64,000 nt of DNA from positions 31,001 through 95,000 of the forward strand of contig RPFO01001837.1 of NCBI GenBank assembly GCA_009746045.1, read 5' to 3'. The notes under the pieces were generated by a model. The model did no database searches. It worked only from the letters and a program-made list of their open reading frames with translations, and was not told the origin of the DNA. Made by a program: the position numbers and the translations under genes. Origin of the DNA: Mesostigma viride. Its lineage: Eukaryota > Streptophyta > Mesostigmatophyceae > Mesostigmatales > Mesostigmataceae. Positions 1 through 64,000 of the stretch are shown one piece after another. Each line of letters begins with the position of its first letter. Position 1 is the first letter of the stretch.

Positions 1-469
1 ACGACGCGGAGCGGAGCATTACAGGCGGCTTGCAGAGGTCGGGGCGACAGCGGAAGCCATCACCGGAGGACAGCGCGCGGCAAGAGTCGGCAGGTTTCCG
101 GAGCGAGCAAGGGTTCCTTTTCAGGAACTGCCCCAACCCCTTCGCGTTCGTGTGACGCGTTGGGACGAGTTTGCCCCTCTTGGTTACGATAGTGACCTTG
201 AGGTGGGAGCAGGGGGCGTCGCTGGGCTAGGCGACGAGGCACTTGGCGACCACGAGGTGCCAAGATACAATCCGCGGGGTGCCAACGACGGGTTGTCACC
301 TGTCTACTATACCAACGGTGACGATTCTGTCATCGCGGGCCGACAGCGGGTCGACGACGGCGCAGCGGGTAGCAGGGTGCCAGAGCTGATTGTGGTGAGC
401 GACAGCGACAGCGACAGCGACAAGGAGAACCAGGACGCGCCTGGGGCCAACCGTGGTGGTCTTGCCTGA
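1..469 (+). pseudogene. Copia copy A upstream ORF (ORF1), 3' part, frameshifted
   Basis: This continues the ORF that opens at 28777 in copy B. The copy-B reading frame starts here at position 3 but is shifted by one base near 110 and again near 135; after that a frame ending at the stop at 467-469 is open. The C-terminus is acidic with a Ser-Asp repeat and the motif DKENQ. I recognise no domain. Copy B breaks in a different place (a 2-base loss near 29432), so the intact ancestral ORF1 must have run to the equivalent of 469. Its role in the element is unknown; its position before gag makes an accessory structural protein possible. Confidence 0.55.
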
Positions 470-571
470 GTGGTAACACTTGGCACTTTCCTTTCTTGTT
501 CAGTAGCTTATATTGCTTTAATTACTGCTTGGCCACTTGGCTGGCTGTAGCAGATCTGAACAGAGGCCATC

Positions 572-1762
572 ATGGATGAGGGAGCTATTGACCAACAAGC
601 ACGCTTTATGGGCTTTGCGCGGCGCGGCGCTGGGCTGGATGGACGAGATGGACGCGATGGACGCGGTGGACGCGATGGACGCGGGGACGGCCAGGCGCTG
701 GGAGACCAGGCTGCGGTGCCAGATGATCAGAGCCAAGGATCGCAGGGCGGTCAGAACGCGCCAGCCGCAGATCAAGCGGCGCCTAAGCGACCGACCGTGG
801 CTGAGGGGTACGCGGTGCTAGGCCAGTTTCAGTCCATCAAGGACAATTGGCAGCCCCGGGACGCTGAGAGGATGTTAGAGGACATGAACTTGTACACGGA
901 GATATACACCGGTGACAAGCTTCGCATCCTAGCGTCTAGTGCCTACATAAGGCAGTCGGCGAGGCGGCGGCTGTTCAAGTTTGTTCGGGAGCGACATGCG
1001 GCGGGGGACACCTGGGCGGCGTTTATGACGCGACTCAGGGTGTTCCTGAGTGACAAGAGGACCATAGATGGGTCCCACCTGAAGCAAGAATACCTGGACT
1101 ACAAGCCCATCAAGGGGCAGCTAGTGGTCCACGCCTTTGAAGACTTCGTCAAGCTGAGGGAGGACGCCATGGCCAAGGGATTCTTCGTTGCAGATCGGAT
1201 GGCCATGGGCGACTTTCTCAAGTCGCTGCAGCTGGATCCGGTCACCATGGATAATGTGACCATCCACATGCGACAGGTCCATGGCTGGGCAGCCATGACG
1301 GACCAGTTGTATGAGTGTTTCAGCGGCAAGTACGTGGGTGGTAAGCGCCCTCGTCAGGGTGACGAGGAGGCCGCTGAACCTACGGTTAAGTCCATGAGGG
1401 GATCGGGCCACGGGGGCCCAGCGCCCTCGAGAGGGCCTGAGACCTCTTCAAGGGGTCGAGGAAGGTCCAGGAGGGGGCGTGGCAGAAGGGCTGGACGGGG
1501 GACCCCGCCGAAGTCGGGACATCCACAGTCCCAGTTTGACTTCAAGAGGGTGGGTGGTCCTCCCAAGGCTGGGCCCAGCAGTGGGACCTCACGGGACATC
1601 AGTCAGGTGGAATGTTATTTCTGCCAGGGGAAGGGTCACTTCAGGAATGAGTGTCCCTCGTACCTGAGGCAGGAAGGTCAGAGCAAGCCAGCTCAGGGTG
1701 GCAGCAAGGACAAGGCTGGTCCATCCCAGGATAAGGGCAAGGGCAAGGCTGCTGATCATTGA
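572..1762 (+). CDS. gag: Copia copy A Gag with CCHC zinc knuckle
   Basis: A 396-residue capsid-type protein. The N-terminus is a short Gly/Asp/Arg-rich repeat (GRDGRDGRGGRDG), followed by a helical capsid-like region (about residues 85-250) of the kind found in copia Gag (UBN2-type). An Arg/Gly-rich basic stretch follows, then one zinc knuckle CYFCQGKGHFRNEC (C-x2-C-x4-H-x4-C) near residue 350. The C-terminus is Lys/Gly-rich. The frame is intact from ATG 572 to TGA 1760-1762. Pol sequence continues in the same frame after the TGA, which is followed by C, a context known to favour read-through. Copy B carries the same protein with a one-base loss. Role: forms the virus-like particle and binds element RNA. 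Confidence 0.85.
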   Translation: MDEGAIDQQARFMGFARRGAGLDGRDGRDGRGGRDGRGDGQALGDQAAVPDDQSQGSQGGQNAPAADQAAPKRPTVAEGYAVLGQFQSIKDNWQPRDAERMLEDMNLYTEIYTGDKLRILASSAYIRQSARRRLFKFVRERHAAGDTWAAFMTRLRVFLSDKRTIDGSHLKQEYLDYKPIKGQLVVHAFEDFVKLREDAMAKGFFVADRMAMGDFLKSLQLDPVTMDNVTIHMRQVHGWAAMTDQLYECFSGKYVGGKRPRQGDEEAAEPTVKSMRGSGHGGPAPSRGPETSSRGRGRSRRGRGRRAGRGTPPKSGHPQSQFDFKRVGGPPKAGPSSGTSRDISQVECYFCQGKGHFRNECPSYLRQEGQSKPAQGGSKDKAGPSQDKGKGKAADH

Positions 1763-2325
1763 CTTGAGCCTGCACACATCCCTGAACCCTGGAGGGTGCC
1801 CCCAGGGGTGTGTAACGTAGCTGCTAGTGACGGCAGTGAGGGGCAGCCCCATGCTCTAGTGATAGAGCCTATTGGACACGATGGGGCAAGCTTGGTTACC
1901 ACAGAGAGTATGCCAGCTGTAGCTGCAGTGGTTACTCGCCAACGTGCCCGCCATGGCGGTGCTGAGCCTGAGGTAGGACCTGGTGATGTGGACCCAGGTG
2001 GATCTCAGAAGCATTCTGACCGTGCAGGACTGGCACAGGATGGTCAGGATGAGGATAGGGCTGGAGACAGTCTGACAGGCACGACCCTGGTGCCTCCTGT
2101 ACATAAGGGATCTGTACATACCTTGAGTGCTAATAATGACAATAAAAGGTTTTCTCTCTTGTATGACATTGCCTCAAGGTTGCATACCATGTTTGGCCAT
2201 GCAGCTCAGTCTTTGCAAGTTGCTAGACGGCTGGGAGGAAGTGAGTTGTACTCCATCTGCCAACAGGTTGCTCAAGCTTGCAAGTGCAGGCTAGTTGCTA
2301 GAAAGCCCAAGCAGTCTCATGCCAG
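1763..2325 (+). pseudogene. pol: Copia copy A pol, N-terminal fragment (integrase zinc domain)
   Basis: In frame with gag after a single TGA. It encodes a low-complexity linker and then the HHCC-type zinc domain of integrase (HTMFGH, then CQQVAQACKC). It is cut at 2325 by the gypsy element; the pol sequence resumes at 13048. The open frame runs on into the gypsy LTR to 2446, but that tail is not copia. Confidence 0.85.
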
Positions 2326-3465
2326 TGTCACGGACGCGCGCTATATGTCATCCGGGCGCCCACTATGCACAAGACCGGTGACGTGCGCAAGGAATTTGTC
2401 TTCTACGCATTTTCGACAAAGGCTAGTGACCGGGGGGGGACACTAGCACTTGCAGCATAAGAGCGGACGAAAGTGTACGTGCACGCGCGCCGGGCCAGGC
2501 ACAGCTGGGCGCGCAGCACTGACTTGAGCGGACGGCAGCACAAGTGTGCAGCGTCGAGAGGATCATACGCGTGTTAGTGGACAGCTGGAGCTGAAGCTGG
2601 ACTGCTGGACTTCAACAGCGCCGAGGCTATTGACAGGCCAGGTGTCTTTGTGGTGTAGAATAGCGGGTCAACGTTATGAGGACTGGACAGAAAATGGAAA
2701 AGGACAATTTGCGGTGCGGAGCCAGATCGCTGGAATGAATGCGAAATCGCTGGCAGCCCTAAAAAGGGATTTCTTCTAGAAAGGAACGATTAGACGCAAT
2801 GTTTGCTGGGCCACTCACACGCAAGGTGTGAGCGTGCAGATTGTCTGAAGGATATTATGCTTCGACCTTGCTGGACGTGACTCAATGTCGGACATTCCCA
2901 GGGACAGAAATGCCGGAGCCTCTAGGAGATGAGATCGGCAACAGGGTAGCAATTTAGATTTGTCGGGATGCCTTCCTGCTTTTGTTGGCATGTGTGGTAG
3001 AAAGCCAGGACGGCAACTGGAATGCGGTTTCTATTCGCATGGTTCAGGCAGCAAGATAGTTTTGGCATTCCTGGCTGGACTGACAAGTGTGGCGTGTGTC
3101 ATGCGTGTGGCATGACGAATGGTTTGGTTCATAGTCGAAGAGGACTCTCACGCAGCGTGTAGTCTCTTCGAGTCTCTCGTTAGTGGCCTTCGTGTTTCTC
3201 CCTTTCCTTGGGAGCAAGGCCGGTAGCATGTCATGGAGCGCTGCCTAACTGCGGGCTCGTGAGCATGGAGTGCATCGATATTGAGACTATCAACGTGTTG
3301 TAATTGTATTAACTTTCTCAATAAACTCCGCATGTGCGGCTTCATCATCAGACTGTGCAAAGTATGTGTTTTGAAAGCATTATTCTATAGCAGGGGAGGC
3401 AATAAGGTGGTTATCAGGCACGAGGGACAGTTCCTTGTCCTCGGCTGAGAGCCCTCCTTTCTTTA
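2326..3465 (+). repeat. Gypsy left LTR (repeated part)
   Basis: This 1140-bp block matches 11778-12914 almost perfectly and starts TGTCACGG next to target-site CCAG. The true 5' LTR may extend to about 3675, where TTGACA would mirror the TGTC start; that last part has no counterpart at the right end. A canonical AATAAA polyadenylation signal lies at 3320-3325. Confidence 0.85.
3320..3325 (+). promoter_or_regulatory. Poly(A) signal AATAAA in gypsy LTR
   Basis: AATAAA lies about 1 kb into the LTR and is repeated at 12769-12774 in the right LTR. The position suits 3' end formation of the element transcript. Functional use is inferred. Confidence 0.4.
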
Positions 3466-3733
3466 CTCGAAGAGACTACCCGGTAGTCTGCTTCCTTCTG
3501 TTCGAAGCCAAGACGTTGGCTTTAGTGTTTAGCAACCATCAGCAGTACAGGGAACGGCCTGGCTGACAGTTTGTAAAGGAAGTGTCTTGAGACAGATTTT
3601 AAGAAAATAGAACTAGCCAGAATTTGCTGGCTCTTGTCTTTTTCTGGCAGGCTAGTCGAGTCGTTATCCTTGACACCTGTTATAAAGCCTTTGGTTGTTG
3701 CTTCTTCTCAGCGAAACCTAGGCTTGTTGGTTC

Positions 3734-5568
3734 TTGTTTTGCCCATCGGTCAGCTGGTGCATGCCACTGACGCGAGCGCAGACTCGAGCCATGGCAGATG
3801 CAAATAGAGCAGATGCCGACACGTCCGCTCCGGGGTCGAATGGCGGGATTCCTCCCGCCGTACCCGCAGTGGGTGAGAGTCGCGACCAAGAAGCGCCGCT
3901 GAGTATGGTGGCGCTGTTCGCGCAGATGCAAGCGCAGATGCAGCAACAGTCGCAACAGTTGCAGCAGCAATTGGCGCTGCAGATGCGGGAAGTGACCGAC
4001 AGATTGGTGGCCGTAGAGGGTCGTCATCTGCAGTCCACACCATGGGACGGGCAGGCATCGATGCCGGGCCCCAGTGGTGTTGCCGCGGAGCCGAGGGAGC
4101 GGGACCAGCCGCCAACCTCAGGTAATGCGGCGGGAAGGGCTTCGATGGAACCGGGGGTTTTGGCTGGGTCGCTAACCCAACACGACTTGCTTGGTGAGGC
4201 GGATGGTCAGCCACGGGGCGAGTATACGCTGGCGCCCAGGCGCCTGCCTTTCGATCAAGCGCGAGACGGATTGCACGAGGAGAACGGGGCAGGGCTGGCG
4301 CGCGCGATGGACCCACACAGGGTGCACCAGGACGCATGCTGCCAGGCGGGGCCTCAATTCCGTTTGGGCGAGGCGGTGGGGCGCTGACCGGCGGGTCGAC
4401 TGCACGGTGGTCAAGTGTGCCAATCGGGCGCATTCCGCCCATGGAGGACATAACCACGCCGCTGGCTTTCCGAGTACGGGAGGCAGCACGACCAAGCACG
4501 CTGGCGCAGGGACGCGCAGCTCAGCGACCGCCGGAGGATGCCGATGGGGTGCAGTACCCGCAAAGGGTGCGCCTCATACCGGAAGGCGCGAAGATGCCCA
4601 CCCTACCACGGGTGGACATGCGCGAGAAGTTCTCCACAACCGGCAATCTGGCCACGCTGGCGCAGGCCTACAACGCGTACAAGTCATGGATTGATCTGCA
4701 ATACATGACTACGCAAGGCGCTGTAATGCATGAGTTTGTGATGAACAACATGCATTTTTTCTTTCACGGCCTTACGCTGAGGCGAGTGGCTAGGCTGGTG
4801 GAGCAGTGGAGAGAGGTCTCGCTGTACACGCGTCACACGGACGTGTGGTTCGGCTTCGACGGGCGTGGCCAGCCCGACTATGACAACATCATGTATGGTG
4901 TCGACCCTGCCGAGGAACTGTGGGGCCTCCTTCGCCAGGAATACCCGGTGGAGACCATCAAGGCAGAGCGTGAGTGGCGCAGTTTCAAGATAGCCGAGGG
5001 TGAAACCCCGGAGCAATCTTACGAGCGCCTCATGGAGTTCGCCGGCGAAGTGGAGGACTGGTCCGAAAAGCTGGCGTGTCAGAAATGGCTGCAAGCGCTA
5101 GGCTCCAAGGAGATGGAGCTGCCCACGCCGCCCAACGGCCAGCCGTGGCGATTGCGGTCACTGTGCATTGAGGTCAGGGCCATGATGCGACGACACGCGC
5201 AAGGCCGGATCTCGGTAAGCACGGTGGTGGCCGAGCTGCAGGCCAAGGTCGACGCGCTGACCAAGGCCAAGTCGGGTGAGTCGTCTGCCACAAGACAAGC
5301 GCGCCCGCAAGGCGGCCACGGTGCTAGCAGGAACCAAGGGGGGTCTCGCAACGCCTCATCGCATGATGCAACCCAGGGTAACGCCGCTGGCGGCAACAAA
5401 GACGCTGCCGCCCCGACGCGAGCTGGGGGGGCACGTCCTCACAGACGGGTACTAGGACGGATGCGCGCAAATCGGGCTGCTTCCTTTGCGACAAGGATGG
5501 GCACCTTAGTCGCGAGTGTCCAAGCCGCTGCACGAAGCCGCATGGGGCAGACACGAAGTGGCACCTGA
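3734..5568 (+). CDS. gag: Gypsy Gag, in two overlapping frames
   Basis: The first frame (3734-4387, likely real start ATG 3791, MADANRADADTS) encodes a Gln-rich coiled-coil segment (QMQAQMQQQSQQLQQQL) and a Pro/Gly linker. The second frame, one base back, is read to 5568. It carries a retrotransposon-gag-like capsid region (around EEWRSF/WRSFKIAEGETPEQSYERL, roughly 4960-5040) and a basic Ser/Asn-rich tail. The zinc knuckle CFLCDKDGHLSREC (5478-5520) lies in a third frame, another base back, which is the pol frame. Both steps are -1, the second at a run of seven G near 5428. They may be programmed frameshifts or decay. The capsid builds the particle and the knuckle binds RNA. Confidence 0.7.
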
Positions 5569-8500
5569 TGAACAAGTGTCCAGCCGCGGGCATCAAGACG
5601 GTCCACTTCGCCGAGATGGCGGGCAAGACCGACTCGATGGAAGCCCAGGTGGCTGCCATCAAGCATGGTGAGGAGGCGACGGCGCCCCCCAACCAATTCG
5701 AGACGGTGTACCGGGAGGACCCATTCTGGGCGCCCATGCCGGGTGACGTCGAGATCAACGCTGCGGAGGCTACCAAAGGCAAGCAGGCACGCAGCCCGCT
5801 TTCTTTTCAGCAGGCACCCATGTTGCCTGCCGGGCAGTTGCCCGCGTCCTTTTCCATGCCGCTGGCTGGGGTGCAATCTGCTTTTGAGCATGCGAACCCT
5901 GCTGGGCTGGAGCAGCGTAGGCGATTGGCGCCTGTGTACCCAATGCCGTTCATTGTGGACGTACCCATGTTTTCAGCACGGCAGGTGGTCGACACCTTCG
6001 GGCAGAAGGGGGTTGAGTGGCTGGGGTCGGTTGTGTCCGAGATCCAGTTGTTCGCAGATGGGCATGATGTGCGCACCTTGCGCAATTCTGAGTCCGTCAC
6101 CTACGGGCGCCAGCCGGTAGAAGCCGCAGTGCCCGTGGTGCAAGCGGGAGTGGTCAGCACAAGTAGCCAGCAGCGCACTAGTGCAGTCCCCCAGGTTCCC
6201 ACGGTGGTTCCATACCCCAATGGTGAGCCGTCCATGGCGTTCCAAGCAGTTGGAGCCTGTGGAGATGTATGGAGCGACATGGTGACATGTCCGTTGGTTG
6301 GCGCAGTCAAGCTTGATAGCGGTGCTCAGCCGCTAGTCATCAGCACGGACTTGGCCACCATGCTGAACCTGACCTACGAGAACGGTGGCTTAGTGGAAAG
6401 CCCCGTGTCTGTGTCAGGTTGGCAGGGTCCGGCTAGTAAGCCGTACGCTATGACGGCGGTTAAAGTCAACGTGATTTTCAATCCGTTGCGCGCCTCTAGC
6501 ATGACCACCGTGTCCGCGTATGCGCTGGTGGTCAACAAGTGTGGATATTCCGCACTACTCGGGGTGGATGTCCTTGCTCGCGCCATGGTTCAGGTGGACT
6601 ATAGGGCGGAGGAGGCATCTTACATCCCTGATTGGGATGGGGCTGGCCTGAAGCGGGCCAGCGTGCCGGTCTCATGCTTCAGTTCTTCAGCCGGGGCTGC
6701 ACGCCTCAACCCTTCCGCGGCTGCGGGCGTGGTGGAGGTCAGCATGGTGGAGGTACGGGCGGCGGGCTCATCGGCGTGGGACAAGCATCGGACGGTGCTG
6801 CCCCAGCCAACGGCGAGCATTGCCAAGATGCGCACGCAGTGGTCGCTGGATGCTGTGACGTCCACGCGGCAGCTGGCTATGCGCAAGCGGGTAACTGAAG
6901 CCGTCATCACCATTCCTCAGATGGCCAGCCATGGCCTCACTTTGCTGCAACCGGGTGTCTCGGAGGCCCAAGGTAATTTTTCTGCTGCAATCTTACCGCA
7001 GGCCCCTGATTTTGCCAAGGGTGCGGTAGTGTTGGAACTGTTTGCGGGGATCGGAGGGGGCATTGCAGGCTTTTTGGCCGCAGGCGGCGTGTGCCGTAAA
7101 CTCATCGCGGTAGAGCCATCGCACAAGGCGCGTCAGGTGTACTTCAGTCACTGTGGCGTGTTGTCGCGAGAGTATCCCGCGCAGTTTCCGCCATCAGCAT
7201 GGCGTGACCCGTTTGGGGAATGTCCTCAAGATATCCGAGCCATCGGTGAGGTGCAGGTGCAGCAGTTGTTGCGCAGGCATCATGCCATCGACTTGGTAAT
7301 TGCGGGTTGGGAGTGCCAGGGCCTGAGCCAGGCAGGGCAAGGGCGGGGGCTAGCCGATCCGCGTAGCGCGCTGTTCTGGGAACTGTTGCGTGTGGTGGGA
7401 CTGTTGCAGTCGCGTCAGCCCCATCCGCCTGCGTATCTGTTTGAGAACGTTGTGGCGGGTGACAGCCCACATCAGGCGGTGCGGGAGGACTGGGCTACAA
7501 TCGTGGCACTCCTGGGGGAGCCCATCGTGTGTGACAACGCAGGGCTGGGTGGGCTCACGCATCGTTTGCGTGCCTATTGGACCAACGTGGCGTGTGCGAC
7601 CGATGTGCAGGCGGTCTTGGGGGCCGTAGCAAGGCAGCATCCGAGTGTGTCTGCGGAGGTAGCATTGCCTTCCCACCTAGTCACGCAGAAGGTGGATAGC
7701 GAGGATCGCCCACCGTATGCACGCGTCAACCGGGTCGGGAGCCCCATGTGTGCACTGCCGACCCTGGTCAGTTACCAAGGGTCGACAGCATACCGTGATC
7801 GGGGTAAGGGTCTCGTTTGGGACACTACCACCGGTCTGTTGGTGCAGCCACCCGCAGAATTTCGTGAGGCCAGCATGGGTTTTCATGTCGGGGCCTCGGC
7901 GCTGCCGGGCGTGCTCGAGAGTGAGCGCTGGTCTTTGATAGGCCAGGCTATGTCGGTGTTGCAGGTCGGGTATGTGCTGCTTGCATCGGTTGCCGTGCGC
8001 CAGTCTGGGGGGGCGTCCCCAGCCAATCCGCCTCAGCAGGTTGAGGCGCGCGCAGCCAAACTGAAGCGCCCTGCAGCGACGGGGACTTCATCAGCATGGG
8101 GGTGGCGTCTGCGACAGGTGTGGACTATCATTCTCATGACCGCCCTGCTGACCAGCACCGTGCTGGCCGGCGAGCCCACGCTGCATCGGGTAATACACCG
8201 TGCGGCACGCGAGGCTCCGGCGGTGGGTGTCACACCAGGCGTGGCAGCCTTTTCCTTGTTCCACGACGATGCGGCTAGGGCGCCGCATCTTGAGGCACAT
8301 GCGGTAGCTGTGGGTGATCCCGCGGATACGCACCCCTGGGCTATTGGCGAACACCTTTCTGATGCGCAGCGCTCAGCCATGCTAAAGTGGCTAGGCACTG
8401 CAAGGGGGGCCTTCGCTTTCACAAGTGATGAACTGGGGTGTTTCAATGGTGGGACCATGCGTGTTCCATTGGACACTGACACCCCTTTGTTCCGACGCCA

Positions 8501-11500
8501 GCATCGCCTGAGTCAGGCCGAGTTGGATTTTGTAGCCGAGCAATGCAAGGAGTTAGAGGATGCCGGTATCATCAGGCAATCTTCCTCCAGCTATGCCGCT
8601 GCCGTTGTCGTTGCGCCCAAGAAGGACGCTATCACCGGGGCATGGACGGGTATGCGCATGGCCACCGATCTGCGGTTGCTGAATGCACACACACCCGTGG
8701 ACCGTTACCCCATGCCACGTGTGGATGATGTCCTGGATAAGATATCTCCTCATGTGAAGTTTGTGTCCTCGCTGGACCTGCGTAGCGGCTTTCATCAGAT
8801 CGCAGTTGCGCCGGAGGATCAGCGGAAGCTTGCATTCTGGGGGGGCGGCAATTTGTATGAGTGGGTGCGCATGCCCTTTGGGCACCGCAACGCTAGTGCT
8901 GTTTTCCAACGAGCTATGGACAAAGTGCTTGCAGGTCTTCCTTTCGCCGCTTGTTACATTGATGATGTAATCGTCTTTAGCGCGACATTTGAGGAGCACC
9001 TGGCGCACTTGGAGCAGGTTCGCTTGGCTCTCGAGGAGCATAATATGCGGCTGCACCCTGAGAAGTGCAAGTTCGCCCAGCGGACCCTCTCATTCCTTGG
9101 TCATCAGATTGTGCCGGGTGGCCGGACGCCTGATGCCGCCAAGGTCGAATCCATTGTGCAGGCCGCCGTACCCACGGATGTCTCAGGGGTGCGGGCGTAT
9201 TTGGGTTTGGCTGGCTATTACCGAGGTTACATTGAGAACTTCAGCAGCAAGGTGAAGCCCTTGACCGAGTTACTCAAGAAGGGGTGCGTGTGGGCGTGGG
9301 GTCCCGCACAGCAACGCGCCATCGAGACAATCAAGCAGGAGCTCACGTCGGCCCCGATTCTGCGCGCCCCTGACTATGCTTTGCCGTTTGTGTTATATAC
9401 CGACTGGTCCAAGGTAGGACTGGGTGCGGTCTTGGCGCAAAAGGATGGTGATGGGCGCGAGCACGTTATTGCTTATGCTAGTCGCAGCAACAACCCAGCG
9501 GAGAGCCGGTATTCTTCCTATGAGGGGGAGGCACTGGCTGTGGTGTGGGCCATCAAGCACTTTCGCCCGTATTTAGTTGGGCGCGTGTTTACTCTGGTGA
9601 CAGACCACCAGCCGCTTCAGTGGCTAATGACCAACACCAACCTGACGGGTAAGCTCGCCCGATGGGCCATGATTATCCAGGAGTACCACATGACCATTGT
9701 GCATCGGGCCGGCAAGGACCATGTCAACGCCGATGTGCTATCCCGATACGCCATGCCTACCACTGTTGACCACACTGGAGCCCGGGCCATGGGTGCCGAG
9801 GGCTCGTCGGGTTCTGTGGTCTTTGTGAACGCTGCTGGGTATGCGGCCGACGATGAGGAGGAGGCGTGGTGGCGCAGTGTCGAGTACTCTGTGGCGGACT
9901 TCGGCATCAGCGACGACCCGGTGCGGCCGTCGCCATTCACGCCATCCAAAGCTGTGTGCGCTATGGAAGAGGGTAGGTCTCTGTCCTTTGACATTGATCC
10001 TTCTCTGCAGCAGCTGATCGCTGTGCAGGCTCTCTTAGCGCGTAGCTCTCTTGCTGATTGCTACACCGCTGATATCTGGCTAGATGGTCGAGTTTTGGAG
10101 CAAGTGCAGGGTGCTGTCTTGACTCCTACTCCAGTCGATTGGACTCCTGCTCAGAAGGCGACGGAGTTGAACAGGGTGCAGCACAGGGCTGCAACCTATG
10201 GTTGGGAAGATGGGGTTTTGTACAAGCTGTTGGGCAAGCGTAGGGTGGTCGTCCCACCGCCTGACAAGCGCGTTGCTATAGTGCAGGCGTACCACGAGCG
10301 GTATGGTCACTTGGGTGGCAATCGCACGCTCAGCCTCGTACGGACCAGCTATTGGTGGAATAACATGCGACACACAGTGGCCCAGGTAGTGGCCAGCTGT
10401 GTCCCGTGTGCTCGAACCAAGGCTAACTTTAGCGCAGATCATGGTGCCAAGGAGCTGATGTCGCTTCCCATCAAGGGCTTGTTTTATCGCTGGCACGTCG
10501 ATCTGTGCGGGCCGTTTCAGGAGAGCCCTGACGGCAACCTCTATGTCATGGTATGCGTGGAGAGCTTTAGCAAATGGGTTGAGTTGATCCCCATTGCTGA
10601 CAAGCATGCCGCTACCACAGCGAAGCATTTTGCAGACATCATCACCAGGTTTGGGGCTCCCGCGGAGGTAGTCACGGACCAGGGTGGTGAGTTCAGGGGT
10701 GAGTTCCAGGAGTTGCTGGATGGATGTCTTATTGATCACCGTCGCACTTCTCGGGAGCATCCTCAGGCCAATGGTTTGGCTGAGAGATTGGTGCAGACCG
10801 TCAAGCAGGCGCTGCGCAAGTGGAGCCTGCAGGTGCCGGAGTCGGCCAGGTGGGATCGCGAGTTGGCATGGATTGCCATGGGTTATCGCATGTCTCCCCA
10901 GGAGTCTCTCGCTACCTTCTCCCCGTATTTCCTTCTGTTCGGGCGTAATCCTCTTTTGCCTACGGAGGCACAGGTTGCGCACCCCGAACCCATGGCCTTC
11001 GACAACGCTCAGCAATTTTTGGTTGAGGTGCTGGCCAGGGCAGAGACTTTTAAGAAGGTCATGCCCATCGCGATGAACAACTTGTTCATTGCTCAGCACA
11101 GGGACTCCCTGCGTTACGCTCAGCGCCGGGGGGGCGCATACATGGCTCGCCAGCTGCGGTTTAGGCCAGGGCAGTATGTTTTCCTGCGCACTCAGCTGAA
11201 GCACACTTTGGATGTGGAGGCGGGGCCCACCATTTTGCGCATTGTGGCTATCAAACCATCGGGAGTGGCAATTTTGGAGGGCGCCGACGGGAGCCGTACG
11301 ACAGACAACCTCAGCAATCTCAGTCCCTGCTCACTGCCCAATTTGGTCCACGACCTCCAACCGCACACATCTCGCCGAGTCAAGGACGCCCAGTGTCAGG
11401 TTTGTCACCGGGTCGATCAGGCGGAGTCCATGTTATTGTGTGATCAGTGTAACTGTGGTTGGCACATGCAGTGCTTGCAGCCCGTGGTCACCAGCATTCC

Positions 11501-11606
11501 GGAGGGGGATTGGTTTTGTCCAGTGTGCACCGCTGCGCAGTTTACCTCCCGCAGCTTGACTGCGGTCACCGCTGCCCTTGTCTTGGTACGATCGCTGTCT
11601 TCGTGA
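5568..11606 (+). CDS. pol: Gypsy Pol polyprotein: protease, C5-DNA methyltransferase, RT, RNase H, integrase, PHD finger
   Basis: 2012 residues, no stop; the frame is already open from about 5440 and ATG 5568 may not be the real start. Domains: aspartic protease (DSG at 250; LLGVDVLA near 330); C5-cytosine methyltransferase about 485-812, with motif I LELFAGIGGG, motif IV GWECQGLS (catalytic Cys 583; usual PCQ is ECQ), motif VI ENV (626-628), HRLRAYW and a C-terminal GQA motif; a hydrophobic stretch at 851-868; reverse transcriptase with YIDD (1130-1133); RNase H (Asp 1279); integrase with HHCC zinc domain and D1645/D1704/E1739; GPY-like region; PHD finger 1943-1987 (C4HC3). It should copy and integrate the element. 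The DNMT could methylate new copies and the PHD could bind histone H3 tails to guide integration; both roles are inferred. Confidence 0.95.
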   Translation: MNKCPAAGIKTVHFAEMAGKTDSMEAQVAAIKHGEEATAPPNQFETVYREDPFWAPMPGDVEINAAEATKGKQARSPLSFQQAPMLPAGQLPASFSMPLAGVQSAFEHANPAGLEQRRRLAPVYPMPFIVDVPMFSARQVVDTFGQKGVEWLGSVVSEIQLFADGHDVRTLRNSESVTYGRQPVEAAVPVVQAGVVSTSSQQRTSAVPQVPTVVPYPNGEPSMAFQAVGACGDVWSDMVTCPLVGAVKLDSGAQPLVISTDLATMLNLTYENGGLVESPVSVSGWQGPASKPYAMTAVKVNVIFNPLRASSMTTVSAYALVVNKCGYSALLGVDVLARAMVQVDYRAEEASYIPDWDGAGLKRASVPVSCFSSSAGAARLNPSAAAGVVEVSMVEVRAAGSSAWDKHRTVLPQPTASIAKMRTQWSLDAVTSTRQLAMRKRVTEAVITIPQMASHGLTLLQPGVSEAQGNFSAAILPQAPDFAKGAVVLELFAGIGGGIAGFLAAGGVCRKLIAVEPSHKARQVYFSHCGVLSREYPAQFPPSAWRDPFGECPQDIRAIGEVQVQQLLRRHHAIDLVIAGWECQGLSQAGQGRGLADPRSALFWELLRVVGLLQSRQPHPPAYLFENVVAGDSPHQAVREDWATIVALLGEPIVCDNAGLGGLTHRLRAYWTNVACATDVQAVLGAVARQHPSVSAEVALPSHLVTQKVDSEDRPPYARVNRVGSPMCALPTLVSYQGSTAYRDRGKGLVWDTTTGLLVQPPAEFREASMGFHVGASALPGVLESERWSLIGQAMSVLQVGYVLLASVAVRQSGGASPANPPQQVEARAAKLKRPAATGTSSAWGWRLRQVWTIILMTALLTSTVLAGEPTLHRVIHRAAREAPAVGVTPGVAAFSLFHDDAARAPHLEAHAVAVGDPADTHPWAIGEHLSDAQRSAMLKWLGTARGAFAFTSDELGCFNGGTMRVPLDTDTPLFRRQHRLSQAELDFVAEQCKELEDAGIIRQSSSSYAAAVVVAPKKDAITGAWTGMRMATDLRLLNAHTPVDRYPMPRVDDVLDKISPHVKFVSSLDLRSGFHQIAVAPEDQRKLAFWGGGNLYEWVRMPFGHRNASAVFQRAMDKVLAGLPFAACYIDDVIVFSATFEEHLAHLEQVRLALEEHNMRLHPEKCKFAQRTLSFLGHQIVPGGRTPDAAKVESIVQAAVPTDVSGVRAYLGLAGYYRGYIENFSSKVKPLTELLKKGCVWAWGPAQQRAIETIKQELTSAPILRAPDYALPFVLYTDWSKVGLGAVLAQKDGDGREHVIAYASRSNNPAESRYSSYEGEALAVVWAIKHFRPYLVGRVFTLVTDHQPLQWLMTNTNLTGKLARWAMIIQEYHMTIVHRAGKDHVNADVLSRYAMPTTVDHTGARAMGAEGSSGSVVFVNAAGYAADDEEEAWWRSVEYSVADFGISDDPVRPSPFTPSKAVCAMEEGRSLSFDIDPSLQQLIAVQALLARSSLADCYTADIWLDGRVLEQVQGAVLTPTPVDWTPAQKATELNRVQHRAATYGWEDGVLYKLLGKRRVVVPPPDKRVAIVQAYHERYGHLGGNRTLSLVRTSYWWNNMRHTVAQVVASCVPCARTKANFSADHGAKELMSLPIKGLFYRWHVDLCGPFQESPDGNLYVMVCVESFSKWVELIPIADKHAATTAKHFADIITRFGAPAEVVTDQGGEFRGEFQELLDGCLIDHRRTSREHPQANGLAERLVQTVKQALRKWSLQVPESARWDRELAWIAMGYRMSPQESLATFSPYFLLFGRNPLLPTEAQVAHPEPMAFDNAQQFLVEVLARAETFKKVMPIAMNNLFIAQHRDSLRYAQRRGGAYMARQLRFRPGQYVFLRTQLKHTLDVEAGPTILRIVAIKPSGVAILEGADGSRTTDNLSNLSPCSLPNLVHDLQPHTSRRVKDAQCQVCHRVDQAESMLLCDQCNCGWHMQCLQPVVTSIPEGDWFCPVCTAAQFTSRSLTAVTAALVLVRSLSS

Positions 11607-11620
11607 TGGGGCCGGTCGCC

Positions 11621-11632
11621 AGCGAGGGGGGG
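11621..11632 (+). other. Candidate polypurine tract
   Basis: AGCGAGGGGGGG lies just after the pol stop codon, as a plus-strand primer site would. However, 145 bp, not zero, separate it from the TGTCACGG start of the right LTR, which is unusual. Confidence 0.4.
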
Positions 11633-11775
11633 AATCATGGGACAGGTCCTCGCCCACCCCACAGGGCATGCAGTTAAGGCAGGCACATCAGCTCAGCTCA
11701 TTTGGGTTTTACCAAATTAAGCTGAGTGGCCAGCCGCCATGGTGGCGCCGGAGATTGTGGCACGCAGACGCGACA
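11633..11775 (+). repeat. Direct repeat S1 upstream of right LTR
   Basis: 143 bp from AATCATGGGACAGG to ACGCGACA, repeated at 12914-13047 on the far side of the right LTR. The second copy lacks nine bases (a slip between two CAG triplets). S1 is followed by GC and then the LTR start TGTC, giving GACAGCTGTC. This resembles an LTR-LTR circle junction. S contains TGGCGCC, a sequence common in tRNA-primer binding sites. Confidence 0.8.
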
Positions 11776-11777
11776 GC

Positions 11778-12914
11778 TGTCACGGACGCGCGCTATGTCA
11801 TCCGGGCGCCCACTATGCACAAGACCGGTGACGTGCGCAAGGAATTTGTCTTCTACGCATTTTCGACAAAGGCTAGTGACCGGGGGGGACACTAGCACTT
11901 GCAGCATAAGAGCGGACGAAAGTGTACGTGCACGCGCGCCGGGCCAGGCACAGCTGGGCGCGCAGCACTGACTTGAGCGGACGGCAGCACAAGTGTGCAG
12001 CGTCGAGAGGATCATACGCGTGTTAGTGGACAGCTGGAGCTGAAGCTGGACTGCTGGACTTCAACAGCGCCGAGGCTATTGACAGGCCAGGTGTCTTTGT
12101 GGTGTAGAATAGCGGGTCAACGTTATGAGGACTGGACAGAAAATGGAAAAGGACAATTTGCGGTGCGGAGCCAGATCGCTGGAATGAATGCGAAATCGCT
12201 GGCAGCCCTAAAAAGGGATTTCTTCTAGAAAGGAACGATTAGACGCAATGTTTGCTGGGCCACTCACACGCAAGGTGTGAGCGTGCAGATTGTCTGAAGG
12301 ATATTATGCTTCGACCTTGCTGGACGTGACTCAATGTCGGACATTCCCAGGGACAGAAATGCCGGAGCCTCTAGGAGATGAGATCGGCAACAGGGTAGCA
12401 ATTTAGATTTGTCGGGATGCCTTCCTGCTTTTGTTGGCATGTGTGGTAGAAAGCCAGGACGGCAACTGGAATGCGGTTTCTATTCGCATGGTTCAGGCAG
12501 CAAGATAGTTTTGGCATTCCTGGCTGGACTGACAAGTGTGGCGTGTGTCATGCGTGTGGCATGACGAATGGTTTGGTTCATAGTCGAAGAGGACTCTCAC
12601 GCAGCGTGTAGTCTCTTCGAGTCTCTCGTTAGTGGCCTTCGTGTTTCTCCCTTTCCTTGGGAGCAAGGCCGGTAGCATGTCATGGAGCGCTGCCTAACTG
12701 CGGGCTCGTGAGCATGGAGTGCATCGATATTGAGACTATCAACGTGTTGTAATTGTATAAACTTTCTCAATAAACTCCGCATGTGCGGCTTCATCATCAG
12801 ACTGTGCAAAGTATGTGTTTTGAAAGCATTATTCTATAGCAGGGGAGGCAATAAGGTGGTTATCAGGCACGAGGGACAGTTCCTTGTCCTCGGCTGAGAG
12901 CCCTCCTTTCTTTA
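11778..12914 (+). repeat. Gypsy right LTR (repeated part)
   Basis: 1137 bp matching 2326-3465 with a 2-bp and a 1-bp indel and one clear substitution. AATAAA is at 12769-12774. After 12914 the sequence departs from the left LTR and becomes repeat S2. Confidence 0.88.
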
Positions 12915-13047
12915 ATCATGGGACAGGTCCTCGCCCACCCCACAGGGCATGCAGGCACATCAGCTCAGCTCATTTGGGTTTTACCAAATTAAGCTGAGTG
13001 GCCAGCCGCCATGGTGGCGCCGGAGATTGTGGCACGCAGACGCGACA
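12914..13047 (+). repeat. Direct repeat S2 forming the right end of the gypsy element
   Basis: 134-bp copy of 11633-11775. It ends ACGCGACA, immediately followed by target duplication CCAG and copia sequence, so the integrated end of the element lies in this repeat and not in normal LTR sequence. Confidence 0.8.
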
Positions 13048-14477
13048 CCAGGACTCCTATTTTGCAGCCAGGCCATGTGCAGGTAGATATTCAGAGAATC
13101 AGGGGTTTGAAGCTGCTGGTGGCAGTGGACAGATATACCAAGTACAAGACCCTAGAGATCCTGCCTGACATGGAGAAGCCTACATTGATTGCTGCTCTGA
13201 AGTTGACAAGGAGCAGGTACCCTGGGTTGGAGTTGTTGCAGTGTGACATTCAGTTTGAGTGCTGTGAGAACCTGCCAGAGTTTCCAGAGTTGCTGATTAC
13301 ACCCAGGGAGAGCCACGGCCAGCAAGGGGTGGTGGAGAGAGCCATCCAAGAGATCAAGACTGTGCTGCTGGTGGAGAGGATTCCAAGGACGTCATCTGCC
13401 ATTGTGACATCTGCATGGCTACGTTCTGTGGAGGATAGGCTGAACCTCAGGTCTCCCAATGATGTTCTTTGGTGACATTGCCATCAATCCTCTTATGCTG
13501 CATACCAGGATGCTGCCAGCTGATGCTGAGCAGGCATGGAAGGAGAAGCTAGAGGCCAAGTTCCTCAAGCTGAGGCAGAAAGACAAGGGCTGGAGTGTCC
13601 TAGAACATAACGTTGGACAACGGGTTGTTGTGTGGAAGGAACCAAGCTTTCCAGGGAAACGTGGCAGCTGGCATGATGGGGTGGTGACCCGAGTAGAAGC
13701 CGCTGGCCATAAGTGCTGGGTGGCCATTGATGGCTCCCAAGCAGTGCACCGTCTGTCCTGGTCAAAGATCCGTCCCCGGGGAGGTAATCAAGGAGACCTC
13801 TTCCAGGTGCCCGCTGGTGTACAAGGCGGGGGTGACGTGGAGCTTCCTGATCAGGGTGCTACAGCTGTATCGAGCCCTCAGGGTGACCCTGGCCCGGCCC
13901 CTGGGGTACCTTCACATACGGTGGTTGGGCAAGCAGGCGGACAGGCTGCACCTCCGGAACGGCCCGACACCAGGCCTAGGGGTGTGCATCTATCAGATAT
14001 TGTACAGGCTTTGCAAAGAGCCAAGAAGGAGCCTAAGGTGTCCAAGCTTGTCCAGTTGGATGAACCTGAGGTAGCTGCCATGGAGATAGATACCAATGCA
14101 CAGGTTTCTGTCATGGGACCTCAGCATACAGGAGAACTGCTGGTCGGAGAACCAAGTTGCCCCTGGGTGTCTGATTTCAGTGGTAGGACGCATCTAAGGG
14201 TGTTGGGAGAGGTTACTGCCCCTGTCATGGGTGTGGATGTGACCTTCCTTGTCCTAGAGGACTATGATGGCCCTGTGATTTTGGGTCAGAATTTTCTGGG
14301 CAATCCTGGGATTTCTATCAGAGCGACAGCTCTGAAAAGAGATGGCTGGGGGATGATTCCCCTAGAAAATTTCAGGACAACATTTCCAATCAGGTGCAGG
14401 GTCAAGCCGGTCAAGGGTGTAAAATGGGATGAAGGGGAGGTGCCCCCAGCAGCCAGTTTGGTGATTCCTGTGTTGCA
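13048..14477 (+). pseudogene. pol: Copia copy A pol, integrase core and protease-like region
   Basis: Matches 31522-32946 of copy B. It encodes the integrase catalytic core (VQVDIQRI, QCDIQFEC, VVERAIQ), an SH3-like integrase tail and the protease-like domain with the DTNA motif and VILGQNFLG. A 4-base insertion near 13460 shifts the frame, so the integrase is broken. The frame that starts at 13459 is then open to 14502. At 14477 the CACTA unit interrupts; the reading frame resumes at 36349. Confidence 0.85.
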
Positions 14478-14533
14478 CACTATACTTTTCGTCCGAGGGT
14501 AGTAAAAAGGATCCGAGGCGTAAATTACGAGGT
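14478..14533 (+). repeat. CACTA left terminal inverted repeat
   Basis: 56 bp, exact reverse complement of 36293-36348. It begins CACTA next to copia sequence. Confidence 0.92.
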
Positions 14534-14625
14534 GGTAATTTACGGCACAGACTACTCTTACCGTTTGTATAAGAGTTCGGATCTTTCTCGTAAGCTACGA
14601 GTTAGATCCGAGGTAAGATCCGACG

Positions 14626-14791
14626 TCGTAATTTACGAGGTAGTAATTTACGAGGTAGTAATTTACGAGGTAGTAATTTACGAGGTAGTAATGTACGAGG
14701 TAGTAATGTACGAGGTAGTAATTTACGAGGTAGTAAGGTACGAGGTAGTAATTTGCGAGGTAGTAATTTACGAGTTGGTAATTTACGATCC
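14626..14791 (+). repeat. 15-bp subterminal tandem array
   Basis: About eleven units of TTACGAGGTAGTAAT with single-base variants. Arrays like this near CACTA ends usually bind the transposase. The right end has scattered GTAATTTAC, GGTAGTAA and related motifs between 36110 and 36292. Confidence 0.85.
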
Positions 14792-14799
14792 CGGTACTC

Positions 14800-15500
14800 G
14801 GTCCCGTAGGTTACGACGTCGTATGCTTCTCGCGTACACTACCGGTACTACAATCATGTCGCTATGTCGTTCTGAATTGCAGTACGCATGTCACTTATCA
14901 GAATTTCACTTTGATTTCACTTATCATTTCGGTCAACCTAACCCCTAACACCCATTTACCCGGGGGAAAAAAATGAATGGCATTTGCAGCAAGGCTCATG
15001 CAAGACGAGTTCCTATTTCATAAAAAATTTCATTATTAAATGCAGGATTACATGTCATGCACAAAAATCCAACGCCTTCACAGAAAATAGCATATCAAGT
15101 CTTCTGACGACAATATCAAGTCAATATCAAATTCGTGGCTTCTCTTCGTGGCTTGAAATACTGTTTCCATGCGGTGCTTAGGACAGCTCCGGGGATGTCG
15201 GCACCGCACAGAAGCTCCATCCGGGAGCAAGTGCGCCGGGGGAAGATGTTGTACATCCAGAGCTCGATATGTGCGGGAAGCCGTCGTGTTGGAAACCGAG
15301 GTGTCTGCACATAATTCCGCGCGCAGGCAGCTTGTGCCTTTACGGGGGAAGACCTGCGACACAAAAACCGTGTCCGGACAATGCAATACGGAGAAATGGC
15401 AACGGCAGATGGAGTCGGCTAAGGCCGCTTGTAAGGAAAGTGATTTTTAATGCACGAATAAATGTATAATGCATGCTACATCGCCATCGCTTGGGCGGTG
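14800..15500. other. CACTA interior, no firm gene
   Basis: AT-rich sequence to about 15070. The minus strand between 15353 and 15080 is open in two frames behind a possible splice acceptor (TTTTTGTGTCGCAG). One frame reads LWMYNIFPRRTCSRMELL, which looks protein-like, but both frames are plausible and I recognise neither. Confidence 0.3.
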
Positions 15501-15504
15501 AAAA

Positions 15505-15740
15505 GACAAGGACCAACCACATGCCCCCACCTACCCTTCGTGCATCCCGCCCTTGACGAGGCACAACCATGTGCCCCCACCTACCCTTTGTGCGTCCCTC
15601 CCTTGACAAGAAACAAGCACGTGCACCTATCTAACCTTTGTGCATCCCTTCCTTGGCAAGGAACAAGCACACCCACCCACCTACTCCACATGCATCCCTC
15701 CCTTGACAAGGAACAAGCACGATCACCCAGCTACCCACTA
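15505..15740 (+). repeat. Degenerate ~57-bp tandem repeat
   Basis: About four units built around CCCACCTACCCTT, TGCATCCCTCCCTTGAC and AAGGAACAAGCAC. Divergence between units shows age. Confidence 0.75.
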
Positions 15741-15959
15741 GCACGGCAGCAAGGCAGACCTTACAATGGCAAGTGATGTTTATCGGTAGAAACTGTTAGA
15801 CAACTAGCAAACGAGCCAGCCGGTGAAGAGCAAGGCACGCATGCAAGGAATTTGTCGTTGCCTATGTCTACGCTTGTGTTTGTCACTGCAGTTGAAATCT
15901 GCATTTGCATCAGCAGGCCCGATCGAACCCCATGTCGCCACCCGCATTTCCACTTATAC

Positions 15960-16370
15960 TTCACGGCCCCTTATTCTTCTCTTGTGCCTGCCTTTGCCCT
16001 AACTGTTACCCTAGCATCTGCCCTTGCCCCTATCCTTTGATCCCCAGTGTTTGCCGTTGCCCTCATCCTTTCCCTAGTGCCTGCCCTTGTCTTCATCTTT
16101 TCCCTTGTGCCTGCCCTTGCCCTTGTCCGTTCCCTCGTGCTTGACTTGTCCTAATCTCTTTCCCTTGCGCCTGCCCTTGCCCTTATCCGCTTCCCTTGTG
16201 CCTGCCCCTGCCCTTGCCCTTGTCATTTCCCTTGAGCCTGCCCTTTTGGCAAGCACAAGTGCCTTTGTCCTTTCCTTGGCCTTGTGCTTGCTCTTCCAGT
16301 TTCCCTTTCCTTTGCTCGTGCGGTTGCCTTTGCTCTTACCCGGGTGCTTGCCCTTGCCGTTTGCAAGCTG
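15960..16370 (+). repeat. Pyrimidine-rich minisatellite
   Basis: Irregular repeats of TGCCCTTGCCCTTGTCC and TTTCCCTTGTGCC, about 18-24 bp each. Long open frames on both strands here are a by-product of the repeat. Confidence 0.7.
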
Positions 16371-18295
<1,925 letters not shown>

Positions 18296-18655
18296 GGTGG
18301 TACACAAATACCGTACAGGTGGTACCATACACAACTGCAGCCAGCACAACAGCGAGTCGCTGCGTACCTGCCGTGGGAAGGAGGGAGGTGGTACACAAAA
18401 ACCGTACAGGTGGTACACAACTGCAGCCAGCACAACAGCGAGTCGCTGCGTACCTGCCGTGGGAAGGAGGGGGGTGGTACACAAATACCGTACAGGTGGT
18501 ACACAACTGCAGCCAGCACAACAGCGAGTCGCTGCGTACCTGCCGTGGGAAGGAGGGAGGTGGTACACAAAAACCGTACAGGTGGTACACAACTGCAGCC
18601 AGCACAACAGCGAGTCGCTGCGTACCTGCCGTGGGAAGGAGGGGGGTGCTACACA
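18296..18655 (+). repeat. 86-bp tandem repeat, four units plus a partial one
   Basis: Units start GGTGGTACACAAA at 18296, 18387, 18473 and 18559. The first is 91 bp because of five extra bases (CCATA), the others 86 bp. Each unit contains two GGTGGTAC motifs and an 86-bp length not divisible by three, so the frames rotate, yet several frames on both strands stay open. Confidence 0.92.
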
Positions 18656-19370
18656 AATATCCGACCTATATATTAGCGATAGCCGCCGCCTATTAAACAG
18701 GTCCTATTCATCACGAGCGTCAACGCCCCGTCATCGCCCCGTCATCGCCCGGCCGAGGGCCTTAACCTGTTAACTGTTTATTCGGAGTGATAGTCAACGA
18801 CCTATACTACCAATAGCTGCCGCATATCAAACATCGGTTTTTCATCGGGCCCGTCGAGGGCGATGACGGTGACGGTCGTCACCGTCATCGCCCTCGACGG
18901 GCCAACATCTAAACTCTTCTCTTAATCAACAATCTATATTACCAATAGCCGCCGCCTATCAAACAGATCCTATTCATCACGCGCGTCAACGCCCCGTCAT
19001 CGCCCCGTCATCGCCCCGTGATCGCCATGCCGAGCCAGCCGAGGGCCAACCTCTTAACTCTTTACATTTGTATTCGGAGTAGTAGTCAACGACCTATATT
19101 ACCAATAGCCGCCGCATATCAAAAAGGTCGTATTCATGACGCCCGTCGAGGGCGATGACGGTGACGCCGTCACCGTCATCGCCCACGGGCCAACATCTAA
19201 ACTCTTCTCTTAATCAACAATCTATATTACCAATAGCCGCCGCCTGTCAAACAGATCCTATTCATCACGCGCGTCAACGCCCCGTCATCGCCCCGTCATC
19301 GCCCCGTCATCGCTCCGTGATCGCCATGCCGACTGCCGAGGGCCAACCTCTTAACTCTTTATTCGGAGTA
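18656..19370 (+). repeat. Dimeric ~288-bp tandem repeat with hairpin
   Basis: The block CTATATTACCAATAGCCGCC recurs at about 18662, 18797, 18931, 19089 and 19219, 130-158 bp apart. Alternate half-units differ: one carries repeats of CCCCGTCATCG, the other a hairpin. Positions 18922 and 19210 start equivalent 288-bp units. A perfect hairpin with 26-bp arms and a 4-base loop lies at 18848-18903, with a decayed copy near 19142-19192. Confidence 0.85.
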
Positions 19371-21049
19371 ATAGTTAACTGCCGGCATTGCCATACAAGA
19401 AGAAGCTCTCGATCCTAGGTATAGACTACCTCGGGTATCATCATCGTAATTGCTAGCATCGAGATCATTCATACCTACCGACGATGGCCAGCTGCAAAAG
19501 AAAAATGTCGACCAACAGACAGGACCTATCGCCGGGAACCCTCAAGGCAATAAGGGCGAGACAGGCTTTCACCGTTAAGTAAAGTTGTCCACATCGTGCT
19601 AAGGAATTTGTGCTAATCTATGAGTACCTATATGGACACTTTGTCGCATTTTTTACATGGCAAATAAGCGATGTATGTGTCATGTAGGCTGCCATTGGTG
19701 CATGCATGCATGGGCCAGCAATGATGGTCAGAGGTACATTGTGCCTATGAGATAACCATCGATTTGTTGATCAGCAAGTGATTCATTACGTGAGACAACA
19801 ATATGTTTGGGGGCTAAGCTTCTTACATTGGTCACATGGCCCGCCATAATTGTTTTCTTATGTGTTTAAGGTTAGGGCTCTGTTCATGACTGAACGTCAT
19901 GAACGCGCTCTATTCATGACATTGATTAATTGATTTTAATTAGTCTCATGTCCATGTTGGGGGACCGGGATCTCTGAATTCCCCAAAGAAGATATAGTGG
20001 AAGTCACCCCAAGACGTCAATATCCGTCAAGACGTCAATAACAACATGTATGTCCACAGCTCAGCTAGTAGTCTAAAATATGGGCCTCGAGCTAATCTTG
20101 CACGCAAGCAATGCCTATCATCAAGGATTAATTAATGCCTATCAACAAGGAGACAATCATGCTTGTTAAATTTCCTAGGACCCACAACTGGGGGGTCGTA
20201 GTCTTTGACAATGTCCGCCTGGGCAACGCTACTAATCCTACACATCCGAGGTCCCATGTCTGAATAAGAGGGGTTGAGCGGATGACGCCAACAGTGTCTG
20301 TGCTCTGCATGTCAGCTAAAATCATATCGCGGAGACAAACATATGTGATGCCAGATCTCCTTTGCGGCCGTTCCGAGCTTGGCACTGGATTCGTTGTCCA
20401 CATCGTCGCGTCGCTGCCGCAACACGATGTTTTCTGGCATCCGCGGGCTTTTGGTTCCCGCCGCACATTTGAAAGTGCTGTCCTCCGGCTTTTTGCCTTT
20501 GCACCGTGTGCAGTTCTTGGACGTTTGGAATCATGGCATGGCTAACGTGATGACTGACTAGCTAGACCTTTTCAGTGGTTTTCCATTTGCGGGTATTTCC
20601 TCGTAAATGGTGGGAGAGCGATCGCAGCAATGGTGCTCACCACTAGACACTCCCGGCCAGTTAGGCTAGAAACACACGCCCTGATCAAGCATGCTGTTTC
20701 CGGCCCCACCGTCTAGGTCATCTAGTCGCTCCACACGTAAGCCAGCCATAATTTCAATGCACAAGGATACACATTTCCATCACCATTCATCTTCATCATC
20801 CTGAACGACTCGAAAACGCGGAAAAGATAACGGCAGGCTCGAGCTACCATGGTCCGGATTCTCCCGATTTCTGGCCTGCGCTGGTTGTCTCTTTGATATG
20901 GCGGTATGTCCAATGTTGGCCACTGCGTCGCCTAACAGGTTCTTACATGGTCGGCAAGGGCCTGAACATGTAAGAAGATATCTCCCTGGCTGGCCAGTCC
21001 ACAAGGAACCAGCACAGACCTCATCTGAATCAACCTGATTAATTAACTA
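19371..21049. other. No gene recognised
   Basis: AT-richer CACTA interior. Short open frames near 20130-20550 have no protein-like character that I can defend. Confidence 0.4.
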
Positions 21050-21350
21050 ACTACTTAATTCATTTATTAAACTCATGCCCCCATTAGGGAGTCAAGGAGC
21101 ATTAGCTAACCCCGATTAATTAATTAATTAATTAATTAAACACGTGCTCCTGTTGGGGAGTCACGGAGCACCGAAGTGCTTTTAATCCCTGTGTGTGCAC
21201 AACAGGAGAAAGGGCAGAGACCCCCAGTCTCCTTCATGCCTAAGGCATGCCACAGCTGCATTCGGGAACGCTAGCTAAACGGACACGCTAACGATCCGGC
21301 AATCTGTGGGTGCAATAAGACCCATGTGAGCATGGCATAACACTAGGAGC
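21050..21350 (-). repeat. Dispersed repeat related to 44600-44810
   Basis: Read on the minus strand it contains GGGGGTCTCTGCCC, GTGCACACACAGGGATT and GTGCTCCGTGACTCCC in the same order as the plus strand at 44660-44800. It is joined to a (TTAA/TAAT) tract at 21116-21140. Both copies keep a peptide like VHTQGxKALxCxVTP, so it may derive from a coding transposon, perhaps a non-LTR element. Confidence 0.6.
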
Positions 21351-21414
21351 GTGGGCAAGTAATCTCATCATAGCCAGGACGTAGCATGGCTGTACTAGGA
21401 CTATACCCCGATCA

Positions 21415-22520
21415 ATGGATGGATGGATGGATGGATGGATGGATGGATGGATGGATGGATGGATGGATGGATGGATGGATGGATGGATGGATGGATGGAT
21501 GGATGGATGGATGGATGGATGGATGGATGGATGGATGGATGGATGGATGGATGGATGGATGGATGGATGGATGGATGGATGGATGGATGGATGGATGGAT
21601 GGATGGATGGATGGATGGATGGATGGATGGATGGATGGATGGATGGATGGATGGATGGATGGATGGATGGATGGATGGATGGATGGATGGATGGATGGAT
21701 GGATGGATGGATGGATGGATGGATGGATGGATGGATGGATGGATGGATGGATGGATGGATGGATGGATGGATGGATGGATGGATGGATGGATGGATGGAT
21801 GGATGGATGGATGGATGGATGGATGGATGGATGGATGGATGGATGGATGGATGGATGGATGGATGGATGGATGGATGGATGGATGGATGGATGGATGGAT
21901 GGATGGATGGATGGATGGATGGATGGATGGATGGATGGATGGATGGATGGATGGATGGATGGATGGATGGATGGATGGATGGATGGATGGATGGATGGAT
22001 GGATGGATGGATGGATGGATGGATGGATGGATGGATGGATGGATGGATGGATGGATGGATGGATGGATGGATGGATGGATGGATGGATGGATGGATGGAT
22101 GGATGGATGGATGGATGGATGGATGGATGGATGGATGGATGGATGGATGGATGGATGGATGGATGGATGGATGGATGGATGGATGGATGGATGGATGGAT
22201 GGATGGATGGATGGATGGATGGATGGATGGATGGATGGATGGATGGATGGATGGATGGATGGATGGATGGATGGATGGATGGATGGATGGATGGATGGAT
22301 GGATGGATGGATGGATGGATGGATGGATGGATGGATGGATGGATGGATGGATGGATGGATGGATGGATGGATGGATGGATGGATGGATGGATGGATGGAT
22401 GGATGGATGGATGGATGGATGGATGGATGGATGGATGGATGGATGGATGGATGGATGGATGGATGGATGGATGGATGGATGGATGGATGGATGGATGGAT
22501 GGATGGATGGATGGATGGAT
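21415..22520 (+). repeat. (GGAT)n microsatellite, about 276 units
   Basis: 1106 bp of pure GGAT. Because four is not a multiple of three, every plus frame reads the same MDGW repeat and the minus frames read IHPS; these are not genes. Assembled length may differ from true length. Confidence 0.99.
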
Positions 22521-22770
22521 GTCAGGCTTGTCTTACATGATGCAGTGGAACTTTGGTGCTGGAGGGTTAATTGTGGCCCGGTCTGGTTTAGCTTCAGTGC
22601 TCTCATGGCGGCCTTCATTTGTAATTATTTGAATGCATGCCCATTGGGCCATGCATAGTGTATATTTTTTACGCATGCACGCCCATTATGTATCGCTGGG
22701 TCCATCCCATCAATGCTTGTTTATTGCCAGGTCTGGTGTAAGTAAGTTAGTGCTATCTAGTCTACAAAAT
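22521..22770. other. No gene recognised
   Basis: Sequence with CATGC-rich segments between the GGAT tract and the next repeat; nothing identifiable. Confidence 0.35.
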
Positions 22771-22905
22771 CCTCACTACACTTCTCCCCAAAGCGCCCCT
22801 TCCGCTTTGGGGGAGGGGGCTTACCCACATGGGCTGGCGTGTGAGCCGGGACATTGGTCTTCCACCTCTTCTTGTTCTGCATAGGAACAGAGAGCGAAGA
22901 AATGC
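22771..22905 (-). repeat. Dispersed coding repeat, GKPPPPKRKGRF family, copy 1
   Basis: On the minus strand this reads MQNKKRWKTNV, then HVGKPPPPKRKGRFGEK. A second copy at 62331-62420, also minus, reads MQNKKKWNTIV and GKPPPPKRKGRFAE followed by a stop. Similarity is strong inside this exon-sized block and weak around it. It looks like the last exon of a mobile-element protein with a basic tail. Function unknown. Confidence 0.6.
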
Positions 22906-23027
22906 GGTGTGGGGACCCCTTCTCGTGGTAATGCGTTACATGTACTCCCCACCGGGCTTTGCTCTTCATGGGTTCATAAAGACAACAATTATTCAGTAAG
23001 AATTTAATAAATTAGGAACATATATCC

Positions 23028-23095
23028 GTTGGGAGTCACTGTTACACATATACCTGAAAAGGGGCATATGATTTTAAATACATTCTGAGCTACAA
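23028..23095 (+). repeat. Half copy of the fold-back repeat at 42092-42244
   Basis: CCGTTGGGAGT, CACATAT, AAAAGGGGCATATG and TACATTC occur in the order of the right arm at 42182-42244. A shorter piece is at 62201-62230. Confidence 0.65.
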
Positions 23096-24929
23096 CCTGC
23101 ACGTGCATGAGTTTAGTTAAGGGGACGTGGCGCGCCGAATATTTTCCGCGCGAAAAAATTCGCGGCACCGGCCGTACCGTGAAAAGTGGGTGCTCCGTGC
23201 GCGCACCACTTGCGGAAGTGGCCATGGCGACTGCGTTTAGGCGAAACTAGCAATGTAGGGCTAGAGAAATGCAAAAAAAATGATTGGATGTTGAAGACGA
23301 TGATTTAATGATGATGGATTGCGGCGGCAAGTGGCTGGTTTACAATATCGCTGCTTTCTTTTACTGCCATCGGCATGGGGGGTAATCTGCATTTTTTGGT
23401 CGCGCGGAATAAAATAGAATTCGTGATTGCGGCAGTAAATTCTCAGTTTTGGGGGTCTTTTGACCGTGAAGGATGCATTCATATCGGTAGCATCGAATTC
23501 AAAACCGAACGGGTGCTTTTTGCGACATTTTCGGCCATTCTCTGTAAGTATTTTTTCAGGCCTGCGCAGTGCATGTCGGAACCTTCCATGGAAGAACGGC
23601 CGTTGTTGCGCGCCTGGGCGAGGGATCTACGAGGGCAAGGTATAGATTTGTGGCGACTGTTATCTACTATCAGTTCTTTCTTCGAAGAGCTCATCGTTCG
23701 AAGTTTTTTGCGTTCGTTTTGGTCAGTTTCCGCCAGTTAACTCTCCGTTGCTTGCCGTCGTGTTGACGAATACCTGGCAGCTTTAGCTTGTTTTCGTTGA
23801 TGTCTTGATCAAATCCGCTTCAGTCTCAGCCGATAGATCCTAGGGAAGGCGTAAGGGATTTCATAGCACGTGTTCTGGCAAGGATGTTGTGCGTATGGAC
23901 GCTTCTTGTTGTGTGATAGTGACGCACCCTTTCCTCGCAGCGGCATCACAGCGGTCAGAAGCTGAACGGCCGCCACTGGTTTCTTTGCATTTTATCGTGC
24001 AGGGAAGGAATTTTTGAAATCGGCGATCATGTTGGAGATATTGCATTTGTGTGACTGCATGTAGATAGCTGCCATCATTGGTTTATTTGAGCTTTCCTTG
24101 TTATGATGATGTGACAAGACAGCAATGTTGCTGAGCCAACCATGGTTGACATGGTTGACTGCATACAAGCTTTGTATGCCATGATCTCCTTGGTTCCTTG
24201 CCCTCCATAGTTCCAGTTTGTTGCCCATGTCGGGTAGTGCAGTTAAGGAGTTGTTGCTGTGTTGGTAAGCTTGGTTGGCATAACCCTTACAATCTAACCT
24301 GGGAGAAACATAGAAAATGCTGGTAATGCATGTTAGTGCCATAATCATTATTGCTATTCACGTACTTATAAGTCTGGCCATGCTCGAGGGACGGTGAAGG
24401 AGTATGAGGTGCGTGGCCACCCCTTTGTACTTCACAACATATTCAGCATGGATTTGATCCATGTTGATGGCATGTAAAGTGTGATTGTGTTTACTTGCTT
24501 TCTGAGTGGTCCTTAGCGCCTTGTCAGGTAGTGAGTGGTCGTCTAGGAAACCCATCAGTGCGTGCCACAGTGACCCCCAACCTTGAGCATGTGTCGTCAT
24601 CAGTGTGCTAGAGTTAATTATATGTGCTTTTGATCATAGATTTGCTGAGTTCTTAGCATGAAGTTTACAAGGTAACCTTGGGTAGAGTATAGTGTATGCT
24701 CTCTTGGCATGTATGCCTAGCGATCGTGTCGCTATGCTTGCGCTGGCAAGGTTGGCCATGCCGAGGGCAGGTGAGGGAAGATGTGGTGCCTAGCCGTTTG
24801 CTTATGTTTTGTGATCGAGTGGGGCATGCTTTCTGGCTTTTTGGATGGAAAACAGCATGCCTAAGTGGCCATGTACAAAGAAACCCCCCCTTAAGCTTAT
24901 GTTCAGGTTTTAGCACGCATAACCTTATT
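23096..24929. other. No gene recognised
   Basis: CACTA interior. A loosely repeated block (GGCCATGC, CGAGGG, AGGTGAGGG) occurs near 24377 and 24757, suggesting an old duplication. No supported coding region. Confidence 0.4.
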
Positions 24930-25314
24930 ACTTGAGCAAGACTTGTCGGAATGACCTGTGTTAAGGGTGGCTGCCACGACGTGATGCAAAGGGAGGGGCA
25001 GGGGGACGATGGGGAAGGTAGTAGTGATGATGAGAATGATGTTGATAATATTCCTTGCCTTGCATGTGCTTCCCCGGATGAAATTGACGGTGTCCCTTTC
25101 CTGCTGTGCAGCACATTCGGGTGCAAGGGAGGACTGCATGGGTGCTGCGCTGACCCCCCGTTGACTAAGGAGCCCAAGGGGGATTGGTTTTGCCCTGCCT
25201 GCCTCGTGCAGGATGCTTACAAGGGCTGATATAGTGACATTTTCTGTTTTAGCGGGCATTTTTTTTAAAACACGTCTGACGCAATAACTTGAGCTAGACT
25301 TGTCGGAATGACCT
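24930..25314 (+). repeat. 28-bp direct repeats flanking the PHD ORF
   Basis: ACTTGAGC(A/T)AGACTTG followed by TCGGAATGACCTG is present at 24930-24957 and 25287-25314, differing at one base. The first copy supplies the ATG of the PHD ORF. Confidence 0.8.
24951..25229 (+). CDS. Small PHD-finger protein inside the CACTA unit
   Basis: 92 residues from ATG 24951. An acidic segment (DDGEGSSDDENDVDN) is followed by a PHD-type zinc finger: CLAC, CSTFGC, H in GGLHGCC, and FCPAC at the end, giving the C4-H-C3 order with the typical Trp two residues before the last Cys pair (GDWFCPAC). PHD fingers bind histone H3 tails. It may be a captured exon of a larger host chromatin gene or part of a CACTA-encoded protein whose other exons I cannot see. 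The gypsy PHD shares the motif GDWFCP, as most PHD fingers do, and is otherwise different. Confidence 0.6.
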   Translation: MTCVKGGCHDVMQREGQGDDGEGSSDDENDVDNIPCLACASPDEIDGVPFLLCSTFGCKGGLHGCCADPPLTKEPKGDWFCPACLVQDAYKG

Positions 25315-26715
25315 GGGACTTGGAACACTGCTGTCCCCCTGTTAGCCGGAATTTTTGTTGATTTTGTGGCCTTATCGGAAGTGTTTATGATATGTATATT
25401 CCCAATGTCCGGTAAAAAATGACCTGTTTTGCGGGAAAATTAATAACTGTTCAAGGTTTTGCCATTTCCATGATGTAAATAGCTCAGCAAGCTACAAACT
25501 CAGGGAACTATATGACCTTGATTTTTGGTAGCCAACAAATAAGTGCATTGGCTGGGGCATACTCAGCCCTAATTAGCGTCTTTTGCTATTTATAGCGCAT
25601 TATTGGCGTATATATGGGGGTAGTACCCCCAACAAGTGCATGGACAACTCAATAGAGATGTTATTTAGTGCCCCCAATCATAATTCAGCCTTGTGCAAAT
25701 GAATTTCAAGTGATATTAGCATATGTCAGATTTTTTGGGTTTTGGGGTGCCACCTCCCCTTAACTGGCACCTATACTAGAGGCCTGACATGGGGTGGAGC
25801 TTCAGTGCTTCCCCGCCTTCTCCTTCTCCCACACTGGGTGCTCCGCGTCCTTCTTCTCCGGCCCTGCCCATGGGTGCACCGGCCCCGCCTCCTCCTTCTC
25901 CTCTCGGGACGATTCGCGCTCCACGCATGGCTGCAGCATCAGTTAGCACGGGCAAGACATAGCAGTAACCGCGCTATTGCTGTTCTAGCACCAGCCTAGC
26001 AGACTGCCATGATCACTCAGCAAACCCACGACAGCTAAACCCTTGGCTGTCACAACCAGTCCATGCATCATTAAGTATGGGTACAGGGAAAGCTTCCCGC
26101 ATATCCATGGCCATATGGATGGCAGCAACACAACGACTTGCCCCCTAGCCCCCCGTGCACACACAAAAACGTGGGTCGTGGCTTCCACGCCCCATCCGCC
26201 ATGCATGACAGCGCGTACCTTACTCGCATTCACACCGGGCTGCATCCCAGCGCCGTTGCTGTCCCCATGTGACACGTCGGCTGATTAAGCAGACACACAG
26301 CAGAGTCTGATGTAAACCGCTAAACCCCAAACCCATGCAGACCACAGTCAAGGACGCGTGCATGTCAAGCCATGCCAATTGTGAACCGTACAGCAATTTA
26401 CTTTTCAAGCCTGAAGAGGTGGATAGCAGATACTAGCCTGGAAGAGGTTACAGGGGCACATGTCCATTAGCGAGCGGAACAACACAGCATACACCCTACA
26501 AGCGTACCGCACAATGTCCTCCTGCAATTGTCTGCAGATCTCCCAATGCCGCAGACATCTCCACTGCTCTCATGGCGATTGCAAATGCTTCATGCCGCTG
26601 ACATCTCCACTGCTCTCATGGCGATTGCAAATGCTTGATGCCGCACCTCTGCTTACAGCAGAAAAGCTTCCTCCGGGCGAGGCACCTGACTGGAACCAAC
26701 ACCCATTCCTTGGCT
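25315..26715. other. No firm gene
   Basis: AT-rich to 25740, then mixed. A 41-bp duplication (CATCTCCACTGCTCTCATGG followed by CGATTGCAAATGCTT) lies at about 26557-26635. No supported gene. Confidence 0.4.
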
Positions 26716-27826
26716 TCACAACGTGGCCATGACAGCATCGTGAATCTGCTTCGCCAACGCCCACACTTCAGGACCCGCGCCCTGCACCGCCATGGCCACA
26801 GGCTGCACCGCTGCAATCGATGCAGCATTCACTGCCTGCGCCGCACCATGTACTGCATGCACGAAAGCCAATCCTGGCTCGGTTATCATGGTCTTGCCCG
26901 ATTCCTGCTGCTTCTTCTTCTTCGATGCGGTCATGCGCACTTTATACCCCTTCCTCTCCAAGCACGCCTTCAGCACCTGGCTCGTGCGGTGCTGAATATG
27001 CTTCTGAAGGCGCGCCTTCTAAACACGAAATGTTGGCAATGTATGATTCCCAAACGGCATGATAGGCACATAATCAGTCCCATTAATTGCTTTGCGGCAG
27101 TCAATGCACCAGAACACCTGTTGAAAAAAGAAGGTTATGCGCGCTAGCGATTACCCGCGGCAAGAAGCAATCAACACGCCTCGCTAACAACTGCAACCAC
27201 AATGTAATTCATGACGGGCCACTCACCGCTACCCTGCTCTCCTGATTCAATGTCTCCCCATTCTCAAGGCCTCCATTGTAAACCTCTCCGTCTTCACCAT
27301 CGTCATCGTCTTCCTCTTCCTCCACTCCGACGTATCCGTGTTTCCTTTTCCTAAGATACCTAGGGTTGTTCAAGTCGTATGTGCGGCGTTGGCACACTTC
27401 CAACAAAATTTTGGCCGCCTCTACCCATTACCATTTATTCGTACTATCATACCATATCCAGGCGTTTGAAAAATCATTCCCTCGTTCGAACTTCTACCCC
27501 TGGGCGTCCATGACGAGGCAGTCACGACGGGACGCAGATGCACAAAAATAAAACAAGGCGACATCCCTTCAATCATTGACCAAAAAACAGAATACGCGCA
27601 GAACTTGGATTTCAACACCACGCACCCATTACCAGCGAGCACGGCTGGCCTGCAACCGCCATCATTTCATAACCAGAAGCCAGGGCCCACACTCCATCCC
27701 GTTACCTCATCTTCCACGCACGGCTTCCGCTGCTTCCCTCTGCTCTTTCGCATTCTCCGCCAGCAACCTCGCCTTCTCCTCGTCCAACAATCCACTAAGA
27801 ATAAAATCCCCTCTATTGGACGCCAT
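26716..27826 (-). pseudogene. Decayed multi-exon gene of unknown function
   Basis: Three protein-like segments line up on the minus strand. Segment A (27826 to about 27722) starts MASNRGDFILSGLLDEEKAR and is helical. Segment B (about 27507-27227) reads NDFSNAWIWYDSTNKW, then WVEAAKILLEVCQRRTYD and a run of Glu/Asp; it ends at a consensus donor GTGAGT. Segment C (27117-26716) follows acceptor TTTTTTCAACAG, joins B in phase, reads FWCIDCRKAINGTDY, has a KHIQH pair that with CIDC could bind zinc, and ends in an Ala-rich helix. One in-frame stop each in B (TAA) and C (TAG) suggests decay. It may be a CACTA gene or a captured host gene. Confidence 0.45.
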
Positions 27827-27990
27827 TCAGACGAACTTTGCTAGCGTCTTTTCACCGGCCCCAGCACACATAATCTATAGCCGCTTACTGACAACGGCCG
27901 ACAACGACAACTGCTGAATAGGCGAAAAAGGCTGATAACTACATTTTTATATTTCGCTGCATTTGCTAATAGACACGCACGTTCTCCCAC

Positions 27991-28683
27991 AGTTAACGCC
28001 AAGCGCATTGGCGTGATCCTGATTCGGCATATCTCTGCGATTCCAGCGGCACCGGAACGAGTTCATTCCGACAAGTATCAAGAAAGTTATGGCGTTCCGA
28101 CTTCCCGGTCGCGCGCGAGCGCGAGCCGGCTGTTCTTCTAAGTCGGACGTGAATATTTGCCGACGACATATGGGGTCGACAGTAATTCCTGGGCTGACAG
28201 GAATTAGGTGCTGTACCTACGACGGTATTGGATTGATACGTCGTACGCAGGAAATAGGAACCTTAACCTGTGGTCTGTGGGTACCGCAGGCTTAGTCCTG
28301 GACTTCTAGGTGCAGATGCAATAGTCACTGTGGACTGTGCTCTGTGGTCACTGTGCCTGTATGGCAGACCTACTGTATAGGAGTGGGCGCTGTACAGGTA
28401 GTGAATACTGTACCGGGGTGTTATTACTGAGCAGGCCTCCTAGGCTGCTCAGGACTAGCAAGCACAGTGCACAAGTATATAAACAATAGGCCAGTGCCAA
28501 ATGGGCATCTCTTGCGAGCCCGCCTCACGTGTTGTGCCTTGACTTGGCAAGCTCGTGTACAAGCCTCAAGTGTGTGAGCGCTGTAAACATTATCCGATTT
28601 AACAAAGCTCCGTTTCCAACCATATTCACACATTGCTGCATTGCAACCATATCCTTCACATTGCGTGTGCGAAGAACTTAACT
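27991..28683 (+). repeat. Copia copy B 5' LTR
   Basis: 693 bp, AGTTAACGCC to GAACTTAACT. It contains a TATA box and is repeated at 35302 and 38781. Confidence 0.93.
28476..28483 (+). promoter_or_regulatory. TATA box in copia LTR
   Basis: TATATAAA in the context ACAAGTATATAAACAATAGG, conserved in all three LTR copies (about 35792 and 39270). It lies 200 bp before the LTR end, as expected for the U3/R boundary. Confidence 0.6.
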
Positions 28684-28776
28684 CAAATTACAACCAGTCT
28701 CAGCGGAACGGCCAGGAGGGTCGTTGCCGGTTGCGGTGTGCAGCGTTTACGACGAGAGGAGCTCGTCTGGTGGTGA

Positions 28777-29454
28777 ATGGTGCAGGAGGAACAACGGCAG
28801 CAGGATTTCCGGTTTCGGCAGTCTGCTGGGGGTTCGATTTCTCCTGAATTACGCCGTGTCGTTCGGGATCTATCTTTGTTGCTTGCAGATCGTCCGCCTG
28901 TAAATCGCAGCTTCGTGCAATTCGTCGACGACCAGGTCGAAGATTGGGAGCGAATTCTGCGACACGTACAAACCATCGTCATTCCGGAGCACCGGAGCAT
29001 CGACGACCTTGAGCAGGAGCTTCACGGGTTGGTCGGCATCCAGACGGTGATTACTGCAGTAGCAGAGCGAGTGCGGACGGAGTTGGCAGCAAGGCGAGGC
29101 GAGGTTGCGGAGGCAGCTGGCGCAGGGCGACACGAGTTTGTGCCGACAGTAGCGGGCGCGGGAGTACCACGTGCTTTCGCAGGCGGCATCGGCGACGAGG
29201 GTGTTGCAGCGGGCCAGTTAGGCGTGAACGACGCGGAGCGGAGCATCACAGGCGGCTTGCAGAGGTCGGGGCGACAGCGGAAGCCATCGCCGGAGGACAC
29301 GCGCGACAAGAGTCGGCAGGTTTCCAGAGCGAGTAAGAGTTCCTTTTCAGGAGCTGCCCCGCCCCTTCGCGTTCGTGTGACGCGTTGGGAGGAGTTTGCA
29401 CCTCTTGGGTACGATAGTGACCTTGAGGTAGGGCAGGGGGTGTCGCTGGGCTAG
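28777..29454 (+). pseudogene. Copia copy B upstream ORF (ORF1), truncated by frameshift
   Basis: From ATG 28777 it encodes 225 residues: a helical N-terminal region (LRRVVRDLSLLLADRPPVN; DQVEDWERILRHV; GIQTVITAVAERVRTELAAR), then a Gly/Ala/Arg-rich linker and APLGYDSDLEVG. Two bases are missing near 29432 relative to copy A, causing the stop at 29452. The undamaged protein would run to the equivalent of 29692, about 305 residues, with an acidic Ser-Asp tail. I recognise no domain. The helical, capsid-like character and its position before gag hint at a structural role. Confidence 0.55.
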
Positions 29455-29794
29455 GCGACGAGACACTTGGCGACCACGAGGTGCCAACGTACAATCCGCG
29501 AGGGCCAACGACGGGTTGTCACCTGTCTACTTTACCAACGGTGACGATTCAGTCATCGCGGGCCGACAGCGGGTCGACGACGGCGCAGCAGGTAGCAGGG
29601 TACCAGAGCTGATTGTGGTGAGCGACAGCGACGACGACAGCGACAAGGAGAACCAGGACGCGCCTGGGGCCAGCCGTGGTGGTCTTGCCTGAGTGGTAAC
29701 ACTTGGCACTTTCTTTTCTTGTTCAGTAGCTTATATTGCTTTAATTGCTGCTTGGCCACTTGGCTGGCTGTAGCAGATCTGAACAGAGGCCATC

Positions 29795-30963
29795 ATGGAG
29801 GATGGAGCTATCAACCAACCAGCGGGCTTTATGGACTTCGGGCGGCGCGGCGCTGGGCTGGATGGACGAGATGGACGCTATGGACGCGGGGGCGGCCAGG
29901 CGCTGGGAGACCAGGCTGAGGTGCCAGATAATCAGAGCCAAGGATCGCAGGGCGGGCAGCACGCGCCAGCCGCAGATCAAGCGGCGCCCAAGCGACCAAC
30001 TGTTGCTGAGGGGTACGCGGTGCTAGGCCAGTTTCAGTCCATCAAGGACAATTGGCAGCCCCGGGATGCTGAGAGGATGTTAGAGGACATGAACTTGTAC
30101 ACGGAGATATACAACGGTGACAAGCTTCGCATCCTGGCGTCTAGTGCCTACATACGGCAGTCGGCGAGGCGGCTGTTCAAGTTTGTTCGGGAGCGACACG
30201 CGGCGGGGGACACCTGGACGGCGTTTATGACGCGACTCAGGTCGTTCCTGAGTGACAAGAGGACCATAGATGGGACCCACCTGAAACAAGAATACCTGGA
30301 CTACAAGCCCATCAAGGGGCAACTAGTGGTCCACGCCTTTGAAGACTTCGTCAAGCTGAGGGAGGACGCCATGGCCAAGGGCTTCTTCGTCGCAGATCGG
30401 ATGGCCATGGGCGACTTTCTCAAGTCGCTGCAACTGGATCCGGTCACCATGGATAATGTGACCATCCACATGCGACAGGTCCATGGCTGGGCAGCCATGA
30501 CGGATCAGTTGTATGAGTGTTTCAGCGGCAAGTACGTGGGGGTAAGCGCCCTCGTCAGAATGATGAGGAGGCCACTGAACCCACGGTTAAGTCCATGAGG
30601 GGATCGGGCCACGGGGGCCCAGCGTCCTCGAGAGGGCCTGAGACCTCTTCAAGGGGTCGAGGAAGGTCCAGGAGGGGGCGTGACAGAAGGGCTGGACGGG
30701 GGACCCCGCCGAAGTCGGGACATCCACAGTCCCAGTTTGACTTCAAGAGGGTGGGTGGTCCTCCCAAGGCTGGGCCCAGCAGTGGGACCTCACGGGACAT
30801 CAGTCAGGTGGAATGTTATTTCTGCCAGGGGAAGGGTCACTTCAGGAATGAGTGTCCCTCGTACCTGAGGCAGGAAGGTCAGAGCAAGCCAGCTCAGGGT
30901 GGCAGCAAGGACAAGGCTGGTCCATCCCAGGACAAGGGCAAGGGCAAGGCTGCTGATCATTGA
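29795..30963 (+). pseudogene. gag: Copia copy B Gag, one-base frameshift
   Basis: Same protein as 572-1762. The capsid-like part is open from ATG 29795; loss of one base near 30539 (GTGGGGGTAAG against GTGGGTGGTAAG in copy A) shifts it out of frame at 30598. The zinc-knuckle part continues in the correct frame from about 30517 to the TGA at 30961-30963. The N-terminal repeat is shorter than in copy A. A functional Gag would have to come from another copy. Confidence 0.8.
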
Positions 30964-33900
30964 TTGAGCCTGCACACATCCCTGAACCCTGGAGGGTGCC
31001 CCCAGGGGTGTGTAATGAAGCTGCTAGTGACAGCAGTGAGGGGCAGCCCCATGCTCTAGTGAAAGAGCCTATTGGACACGATGGGGCAAGCTTGGTTACC
31101 ACAGAGAGTATGCCAGCTGTAGCTGCAGTGGTTACTCGCCAACGTGCCCGCCATGGCGGTGCTGAGCCTGAGGTAGGACCTGGTGATGTGGACCCAGGTG
31201 GATCTCAGAAGCATTCTGACCGTGCAGGACTGGCACAGGATGGTCAGGATGAGGATAGGGCTGGAGACAGTCTGACAGGCACGACCCTGGTGCCTCCTGT
31301 ACATAAGGGATCTGTACATACCTTGAGTGCTAATAATGACAATAAAAGGTTTTCTCTCTTGTATGACATTGCCTCAAGGTTGCATACCATGTTTGGCCAT
31401 GCAGCTCAGTCTTTGCAAGTTGCTAGACGGCTGGGAGGAAGTGAGTTGTACTCCATCTGCCAACAGGTTGCTCAAGCTTGCAAGTGCAGGCTAGTTGCTA
31501 GAAAGCCCAAGCAGTCTCATGCCAGGACTCCTATTTTGCAGCCAGGCCATGTGCAGGTAGATATTCAGAGAATCAGGGGTTTGAAGCTGCTGGTGGCAGT
31601 GGACAGATATACCAAGTACAAGACCCTAGAGATCCTGCCTGACATGGAGAAGCCTACATTGATTGCTGCTCTGAAGTTGACAAGGAGCAGGTACCCTGGG
31701 TTGGAGTTGTTGCAGTGTGACATTCAGTTTGAGTGCTGTGAGAACCTGCCAGAGTTTCCAGAGTTGCTGATTACACCCAGGGAGAGCCACGGCCAGCAAG
31801 GGGTGGTGGAGAGAGCCATCCAAGAGATCAAGACTGTGCTGCTGGTGGAGAGGATTCCAAGGACGTCATCTGCCATTGTGACATCTGCATGGCTACGTTC
31901 TGTGGAGGACAGGCTGAACCTGAGGACTCCCATGTTCTTTGGTGACATTGCCATCAATCCTCTTATGCTGCATACCAGGATGCTGCCAGCTGATGCTGAG
32001 CAGGCATGGAAGGAGAAGCTAGAGGCCAAGTTCCTCAAGCTGAGGCAGAAAGACAAGGGCTGGAGTGTCCTAGAACCTAACGTTGGACAACAGGTTGTTG
32101 TGTGGAAGGAACCAAGCTTTCCAGGGAAACGTGGCAGCTGGCATGATGGGGTGGTGACCCGAGTAGAAGCCGCTGGCCATAAGTGCTGGGTGGCCATTGA
32201 TGGCTCCCAAGCAGTGCACCGTCTGTCCTGGTCAAAGATCCGTCCCCGGGGAGGTAATCAAGGAGACCTCTTCCAGGTGCCCGCTGGTGTACAAGGCGGG
32301 GGTGACGTGGAGCTTCCTGATCAGGGTGCTACAGCTGTATCGAGCCCTCAGGGTGACCCTGGCCCGGCCCCTGGGGTACCTTCACATACGGTGGTTGGGC
32401 AAGCAGGCGGACAGGCTGCACCTCCGGAACGGCCCGACACCAGGCCTAGGGGTGTGCGTCTATCAGATATTGTACAGGCTTTGCAAAGAGCCAAGAAGGA
32501 GCCTAAGGTGTCCAAGCTTGTCCAGTTGGATGAACCTGAGGTAGCTGCCATGGAGATAGATACCAATGCACAGGTTTCTGTCATGGGACCTCAGCATACA
32601 GGAGAACTGCTGGTCGGAGAACCAAGTTGCCCCTGGGTGTCTGATTTCAGTGGTAGGACGCATCTAAGGGTGTTGGGAGAGGTTACTGCCCCTGTCATGG
32701 GTGTGGATGTGACCTTCCTTGTCCTAGAGGACTATGATGGCCCTGTGATTTTGGGTCAGAATTTTCTGGGCAATCCTGGGATTTCTATCAGAGCTACAGC
32801 TCTGAGAAGAGATGGCTGGGGGATGATTCCCCTAGAAAATTTCAGGACAACATTTCCAGTCAGGTGCAGGGCCAAGCCGGTCAAGGGTGTAAAATGGGAT
32901 GAAGGGGAGGTGCCCCCAGCGGCCAGTTTGGTGATTCCAGCTGTGTTGCACCCCAGCAGTATTGGCATAACTCACAGGAGCCTTGCTGCACACTCTCCTT
33001 TGACATATGACCAGCTGGTCCAAGAGATGAGCTCGCCTACTTTGTTTGAGGCTTGGAAGCTCGCCTTCTCCAAGGCATTGGAGGAGTGGTTGCAGTTTGA
33101 GTGTGCTGCACCAACAGACAGACGTCCCCCAGCATCAAGGAAGCTTGCTTTGAGATTTGTGCTGAAGAGGAAGGTTGTGGATGAGGTATCAGTGCCCCAT
33201 GTCAGGCCTGTCCTGAATGAGTATCACGGCACGGGGAGTCTGCCAGGAGAGGAGCTATACACGCCAGGGATGCTACACGACACATGGAGAATTTTGCTAT
33301 GTCTCTACGTGGGGTTGCTGAACAGGGGAGCAGCTATGTCATCAGTGCTGCTGGACTTCAAGAGGGCATTTTTAAAATCTGATCCAGAAGTGGCCAGGAG
33401 GGTGTGGAAGCAGGATGAGCCTTACTGTGTTGAGGTGCCTGCCATCTGGAAGCTGGAGCTGCATCAACAATTCCTGGTTATTCTGAAGGGCCTGGAAGGA
33501 CTCAGGTCGAGCCCAATCATCTGGAGACTCACGCTGCAGGAAGCTCTGATCAGTGAGTGTGGCTTGAGAGTGTCTTCAGTTGATCCCTGTTTGCTGCTGG
33601 CCCAATGGGAGGGTCTGCCAGTGTATGCTAGTTTGCATGGAGATGATCTGCATTTGCTAGCCCCCACGACCTGGCTGAAGAAGTTTATTCCTGTCATCAG
33701 TGGCAAGTTTTCACTGGGCAAGGAGCTGTGGCAGGAGCCCAACAAGCCTGTAGTGTTCTGTGGAATGCAGGCTACCCTGTTCAGGAGGGACGGGGAGTGG
33801 AGTATCAGGCTTCAGGCTGGAGGAGATTATAAACAGACCATTGTGAAGGCCTTGCCAGAGAAGATCACCCAGGCTGCAGGACCTGAGTTGAGAGGCATGT

Positions 33901-34553
33901 GGGCCTGGTTTGCCAGCATCTGTGGTCCGTCTTTGATGGTCCATAGCAGAATGCCTGATGAGGTGCTTGAGGATGAGAAGCCTCGAGTCATAGCCCGGTT
34001 GGTGGAGAGTACCCCTGATCTGATTTTGTCTGGGATTGACTTTACCCAGCCTATCACCTTGGAGATCTTTGTTGACAGTTCCATGGATGCTCGCCAGGTT
34101 ACCAAGGTCAGGGGGAGATCTGCTGCTCTGTTTGCTTTTTATCAGAGCAGGGCAAGTTTGTTCAGCTGGTACAGCAGACTGCAGAAGAGGGTCTGTATCA
34201 GTTCAGATGTGGCAGAATGCAGGGCCATATGCGAGGGGATCCAGTCCAGCCTGTACATAAAGGAGTTAATGCTGGAGCTGGCTTCAGTTACCCCTTGGAC
34301 CTTGCAGATGGAGACGTTGTTGCTAACAGACAGCATGGGTATGGTCCAGTTTGTTCACAAGCAGCTGGCCAGGAGCCGGGACCTGGATTATTTGTTGCTG
34401 AAGGAGTTGGCCAGTTTGGTTGACTTGAAGCATATCCCTGGCGAGGAGAACCCTGCTGATGCATTGACAAAGCTGCCACACAAGGCCCCAGCCCAGTACA
34501 ATGTACTGAGGAAGCTCATGAATGCTGACTGTCAAGTCGGTCTATCTGTCTAA
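30960..34553 (+). CDS. pol: Copia copy B Pol: integrase, protease-like, RT, RNase H
   Basis: 1197 codons open, starting at a TTG with no ATG, so it must be reached from Gag by frameshift or read-through. Order: linker; integrase zinc domain (about 140-175, HTMFGH, CKC); integrase core (D near 200 in VQVDIQ, D near 251 in QCDIQ, E near 282 in VVERAIQ); SH3-like tail (WHDGVVTRVEAAGHKCWV); retropepsin-like domain (about 525-610: EIDTNAQVSVMG, DGPVILGQNFLG); copia-type reverse transcriptase (LLDFKRAFLKSD near 797; HGDD near 893 in place of YVDD); RNase H (FVDSS near 1035, AECRAICEG, LLTDSMG) and the ending NPADALTKLP. Protease after integrase is the reverse of the usual copia order. The frame is intact. 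Confidence 0.92.
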   Translation: MIEPAHIPEPWRVPPGVCNEAASDSSEGQPHALVKEPIGHDGASLVTTESMPAVAAVVTRQRARHGGAEPEVGPGDVDPGGSQKHSDRAGLAQDGQDEDRAGDSLTGTTLVPPVHKGSVHTLSANNDNKRFSLLYDIASRLHTMFGHAAQSLQVARRLGGSELYSICQQVAQACKCRLVARKPKQSHARTPILQPGHVQVDIQRIRGLKLLVAVDRYTKYKTLEILPDMEKPTLIAALKLTRSRYPGLELLQCDIQFECCENLPEFPELLITPRESHGQQGVVERAIQEIKTVLLVERIPRTSSAIVTSAWLRSVEDRLNLRTPMFFGDIAINPLMLHTRMLPADAEQAWKEKLEAKFLKLRQKDKGWSVLEPNVGQQVVVWKEPSFPGKRGSWHDGVVTRVEAAGHKCWVAIDGSQAVHRLSWSKIRPRGGNQGDLFQVPAGVQGGGDVELPDQGATAVSSPQGDPGPAPGVPSHTVVGQAGGQAAPPERPDTRPRGVRLSDIVQALQRAKKEPKVSKLVQLDEPEVAAMEIDTNAQVSVMGPQHTGELLVGEPSCPWVSDFSGRTHLRVLGEVTAPVMGVDVTFLVLEDYDGPVILGQNFLGNPGISIRATALRRDGWGMIPLENFRTTFPVRCRAKPVKGVKWDEGEVPPAASLVIPAVLHPSSIGITHRSLAAHSPLTYDQLVQEMSSPTLFEAWKLAFSKALEEWLQFECAAPTDRRPPASRKLALRFVLKRKVVDEVSVPHVRPVLNEYHGTGSLPGEELYTPGMLHDTWRILLCLYVGLLNRGAAMSSVLLDFKRAFLKSDPEVARRVWKQDEPYCVEVPAIWKLELHQQFLVILKGLEGLRSSPIIWRLTLQEALISECGLRVSSVDPCLLLAQWEGLPVYASLHGDDLHLLAPTTWLKKFIPVISGKFSLGKELWQEPNKPVVFCGMQATLFRRDGEWSIRLQAGGDYKQTIVKALPEKITQAAGPELRGMWAWFASICGPSLMVHSRMPDEVLEDEKPRVIARLVESTPDLILSGIDFTQPITLEIFVDSSMDARQVTKVRGRSAALFAFYQSRASLFSWYSRLQKRVCISSDVAECRAICEGIQSSLYIKELMLELASVTPWTLQMETLLLTDSMGMVQFVHKQLARSRDLDYLLLKELASLVDLKHIPGEENPADALTKLPHKAPAQYNVLRKLMNADCQVGLSV

Positions 34554-35301
34554 AAGCTGAGAGCTGGGTGCTTAAGTCTCTGGATATCAGGCTGGGAGCT
34601 TGATTGTACATAATCCTGAGCACACCTTGAGGGGTGAGACATGTCTCTGGTGTGGGAATGTCTGACATTGTCTCTGATGGAGAGATGTCTATCTGGGGTT
34701 TTCATCTCAGTCTGAGGTTTCCCCAGATCTGTGGTTTGTGGGCGGGGTTCGATTCCCTGGTGCCGTCTTAAGGCGGAGTTTCACGGACTGGCTGACCCAT
34801 CCACCATGCTGGTGAGGTGGCGACAGGTCCCCTGATTTTCCACGGTTGGAACGAGTATAGGAGCTTGTGTTTTGCATGTGCTTCGCGTAGATGTTGTGTC
34901 TGGTTCGATAAGGGGCAGCAGACCGGCGCCGACTCCCGTCTGGGGGTCAGCAATGTTTTCTGATGAGCTGTTGTGGGTGATCTGTGGGGTTTCGCCTAAG
35001 GTCCTGAAGGTTGTACATACTTCTCAAGTTCTTAACTGAACACCTATGGGCTGCCACAGTTGGCCAACCTCTTGTACATGGGTAACACAACGAGCCTCCC
35101 GTGAAGGGATAGGGACTCATTGTAATTTGTTTGTGCTCCTGAGCCAGTATGGGTGCTATGTACATATAATAAGGAATCCAAGCTGACTGTCATGCCCAGC
35201 GGGTTGTGACTTGTAGTCTGGGGAGGATATCCAGTACCCATTGTGTGTGTTTGTATGTAGACTTGTGTGAGCTGCTACAGCTCAAGAAAAGAAAGGATTG
35301 G
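34554..35301 (+). other. Copia copy B 3' untranslated region
   Basis: Non-coding sequence between pol and the right LTR. It contains a tRNA T-arm-like sequence at 34743-34770 and ends in a polypurine tract at about 35283-35301. Confidence 0.7.
34743..34770 (+). other. tRNA T-arm-like sequence (B-box match)
   Basis: CGGGGTTCGATTCCCTG contains a full B-box match (GGTTCGATTCC), with a 5-bp stem (CGGGG/CCCTG, one G-T pair) around a 7-base T loop. It is also found in copy A at about 38219-38236. No rest of a tRNA could be folded upstream, so it is a relic or chance mimic, not a tRNA gene. Confidence 0.5.
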
Positions 35302-35996
35302 AGTTAACGCCAAGCGCATTGGCGTGATCCTGATTCGGCATATCTCTGCGATTCCAGCGGCACCGGAACGAGTTCATTCCGACAAGTATCAAGAAAGTTA
35401 TGGCGTTCCGACTTCCCGGTCGCGCGCGAGCGCGAGCCGGCTGTTCTTCTAAGTCGGACGTGAATATTTGCCGACGACATATGGGGTCGACAGTAATTCC
35501 TGGGCTGACAGGAATTAGGTGCTGTACCTACGACGGTATTGGATTAATACGTCGTACGCAGGAAATAGGAACCTTAACCTGTGGTCTGTTGGTACCGCAG
35601 GCTTAGTCCTGGACTTCTAGGTGCAGATGCAATAGTCACTGTGGACTGTGCTCTGTGGTCACTGTGCCTGTATGGCAGACCTACTGTATAGGAGTGGGCG
35701 CTGTACAGGTAGTGAATACTGTACCGGGGGTGTTATTACTGAGCAGGCCTGCTAGGCTGCTCAGGACTAGCAAGCACAGTGCACAAGTATATAAACAATA
35801 GGCCAGTGCCAAATGGGCATCTCTTGCGAGCCCGCCTCACGTGTTGTGCCTTGACTTGGCAAGCTCGTGTGCAAGCCTCAAGTGTTGAGCGCTGTAAACA
35901 TTATCCGATTTAACAAAGCTCCGTTTCCAACCATATTCACACATTGCTGCATTGCAACCATATCCTTCACATTGCGTGTGCGAAGAAAGCTTAACT
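35302..35996 (+). repeat. Copia copy B 3' LTR
   Basis: 695 bp, AGTTAACGCC to AAGCTTAACT, followed by target duplication CCCAC. Confidence 0.93.
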
Positions 35997-36001
35997 CCCA
36001 C

Positions 36002-36292
36002 TTCTCCATTACAATATAATTATCCATCTGGCCGTGTACAGGCAAAGATCCCCGAAGTAACTTACTGAAACGTATCTTACAGCATCGGATCACTGGCACC
36101 TAATCTACAGGTGGTAGATTACCAACCAAGACCCGTCGCGGTAATTTACTCTGTCGGTAATTAATGTACTACCAAAGATGTGCAGTCGTAACGTTACTCT
36201 TACTTACGGCTAGTAAAATTACTACGTAGGATGATAGGTAGTAATGATTACGGCGTTGGATCTCACGCCTCGTATCTAGGTAGTAAGATAAG
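36002..36292 (-). repeat. CACTA right subterminal region
   Basis: Short motifs GTAATTTAC, GGTAGTAA, GTACTACC and TTACGGC are scattered in both orientations, resembling the left array but not tandem. Confidence 0.6.
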
Positions 36293-36348
36293 ACCTCGTA
36301 ATTTACGCCTCGGATCCTTTTTACTACCCTCGGACGAAAAGTATAGTG
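36293..36348 (-). repeat. CACTA right terminal inverted repeat
   Basis: Exact reverse complement of 14478-14533, ending TAGTG; copia copy A resumes directly after it. Confidence 0.92.
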
Positions 36349-38010
36349 CACCCCAGCAGTATTGGCATAACTCACAGGAGCCTTGCTGCACACTCTCCTT
36401 TGACATATGACCAGCTGGTCCAAGAGATGAGCTCGCCTACTTTGTTTGAGGCTTGGAAGCTCGCCTTCTCCAAGGCATTGGAGGAGTGGTTGCAGTTTGA
36501 GTGTGCTGCACCAACAGACAGACGTTCCCCAGCATCAAGGAAGCTTGCTTTGAGATTTGTGCTGAAGAGGAAGGTTGTGGATGAGGTATCAGTGCCCCAT
36601 GTCAGGCCTGTCCTGAATGAGTATCACGGCACGGGGAGTCTGCCAGGAGAGGAGCTGTACACGCCAGGGATGCTACACGACACATGGAGAATTTTGCTAT
36701 GTCTCTACGTGGGGTTGCTTAACAGGGGAGCAGCTATGTCATCAGTGCTGCTGGACTTCAAGAGGGCATTTTTAAAATCTGATCCAGAAGTGGCCAGGAG
36801 GGTGTGGAAGCAGGATGAGCCTTACTGTGTTGAGGTGCCTGCCATCTGGAAGCTGGAGCTGCATCAACAATTCCTGGTTATTCTGAAGGGCCTGGAAGGA
36901 CTCAGGTCGAGCCCAATCATCTGGAGACTCACGCTGCAGGAAGCTCTGATCAGTGAGTGTGGCTTGAGAGTGTCTTCAGTTGATCCCTGTTTGCTGCTGG
37001 CCCAATGGGAGGGTCTGCCAGTGTATGCTAGTTTGCATGGAGATGATCTGCATTTGCTAGCCCCCACGACCTGGCTGAAGAAGTTTATTCCTGTCATCAT
37101 CAGTGGCAAGTTTTCACTGGGCAAGGAGCTGTGGCAGGAGCCCAACAAGCCTGTAGTGTTCTGTGGAATGCAGGCTACCCTGTTCAGGAGGGACGGGGAG
37201 TGGAGTATCAGGCTTCAGGCTGGAGGAGATTATAAACAGACCATTGTGAAGGCCTTGCCAGAGAAGATCACCCAGGCTGCAGGACCTGAGTTGAGAGGCA
37301 TGTGGGCCTGGTTTGCCAGCATCTGTGGTCCGTCTTTGATGGTCCATAGCAGAATGCCTGATGAGGTGCTTGAGGATGAGAAGCCTCGAGTCATAGCCCG
37401 GTTGGTGGAGAGTACCCCTGATCTGATTTTGTCTGGGATTGACTTTGCCCAGCCTATCACCTTGGAGATCTTTGTTGACAGTTCCATGGATGCTCGCCAG
37501 GTTACCAAGGTCAGGGGGAGATCTGCTGCTCTGTTTGCTTTTTATCAGAGCAGGGCAAGTTTGTTCAGCTGGTACAGCAGACTGCAGAAGAGGGTCTGTA
37601 TCAGTTCAGATGTGGCAGAATGCAGGGCCATATGCGAGGGGATCCAGTCCAGCCTGTACATAAAGGAGTTAATGCTGGAGCTGGCTTCAGTTACCCCTTG
37701 GACCTTGCAGATGGAGACGTTGTTGCTAACAGACAGCATGGGTATGGTCCAGTTTGTTCACAAGCAGCTGGCCAGAAGCCGGGACCTGGATTATTTGCTG
37801 CTGAAGGAGTTGGCCAGTTTGGTTGACTTGAAGCATATCCCTGGCGAGGAGAACCCTGCTGATGCATTGACAAAGCTGCCACACAAGGCCCCAGCCCAGT
37901 ACAATGTACTGAGGAAGCTCATGAATGCTGACTGCATGTCAAGTCGGTCTATCTGTCTAAAAGACATGAGCTGGGTGCTTAAGTCTCTGGATATCAGGCT
38001 GGGAGCTTGA
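36349..38010 (+). CDS. pol: Copia copy A pol, reverse transcriptase and RNase H part
   Basis: About 553 residues matching residues from about 663 of the copy-B Pol, starting exactly where copy A stops at 14477. It is intact through reverse transcriptase (HGDD) and RNase H (NPADALTKLP). It differs from copy B by a 3-base addition near 37099 and by a longer C-terminus (SSRSICLKDMSWVLKSLDIR). Cut off from its promoter and Gag by 21.9 kb, it is a fragment, not a working gene. Confidence 0.88.
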   Translation, partial: HPSSIGITHRSLAAHSPLTYDQLVQEMSSPTLFEAWKLAFSKALEEWLQFECAAPTDRRSPASRKLALRFVLKRKVVDEVSVPHVRPVLNEYHGTGSLPGEELYTPGMLHDTWRILLCLYVGLLNRGAAMSSVLLDFKRAFLKSDPEVARRVWKQDEPYCVEVPAIWKLELHQQFLVILKGLEGLRSSPIIWRLTLQEALISECGLRVSSVDPCLLLAQWEGLPVYASLHGDDLHLLAPTTWLKKFIPVIISGKFSLGKELWQEPNKPVVFCGMQATLFRRDGEWSIRLQAGGDYKQTIVKALPEKITQAAGPELRGMWAWFASICGPSLMVHSRMPDEVLEDEKPRVIARLVESTPDLILSGIDFAQPITLEIFVDSSMDARQVTKVRGRSAALFAFYQSRASLFSWYSRLQKRVCISSDVAECRAICEGIQSSLYIKELMLELASVTPWTLQMETLLLTDSMGMVQFVHKQLARSRDLDYLLLKELASLVDLKHIPGEENPADALTKLPHKAPAQYNVLRKLMNADCMSSRSICLKDMSWVLKSLDIRLGA

Positions 38011-38780
38011 TTGTACATAATCCTGAGCACACCTTGAGGGGTGAGACATGTCTCTGGTGTGGGAATGTCTGACATTGTCTCTGATGGAGAAATGTCTATC
38101 TGGGGTTTTCATCTCAGTCTGAGGTTTCCCCAGATCTGTGGTTTGTGGCCACAAACCACAGATCTGGGGAAACCTCAGACTGAGATGAAAACCCCAGATA
38201 GACATTTCTTCGCCCGGGCGGGGTTCGATTCCCTGGTGCCGTTGGGTTAAGGCGGAGTTTCACGGACTGGCTGACCCATCCACCATGCTGGTGAGGTGGC
38301 GACAGGTCCCCTGATTTTCCACGGTTGGAACGAGTATAGGAGCTTGTGTTTTGCATGTGCTTCGCGTAGATGTTGTGTCTGGTTCGATAAGGGGCAGCAG
38401 ACCGGCGCCGACTCCCGTCTGGGGGTCAGCAATGTTTTCTGATGAGCTGTTGTGGGTGATCTGTGGGGTTTCGCCTAAGGTCCTGAAGGTTGTACATACT
38501 TCTCAAGTTCTTAACTGAACACCTATGGGCTGCCACAGTTGGCCAACCTCTTGTACATGGGTAACACAACGAGCCTCCCGTGAAGGGATAGGGACTCATT
38601 GTAATTTGTTTGTGCTCCTGAGCCAGTATGGGTGCTATGTACATATAATAAGGAATCCAAGCTGACTGTCATGCCCAGCGGGTTGTGACTTGTAGTCGAG
38701 GGAGGATGTCCAGTACCCATTGTGTGTGTTTGTATGTAGACTTGTGTGAGCTGCTACAGCTCAAGAAAAGAAAGGATTGG
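38011..38780 (+). other. Copia copy A 3' untranslated region
   Basis: As in copy B, but with an extra 61-bp inverted copy creating a perfect palindrome. Ends in the polypurine tract before the LTR. Confidence 0.7.
38088..38209. repeat. Perfect 122-bp palindrome
   Basis: Two 61-bp arms (38088-38148 and 38149-38209) meet at GTGG/CCAC with no spacer. Copy B has only the left arm, so the right arm was added in copy A, next to the T-arm-like sequence. Confidence 0.95.
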
Positions 38781-39482
38781 AGTTAACGCCAAGCGCATTG
38801 GCGTGATCCTGATTCGGCATTTCTCTGCGATTCCAGCGGCACCGGAACGAGTTCATTCCGACAAGTATCAAGAAAGTTATGGCGTTCCGACTTCCCGGTA
38901 GCGCGCGAGCGCGAGCCGGCTGTTCTTCTAAGTCGGACGTGAATATTTGCCGACGACATATGGGGTCGACAGTAATTCCTGGGCTGACAGGAATTAGGTG
39001 CTGAGCCTACGACGGTATTGGGTTAATACGTCGTACGCAGGAAATAGGAACCTTAACCTGTGGTCTGGTGGTACCGCAGGCCTAGTCCTGGACTTCTAGG
39101 TGCAGATGCAATAATCACTGTGGTGACTGTACTCTGTGGTCACTGTGCCTGTATGGCAGACCTACTGTATAGGAACTGGGCGCTGTACAGGTAGTGAATA
39201 CTGTACCGGGGGTGTTATTACTGAGCAGGCCTCCTAGGCTGCTCAGGACTAGCAAGCACAGTGCACAAGTATATAAACAATAGGCCAGTGCCAATTGGGC
39301 ATCTCTTGCGACTCAGCCCGCCTCACGTGTTGTGCCTTGACTTGGCAAACGCGTGTACAAGCCTCAAGTGTGTGAGCGCTGTAACATTATCCAATTTTAA
39401 CAAAGCTCCGTTTCCAACCATATTCACACATTGCTGCATTGCAACCATATCCTTCACATTGCGTTTGCTAGGAACGTTAACT
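38781..39482 (+). repeat. Copia copy A 3' LTR
   Basis: 702 bp, AGTTAACGCC to GAACGTTAACT. It is more diverged than the copy-B pair, consistent with an older insertion. Confidence 0.92.
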
Positions 39483-39487
39483 GGCAG

Positions 39488-40070
39488 AGCGCAGCAGGGG
39501 GGAAACCGGTATACCGTGGAGGCCGGGGGGTGCGCGGTCATCCACGTTGACCACAAGCCCTGACATGCAGGCACCTCCTGCCACCTCGATTGCATGCCTA
39601 GGGAATATATACCAACTGGTACTTGTAGATTAGTCAGGCCTAGCCTACTAGCATGTGGCCTAGGCGCATGTGTGCCCATTATTGGGGCCCCCCATGGATG
39701 ATGCCTTCAGAATTTTAATGCCAAGCCATGCCTATAATGGGACCCCCCATGGATGTTGCATTAATTAAGAATTTAGCCATGCTATGCCTATCTATGCAGA
39801 GAGACGCTCGAGCGACAGAGATCTCTGTTGAGACGCCATGCCCTAGCTCTTAGTATAGCCATGCGACCAAGTATTTCTCTCTCAAACGCACGCGCAAGCT
39901 TCTCGGAATTCTCACCTTCCACCAGGGCGAAGTTCTTTCAAGACGATGACGTTGACGGGCTGCGCTTGGCGAGCTCGGCCTGGCTCGCGGAGGTAGAGCG
40001 TCTGCTGCTGGAGCTGCCGGTGCTGCGACGGCGGAGGTGGTGGATCGTCAGGTGGTGTGCTGCTTAAGCA
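39488..40070. other. No gene recognised
   Basis: Flanking DNA of the copia element. CCCCCCATGGATG-type blocks occur twice (39688, 39743). No supported gene. Confidence 0.35.
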
Positions 40071-41585
40071 TGTCCGCCCAGGTCGGGATGGGAGGAGCAT
40101 CACCAGCCACTGAGGCCAGCTGGCTTGGCGGCAATGTCCCTCACCGCCTGGGCGGTGATGCCTGCGGTGTTCTGCAGGCATCCGATGGCGATGGCGTTGT
40201 CCTGGAGGCGCTGGTCGATGTCGCGGAGCTAGGCGGTGATGGAGTCGGTGGAGGCGGAGGGCGCACATCACCTAAAAAGGGCCTTTTTTGTTACATGGAG
40301 CCATATCTTAATTCCACATATATTCTGATCATACCTGACATATATAATCATATCAAGCCCCCTTTCTGGACTTAAGGTCCCCCTAGGACCCTCTTCACAT
40401 CACACTATTTGGGGGTCCAGCTGATCTATTTTTAGCATCAAACTGTGACGTGGAAAAGTGCAAAAGTCACCATTTTCTGGATATAAGGAGGCATAGGCAC
40501 CCCATACAAGCCACAAACTTATTCCAATTCACTCTGGATATTGTCATGCTATGTAATTAACATGCACAAAGACATTAATTATTAAGAAATATGCCTAGTG
40601 GGACCGAAATATGGCCTCTAAATCTGGCACAAACGAGCCAAAATACCGAAAAAATGCATAATTTCGAGACATATGGAGCCATGCAAGGGACACTTGTGGC
40701 CCAATTAGGCCAGAAATCATCATGTTTATTACAAAATACTTAAATTTACACGGCATCATGCATTGGCACAAGAAAGGGCCACTGTCAGCCCACTAAATAT
40801 GACGAATGCAAGCAAAAATGTAGCAAAATATGCACATTAACTCAGTATTCTGTGGCATACATTCAAGAGAAGCTTTGATCAGTTGTAGTAATTGTGTGTG
40901 TGTGGAGGCGAGGAGGGTGGCGGTGGCGGTGGGGATGGTGGGGAGCTCAGCATATATGCAGCCAGCGTGCGGCCCACAGCTGCCACATCTGCAGCTAGGG
41001 ACGTCACGTGCTGTGAGATGGCTTCTTGGAGGTGGTGGAAGAAGGTGGCTTAATTCGGTCGAGGGGGGGGTGGCCCAGAGGTTCACGGCAGCGCGCTGAA
41101 GGATGGAAAGGAGGGCGGCGAGCTGAAGGCGCGGTCGGGGCCAGCCAGCCAAGTGGTCAGGCCCGCGGTGCAGAAAACGGCCGTCAGATCCGGTGCGGAG
41201 ACAATTATATGGCGTTGGAGGCGCCCTGGCACAGGTCAAGAAGGGAGGCATATGACCCATAAAACATGAGCTCCAGTACCCGGATGTGTGGCATGTCGAA
41301 AAAGCGGGTTCTGTCGACGTCAAAGGTGGAAAATAAACTGTCAAGGTCAAAGTCGTGCTCAGACCAGCTAGGTTCGCCGGCCAGGGCGGCTGCGTTTGGG
41401 CGCTCAGGCGATGCAGAGGGCGAGGCATTAAGCCCGGGAGGGTTCGAGGCGACCACCAGTGCACGACTAGTGTCACCGCTGCCTGCCGGACCTGAGGGCG
41501 AAGCTGCAGCCGGAGCTGCAGACGGAATGTCAGGGCTTAGCGCAGCCGCCAGGCTGCGTTGCGTCGAGGAGCGTTTGCTCGTCAT
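40071..41585 (-). pseudogene. ORF1-like coiled-coil gene remnant
   Basis: From ATG 41585 the minus strand encodes 126 residues: a Ser/Ala/Pro-rich start ending SPSASPERP, then EPSWSEHDFDLDSLFSTFDV and MPHIRVLELMFYG. Downstream on the same strand, in shifting frames, lie helical pieces (HLQEAISQHVTSLAADVAAV near 41000; LRDIDQRLQDNAIAIG near 40200) and PTWADMLKQHTT ending about 40071. The layout (SPSASPE-rich start, helical middle, coiled coils) resembles the ORF at 63229. It is probably a decayed ORF1 of a non-LTR retrotransposon, though a host gene with introns is possible. Confidence 0.35.
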
Positions 41586-42090
41586 ATATTGCGTAATAGC
41601 TTCGGAAAATTATATCAGCGTGTGCGTCTTAGAAAGACGAAGCGATTGTGATATTCACAGCCAAATTCGGTGCCCGAACGTGAAAGTTATGAGCTCCGCC
41701 GTCAGCCGTGGCTACCTCGTGGCTCGTGGGCCTGGTAGGTGAGGTAGAACTGCGCGGGTGCCACCGCCTTCCCCACTTACGGGACAAGGCGGCTCTCCCA
41801 TGCACCAGTCCTGCTCACCTTCCCCTCCTCTGAGGACAAGCAGCGGTTCCTCTCTCGTCGCAAGAGGTTGCACGGCCTCACCTGGACGCTGGACAACGAC
41901 CTGACCCCCGCTCAGACGCCATCATGCCCTATATATTAGCCATTGCTTAGCCATGATCATCTTCTGGACACCCCATGTCCGCAACTTTGCAGAGCTGCTG
42001 GCATTAATACAGGGTACGTGGTGCAGGTGCACCTAAGTTGTGCACCCCGAGTAGGTGGCAGTTTACACCCACCTGCAGGAATTGTCGCCT
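41586..42090. other. No gene recognised
   Basis: Intergenic sequence with no supported feature. Confidence 0.35.
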
Positions 42091-42091
42091 A

Positions 42092-42244
42092 GAATGCAAC
42101 CATATGCCCCTTCTCAGGGATATGTGTTACGTATCCTCCCCACGGAGGTATTAATTTATTAATTAATTAATTATCAACATCACTCCGTTGGGAGTAAATG
42201 TAGCACATATCCCTGAGAAGGGGCATATGGCTTTTAGTACATTC
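42092..42244. mobile_element. Fold-back (MITE-like) element
   Basis: Inverted arms 42100-42126 and 42204-42230 match perfectly over 27 bp (CCATATGCCCCTTCTCAGGG...). Imperfect pairing continues inwards (CCACGGAGG against CTCCGTTGG) and outwards to GAATG/CATTC. The centre is a (TTAA/TAAT) tract. Right-arm fragments occur at 23028 and 62201. Confidence 0.75.
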
Positions 42245-42292
42245 AAGGCTACTTCATGAATGCAAGGGTGGGAATGTAAGCTACCCCTGCTC

Positions 42293-43990
42293 TAGCCCCT
42301 AAATGGTCTTGCTGCCGATTTTCCGCCAAAAATCGAGTTCCAGCCGATGCATCGGCCCCTTCTCGGGGGACCAGATGCCGCGAAATCTATTGAGAATTAG
42401 GAAACGTTTAGCTGAGAAGATCGAAAGTTTATAAAATTCTTCACAGCATGGTACTAGGGTTTGCATACTTTTGACAAAGTTATAGAGGTGTTCTGGCCGG
42501 TCAAAGTACAAGGGGTCAGGGTACTTTTTCACGTACAACGTGCATAATCCGGAAAACGACGACCTGGCCATGGCGGCTTGCGCCCACGCATGGCATCTAC
42601 GTTTGCGTTCGAATTTTCTGGCCAAACTTAGGATATTGATTTTAAACGTCCTAAAGATCATACAGGCCAATTTTTGGTTCGCGGGAATGCCATTTGATAG
42701 GTGTCGGCAGCGTTCTTGCTGGAAAAAACTGCGATCAGGCCGGACGATAGAAACGTTGACAGCAATACCTTTCCTGCGTATTTCAAAGTATATATTGGTT
42801 TCTTTGTACTTTTTATGATAAATAGTAGTCGGAAACGTGCAAGGGTGGCCAGATATCGCCGAATCCAGCGACCATGCTGCACAACTTTGGTGTGCCGAAA
42901 TGCGCCATTTTGCGGCCACCGCCTGGGCCAAGGTAACGCCATCCATGCCTGGTAAAGCTTAAGCATCGTTTTCCTATCGATGTTTGACGTTTATATATAC
43001 GTTCTAGCTTGTGTAGCACATTCTTTTTGCACTATTCATGCTCTTTCTTGACCCTGGCCTGGCCCCTTTCTAAAACACCCTTCTTAGATGCTTCCCTCAG
43101 TCAGTTGACCTGCCACAGGGTGATGGTGATAAGTTTGAGAGGCTGTATGGGTTTGAATACCTCCATATATGTTTGTTATACATTTCCCATACACATATTG
43201 CATGAGTGTGAGGCAGTTGGCTGGTCTCTGTGGCATCATCAAGCACGTAACTGGTGAGTAAAAGCTTCCCATTGACAGCATGTGCCACCAGGTGTGCTGG
43301 CCATCACCTGGCAAGCTATAGCAGCTTAGGCCTAGTTTATCCTTGCTAGGGCAGGCTGAAATAGGCTCAACACCACTAGTTTGTTGGTGGCTGCCTCCTA
43401 GAATGCATGCCTTGCGTAGGGTGTCCGTACCACGTTACCTACGTGCATGGACAAGGTGGCACCTGCACATAGGTGCCATGTAAGGGCAGTGTGATGATGC
43501 AGTTATGTTTCCCCATCATTGTGGAAGGGAAATGTATTGTTTGGCATGGTTGGTGGCCATATTAGGAGGTAGTATGCCCACCCCTACTCCCTTGGTTGCT
43601 TTTTACCAACGGTACCCCTATGGGCTGTACTGGGTGTAACTGCTGGTATACCCACCCAAATGATGACCCCAATGGCTCAAACTGTTCAGCAACTAATTGT
43701 TTATCATCCCTGAAGTGGTAGGTGCCTAGGTCTTATAACATAATTCAAAATACACATTCTACCAAAAATGAAAACGCGCGTCTTGACCCCCCTGACTTTG
43801 ACGGCAGTTAAACATGGCCTACCCTGCATATATGTGAGGTTGTGATATACCAACCCGAAGGGCAACTCATGAACATGCTTGGCCCCCAAGGACAGCCATT
43901 GGATATGGGTAGGTTGGATGGCATCTGGTTTGCAAAATTGTGAAGATCCAGCCGATTTATCGGCAGGATCTCAGACCATTTAGGGGCTAG
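42293..43990. mobile_element. Candidate DNA transposon with 18-bp inverted ends
   Basis: CTAGCCCCTAAATGGTCT at 42293-42310 is exactly inverted at 43973-43990, and TGCCGAT follows inside both ends. No target duplication is evident. It contains the 215-residue minus-strand ORF 42946-42299. Confidence 0.45.
42299..42946 (-). CDS. Hypothetical ORF inside the candidate element
   Basis: 215 residues starting MDGVTLAQAVAAKW and rich in aromatic and basic residues (KFERKRRCHAWAQAAMARSS; CTLYVKKYPDPLYFDRPEHL). It reads like a real protein but I recognise no family. It overlaps the left inverted repeat at its C-terminus, as if the ORF were truncated by the element end. It may be a transposase remnant. 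Confidence 0.3.
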   Translation of the reverse strand: MDGVTLAQAVAAKWRISAHQSCAAWSLDSAISGHPCTFPTTIYHKKYKETNIYFEIRRKGIAVNVSIVRPDRSFFQQERCRHLSNGIPANQKLACMIFRTFKINILSLARKFERKRRCHAWAQAAMARSSFSGLCTLYVKKYPDPLYFDRPEHLYNFVKSMQTLVPCCEEFYKLSIFSAKRFLILNRFRGIWSPEKGPMHRLELDFWRKIGSKTI

Positions 43991-44400
43991 GTGCACCAGG
44001 GCACCTGCACCCTCATGGTCTATCACGCTATGCCCAGTTAAGCATGGTCTATCACGCTTTGCCAGCCTGGGCGATATGTCCTCACCTGGCGTGCCCCCGG
44101 CCGCGCGCGGCAGGGCCGCCACCCGTGGACTTTTCGTGATAGACTCGGCATGGACATGTGCTACACTAGACGTGACGGGCTCACCCCCGGGCAGCCTCCT
44201 GGTTTGTCTGTAATATGGAGGCAGATGGTGCGCAAGGATAGATGGCAAGTAGTGATGAAGGAGACCACCCCCAAGCCTGTGGGGGCTCCGCGTGTGACCA
44301 AGTATGGCATTCATAGCGATTCGGGCCGCGGTGCCCACACCCCTGTAACTAGGACCTAGATAGCTTATACCATCCATTCCATCCCATGTTCCCCTCCCAC
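43000..44400. other. No firm gene
   Basis: Mostly intergenic. Apart from the right end of the candidate element, nothing can be supported. Confidence 0.3.
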
Positions 44401-44429
44401 TGAGGACTTATGCTCACGTGACGCAGTCA

Positions 44430-44510
44430 CGTGTCTATTAATTAATTAATTAATCACGCTTTGCCCACGGAGGTATGTTCTTAACTAATTAATTAATTAC
44501 TTAATGCATA
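44430..44510 (+). repeat. TAATTAAT tracts with GGAGCA flanks
   Basis: Two (TTAA/TAAT) tracts (44436-44455, 44484-44504) followed by AGTCACGGAGCA. Similar tract-plus-CTCC/GGAG modules are at 21116, 42150 and 45340. They may be remnants of one repeat family. Confidence 0.5.
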
Positions 44511-44599
44511 CATGTGGGCAAGTCACGGAGCAATACGCTAGTTGGGGTTGTGTGTGAACCCTGGGTATGCCCCTAAAAATCCTCAGGCTCCGGGAGAGG

Positions 44600-45361
44600 C
44601 CTTTATTTTCTCCCAAACCGGCGCCCCTAGCTAGGCTTTTGCTATGTGGAAGCTTTATTGCACCCACAGGGGATGCCGGATCGTTTCGACGGTTCCGATT
44701 GTGCACCCTGTGGCATGGGGGAAGGGGGGGGTCTCTGCCCCCCTGCCCGCTGTGCACACTCAGGGATTTAAAGCACTCTGGTGCTTTGTGACTCCCATTA
44801 ACCAGGTAGACACCTCCTCCTATGGCAGGGTCCCCTTGTCCCATCGCAACCCACTGGCAAACTTGCGCGTGCCGGGCACCGGCGCGGCGCGACCCGGACC
44901 TATGTGACACAACTGCTTGAAGATGCAGGGCTTCTGGGACTATCCGTACACTCCGCGCCCGCATGATTGACAAGGAGAAATGGGTTGCCATCTGCGATAA
45001 GCACCTTCCTGAGCTCCTGTAATCTCCCCACGGGCCCTGCGGTACCTGCGGCACCTGCGGCTAGCCAGGGTAGAAGTCCGCAGGTGGAGGTTAATGGTCC
45101 TGAGGATAGCCGCTACACTACTGCCTCGTCTGCCATTACAGTAGAGGACAGCTCGGATGAGGATTACATCCCCATCTAGTGCTTAACGGTTGGGGGATGA
45201 TGCAGACGATATTTTCTGATATTTGTTTCAACTTTTGTGTAATTATTTTAATGAGATTAGCATAGTACTCCGTGGCATGCCTTTGCGCATGACACGCAAG
45301 TACTTACTTACTTACTTACTCCCCAACGGGAGCACGTGCTTAACTAATTAATTAATTAACT
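44600..45361 (+). pseudogene. Probable non-LTR retrotransposon 3' end fragment
   Basis: The 44660-44800 part matches the minus strand of 21050-21350. Further on, in broken frames, are RTYVTQLLEDAGLLG and ARMIDKEKWVAICDKHLPEL. Their spacing recalls the basic C-terminal tail seen in many LINE ORF2 proteins (a -W..-L--LGL-, then -DR--W--). The final frame ends SSDEDYIPI at 45177. A short 3' region ending in (ACTT)n at 45299-45320 would suit a LINE tail. Assignment is tentative. Confidence 0.35.
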
Positions 45362-45483
45362 ATGATAGTCTCACTAATTTAATCAACGGCCGCAACCGTG
45401 AGGAAACGCTTTACCATCAAGCCGTCACCTTGACTCATGCAGGGCCCCCAGGCCTCACAAATATGAGAGCACAATGGCAGGTG

Positions 45484-48400
45484 TCACGCCTGCAACTCGT
45501 AGATCTGGATGTAAGCTTCTGACAGGGCCACCATCTGCGGCAATATTTCCTCCACGTGAAGATCTTGGATCTCATACCTGGTCATCCACGATGGGGATAT
45601 ACCATAACACATACTGGTTGTCTCAGTTAACAACGCGACAAAACGCCTGCCAGCCTGTGAGTCACTTGACACACATCGGTGATGGCATTGCTAGGGTCAA
45701 GGGCATCGCAAACAAAGGAAGCAGGACGCAGATAGAACAGGCAGTTCTGTCTGTGCAGTATGTGCGGTGTCAATGAGACGCCAGATGCCCGGAGACCCTC
45801 AAAACATAGACACGCCAAGACAGCCTTCATGTTAGTTGTGTCACTGCCATTTGATGCATAGGTTGCTGGTTGCTACATCAGGCGGAGCACAAACACGGTG
45901 GATACGATGGTCGTCTCATGGATGTATGGACTGGCATATTGCTGACACCACTATGCCTACACTTTCCTATTGCCAGCACATCAGTCACCCGCGTTCCTTA
46001 ATCACACCCTGCCTGACATGTACTAATTACCAGCACGATAACAAAGTTACACTCAGCCAGAAGAACTAACACAACTGACCCAGTGGTAATGACCCAGCAC
46101 ACCCATTACATAATAACCAAGCCATGCACGCTGGGTTTGAAGTTTGTAAGCTCCACACTGTATGCTTTTAAGTGCTACTGCTGTCATGCTATTATAGCAC
46201 CTTTAGGCATCTTGTTAACAGCCCTATAACAAGATGCCAAAGGGTGCTATAACAAGATTTGTCACCAAGCCGTGCCTACGTCCTAAAAAAAAAGGGAGAG
46301 ACCAGGGGAGACATTCTAGGATCTGCCACAAGAACCCACAACCAAAGTCCCCCAAAAGAATGCACTACATCAAACCACCAAGTAGCACATCAGAATCCAA
46401 CCGGATCATAACCATGTGCGCAGTCCTACAGAGATCATCGAGCAGGCGGGAACCTGCTCATGTCCGCCCTTTATGCCAGCACACGCACCCACCACAAATC
46501 CTCGCACCAAAGGTCTTGTTGTGCACGTGCACAGTGCCTGCTGTGCGTGCCAGTGAATGCAATAAATACCACAATAGATTCCTACACACAATGAAGCAGT
46601 TGGGCCAACCCGTGTCCTCTGCCGGTTGATACCGATTGCCACCACACCCACTGCACATCCTCAGCTTTGTTGTGTACGTCCAAACTGCCCGCTGCACACG
46701 CCAGTGCCCGCTCCTACAGATTACAAACTCGTCGGGGACAGCCAGCGTTCTCTGCCGCTTATGCCAACAGCCAGCACACCCACCCCAGGTACTCCGCCAG
46801 ATCGCACACGTGCACGGTGCCCGTTCGTATGAAAGGTACCCGAGAACCATAAAGCAGCCCGTAGTCAATCCTCGGGCAACCACACCCACCACAAGTCCTC
46901 CGCCTTGTTGTGCACGTGGACGCGGTACGTGCCCTCGGAGGGGCGCCCCTCATGACAGATGTTGGCAATCAGGTTGTACTTGGAGGGCAGTGGGGCCCCG
47001 TCCTCGCCCAGTGGCACGGGGATGTAGTCCTTGAGTTCCAGGTTCTTGACAGGGAAGTTAACTGTTGGTGAACGTCACGATGTGTCGGAATAGGAACCAG
47101 ATTGCATCTACACATCATGGCAACATCAGCAAGGGAGAGTTCACTGTTGGTGAACATCACAAAGTTGAGCCACAGTGACATGCGAGATATTGCCTCAACA
47201 GTGAGGGAGAGCTTCCGCTTCTCAACGGGCAAGTTGGCTGTTGGCAGACGTCACAAGACTTCAAGATATGAGCCGCATTGCAGCGACACATGCGGGCCCG
47301 ACAATTTAGATGTTCCTTTCATGCGTCTCCCTCAAGCGTGGTGTCCCATCAGAAACGAACCTGGCTATTTCAGTAAATCAGTATAATGATCTGGTTGATA
47401 TCTAATCCATAATAATGCTCGCGTTTTTGTAAGCGCACCACCCAGCGTACCGCTTTCAAAAGCACGGTTGTGCAAGGACCCCACGTTCCCCCTCCACCCA
47501 GCCACGTCATTCAAGCCCGCCCCCCCCCCCCCGCTCCCAAACCAAACCACCCCCAACTCCCCCACCCGCTCCCCTTTGCGCAGATGGTTGGGTCCTTCTC
47601 CACGAACTAGTGGTTGTTCATGAAGCGCTTCATGTTCAGGACGAGGTAGTGGTAGTGACACTACACTATACTGTTGAAAACATTGTGGCCAGTGCCTTGG
47701 CGCCACCCCACGCATACTCACCAATGGTTGGGTTCTTCTCCACGAAGAAGTTGTTCTTGGTGAAGCGCTTCATGTGCAGGACGAGGTACTTGGGTAGCTG
47801 CTGGATGACGTAACGCCGCTTGCCCGTCTTGATGCTCTCGTGCACGCTCTGGCCATCAAACTTGTTCAGGATGGTGAACAGTTGCACCTGCCAGGGGGGA
47901 AGGGGGATGAAAAGGGGGAGAGGGGGGAGAGGGGGGGAATGAGGGAGAGGAGAGGGGGCGAGGGGGCGAAGGGGGCGAGGGGGCGAGGGGGGCGAGGGGG
48001 CCAGGGGGCGAGGGGGCGAGGGGGGCGAGGGGGGCGAGGGGGCGAGGGGGGAGAGGGGGGAGAGGGGGAGAGGGGGGAGAGGGGGGGATGAGGGAGAGGA
48101 GAGGGGGCGAGGGGGGCGAGGGGGCGAGGGGCGCGAGGGGGCGAGGGGGCGAGGGGGCGAGGGGGGCGAGGGGGCGAGGGGGGCGAGGTGGGCGAGGTGG
48201 GCGAGGTGGGCGAGGGGGCGAGGGGGCGACGGGGCGACGGGGGCGAGGGGGGCGAGGGGGCGAGGGGGCGAGGGGGGCGAGGTGGGCGAGGTGGGTGAGG
48301 GGGCGAGGGGGGCGAGGGGGCGAGGGGGCGAGGGGGAGAGGGGGGAGAGGGGGAGAGGGGGAGAGGGGGGGATGAGGGAGAGGAGAGGGGGCGAGGGGGC

Positions 48401-51400
48401 GAGGGGGCGAGGGGCGCGAGGGGGGCGAGGGGGCGAGGGGGGCGAGGGGGCGAGGGGGGCGAGGGGGCGAGGTGGGCGAGGTGGGCGAGGTGGGCGAGGG
48501 GGGCGAGGGGGGCGACGGGGCGACGGGGCGAGGGGGGCGAGGGGGCGAGGGGGCGAGGGGGCGAGGTGGGCGAGGTGGGCGAGGTGGGCGAGGTGGGCGA
48601 GGGGGCGAGGGGGCGAGAGGGGCGAGAGGGGCGAGGTGGGCGAGGTGGGCGAGGTGGGCGAGGTGGGCGAGGTGGGCGAGGTGGGCGAGGTGGGCGAGGT
48701 GGGCGAGGTGGGCGAGGTGGGCGAGGTGGGCGAGGTGGGCGAGGTGGGCGAGGTGGGCGAGGTGGGCGAGGTGGGCGAGGTGGGCGAGGAGGGCGAGGTG
48801 GGCGAGGTGGGCGAGGTGGGCGAGGTGGACGAGGGGGGCGAGGGGGGCGAGGTGGGCGAGGTGGGCGAGGGGGGCGATGGGGGCGATGGGGGCGATGGGG
48901 GCGAGGGTGGCGAGGGTGGCGAGGGTGGCGAGGGTGGCGAGGGGGAGGGGGGGAGGGGGGGGGGGGAGAGAGGGAAAGCATGCGGACTGTCAGGTGCATG
49001 GGTGGCTGTATGCAGTTTTAGGCGGGAACGGTGGCAGGGAGGATTCACTGCTGCCAGACAGGGTTTGTTGGGGTGTGAGAACTGTAGGCAAAAGAGAGGA
49101 GGTTCCACACCCATTCAGTCAAAAGGTCCAGCAGTCTTCATTGAAAGCATAAACTAGGCTGGGCCATCATTCTTTCCGATGTGCGCAAATCCTGGAAGTT
49201 CTAAGCATAGAGGGTGGCACATAGTGCAACGCAACCTTAACCTTTGGATGGTCTCTAACTAGCTCATAGTAGCTCATAGTAGCTTATAGTAGCTCTTATT
49301 AGCTCATGTTGGCTCTTACTAGCTCGTACGGGCCCTTGTTCTCCGTTACTTGCTTCTACTCGCCCATACTAGCTTTCCATTCCCCTTTGATACTCCTACG
49401 CACCTGCATAACAATGTTACTCTCCACCATATCCTTGAACCGGTCTACTCCTGTCAAAAGACTACGGCCCAGCTCACAACAAATAAGCATGGTTTGCCTG
49501 CAGGATACATGCATCTCGATCGCATCCTCAAACTCTTCTACTCCCTTAACATAGACCCTCTTTTAATCCCTTGACATTGGCCCCCTTTACTCCCTTAACA
49601 TAACTCCCTTTTACTCCGTTGATATAGACCCCCTTTTACTCCCTTAACATAGACCCCTTTTTACTTCCTTAGTTAGACCCCATTTACGCCCTACCACGAG
49701 TACCCACCTGGGGGATGATGTTCTTCTCCATCACGTCTTTAAACAGTGGCGGCGGCGGGAGGTCGAGCGTGAGCATGAGGAAGTTCATCTCCTGCTCCTC
49801 CCATGAGGGCTCGCCACCGTCTGCCGGTTTGTCCTGCACGCCGGCACAGGACAGCAAAGGGGCGGAGACCAAACGCAACCCGACAGTTTAATCCGTCTGG
49901 AAGAGAGTGTAGGGACACAAAATGGAAAGAACAGACAGTGAGCAGCCACTACGCGGCAAGAGAACTTAACTAATCCGCACCTGACCGCAATCGGACCTTG
50001 ACCGGATAGATGTCCATTCCGGAAATGGTAGGGGAAAATACTGCCTGAAGCATGGAAAACCAGTTAGCAACATACAGCCAAAGAAGACAGCCCCGCGAGC
50101 TTCATAATAAACCAAATGACTGTGTCCGACCCACCCATCCTGACGCATTCTACGTGCTATTAACCCACCCATCCTTCCATGGGTATATATGGCACCACGT
50201 CCCAACCCAAAGCCTCACCTCCCTCCCTCCCCTCGCCCGCACCCCCTACCTTGCTCTCGGTGAACACCCGCAGAACCCCCTGGAAGCAATCGTGGATAAT
50301 GCTGCCCTCCGTCCCCGCCAGCTTCTTTTTCCCCTTGGCTGCCAGCTTGGGCCCCCCCGGCCTCGCCCCCTTGTCACCTCCACCTGAGGCCGATCCCGCA
50401 TCCGCCCCTTGCCCGCTACCAGCGCCCCCCTGAGATGTCGCCGCGGGCAGGGCAAGCTCCTTGTGAAGCGCGTTGAGGAACCAGGAGATGAACTCGACAG
50501 GGTCGGACTGTGCCTCGATCAAGAACCGCTTCTTGCTCTCGGTGACAACGGCTTGCAGGAACTCGTGGGGGCTCACCTGCGGGGTGGGTGGGTGGGGGGG
50601 GGGAGGGGGGAGTATGTGGGGGGAGGTTAGTGTTATGGGAGTGTGTGGGAGGGGTGCACCGTAGTTTGCAGAGTAGCGTGTGGGTGGGGGTGGGGGTGGA
50701 GGCTGGATTAGGGATCATGGGGGAGCGAGTAAGGGAATAGTGATGGGGAGAAGAACGAAAAGCTGTAAAGGAAGAGGAAAGGGGTGAGGCAAGCGGGAGG
50801 AGCAGAGGTTGGCAGGTTGTACGGGGCACAAAGGCAGTTTGTTACGGTGGCATGGCATGAAGATGAGCGGCGGTGCGCACAAACATTTCCATGCCTGACT
50901 GAGAGTGTTGCATACCGTAGATCCACTTGACGGTTCCGTCACGCATGGCATGGGATACGATGGAGGGGTGACGAGCAGCGGCAGACCAACTGGAAGTCCT
51001 ACAGCCACGCGTCCCCTTGTTGTCAGCTTCGTATCCTCCCTCCTGCCTGCCCATTGCTAATAGCGGTAACGTTCTCAACCCACCTGGCCCTTGTGGTTGA
51101 GCGGCTTCGAAATCTTGCGTGTCAGCCCCTTGTCAAAAGTGTGATGTATCCTCCCCCCTACATGCCCCTAGTAGCTGGCGATCAAACCCCCTCCACCCAC
51201 CTGCCCCTATTACAGAGTGGGGATATGTCCTACCCACCTGCCCCTTGTAGTTGGTCGGGTTCCAGATCTTGCGCGCCAGCTCGCCAAACCGCTGCACCAG
51301 TGGCGACTTGCTCGTGACCAGCGCCGGGTCCTTGTCCAATAGGAAGTAGTCGCGCAGCTTGGTCACGCGCATGAGCGCCTGCAGGGGAGGTGGGAATGGT

Positions 51401-54237
51401 GATGGTGGTATGGGGGAAAGCGGGCAGGGAGGAGTTGATGAGGAAACCGGCCATTGCATCAGTGGTGGTGGGTGGTGGTTGGTGGTTGGTGGGTGGGTAT
51501 GGGTGTGGGTGTGGGTGTGGGTGTGGGTGTGGGTGTGGGCGTGGGTGTGGGTGTGGGTGTGGGTGTGGGTGTGGGTGTGGGTGTGGGTGTGGGTGTGGGT
51601 GTGGGTGTGGGTGTGGGTGTGGGTGTGGGTGTGGGTGTGGGTGTTTGTGTGGGTGTGGGTGTGGGTGTGGGTGTGGGTGTGGGTGTGGGTGTGGGTGTGG
51701 GTGTGGGTGTGGGTGTGGGTGTGGGTGTGGGTGTGGGTGTGGGTTTGGGTGTGTGGGTGGATGGTGGTGGTGGTGGTGGTGGTGGTGGTGGTGGTGGTGG
51801 TGGTGGTGGTGGTGGTGGTGGTGGTGGTGGTGGTGGTGGTGGTGGTGGTGGTGGTGGTGGTGGTGGTGGTGGTGGTGGTGGTGGTGGTGGTGGTGGTGGT
51901 GGTGGTGGCGGCGGTGGTGGTGGCGGCGGCGGTGGTGATGGTGGTGGTGGTGGTGGAGCATGTATGGCTGGAACCGAGGGGGCCAGGAATGCTCAAGTGA
52001 CTGGGAAGTGGGAGGGAGGCACTGTAGGATGCTGGTGCAGTCCAACATTGCCATGCACGGCTATACTTAGCGGCTATGCACACAAAAAGACCCTCGAAGA
52101 AAGTAAATGGCCCCCATGATGCCATCCTGTGCAGCAGTGGCTAACTTAATTCTAAAGTTTCATTCAATCATGCCACGACATCCTAATGAAGGCAACGAGC
52201 TTAGACTATGAACCATACAACACAAAGGACATCATTTCCTATGTCAAAACAAGTGGACTAAGGCACCATCCCCTAAGTCAACGCAAAATGGACGAGGACG
52301 CAATTTCCACAGTAATGAGCCCACCTGTATGATCACCTGGGCATATCCGGTCCGGCGTATGTTAAGCCCAACCGCTCCAAGTGCTGGCAAGTGCTTGAAT
52401 AAGAATAACTACCCACGAACTTACTAACCACTCGCTGACCCAGAACCTACCTAGTTGACCACGTTAACGAATCCAATCAGCCGAAACACACAACACTAAT
52501 TGAGTAGGACACCCTTTCCTAAGAAATGAGCCCACCTGGATGACCACGTTCACGTATCCTGTCATCCGGATGTTGTTCAGGCCCACCGTCCCGGGCAAGT
52601 AGTTTGTCCCGTCCAGCGCGCGCGACCACTTGCGCTGCGAGTCGATCCGGGCGATCTGGCCCTCGCTGAACCGTGGGTGCAGCACGTGGCGGATGTCCTC
52701 CAGCGAGGGGTCGAGCACCTCGTAGCCGTCAGGCAGGCAGTACACCTGCGTGAGTGTGTGTGTTTGTGTGTGCGCGTTGGTGTTGAGGGATGTGAAAGAG
52801 GGTTGCTCAGCACCACGTAACCGTTGGGCAGGCAGTACAGCTACCCGCGTGGCGGATTGATAAGCATGTGTGTGCATTTTTTAGGGCGATTGTCATCAAT
52901 GTGTCACTGTCAGGCAGGCAGTACACCTGCGCGCGTGTGCGCAGGTGCGTTTCGTCATTGAGGGTGACGTATTAGGGCATGGGGTTCATGAGGCAGCAAT
53001 TCGCAGCCATCAGCCAGGCAGTACACCTGTGTGGCTGGGTGTATGTATGTTTATGTGTGTAGTTGTTAGGGGATTTATGATTAGGGGATTATTAATGATA
53101 GCGATCGGGCAGGCAGTCCACCTGTGCACGCGTGCGTGTGTTGTTGTTGAGGGATGTTACAAAAGAAGATGGCTCATCAAGATATTATTCACCGCCTCGT
53201 AGTCGTCGGGCAGGAAGCACACCAGCGCGCGTGGGGATCGATAAACGTGTGTGTGCTTTTGTTAGGGTATTACTCAGCGATGTGTAGCTGTAGGGAAGGT
53301 AGTACACCGGCTGGTAGAGTTCCCTGCGCCGTGTGTGAATGCATGAGTCTGTCAAAGAGTATGTGTGTGCTTTGTTGTCAGGGCCTTACCAAAAAGGAAG
53401 TTACTCTTTGGGGGATGCCTCAACACATCGTAGCAGGCAGACACACCGGTGTGTGTGTGTGTGTGTGTGTGTTCGTTTGCATGCGCGTGCGTGTATGTGT
53501 GCATGTGTGTGTGTGCGTGTGTTTGCGTGTGTGTGTTTGCGTGTGTGTGTCTCTATGTTTTGTTGTTAGGGATGATTCATCAAGGAATTTTTCATTTCAG
53601 GGTCATTGACTAGGAGATATTTCAGTAAGGAGATTACGAAGGCATTCGGCTGGAGGTTTGTTGAACTGAACAAGGCGCGGAGCTTGTTAGGGAATTCCAT
53701 ATCCCTGTGTCTCGGCCATGAGGGGCAGGCACGGAGGAGAGGAGAGGAGGCCGGACGAAGCGAGGCCATAGAAAGGTGTGGAGGTGGAGGTGTGGAAACA
53801 ATGGGGGCCCTGGGGAGCCGGGGAGGTAGGAGACAACGCTATCTACGTTGCATAGCTGATGCCACGAGGATGCTTGGGGGAAAAAGGCCAAGGACGCGCA
53901 TTACCTTCTCGGTGTGCAAGTTGATGAAGACGTGGTGCCCAGCCTCCAAGGCGTGGGTGTACGCGTGTGAGCTCTTCCCACGACCTTGAAAGTACTTGCC
54001 GCACACCAGGCAGCCATAGACATTCAGGTTCGAGAGAGATACGGAGCAGAACTTCTCGAAATCGAAATCGAGCACGGAGCGGTTGATGGTATCTAGGTAA
54101 GGGCAATCCTTCCTCGCCTGAGCCTCGGGTCTCGCACCCTTGCGCCGCATTGGCTCATCATCATCAGGGGCCTCATCATCGGGAGCTGCCTCAACAGCAT
54201 CGTTGTCTGTCGATTTTCTTTTCATCCCAGAGACCAT
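45484..54237 (-). CDS. USP39: USP39/SAD1-like splicing factor, eight exons
   Basis: Exons 54237-53905, 52745-52536, 51378-51238, 50576-50250, 49833-49708, 47887-47722, 47061-46890 and 45577-45484, all GT-AG, join in phase to 522 residues. An acidic start is followed by a UBP-type zinc finger (about 45-110: [34 protein letters not shown]) and the USP fold ([53 protein letters not shown]) ending [12 protein letters not shown]. The catalytic Cys is Gly (TGYVN) and the His of GHY is Thr (EGTY), so it should be inactive, as USP39 is. USP39/Sad1 keeps U4/U6.U5 tri-snRNP in the spliceosome. A second ATG at 54225 is possible. Length is close to the human protein; the Gly-rich loop in exon 4 is extra. 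Confidence 0.95.
46480..46880 (-). repeat. Decayed tandem copies of USP39 exon 7 end in intron 7
   Basis: Three copies near 46485-46545, 46645-46700 and 46780-46830 resemble the real exon end at 46890-46935. The middle one still reads [13 protein letters not shown] where the exon and intron start read [13 protein letters not shown]. Each keeps a GTGGGTG-like donor context. Confidence 0.75.
47583..47655 (-). repeat. Partial duplicate of USP39 exon 6 in intron 6
   Basis: About 73 bp resembling 47722-47795. It encodes MKRFMNNH, a stop, then FVEKDPTI, against [17 protein letters not shown] in the exon. The splice donor is not kept, and the stop shows it is dead. Confidence 0.85.
47892..48970 (+). 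repeat. G-rich 9-bp minisatellite in USP39 intron 5
   Basis: Mixed arrays of GAGGGGGCG and GAGGTGGGC. A spacer with GGGGGGGATGAGGGAGAGG recurs at about 47935, 48080 and 48368, marking a higher-order repeat. The purest GAGGTGGGC block is 48630-48790. Very long open frames here on both strands are not genes. Confidence 0.95.
49255..49690 (-). repeat. Short repeats and decayed exon 5 ends in USP39 intron 5
   Basis: AGCTCATAGT-type repeats (49257-49330) and TCCCTTAACATAGACCCC repeats (about 49540-49680) surround weak copies of the exon 5 end near 49404-49450 and 49503-49545 (compare exon positions 49708-49745). Confidence 0.55.
51050..51237 (-). repeat. Decayed copies of USP39 exon 3 end in intron 3
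   Basis: Copy at 51079-51130 reads [14 protein letters not shown] before a GTGGGTT donor; the exon reads [14 protein letters not shown] before GTGGGTA. A shorter copy lies at 51197-51225. Confidence 0.85.
51499..51956 (+). repeat. (GGTGTG)n followed by (GGT)n in USP39 intron 2
   Basis: A hexamer array to about 51757 passes directly into a triplet array (51763-51908) that ends in GGC-containing variants. Open frames across it are artefacts. Confidence 0.97.
52315..52500 (-). repeat. Decayed copies of USP39 exon 2 end in intron 2
   Basis: Copy at about 52320-52390 reads [17 protein letters not shown] before GTGGGC; the exon reads [18 protein letters not shown] before GTGGGC. A second at about 52444-52490 reads LIGFVNVVN with a stop, then GTAGGT. 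Confidence 0.85.
52746..53340 (-). repeat. Tandem array of USP39 exon 2 start and acceptor in intron 1
   Basis: Six or seven decayed units, 84-100 bp apart, with GGCAGGCAGTACACCTG-like cores at about 52829, 52912, 53013, 53107, 53208 and 53292. On the minus strand they read [32 protein letters not shown] and similar, against [11 protein letters not shown] in the exon. Most keep an AG acceptor after a GT-rich stretch. Confidence 0.88.
53440..53560 (+). repeat. (TG)n-rich tract in USP39 intron 1
   Basis: Imperfect GTGTGTGC repeat; no gene. Confidence 0.85.
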
Positions 54238-55632
54238 GTGCGCTTTTGCTTACAGTCAGTCTTCTGTAGGAAAATGACACTGCAGCAAACGGGATTGTTA
54301 CGCCATGAAAAATAACTTGGTGGCTCTAAAATGTCCTGTCTGCCTGTCTCTGCAAAATTTTTTTCCGGGATTACAATGCTTGGCAAATGGCAACCAGAGA
54401 AAAAGAGTGTAAGCGCCTGTCTTAACTTCGGTTGTTCGCCATTCCTTTCAGCGAAATTAATGTGCCAAGCTGCTTCAAGACCTGTGGCGACGTAAGAACG
54501 TAAAATTACTGAAAAACCCCGGAAAAGAACGTCGAAGATCGAAGATATCAGGTGTCTGCTGTCAGCAGGAAGTTCTGGTGGTCTGTTAGTTTGTTTCAAG
54601 TATTTAGGTGGTTTGGCAAGATCTTCGTCCATAGTTGTTCCAGTTTTCATAGGACAGGTCACCCAGGTCACCCAGATTCACCGCTTTCCCTACATGTATG
54701 TACAGAAACCTGAAAAGTACCTAGGAAGGGGGTCGGCGTTTACTGTACAACAACAATACAGTACATACAGTAGAAGTGTGGGTGCATGTAGAGGCTGTTT
54801 GGAGTTTCGAGGGCGAAATATACGTGCTGTCCCTTAACTGCTGTACCTTAACTGTTATATGGAAATAAACTAACACCCATTTCACCGGAAATACGTGCTG
54901 TCCTACTAGGGTCCTACGTAGTGCCACGTGGACATGCGACGGTTCCATGTCGTACGTTTACAATACTGTAAGACTTGCACACCAGACGACAATACCTAGC
55001 GTGACAGACTGACAGGACTGAGGACATTCCTGTCGGCACGTGGGGCAAAAAAATTAATTTCACAACCCCCGTTATCTCTTCCCCTTGACGCAGAAGCAAA
55101 TGTGAAGATCATACTTCCCGGGCGCATGGCATATTTTCATTTCACTCACGGTGCAGGTCATCTCTCTGTTACTAAGGCCATTTGTCTTTCTGATCGTTGG
55201 AGCTCGTCTGCGACTTCGTGTTTAGGTCGAGTCACTGCATTGACTGCAACCGATGCTGAGGGCCGAAGGAGGATCTTGGTTTTGAAAGTAGTGAATTGCT
55301 ACCTTGTTAACTTGGGGCTGACGACCTCTGCATGTATACTATGGCCAAACCGAGCGGCCGCCGATTTTGTCGATGCAGCCAGGTGTTTAGCGATTCATGG
55401 TGCTGACATGGCAACATTTCATGCATGGACATCGTGCTGTAAATGACAAGACGTCGGTACTGTCTCATGAGCTTGCGTCATATAGATTCTATGGCGGCCT
55501 ATAGCCCGGGCGCGGCGCAAATCCTAGTCCGCTTTTCTCGCAGTTACGCTGCATTGTTCTTCCCAGTTGCCCGAGAGGGGCATTGACCGCGCTGCCTTGC
55601 AATCGCATGCATGCCTTTCGTGCGTCACGACA
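54238..55632. promoter_or_regulatory. Shared region between divergent USP39 and sulfotransferase-like genes
   Basis: 1.4 kb between two start codons pointing apart, so it should hold both promoters. A 149-codon minus-strand ORF (54671-54222) overlaps the USP39 start and would act as an upstream ORF if transcribed. I could not pick out a convincing TATA box. Confidence 0.4.
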
Positions 55633-58600
55633 ATGACGCGGCGGAGACGGGCCGCCTGGTCCCTCGTCGCCCTTGTCCTGTTTCTTCTTTTCCTGCAATG
55701 GCCCGTCAACCTGCTGCTGCTGCCAACGCCTTGCTGCCAAGGTGAGCGTAGACAAAAGGCTTTTGTCAGTAGTTGGAATGCAATGTGATGACGGCTTTAA
55801 GACTGTTAGTCCCGGCGCATCAGGGCTACGGGCTCCAACCCGATGGCTGATGCCTAACAAGCTCAGATGCCCTTGTCAGCTTCCTGTTCCCTATCCAGCA
55901 TATGATAGCATTGAGAGATGGCAAAACCTAACGTGGGGTCATTTAACATGACACAACAGGGATCACCATGAGTAAATAGAAGGTATCTACAGTGACTCGC
56001 GTCTACAGTGACTTTCAACCGTGTTATTTTTTACTGATGGGATGTTCTTTTGAGGTAAGGCCTCTCTGCTTACAGAAAACAGGTTTGTATGCCTAGCGCG
56101 TTTCCATATTTTACTTATCTGCGACGACTCCCTCTGCCCTGTTAGTTGTGTCCCAAAACTTAGTCCCGCCGTGGGTTCTTGTCGGCTTCCCGTCAAACCT
56201 CCTCTGTGCTGTAATCTGCAAGCTGCCCTCCATAACTCCCTACCACCAAGGGCTTTATGGTTCCCTCACACCATCTGCATCACCTGCCAGTGCGCAGGTG
56301 ATAGCCGCAAAATCGTAATGCACATGCTTAGAAGATGTGTTGCACACTGGCGTCACCGTGCTGTCTCCCAAACCAGCACATCCGTGCTGCCATCTGGCAC
56401 CCCCGCCGTCCTAACACTTGCAGTCGTAACCAATGCACTGACGCTGCCCAAAGCAACCCACTGAACCTCCCCCTTCCCCCCTCTACCCTCCCTCCACAAC
56501 ACCCCCACCCTCCCGCCAACCAAATCTGTCCCAACTTTCCTTCCAATATGATGTTGGTGATAATAACGTAAACTACTACTGATACTATATTATATATGTT
56601 TTAAAAATCTAAAACGCTGCCACAGGCAATGAGCCCGAAAGAGACCGGCCCACCCAGCTGCACCGGCCAGGGCCCCCATTGCATATAAACCCTCCGGCCG
56701 CATCCACGCCTTACGGACGCCCGCTGGAGGTCGGCGCTATTTTTAGCCGGCGCAACCCGGGGCACCTTTTGCACCCTCCCGACCGAGCTTCTTCCGGCGG
56801 TCACAATGCTGGCAGTCATGGCGACTCTTCTGGCAGCGGTGAAGATTCTGGAAGCAACGATGGTTTGGTCAGCGATGCTGCCAGTACTGGCAGTGCTGAT
56901 TATTCTGGCGGACGTGGCAGTTCTGGTAGGAATGTCGGCTCTAGCAGCGATGGTGCCAATTCTGTTGATGGCGTTTATTATCTCGACGGAGTCGATGCTG
57001 ATTCCGCCAGTGGTGCAGACTCTAACGGTGGTGCTGATTCTGGCGGCGGTGCTGATTCTGGCAATGGTGCCGAAATTATTCCTGACAACGGTGCCAATTC
57101 TGGCAGTGATGGTGCCGAATCGGGCAGCGTCGCTGATTCTGGCAGCGGTGCTTATTCTGGCAATGGTGCCAAAATTGTTCCTGACGAGGGTGCCAATTCT
57201 GGCAGTGATGGTGCCGAATCGGGCAGCGTCGCTGATTCTGGCACCCGTCGTTCCCATGCTGGGATGCGCGGCGCAAAATCCGTTCGCGGTGCCGATCCTG
57301 GAATCAGCAGTGCCGATTTTGCCAGCCGTGCCGAACGCAAGGATGCTGCCAGCCGCCACGCCCGCGAGCGATTCGACCGCTATGAGCGGCGGCATAGCCG
57401 GGGGGGTGACCGTTACGGGCGCCAGAATCGGCCCAACTGGCGGGGTCCCCGGCGGCTGCTCCACTTGGAACTGCTCGTGAACGGTCTCCCGGGGGGAGGG
57501 GAGGATGCGGGCGCGGGGGGGGGGTTAGGTGTGCTGGTGGAATCGCATGGGATGTCGCCAGGGGGGTGGGGATGGGAGGGAGATGGCGTGTGGGAGGGGG
57601 GCGGATGGCAGCATTTCCTGCCGGCGGTTGCGGATTCTGGCGAGGTAGGCGTGGTGGGGTGCCCGAGGCGTTTTTTGGCCTGAACCGCATTTTGTGCTTC
57701 TGCATCGATTTTTTTCAGGATGATTGAGTCATAAGGGGTGTCCCTGAATGTCGTCTTTTTGTGTTTTTTGTGCGTGTGTTTTCTTTTTTTTTGGGGGGGG
57801 GGGGGGCGGCAGTGGGAGATCACGTCTGGACGCGTGTGACGCACGGGTTGAGTGTGGGGCAGGAGGGGAGCTACAGGATTGTGTTCGGCCACAAATGGCA
57901 CGCACGCAAAAACTTGGGGCGGTTGGGGCGGCTGTTTTCCACATGTGCACCTTGGTTTGCAACCTAACTGAGCTCTGCCCCCCCCCCCCCCCTCGCCCCC
58001 CCCCCCTATTTTCTCCTACCGCTTCTCGCCCCCCCTTCCCCCACCTTGCTTTTCCCCCCGGCTTTCCGCATTCCCCGTATGTGCCCACATATATTGGTAT
58101 TGCCCCTATTTGCGCCGTCGCTCTTTTGCCTTGTGCGCCTAGTTGCGTTGCGCCCCCAACCACCACCCGAAAGCCCTCTTTTGACCCACGTGAGTGTGTT
58201 GCGCTCCCATCTGCACTGTGCCCCACGTTGCTTCCTTTGCGCTCTCATTCCCGTCACGCTCCCTTTCCGCCGTGCCCCCCGTCATTTGCGCTGCAGGAGG
58301 CTAGGATGGAGGAGGGCAGGCCTGCGAGCGCCACCAGTGGGGACGCGGATGCCCTATCTCACATGTTCTGGGGCGCTATGGACACAACGGGACAGGTGGC
58401 ACGCGCGCAGGAGCGCGTGCGTGTGCTCATGGCCGCGTACCACCCAGGTTTTGTTGCACGGGGCCCTCTTGGTGCACGACTAGGGACTTCACCCCCTGAG
58501 GTGGGACGAGACCCTGTGCCCCCCCATAGTGGCGGTGACCCAAATAAGAATAGCCATTCAGGTATCGGAGACAAGCGTAGCAACAATCCGTCAAGGGAGG

Positions 58601-61600
58601 GAGACTCCCTCAACAATGGCGATGACAATGTCAGCGACAGTAATAGTAGTGGCACCAGTAGCGGCACTAGAAGTCAAAGCATTGCATTGCAAAGTGCTCA
58701 CGGGGTGACCGATGAACCATCCCTTTCTTCACCCCAATCCCCGCTGGTCGACCCATCCTCTTCCCCCAAGACCCTCCTGTGGGGCTCCTACCCGGGCGCG
58801 TCGTCATACCAGCGCCAGCAAGGCGCGCCCGACCCGAGCGTGCGGGTGACTCGGGACTGGGAGCGGTTGGGGGCGTGGGACCCCCAGTCCGAGCTGCACT
58901 CGCCCCGCGGACCTTGGCTCGCTCCGCTTGGAAGTTCCGCGAGCGGAGCGTGGCGGACGAGGGGCGTGGGAGGGGGCGCTCAGGCCTTGGCCCCCGGGAG
59001 AAGCGACGCGGCTTTTGGAATGATAAACGATGCGGTGGCTCCTCGGATAGTACAGGATGCGAATTCCGGGAGAGGGGATGTGGCGAGTGGCCCGCGTGCG
59101 GTGAATGGGCCAAGTGGGCCGAGCAAGAGCGAGCCAAGGGACGCATCATCAGATGCGGGAGAGGGGACACATCATGTGGGGCATATCGGCGGAAGAGGGG
59201 GATGGGGGAGGAGTGGTAGTACTGTCATAAGTGGACAGGTTGAGCGCGTTCCTTTACCGGGGGTGGGGCGCGAGGGGGGCGATATAAGGGGGACAGGTGT
59301 TAGCCGTGATGGTCTGCTCAGGCCGTCCTCTCCCCCCCCTGGTTGCTCGCCGATGGAGGCTCCTTGGGAGGTCCTCGAGGGGTTGAAGGGAAGCAAGGGA
59401 AGGGAGGGAGAGGAGGGAGGGGAGGGAGGGGAGGGAGGGGAGGGAGGGGAGGGAAGGCAGGGAGGGGAGGGGAGGGAGGGAAGGGAGAAGATGGGATCAT
59501 CGTCATCATCACTGCCACACCCGCGGTTCATCTCGGTGGCAGGTCTTCCCTATGCGGGCACTGACATCCTGTGTGAGCTCGTCAATGGTGGCTGCTTCTT
59601 GGGTGCTGCCATCCGCAACCCTGCCACCGGCGCGCCCGTGTGCCCCCAGGGGGACGCCAGGGTGGGTGACGGGGACGGCCACGGCAGGTACCGTGGCAGC
59701 GGGGATAAGGGAGGGGGGGAAAGGGGCGGAGGGGACAAGAGAGGGGGGGACAAGGAAGGGGAAGGCAAGCATTTGGGGGATGAAGGTGGTGGGGCATGGG
59801 ACTGGTCGCAAAGGATGACTCCGGTAGGGGATGCACGTGGGTTTGTGGAGGCGGGCGCGGCGCTGGAGGGGGGCCTTATGGACGGCCCGATGAAGGGCCT
59901 TGACCCTCAGCGGGTTATGTGGGTGGTGGTGGTGCGTAATCCCTGGGACTGGCTAGCGAGGGTAGATGAGGAGGGGGGGGGCGACCAACCCTCCTCTCTC
60001 TCACGCCCGCAGGTGGACGCCGGCGTGACAACTGGCATGGGGGATGTTGGGCACCCTGTCCTCCCACGAGGGGTAAATGAGCCGGAGGAGAATGAGCAAG
60101 CGGGAAGGGAGGGTGAAGAAGATGAGGAGGGCGATGGGGCCATGCGGCCTGGATTGCAGAAGCCATGGAGGAGACGTCGGGTGCTAACGACGGTCGATGA
60201 TGATGTTGTTGTCGTTGACCATGACGATCATGCCAGTGACGACGATGATGCTCACGGTGGTGACGGTAATGGCGATTATGCGCACGGTGGTGTCTCTGTT
60301 GATGGTGGCTCCACTGTTGATGGTGGCTCCGTGGATTCCGCGCCCGCGCAGTCGTCAGAGGCGTCCCAGGCCCGTCCCTGGGACATGCGGTTCTTGCCGG
60401 CAGTTGGCGGTGGTGGTGGTGGCAGCAGTTATACCCAATCGCCGCCCAGGTGGACGCAGGCAAAGGCAAGTCGATGGCAGTCGAGGTCGACGCGCGTGCC
60501 GGCGTCGCGTTTGGGCTTTGTATCAGTGAGGCTTGCAGGTGGTAGGGGGGGAGGGGGAGGGGACTTTGGAAACACGCAAGGACCAGCGAAGGGTGACGGA
60601 TTTGGGGAAGGGATAGGAAAAGGTTTGGTGGATGGGGGGGGGCGTAGAGGGGGCGTTGGAGATGGCCCTGGCTCTACTGCCACGATTGCCGGAATTCGAG
60701 CCCTGCGATCAGACCCCTTCTGGCAAGGGACCACCGCCGTATTAAAGCCTAGCGGTGACGGGTTTGGGACTGGCGGGGTGACAGGTGGCAGCAGTGTCGG
60801 CAATGTGGTGGATAACACAGGTGGCAGAATTGAAGGGGGCCCAGAGATGCCTTCTCCAGACCCGTCCACGGCCTACCTCAGCCACAACATGAGCCGCTTG
60901 CTGCGCACATCGATGGAGTCCTTAGTCGCGTTTCGAGATGCGCTTGTGGGGGGGCACACAGGGGCGGGCGGCCAAGCACAGGCACCGTCGGCGAAACGGA
61001 ACGTCTTCTGTGGTCAGTTCCAGCAGCTTGCGTTGGACCGGGCGTGCGTGCCGTGGCCTGAGTCTCTCTTCCTGGTAAGTACTTAGCCTCTTCCCAAGTA
61101 TTGGTGGTAAATCACTTGTATATGTTCCTGGTCACACTGGTAGATGGCCCTGGTCACACTAGTATATGTCCCTGGTCAGTCAAGTAGCCAACGGCTATCC
61201 ATGGGTCTTCACAATTGCCCTTGTTATACTTGACGCCCACACGTGCGAAACATAAGATATTTAGAAACCTGGTCTGTTGTATGCCCCCTCTGTTAGGATC
61301 TGCTGAGACTGTACTGTGAAAAATGTTTAGGGATCTGAGTAACGTGATCTGGCTGCCTGCATGTGCTGTTTGTTGATAGGGTCTTTTTCATCTGGTTCTT
61401 TTTAGTACATGTGTTAATTAATGGGAATGAAACGCGCTTTCTTATCATTGGGCATGCTTGGAACAGGCGCCCGACATGGACGGCGTTCCCGGCGACGAGG
61501 ACCCGCCAACCCAGGGCCATGACCCCAGCTCGCCCACGCCACGCAGCGGGCGCCCCTCCCTGCCTGGGTGCTCGGCGCGCAACGTAAGCATCGCCACATG

Positions 61601-62099
61601 TGACGTCCGCCACGCGCAAAACAGCGGGGCATACCGCACTGCACGGTATACCACCCCATGGTCCAGGTCGTCACCGGCTGATCAAACCAGGGGCATGATC
61701 CCCAGCACCTGGAATTGCCGGCAGGGACCCAGCGGCGGCTGGGACCCTGACCCGCTGTCCCACCGCTCGGCGCTGCTGTTGAGCCACCTGTCGCTCACGC
61801 GCGTGATGAGGCATTCGTACGTGGTCCGGTTCGAGGACTTGGTCGCGCGCCCGCTCGAGGTGGTCAAGGACTTGGCGAAACGCGGGGGGTTCCGAGTGTC
61901 GTCTCGCTGTGAACAGCTGGTGAATAGCGTGGCGGAACGGAGGCAGTTTGAAGAGGCGGTGAAGCGTGTTCGCACGAGGTCGTACATGGACCGGTTCTCC
62001 AGTCATGAGAGGGAAACGGTCCAGGCTGGGTTGGACCAAGGAATGGAGACCCGGCTTGGGTATAGCCTGGAGAGCGGAGGGACCCTGGGTGTCAGCTAG
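55633..62099 (+). CDS. Predicted type II membrane sulfotransferase-like protein, four exons
   Basis: Exons 55633-55741, 56626-57644, 58297-61074 and 61467-62099 join in phase (GT-AG; donors GTGAGC, GTAGGC, GTAAGT) to about 1512 residues. RRRR precedes a hydrophobic anchor (about 10-32: SLVALVLFLLFLQWPVNLLLL), a typical Golgi signal anchor. A long Ser/Gly/Asp-rich stem follows, with 33-residue repeats. The catalytic part has a PAPS 5'-phosphosulfate-loop-like GLPYAGT (from 792), a 3'-phosphate-like motif VVVRNPWDWL (from about 920) and VVRFEDLVARP (from 1421). Such enzymes transfer sulfate from PAPS to glycans or proteins in the Golgi. About 370 residues of low-complexity sequence separate the second and third motifs. 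Exon 4 contains an in-frame GTAAGC at 61584 that might be another donor. Exon 3 boundaries are good; the stem is least certain. Confidence 0.7.
57066..57243 (+). repeat. 99-bp duplication in exon 2 of the sulfotransferase-like gene
   Basis: GGTGCCGAAATTATTCCTG (57066) and GGTGCCAAAATTGTTCCTG (57165) begin two near-identical 33-codon units reading ANSGSDGAESGSVADSG. Confidence 0.85.
61100..61190 (+). repeat. Short CCTGGTCACAC repeats after exon 3
   Basis: TTCCTGGTCACACTGGTAGA, CCCTGGTCACACTAGTATA and CCCTGGTCAGTC follow the real donor CTTCCTGGTAAGT within 110 bp. They may be decayed copies of the exon end, as in USP39, or simple duplication. Confidence 0.4.
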
Positions 62100-62330
62100 A
62101 CGTTACAGTGAGCTGGGCAAGTGCTTTCCGAAAGCTCTCTATAATTTTTTTTCAATAATAAGTTAGAAAAATTAAATTAAATTAAATTATTAAATGACTC
62201 CGTTGGGAGATCATGTAGCACATATTCCCTTGCTGGATGGATGGAGGGGGGGCAAAGCCGTGAAACCGAACTAATCTAACTCTAAGCTAATCTAGTCTAG
62301 AAAACCCTAACTATTCTACTCAGCAAAGCG
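62100..62330. other. Intergenic sequence with a fold-back fragment
   Basis: An AAATTAAATTAAATTA tract, then CTCCGTTGGGAG and GTAGCACATATTCCC (62200-62230), a fragment of the 42092 repeat, and a short GGAT run. Confidence 0.5.
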
Positions 62331-62420
62331 TCCCTTCCTCTTAGGGGGAGGGGGCTTGCCCACAGGGGCTGGCGTATGAGCCTTGACAATCGTATTCCAC
62401 TTCTTCTTGTTCTGCATAGC
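62331..62420 (-). repeat. Dispersed coding repeat, GKPPPPKRKGRF family, copy 2
   Basis: Minus strand: MQNKKKWNTIVKAHTPAPVG and GKPPPPKRKGRFAE, then TAG. See copy 1 at 22771-22905. Confidence 0.6.
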
Positions 62421-62724
62421 AGTCCAAGCAAGAGAGATCGAGGGAGTGAATGCGATGTTCCAACGGGGCTGGGACCACTAGGTCGACCAGCAACTGCTGT
62501 GGGTCATGACATGTTTGCCTACCTTCTTAGGTATGTCGCACATGGGATGTAGCACATGATCATGTAGCACTTATAAGTACGAGGCGAAAATGGCTGACGG
62601 CGGTATGGCTGACGGCGGAGCTCAGATCTTTTGCGTCTGAGCCCCAAATTCGGTCAGACCACTTGCATTCGATGCGCTTTTTTGAGACGCACACGCCAGT
62701 ACAATCGGTTACGGCTGAAACGCA

Positions 62725-63191
62725 GGCCGGGCCCACTTCAAATGTTCCGAAAAGTGTGACACTTTTTGTCGTTTTTTGGACTTTTTCGACGATCGTCACT
62801 CTGCAGAGTGATTCGTCGATCGTGCAAAACCGTGCGAAATCGTGCGAAATTGTGCGAAATTTGCTGAAATCGTGTGAAATTTGCTGAAATCGTGCGAAAT
62901 TTCATGTGAAAAATGTCGACGGTGAAAGGTTTTTATGTGCACAACGTGTGTGAATTCATGCGAAATTTTGTCAAACGTCACTCCCCAAAACGACCCTTGG
63001 TTGAAATCCATGCGAAATCGTGCATAATCATGCAAAATTGTGCGAAATCGTGCGAAAATGTGTGAAAATTTTGCAAAAATCACGAGAAACTCATGCGAAC
63101 TCGTGCGAAATTTTTTTTTTTTTTTGCGAAAATAGCGAAAAAGTGTCACACACTTGGCTTGGACGGCGGAACATTTGAAGTGGGCCCGGCC
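62725..63191. mobile_element. Fold-back element filled with GTGCGAAAT repeats
   Basis: Perfect 25-bp inverted ends (62725-62749, 63167-63191; GGCCGGGCCCACTTC...), with further pairing of GTGTGACACTTTTT against AAAAAGTGTCACAC inside. CGCA flanks both sides as a possible target duplication (62721-62724, 63192-63195). Between about 62820 and 63110 the motif CGTGCGAAAT repeats irregularly. No coding capacity. Confidence 0.75.
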
Positions 63192-63228
63192 CGCAGTATT
63201 GCCAAAGTTACGCACGTGACAAGCAGCT

Positions 63229-64000
63229 ATGACGACCCCAAAAGCAAAACGGGGTTTGGAAAAGGAGCTTGCCGGCTCCCAGCCCAACCCACTCGCCATC
63301 GTCCTTGCCCAGCCGTCTTGGCCTGCCAACCCACCGCCAGCAAACCCATCGCCCAGCGCCTCGCCCGAGCCCAAGAAACCCTGCCACGAACCCAAATGGC
63401 GAAAGTACCTACCAGATTACGAATGCTTTTCTTTCACCAACTGGCTGGAACTGACCAAAGACGAATGCGCCGAAATAGTGCGTTTCTTATCACAGGAACG
63501 CAAGCTCCATGGGGCCGTAGGGCCCATCCCCGCCGACGACCTGGAGAGGTTCCTTGCCAGGCCAGAGCTCTACCACCGCATCGCCATCCTGTGCAGCTAC
63601 TTCCAGCTACCTATGAGCAAAGTTGTCGCCAGGATCCGCACCCCAGCCCAGCCTGCGCGGCCGACAGCCACATCGGCTTCCTCCCTCTGCAAGGATGACA
63701 TCCGAGCAGTGCTGGAGGAGCACGTGACCTGGCCGTTGGCCGAGAAGCTGACCTCGAGCTGAACACGACGCTCAACACGGTGGAGGCCCGGGTCTCCAAT
63801 GTGGAAACCCGTCGTCCACAAGCTACAACCCCAGTTCACGGCGCTGCACTGTCACCGCGGCGCAGGCATCTGAAACGCGCGCTGCACTTGTCTCTCGCCT
63901 CAACCAGGCCGTGGAGGGCAAGTGCGGCGTGCTCATGAAGAAGCTTGAAGCCATCACCGCTCACACCGAGGCCCTGGCCTCACAGGTCCCAAAGATAGCG
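63229..64000 (+). pseudogene. ORF1-like coiled-coil protein, frameshifted, runs off the window
   Basis: From ATG 63229 a 177-residue frame encodes a Pro-rich start ending SPSASPEPKKP, a globular helical part (EPKWRKYLPDYECFSFTNW; DDLERFLARPELYHRIAILC) and the start of a coiled coil. The protein continues after a -1 shift near 63755 (ELNTTLNTVEARVSNVETR) and another shift near 63850 (AALVSRLNQAVEGK; MKKLEAITAHTEALASQV) to the window end. Resemblance in layout to 41585-40071 suggests ORF1 of a LINE-like element. The two shifts make it a probable pseudogene unless they are sequence errors. Confidence 0.5.

Follow-up and report, generated by a model that had tools for sequence, protein, structure and literature searches.

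A Dnmt3-type methyltransferase within a Gypsy Pol has already been published, in KnitGypsy-Dnmt3 of Klebsormidium nitens (de Mendoza et al. 2018, PMC5890265), and DIRS/PAT elements often bear a DNA methyltransferase (PMC4157794, PMC5890265). Self-priming of LTR retrotransposons has been described (PMC5006619), as has the cleavage of palindromic LTR-LTR junctions by PFV integrase (PMC1180852). In 1984 it was suggested that retroviral DNA could integrate by way of a palindrome not located at its termini; the idea went unsubstantiated, and only some authors have revived it (PMC1180852, PMC4372172). Here we describe a Gypsy element of Mesostigma viride whose integrated copies point to insertion from an internal palindrome.

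The element occupies positions 2326-13047 of the window, the 64,000-nucleotide stretch of contig RPFO01001837.1 analyzed here. These boundaries, as drawn by the first-pass annotation, are correct to the base. The target element is present in the window a second time, which provides the empty site (31522-31525), and blastn against it identified a CCAG target-site duplication on the left (2322..2325) and right (13048..13051). All features described below lie on the + strand. A Gag-like ORF of 410 aa (4336..5568), for which a Pfam match was not found, overlaps the start of Pol with its stop (TGATG). The Pol ORF (5568..11606) is open over 2012 codons and matched the Pfam families DNA_methylase (9e-11), RVT_1 (1.6e-27), RT_RNaseH (2e-38), Integrase_H2C2 (9e-17), rve (1.5e-10) and PHD (1e-8). 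Reverse transcriptase spans 8616..9110, with CYIDD at 8952-8966, and RNase H 9372..9686; the H2C2 zinc domain and DDE core of the integrase span 10254..10763, the final Glu of D,D-35-E lying slightly outside the Pfam match. By sequence, PFV integrase was its best solved relative. Thus, the proposed Pol domains were recovered by Pfam with the exception of the protease, for which an LDSGA motif is accompanied by a weak Asp_protease_2 match (E 0.1, under the cut-off). With the protease placed in this way, the domain order PR-RT-RNaseH-IN and the DDE integrase are those of Ty3/Gypsy, in agreement with the type first assigned. The unbroken frame was correctly read in the window and is not universal, since among 7 copies (6 fetched plus the window) 3 share a one-base length difference between the methyltransferase and RT, and 2 have a further one-base difference inside RT.

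The terminal repeats are split. The layout reads A-genes-B-A-B, in which the left repeat (A1, 2326..3464; repeat comparison and blastn) stops ~134 bp short of the end of the right repeat, and an extra copy of this ~134-bp piece (B1, 11633..11775; repeat comparison), the start of the LTR as the cDNA defines it, precedes the right repeat, made up of A2 (11778..12913; repeat comparison and blastn) and B2 (12914..13047). An alignment of A1 and A2 over 1140 columns contains 1 mismatch and 4 gap columns, so that the description of the LTRs as near-identical holds for their sequence and fails for their extent. A predicted primer binding site (PBS, 3465..3479) lies directly 3' of A1 and is complementary to a part of A at 3159..3173, the predicted RNA 5' end and self-primer; their 15-bp duplex has a computed energy of -25.9 kcal/mol, compared to -12.9 for the best other 17-mer of A1. 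A predicted polypurine tract (PPT; GCGAGGGGGGG, 11622..11632) lies directly 5' of B1. With the predicted PBS directly after A and the predicted PPT directly before B, the cDNA should therefore read BA...BA. In contrast, provirus ends read A...B, and the outer ends of resolved copies are TGTC.../...GACA. The palindrome GACAGCTGTC (11772..11781), which we propose as an internal integrase site, occurs in the window solely at the junction of B1 and A2. The first-pass annotation noted neither the split repeats nor the route of insertion that they imply, and these are a larger surprise than the domains.

The element is a member of a young Ty3/Gypsy family present in dozens of near-identical copies. 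Near-identical places were scored for the best 40 of 682 candidates, ranked by match to the left end, and the copy classes reported below describe a sample from these 40 rather than genome-wide counts. Together with the similarity of A1 and A2, these 40 places bear out the recent activity that had been claimed. A1 continued directly into the PBS region in all 40 scored matches, one of which begins at A position 5; the split repeats are therefore a trait of the whole family and not of one rearranged copy. Left ends were read at 39 of these places (the window and 38 fetched, leaving out the C1588 place). The DNA upstream of A1 was foreign to the element's family in 36 of 39 places, PPT-B in 2, and the repeat of another family plus B in 1; the A-B-A-genes-B form was not found among the 39 left ends. 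These results bear on the view of an ordinary, end-integrating Gypsy element in which one copy or founder was rearranged, its 5' LTR losing B and a stray B arriving before the 3' LTR, and was then copied. One founder would suffice to give rise to many copies. However, reverse transcription rebuilds both LTRs from one template, and a provirus without the left B would not reproduce its own structure through end integration. We give this explanation almost no credence. Simple deletion of B from the left LTR was rejected on the same ground, as well as by the absence of B shared by all 40 scored copies.

A 4-bp duplication flanked 22 of the 25 distinct loci for which both ends were resolved. These comprised 17/20 loci of the A-genes-B-A-B class, both loci ending after B1 (C224, C1912), both internally truncated loci (C1, C1215) and the one composite (C133); the duplications of C1491b, C1505 and C133 were read by eye from the printed flanks. 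Resolved loci without a clean duplication were C998a, C1500 (CCTC/GCTC) and C1239. The other 14 of 39 places fall outside this count, as right ends were missing or incomplete in 7 (C1613, C473, C1956, C1413a, C1579, C1491a, C1106), 3 stood in tandem contexts (C1690, C111a, C111b), and 4 were dropped as duplicates by the same or nearly the same flank (C378, C229, C592, C140). With regard to the criteria for Ty3/Gypsy, TG...CA ends with a short target duplication were thus seen in 22/25 resolved loci, while a complete LTR at both provirus ends was not, the left repeat being without B.

The A/B joint inside the provirus (12913/12914 in the window) looks like a ligation of cDNA ends, and we interpret it as their end-to-end joint. 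The exact joint CTTTCTTT/AATCATGG, in which the final base before the PBS is directly joined to the initial base after the PPT, was present in 14 of the 20 A-genes-B-A-B loci. One locus (C1413b) had an additional G, as if PPT priming began one base earlier; one (C2134) was slightly changed; one (C2192) was missing 114 bp of A's end; and one (C1468) carried about 90 bp of inserted foreign DNA. In C2133, about 32 bp of A's end were turned back around 13 nt of primer sequence, followed by 264 bp of the pol end, PPT and B. The joint of the remaining locus, C1239, was left unscored. In C1 and C1215, B or its final ~15 bp immediately follow integrase or RT sequence. That the joints vary among loci, each with its own flanking duplication, further argues against a copied founder. 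Taken together, the position of the A2/B2 joint at the PBS and PPT boundaries, its variability and the 4-bp duplications indicate that the integrase most likely uses the LTR-internal palindrome. We therefore consider it highly probable that the DDE integrase inserts the element by cutting GACA/GC/TGTC inside the left LTR of the cDNA rather than by using the cDNA ends, which would then likely be joined by the host. The evidence for this mechanism comes entirely from integrated copies, and the PBS, PPT and RNA start are all predicted.

The same joints bear on DIRS-like copying, in which the split repeats would be programmed, the internal B-A would be the template completing the ends, and A2-B2 would be inherited at each cycle. 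The A-B-A-B layout equals that of PAT/DIRS elements, and KnitGypsy-Dnmt3 has been described in these words (PMC5890265). This reading is nevertheless very unlikely, given a DDE integrase, 4-bp duplications, and an A2/B2 joint that falls at the PBS and PPT boundaries, varies, and contains foreign filler. A Pfam search up to E 0.1 yielded no tyrosine recombinase, and plain membership in DIRS was rejected on this basis.

A second family, of different sequence, has the same split layout and the same palindrome GACA/GC/TGTC, as well as a 15-nt perfect self-complement directly after A' and GTGGGGGGG before B'; a layout shared by two families that differ in sequence is again at odds with one rearranged founder. 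In C1468, the insert corresponds to this family's piece B' in reverse-complement orientation, with one base differing from the copy in C133. It terminates at the proposed cut, ...GCGACA of the second family, to within a single base that it has in common with A's end. At C133, a copy of the window element's family sits between A'2 and B'0 of the second family, with GGGG duplicated outside. Both natural cDNA ends of this nested copy, which was read at its ends only, were seen (B-A-PBS... and ...PPT-B-A).

Insertion from the internal palindrome would proceed as follows. The RNA would begin at the self-primer and prime its own reverse transcription, as in Tf1, and textbook reverse transcription would yield a BA-PBS-genes-PPT-BA cDNA. 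The integrase would then cut both palindrome strands after CA with a two-base stagger, the two new CA ends would attack the target 4 bp apart, and the natural cDNA ends would likely be sealed together by host end joining within the new provirus. We lean slightly towards the cut being made while the cDNA is still linear. Alternatively, the cDNA ends may first be ligated (2-LTR) or recombined (1-LTR) to a circle, after which the integrase would open the B/A palindrome and insert, a course of events that we regard as a serious but less than probable candidate. It accounts for the same joints, for the single-repeat forms C224 and C1912, and, as circles formed from trimmed cDNA, for the truncated C1 and C1215; moreover, retroviral integrases cut palindromic 2-LTR junctions in vitro (PMC1905944, PMC1180852), and HIV-1 2-LTR circles have been proposed as an integration reserve (PMC4372172). 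However, a 2-LTR circle has two equal palindromes, which should result in about half of the copies having the A-B-A-genes-B form, whereas 20/20 show the other. Likewise, one end of the B' piece found in C1468 is a natural cDNA end and the other, to within a base, is the cut site, which requires that a linear molecule was cut. The left-LTR palindrome was used in 20/20 A-genes-B-A-B loci, though the right LTR carries the same site. This exclusive use counts against the proposed mechanism, though under the linear-cDNA route it may be easier to accommodate, if the cut occurs near an end of the molecule.

The methyltransferase domain of Pol (7008..8063) is Dnmt3-like. Residues 485-812 were identified as a C5-MTase by Pfam, profile and fold; FAGIGGG, catalytic Cys 583 (motif IV) and ENV lie where they had first been read, and motifs I, IV (Cys), VI (ENV), VIII, IX and X are all present. 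Motif IV is GWECQ, with Glu replacing the usual Pro, as in 34/87 aligned domains, the element's own counted. The motif IV Cys is retained in 78 of these 87 domains and lost in 9, including those of Chlamydomonas and Pleodorina, indicating that catalysis is dispensable in some lineages. DNMT3A/3B were nearest by profile and fold (TM about 0.5, from a model with a mean pLDDT of 66.9 in which domain residues 212-311 and 335-352 are unreliable), while a single-sequence search ranked plant DRM first. In a phylogeny, DNMT3A and the element domains formed a group separate from the bacterial and phage enzymes (100/98); the rows of this tree include 23 of class ii (every fourth plus four hand-picked), leave out the 9 domains in which the motif IV Cys is lost, and have a long DNMT3A row assembled from printed fragments. 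A second tree, built by a quick method, held 39 of 78 class ii Pols with RT and IN (every second), 3 of class i and 41 others; P0008 and P0013 had been excluded beforehand. Phage families in PHROGs also match the domain, and tblastn matched 15 of 50,697 phage records, with 36-39% identity across about 100 residues among the 10 of 15 matches listed. A scan of viral contigs with the DNMT profile returned 10 loci, of which 6 were placed in the tree, all beside two bacterial enzymes. A recent phage origin was rejected, as tree, profile and fold place the domain with DNMT3.

The PHD finger (11394..11528) has a C4HC3 zinc signature, and BAZ2B, Lid and ATXR5 are among its nearest solved relatives, so that its family assignment stands. 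Its DNA was identical in 18/19 fetched stretches that reach it; the exception, C1413a, ends within the PHD, and C1 and C1215 are truncated upstream. Although these three copies are incomplete, other copies and relatives of the element keep both DNMT and PHD. Among 86 related Pols with a methylase domain, including those of Haematococcus, Pleodorina and Chlamydomonas, 78 also have a PHD. The pairing is common among green-algal and metagenomic relatives and is widespread in this Gypsy group. Thus, a one-off fusion was excluded by the other copies and the 86 relatives; the pairing, which the first-pass annotation held to be most notable, is real and was overrated, since a DNMT-bearing Gypsy had been published and the relatives of the window element commonly have both domains.

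Judging from its sequence, the Dnmt3-like domain is predicted to methylate, in the nucleus, cDNA that is free or already joined; the PHD is predicted to read the histone H3 tail at the target. The related proposal that the DNMT methylates the element's new DNA while the PHD directs insertion would be compatible with cutting at the palindrome, and we regard it as plausible, if somewhat short of probable. In its favor are the intact methylase motifs, the Cys shared by 78/87 domains, the fold near DNMT3A/3B, the solved relatives of the PHD, and the methylation of CG in yeast by SymbioDIRS-Dnmt3 enzymes (PMC5890265); methylation tests of KnitGypsy-Dnmt3 and SymbioLINE were inconclusive (PMC5890265). 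On the other hand, 9/87 related domains are without the motif IV Cys, and CpG is not depleted: observed/expected was 0.85 in the element compared to 0.69 in window positions 14501-64000, satellites included. There is therefore no sign of long-standing CpG methylation.

The inside-out route has long been regarded as a dead end in retroviruses. A natural family apparently integrating from an internal palindrome makes the question testable with purified integrase and two DNA substrates, and the joints amount to a fossil record of primer, PPT, cut site and end joining steps. The route may also explain the DIRS-like repeats published for the Klebsormidium Gypsy element. We put at about even the chance that the whole Dnmt3-Gypsy clade of green algae, this DIRS-like Gypsy included, abandoned DNA-end integration in favor of a palindrome within the LTR and forms inside-out proviruses, whose cDNA ends host end joining would seal midway along the right repeat. 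If so, the recurrence of split repeats alongside DNA methyltransferases, in DIRS, Symbiodinium, Klebsormidium and the window element, would reflect a methylase-marked stage of free nuclear DNA. In the open-licence PMC literature we found no description of a Gypsy element with both DNMT and PHD, or of an LTR retrotransposon integrating via an internal palindrome.

Among known systems, DIRS/PAT elements, including SymbioDIRS-Dnmt3, have the same A-B-A-B split direct repeats as the window element; they carry a tyrosine recombinase, whereas the window element has a DDE integrase and 4-bp target-site duplications. It may resemble self-priming LTR retrotransposons of the Tf1/sushi type in its predicted PBS, which is complementary to a stretch of the left repeat taken as the predicted RNA 5' end, but differs in that priming would define LTR ends other than those of the provirus. 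The PBS complementarity holds in two families, and the primer sequence was captured in C2133; the RNA 5' end is a prediction. The debate over circle-junction or internal att integration of retroviruses, reportedly associated with Panganiban and Temin in 1984 and Ellis and Bernstein in 1989, likewise concerns an integrase substrate in the form of a palindromic CA..TG site set apart from the DNA ends. For retroviruses, linear cDNA ends are the accepted substrate, with some authors favoring 2-LTR circles (PMC1180852, PMC4372172), whereas the window family points to an internal site. Finally, KnitGypsy-Dnmt3 shares with the window element its Gypsy domains, a Dnmt3-type methylase in Pol and DIRS-like repeats; it differs in that a PHD is unmentioned in the main text of its description (0 occurrences), where the repeats are described without a mechanism (PMC5890265). 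Compared by published description, the two elements are likely of common descent.

The element proved to have exact boundaries at 2326-13047: because a second copy of its target is present in the window (29228-32951), the empty site could be read, with 2325 joining 13048 and CCAG duplicated. The target is another LTR-type element (1-2325 and 13048-14478) whose Gag bears a CCHC knuckle; its second copy lies in a region of about 28-39.5 kb, where the 3' part is partly duplicated and three repeat copies occur. Elsewhere, large short-period satellites (21250-22660, 47666-49160 and 51130-52125) yield long mechanical ORFs on both strands. The first-pass annotation had described one unbroken pol frame holding protease, a C5-cytosine methyltransferase (DNMT), RT, RNase H, integrase and a PHD finger. 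Pol is indeed open from 5568 to 11606, and all these domains scored above Pfam cut-offs except protease, for which the match was weak; judged by sequence, the catalytic motifs occupy their expected places. Among seven copies read between DNMT and RT, the frame is open in the window copy and three others, and the remaining three have in common a one-base length difference that breaks it. Gag ends and Pol begins within a shared TGATG (5566-5570), which suggests translation by termination-reinitiation, and another ORF begins upstream in a different frame (ATG at 3791).

The repeats of the element are split into parts, A and B. The left repeat is A alone (A1, 2326-3464), followed directly by a predicted 15-nt self-priming primer binding site (PBS) complementary to 3159-3173 inside A. 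At the right, a predicted polypurine tract (PPT), GCGAGGGGGGG, directly precedes B1 (11633-11775), then come GC, A2 (11778-12913) and B2 (12914-13047). Textbook reverse transcription would give a cDNA of the form B-A-PBS...PPT-B-A, but the actual provirus ends, as fixed by target duplications, are A and B. We searched the genome (440 Mb) with 2326-3600 and scored the best 40 of 682 candidates; A1 continued into the PBS region in all 40, and ends were fetched for 38 of the 39 outside the window. Twenty distinct loci with both ends resolved, including that in the window, are of the type A-genes-B-A-B, and 17 carry a 4-bp duplication (exceptions C998a, C1500 and C1239). Duplications also flank two loci that stop after B1 (C224 and C1912), two truncated internally (C1 and C1215) and one composite (C133, GGGG). 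Fourteen further places were left out of this count, comprising four duplicates with the same or nearly the same flank (C378, C229, C592 and C140), three in tandem contexts (C1690, C111a and C111b) and seven whose right end was incomplete or not recovered (C1613, C473, C1956, C1413a, C1579, C1491a and C1106).

In 14 of the 20 A-genes-B-A-B loci the A2-B2 joint reads CTTTCTTT followed by AATCATGG, which fuses the base preceding the PBS to the base following the PPT. One joint was left unscored (C1239), and the others displayed one extra G (C1413b), a slight alteration (C2134), loss of 114 bp of A (C2192), a turned-back stretch of A's end (about 32 bp) that encloses 13 nt of the primer and is followed by 264 bp of pol end (C2133), or about 90 bp of foreign DNA (C1468). 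In C1 and C1215, integrase or RT sequence is fused directly to B or to just its final ~15 bp. Such joints would be the expected residue of cDNA ends sealed by end joining. Integrase would cut each strand of the palindrome GACA/GC/TGTC after CA, so that both resulting ends finish in CA and have a 5' overhang of 2 nt. Retroviral 3' processing normally yields ends of this kind, and we equate the two from established integrase chemistry. By sequence, the best solved relative of the element's integrase is that of PFV, an enzyme for which cleavage of palindromic LTR-LTR junctions is described in PMC1180852.

The foreign DNA in C1468 is the B' repeat piece of a second family, reversed and with one base different. 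It spans that family's cDNA start to ...GCGACA, and since its final base could equally belong to the end of A, the cut end is fixed to within one base. The second element is short (A' of 1039 bp, internal region of 310 bp, B' of about 90 bp; stretches L104 and L105 on contig C133, also L005), gave no Pol match within the stretch read, and was probably moved by enzymes of another element. It differs in sequence from the first, yet the palindrome recurs in it, B' is preceded by a purine tract and A' is immediately followed by 15 nt of perfect self-complement; thus two families of unlike sequence share one layout. In C133, a copy of the first family, read at its A1-PBS match and pol end only, lies with both natural cDNA ends between A'2 and B'0 of the second element, and GGGG is duplicated outside. 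Formation of a cDNA circle before integrase opens the palindrome is a possibility to which we give somewhat over a third of the weight; against it, the left palindrome was used 20 times to 0, and the captured B' piece has a cut end. For these two reasons the more likely substrate, in our view, is linear cDNA, cut close to the left end.

The pairing of DNMT and PHD extends beyond one copy, being a group trait among the 134 proteins examined. A search with Pol residues 486-1990 returned 227 matches, of which the best 120 were listed. Counting the element's own Pol, DNMT was present in 87 of the 134, and 79 of these also had PHD; named sources were Haematococcus, Pleodorina and Chlamydomonas, the majority being metagenomic. 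DNMT lies between RT/RNase H and integrase in 78 of the 87 and before RT in three (the element, P0016 and P0044), with RT not scorable in six; P0016 matches the element's order from Gag zinc knuckle through PHD. In an RT+IN tree, sampled to include Haematococcus and Pleodorina but not Chlamydomonas, 42 DNMT bearers and the PHD-bearing P0098 formed one group (SH-aLRT 100), with weak separation of the two domain orders (85 and 67). In the DNMT tree, element domains and human DNMT3A, the latter a long row, stood apart from bacterial and phage enzymes (100/98). The nearest DNMTs belonged to Mesostigma viride, at 67 and 63% across part of the domain, with Closterium more distant, which makes a streptophyte alga the probable host. 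The simplest reading would be one ancient DNMT acquisition whose position shifted later. The motif IV Cys is gone in nine of the 87 domains (P0042, P0043, P0063, P0068, P0070, P0075, P0080, P0090 and P0100; named sources Chlamydomonas and Pleodorina), in which the domain is still kept. One protein, P0015, has a long tail past PHD (residues about 1600-1881) that gave no match in a Pfam search; its DPWAGTG...TSPW pattern is, we presume, like that of an adenine methyltransferase.

Roles that DNMT and PHD may play in the element, as read from sequence, are unproven. By fold and profile the DNMT is nearest DNMT3A/3B, in a structural model unreliable in parts, and plant DRM ranked first in a single-sequence search. 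The PHD is closest to those of BAZ2B, Lid, BAZ2A, CHD4 and ATXR5, several of which recognise the H3 tail in its unmodified form. CpG depletion was not found in the element (observed/expected 0.85 versus 0.69 in window 14501-64000).

Within open-licence PMC literature, a scope outside which Repbase and most subscription journals fall, we found neither the internal-palindrome insertion route nor a DNMT+PHD Gypsy group. A DNMT in Gypsy Pol together with DIRS-like repeats has already been published for Klebsormidium (PMC5890265, main text), and the Klebsormidium element resembles ours in both features. In contrast to that element, for which the main text describes no PHD, the element here bears one.
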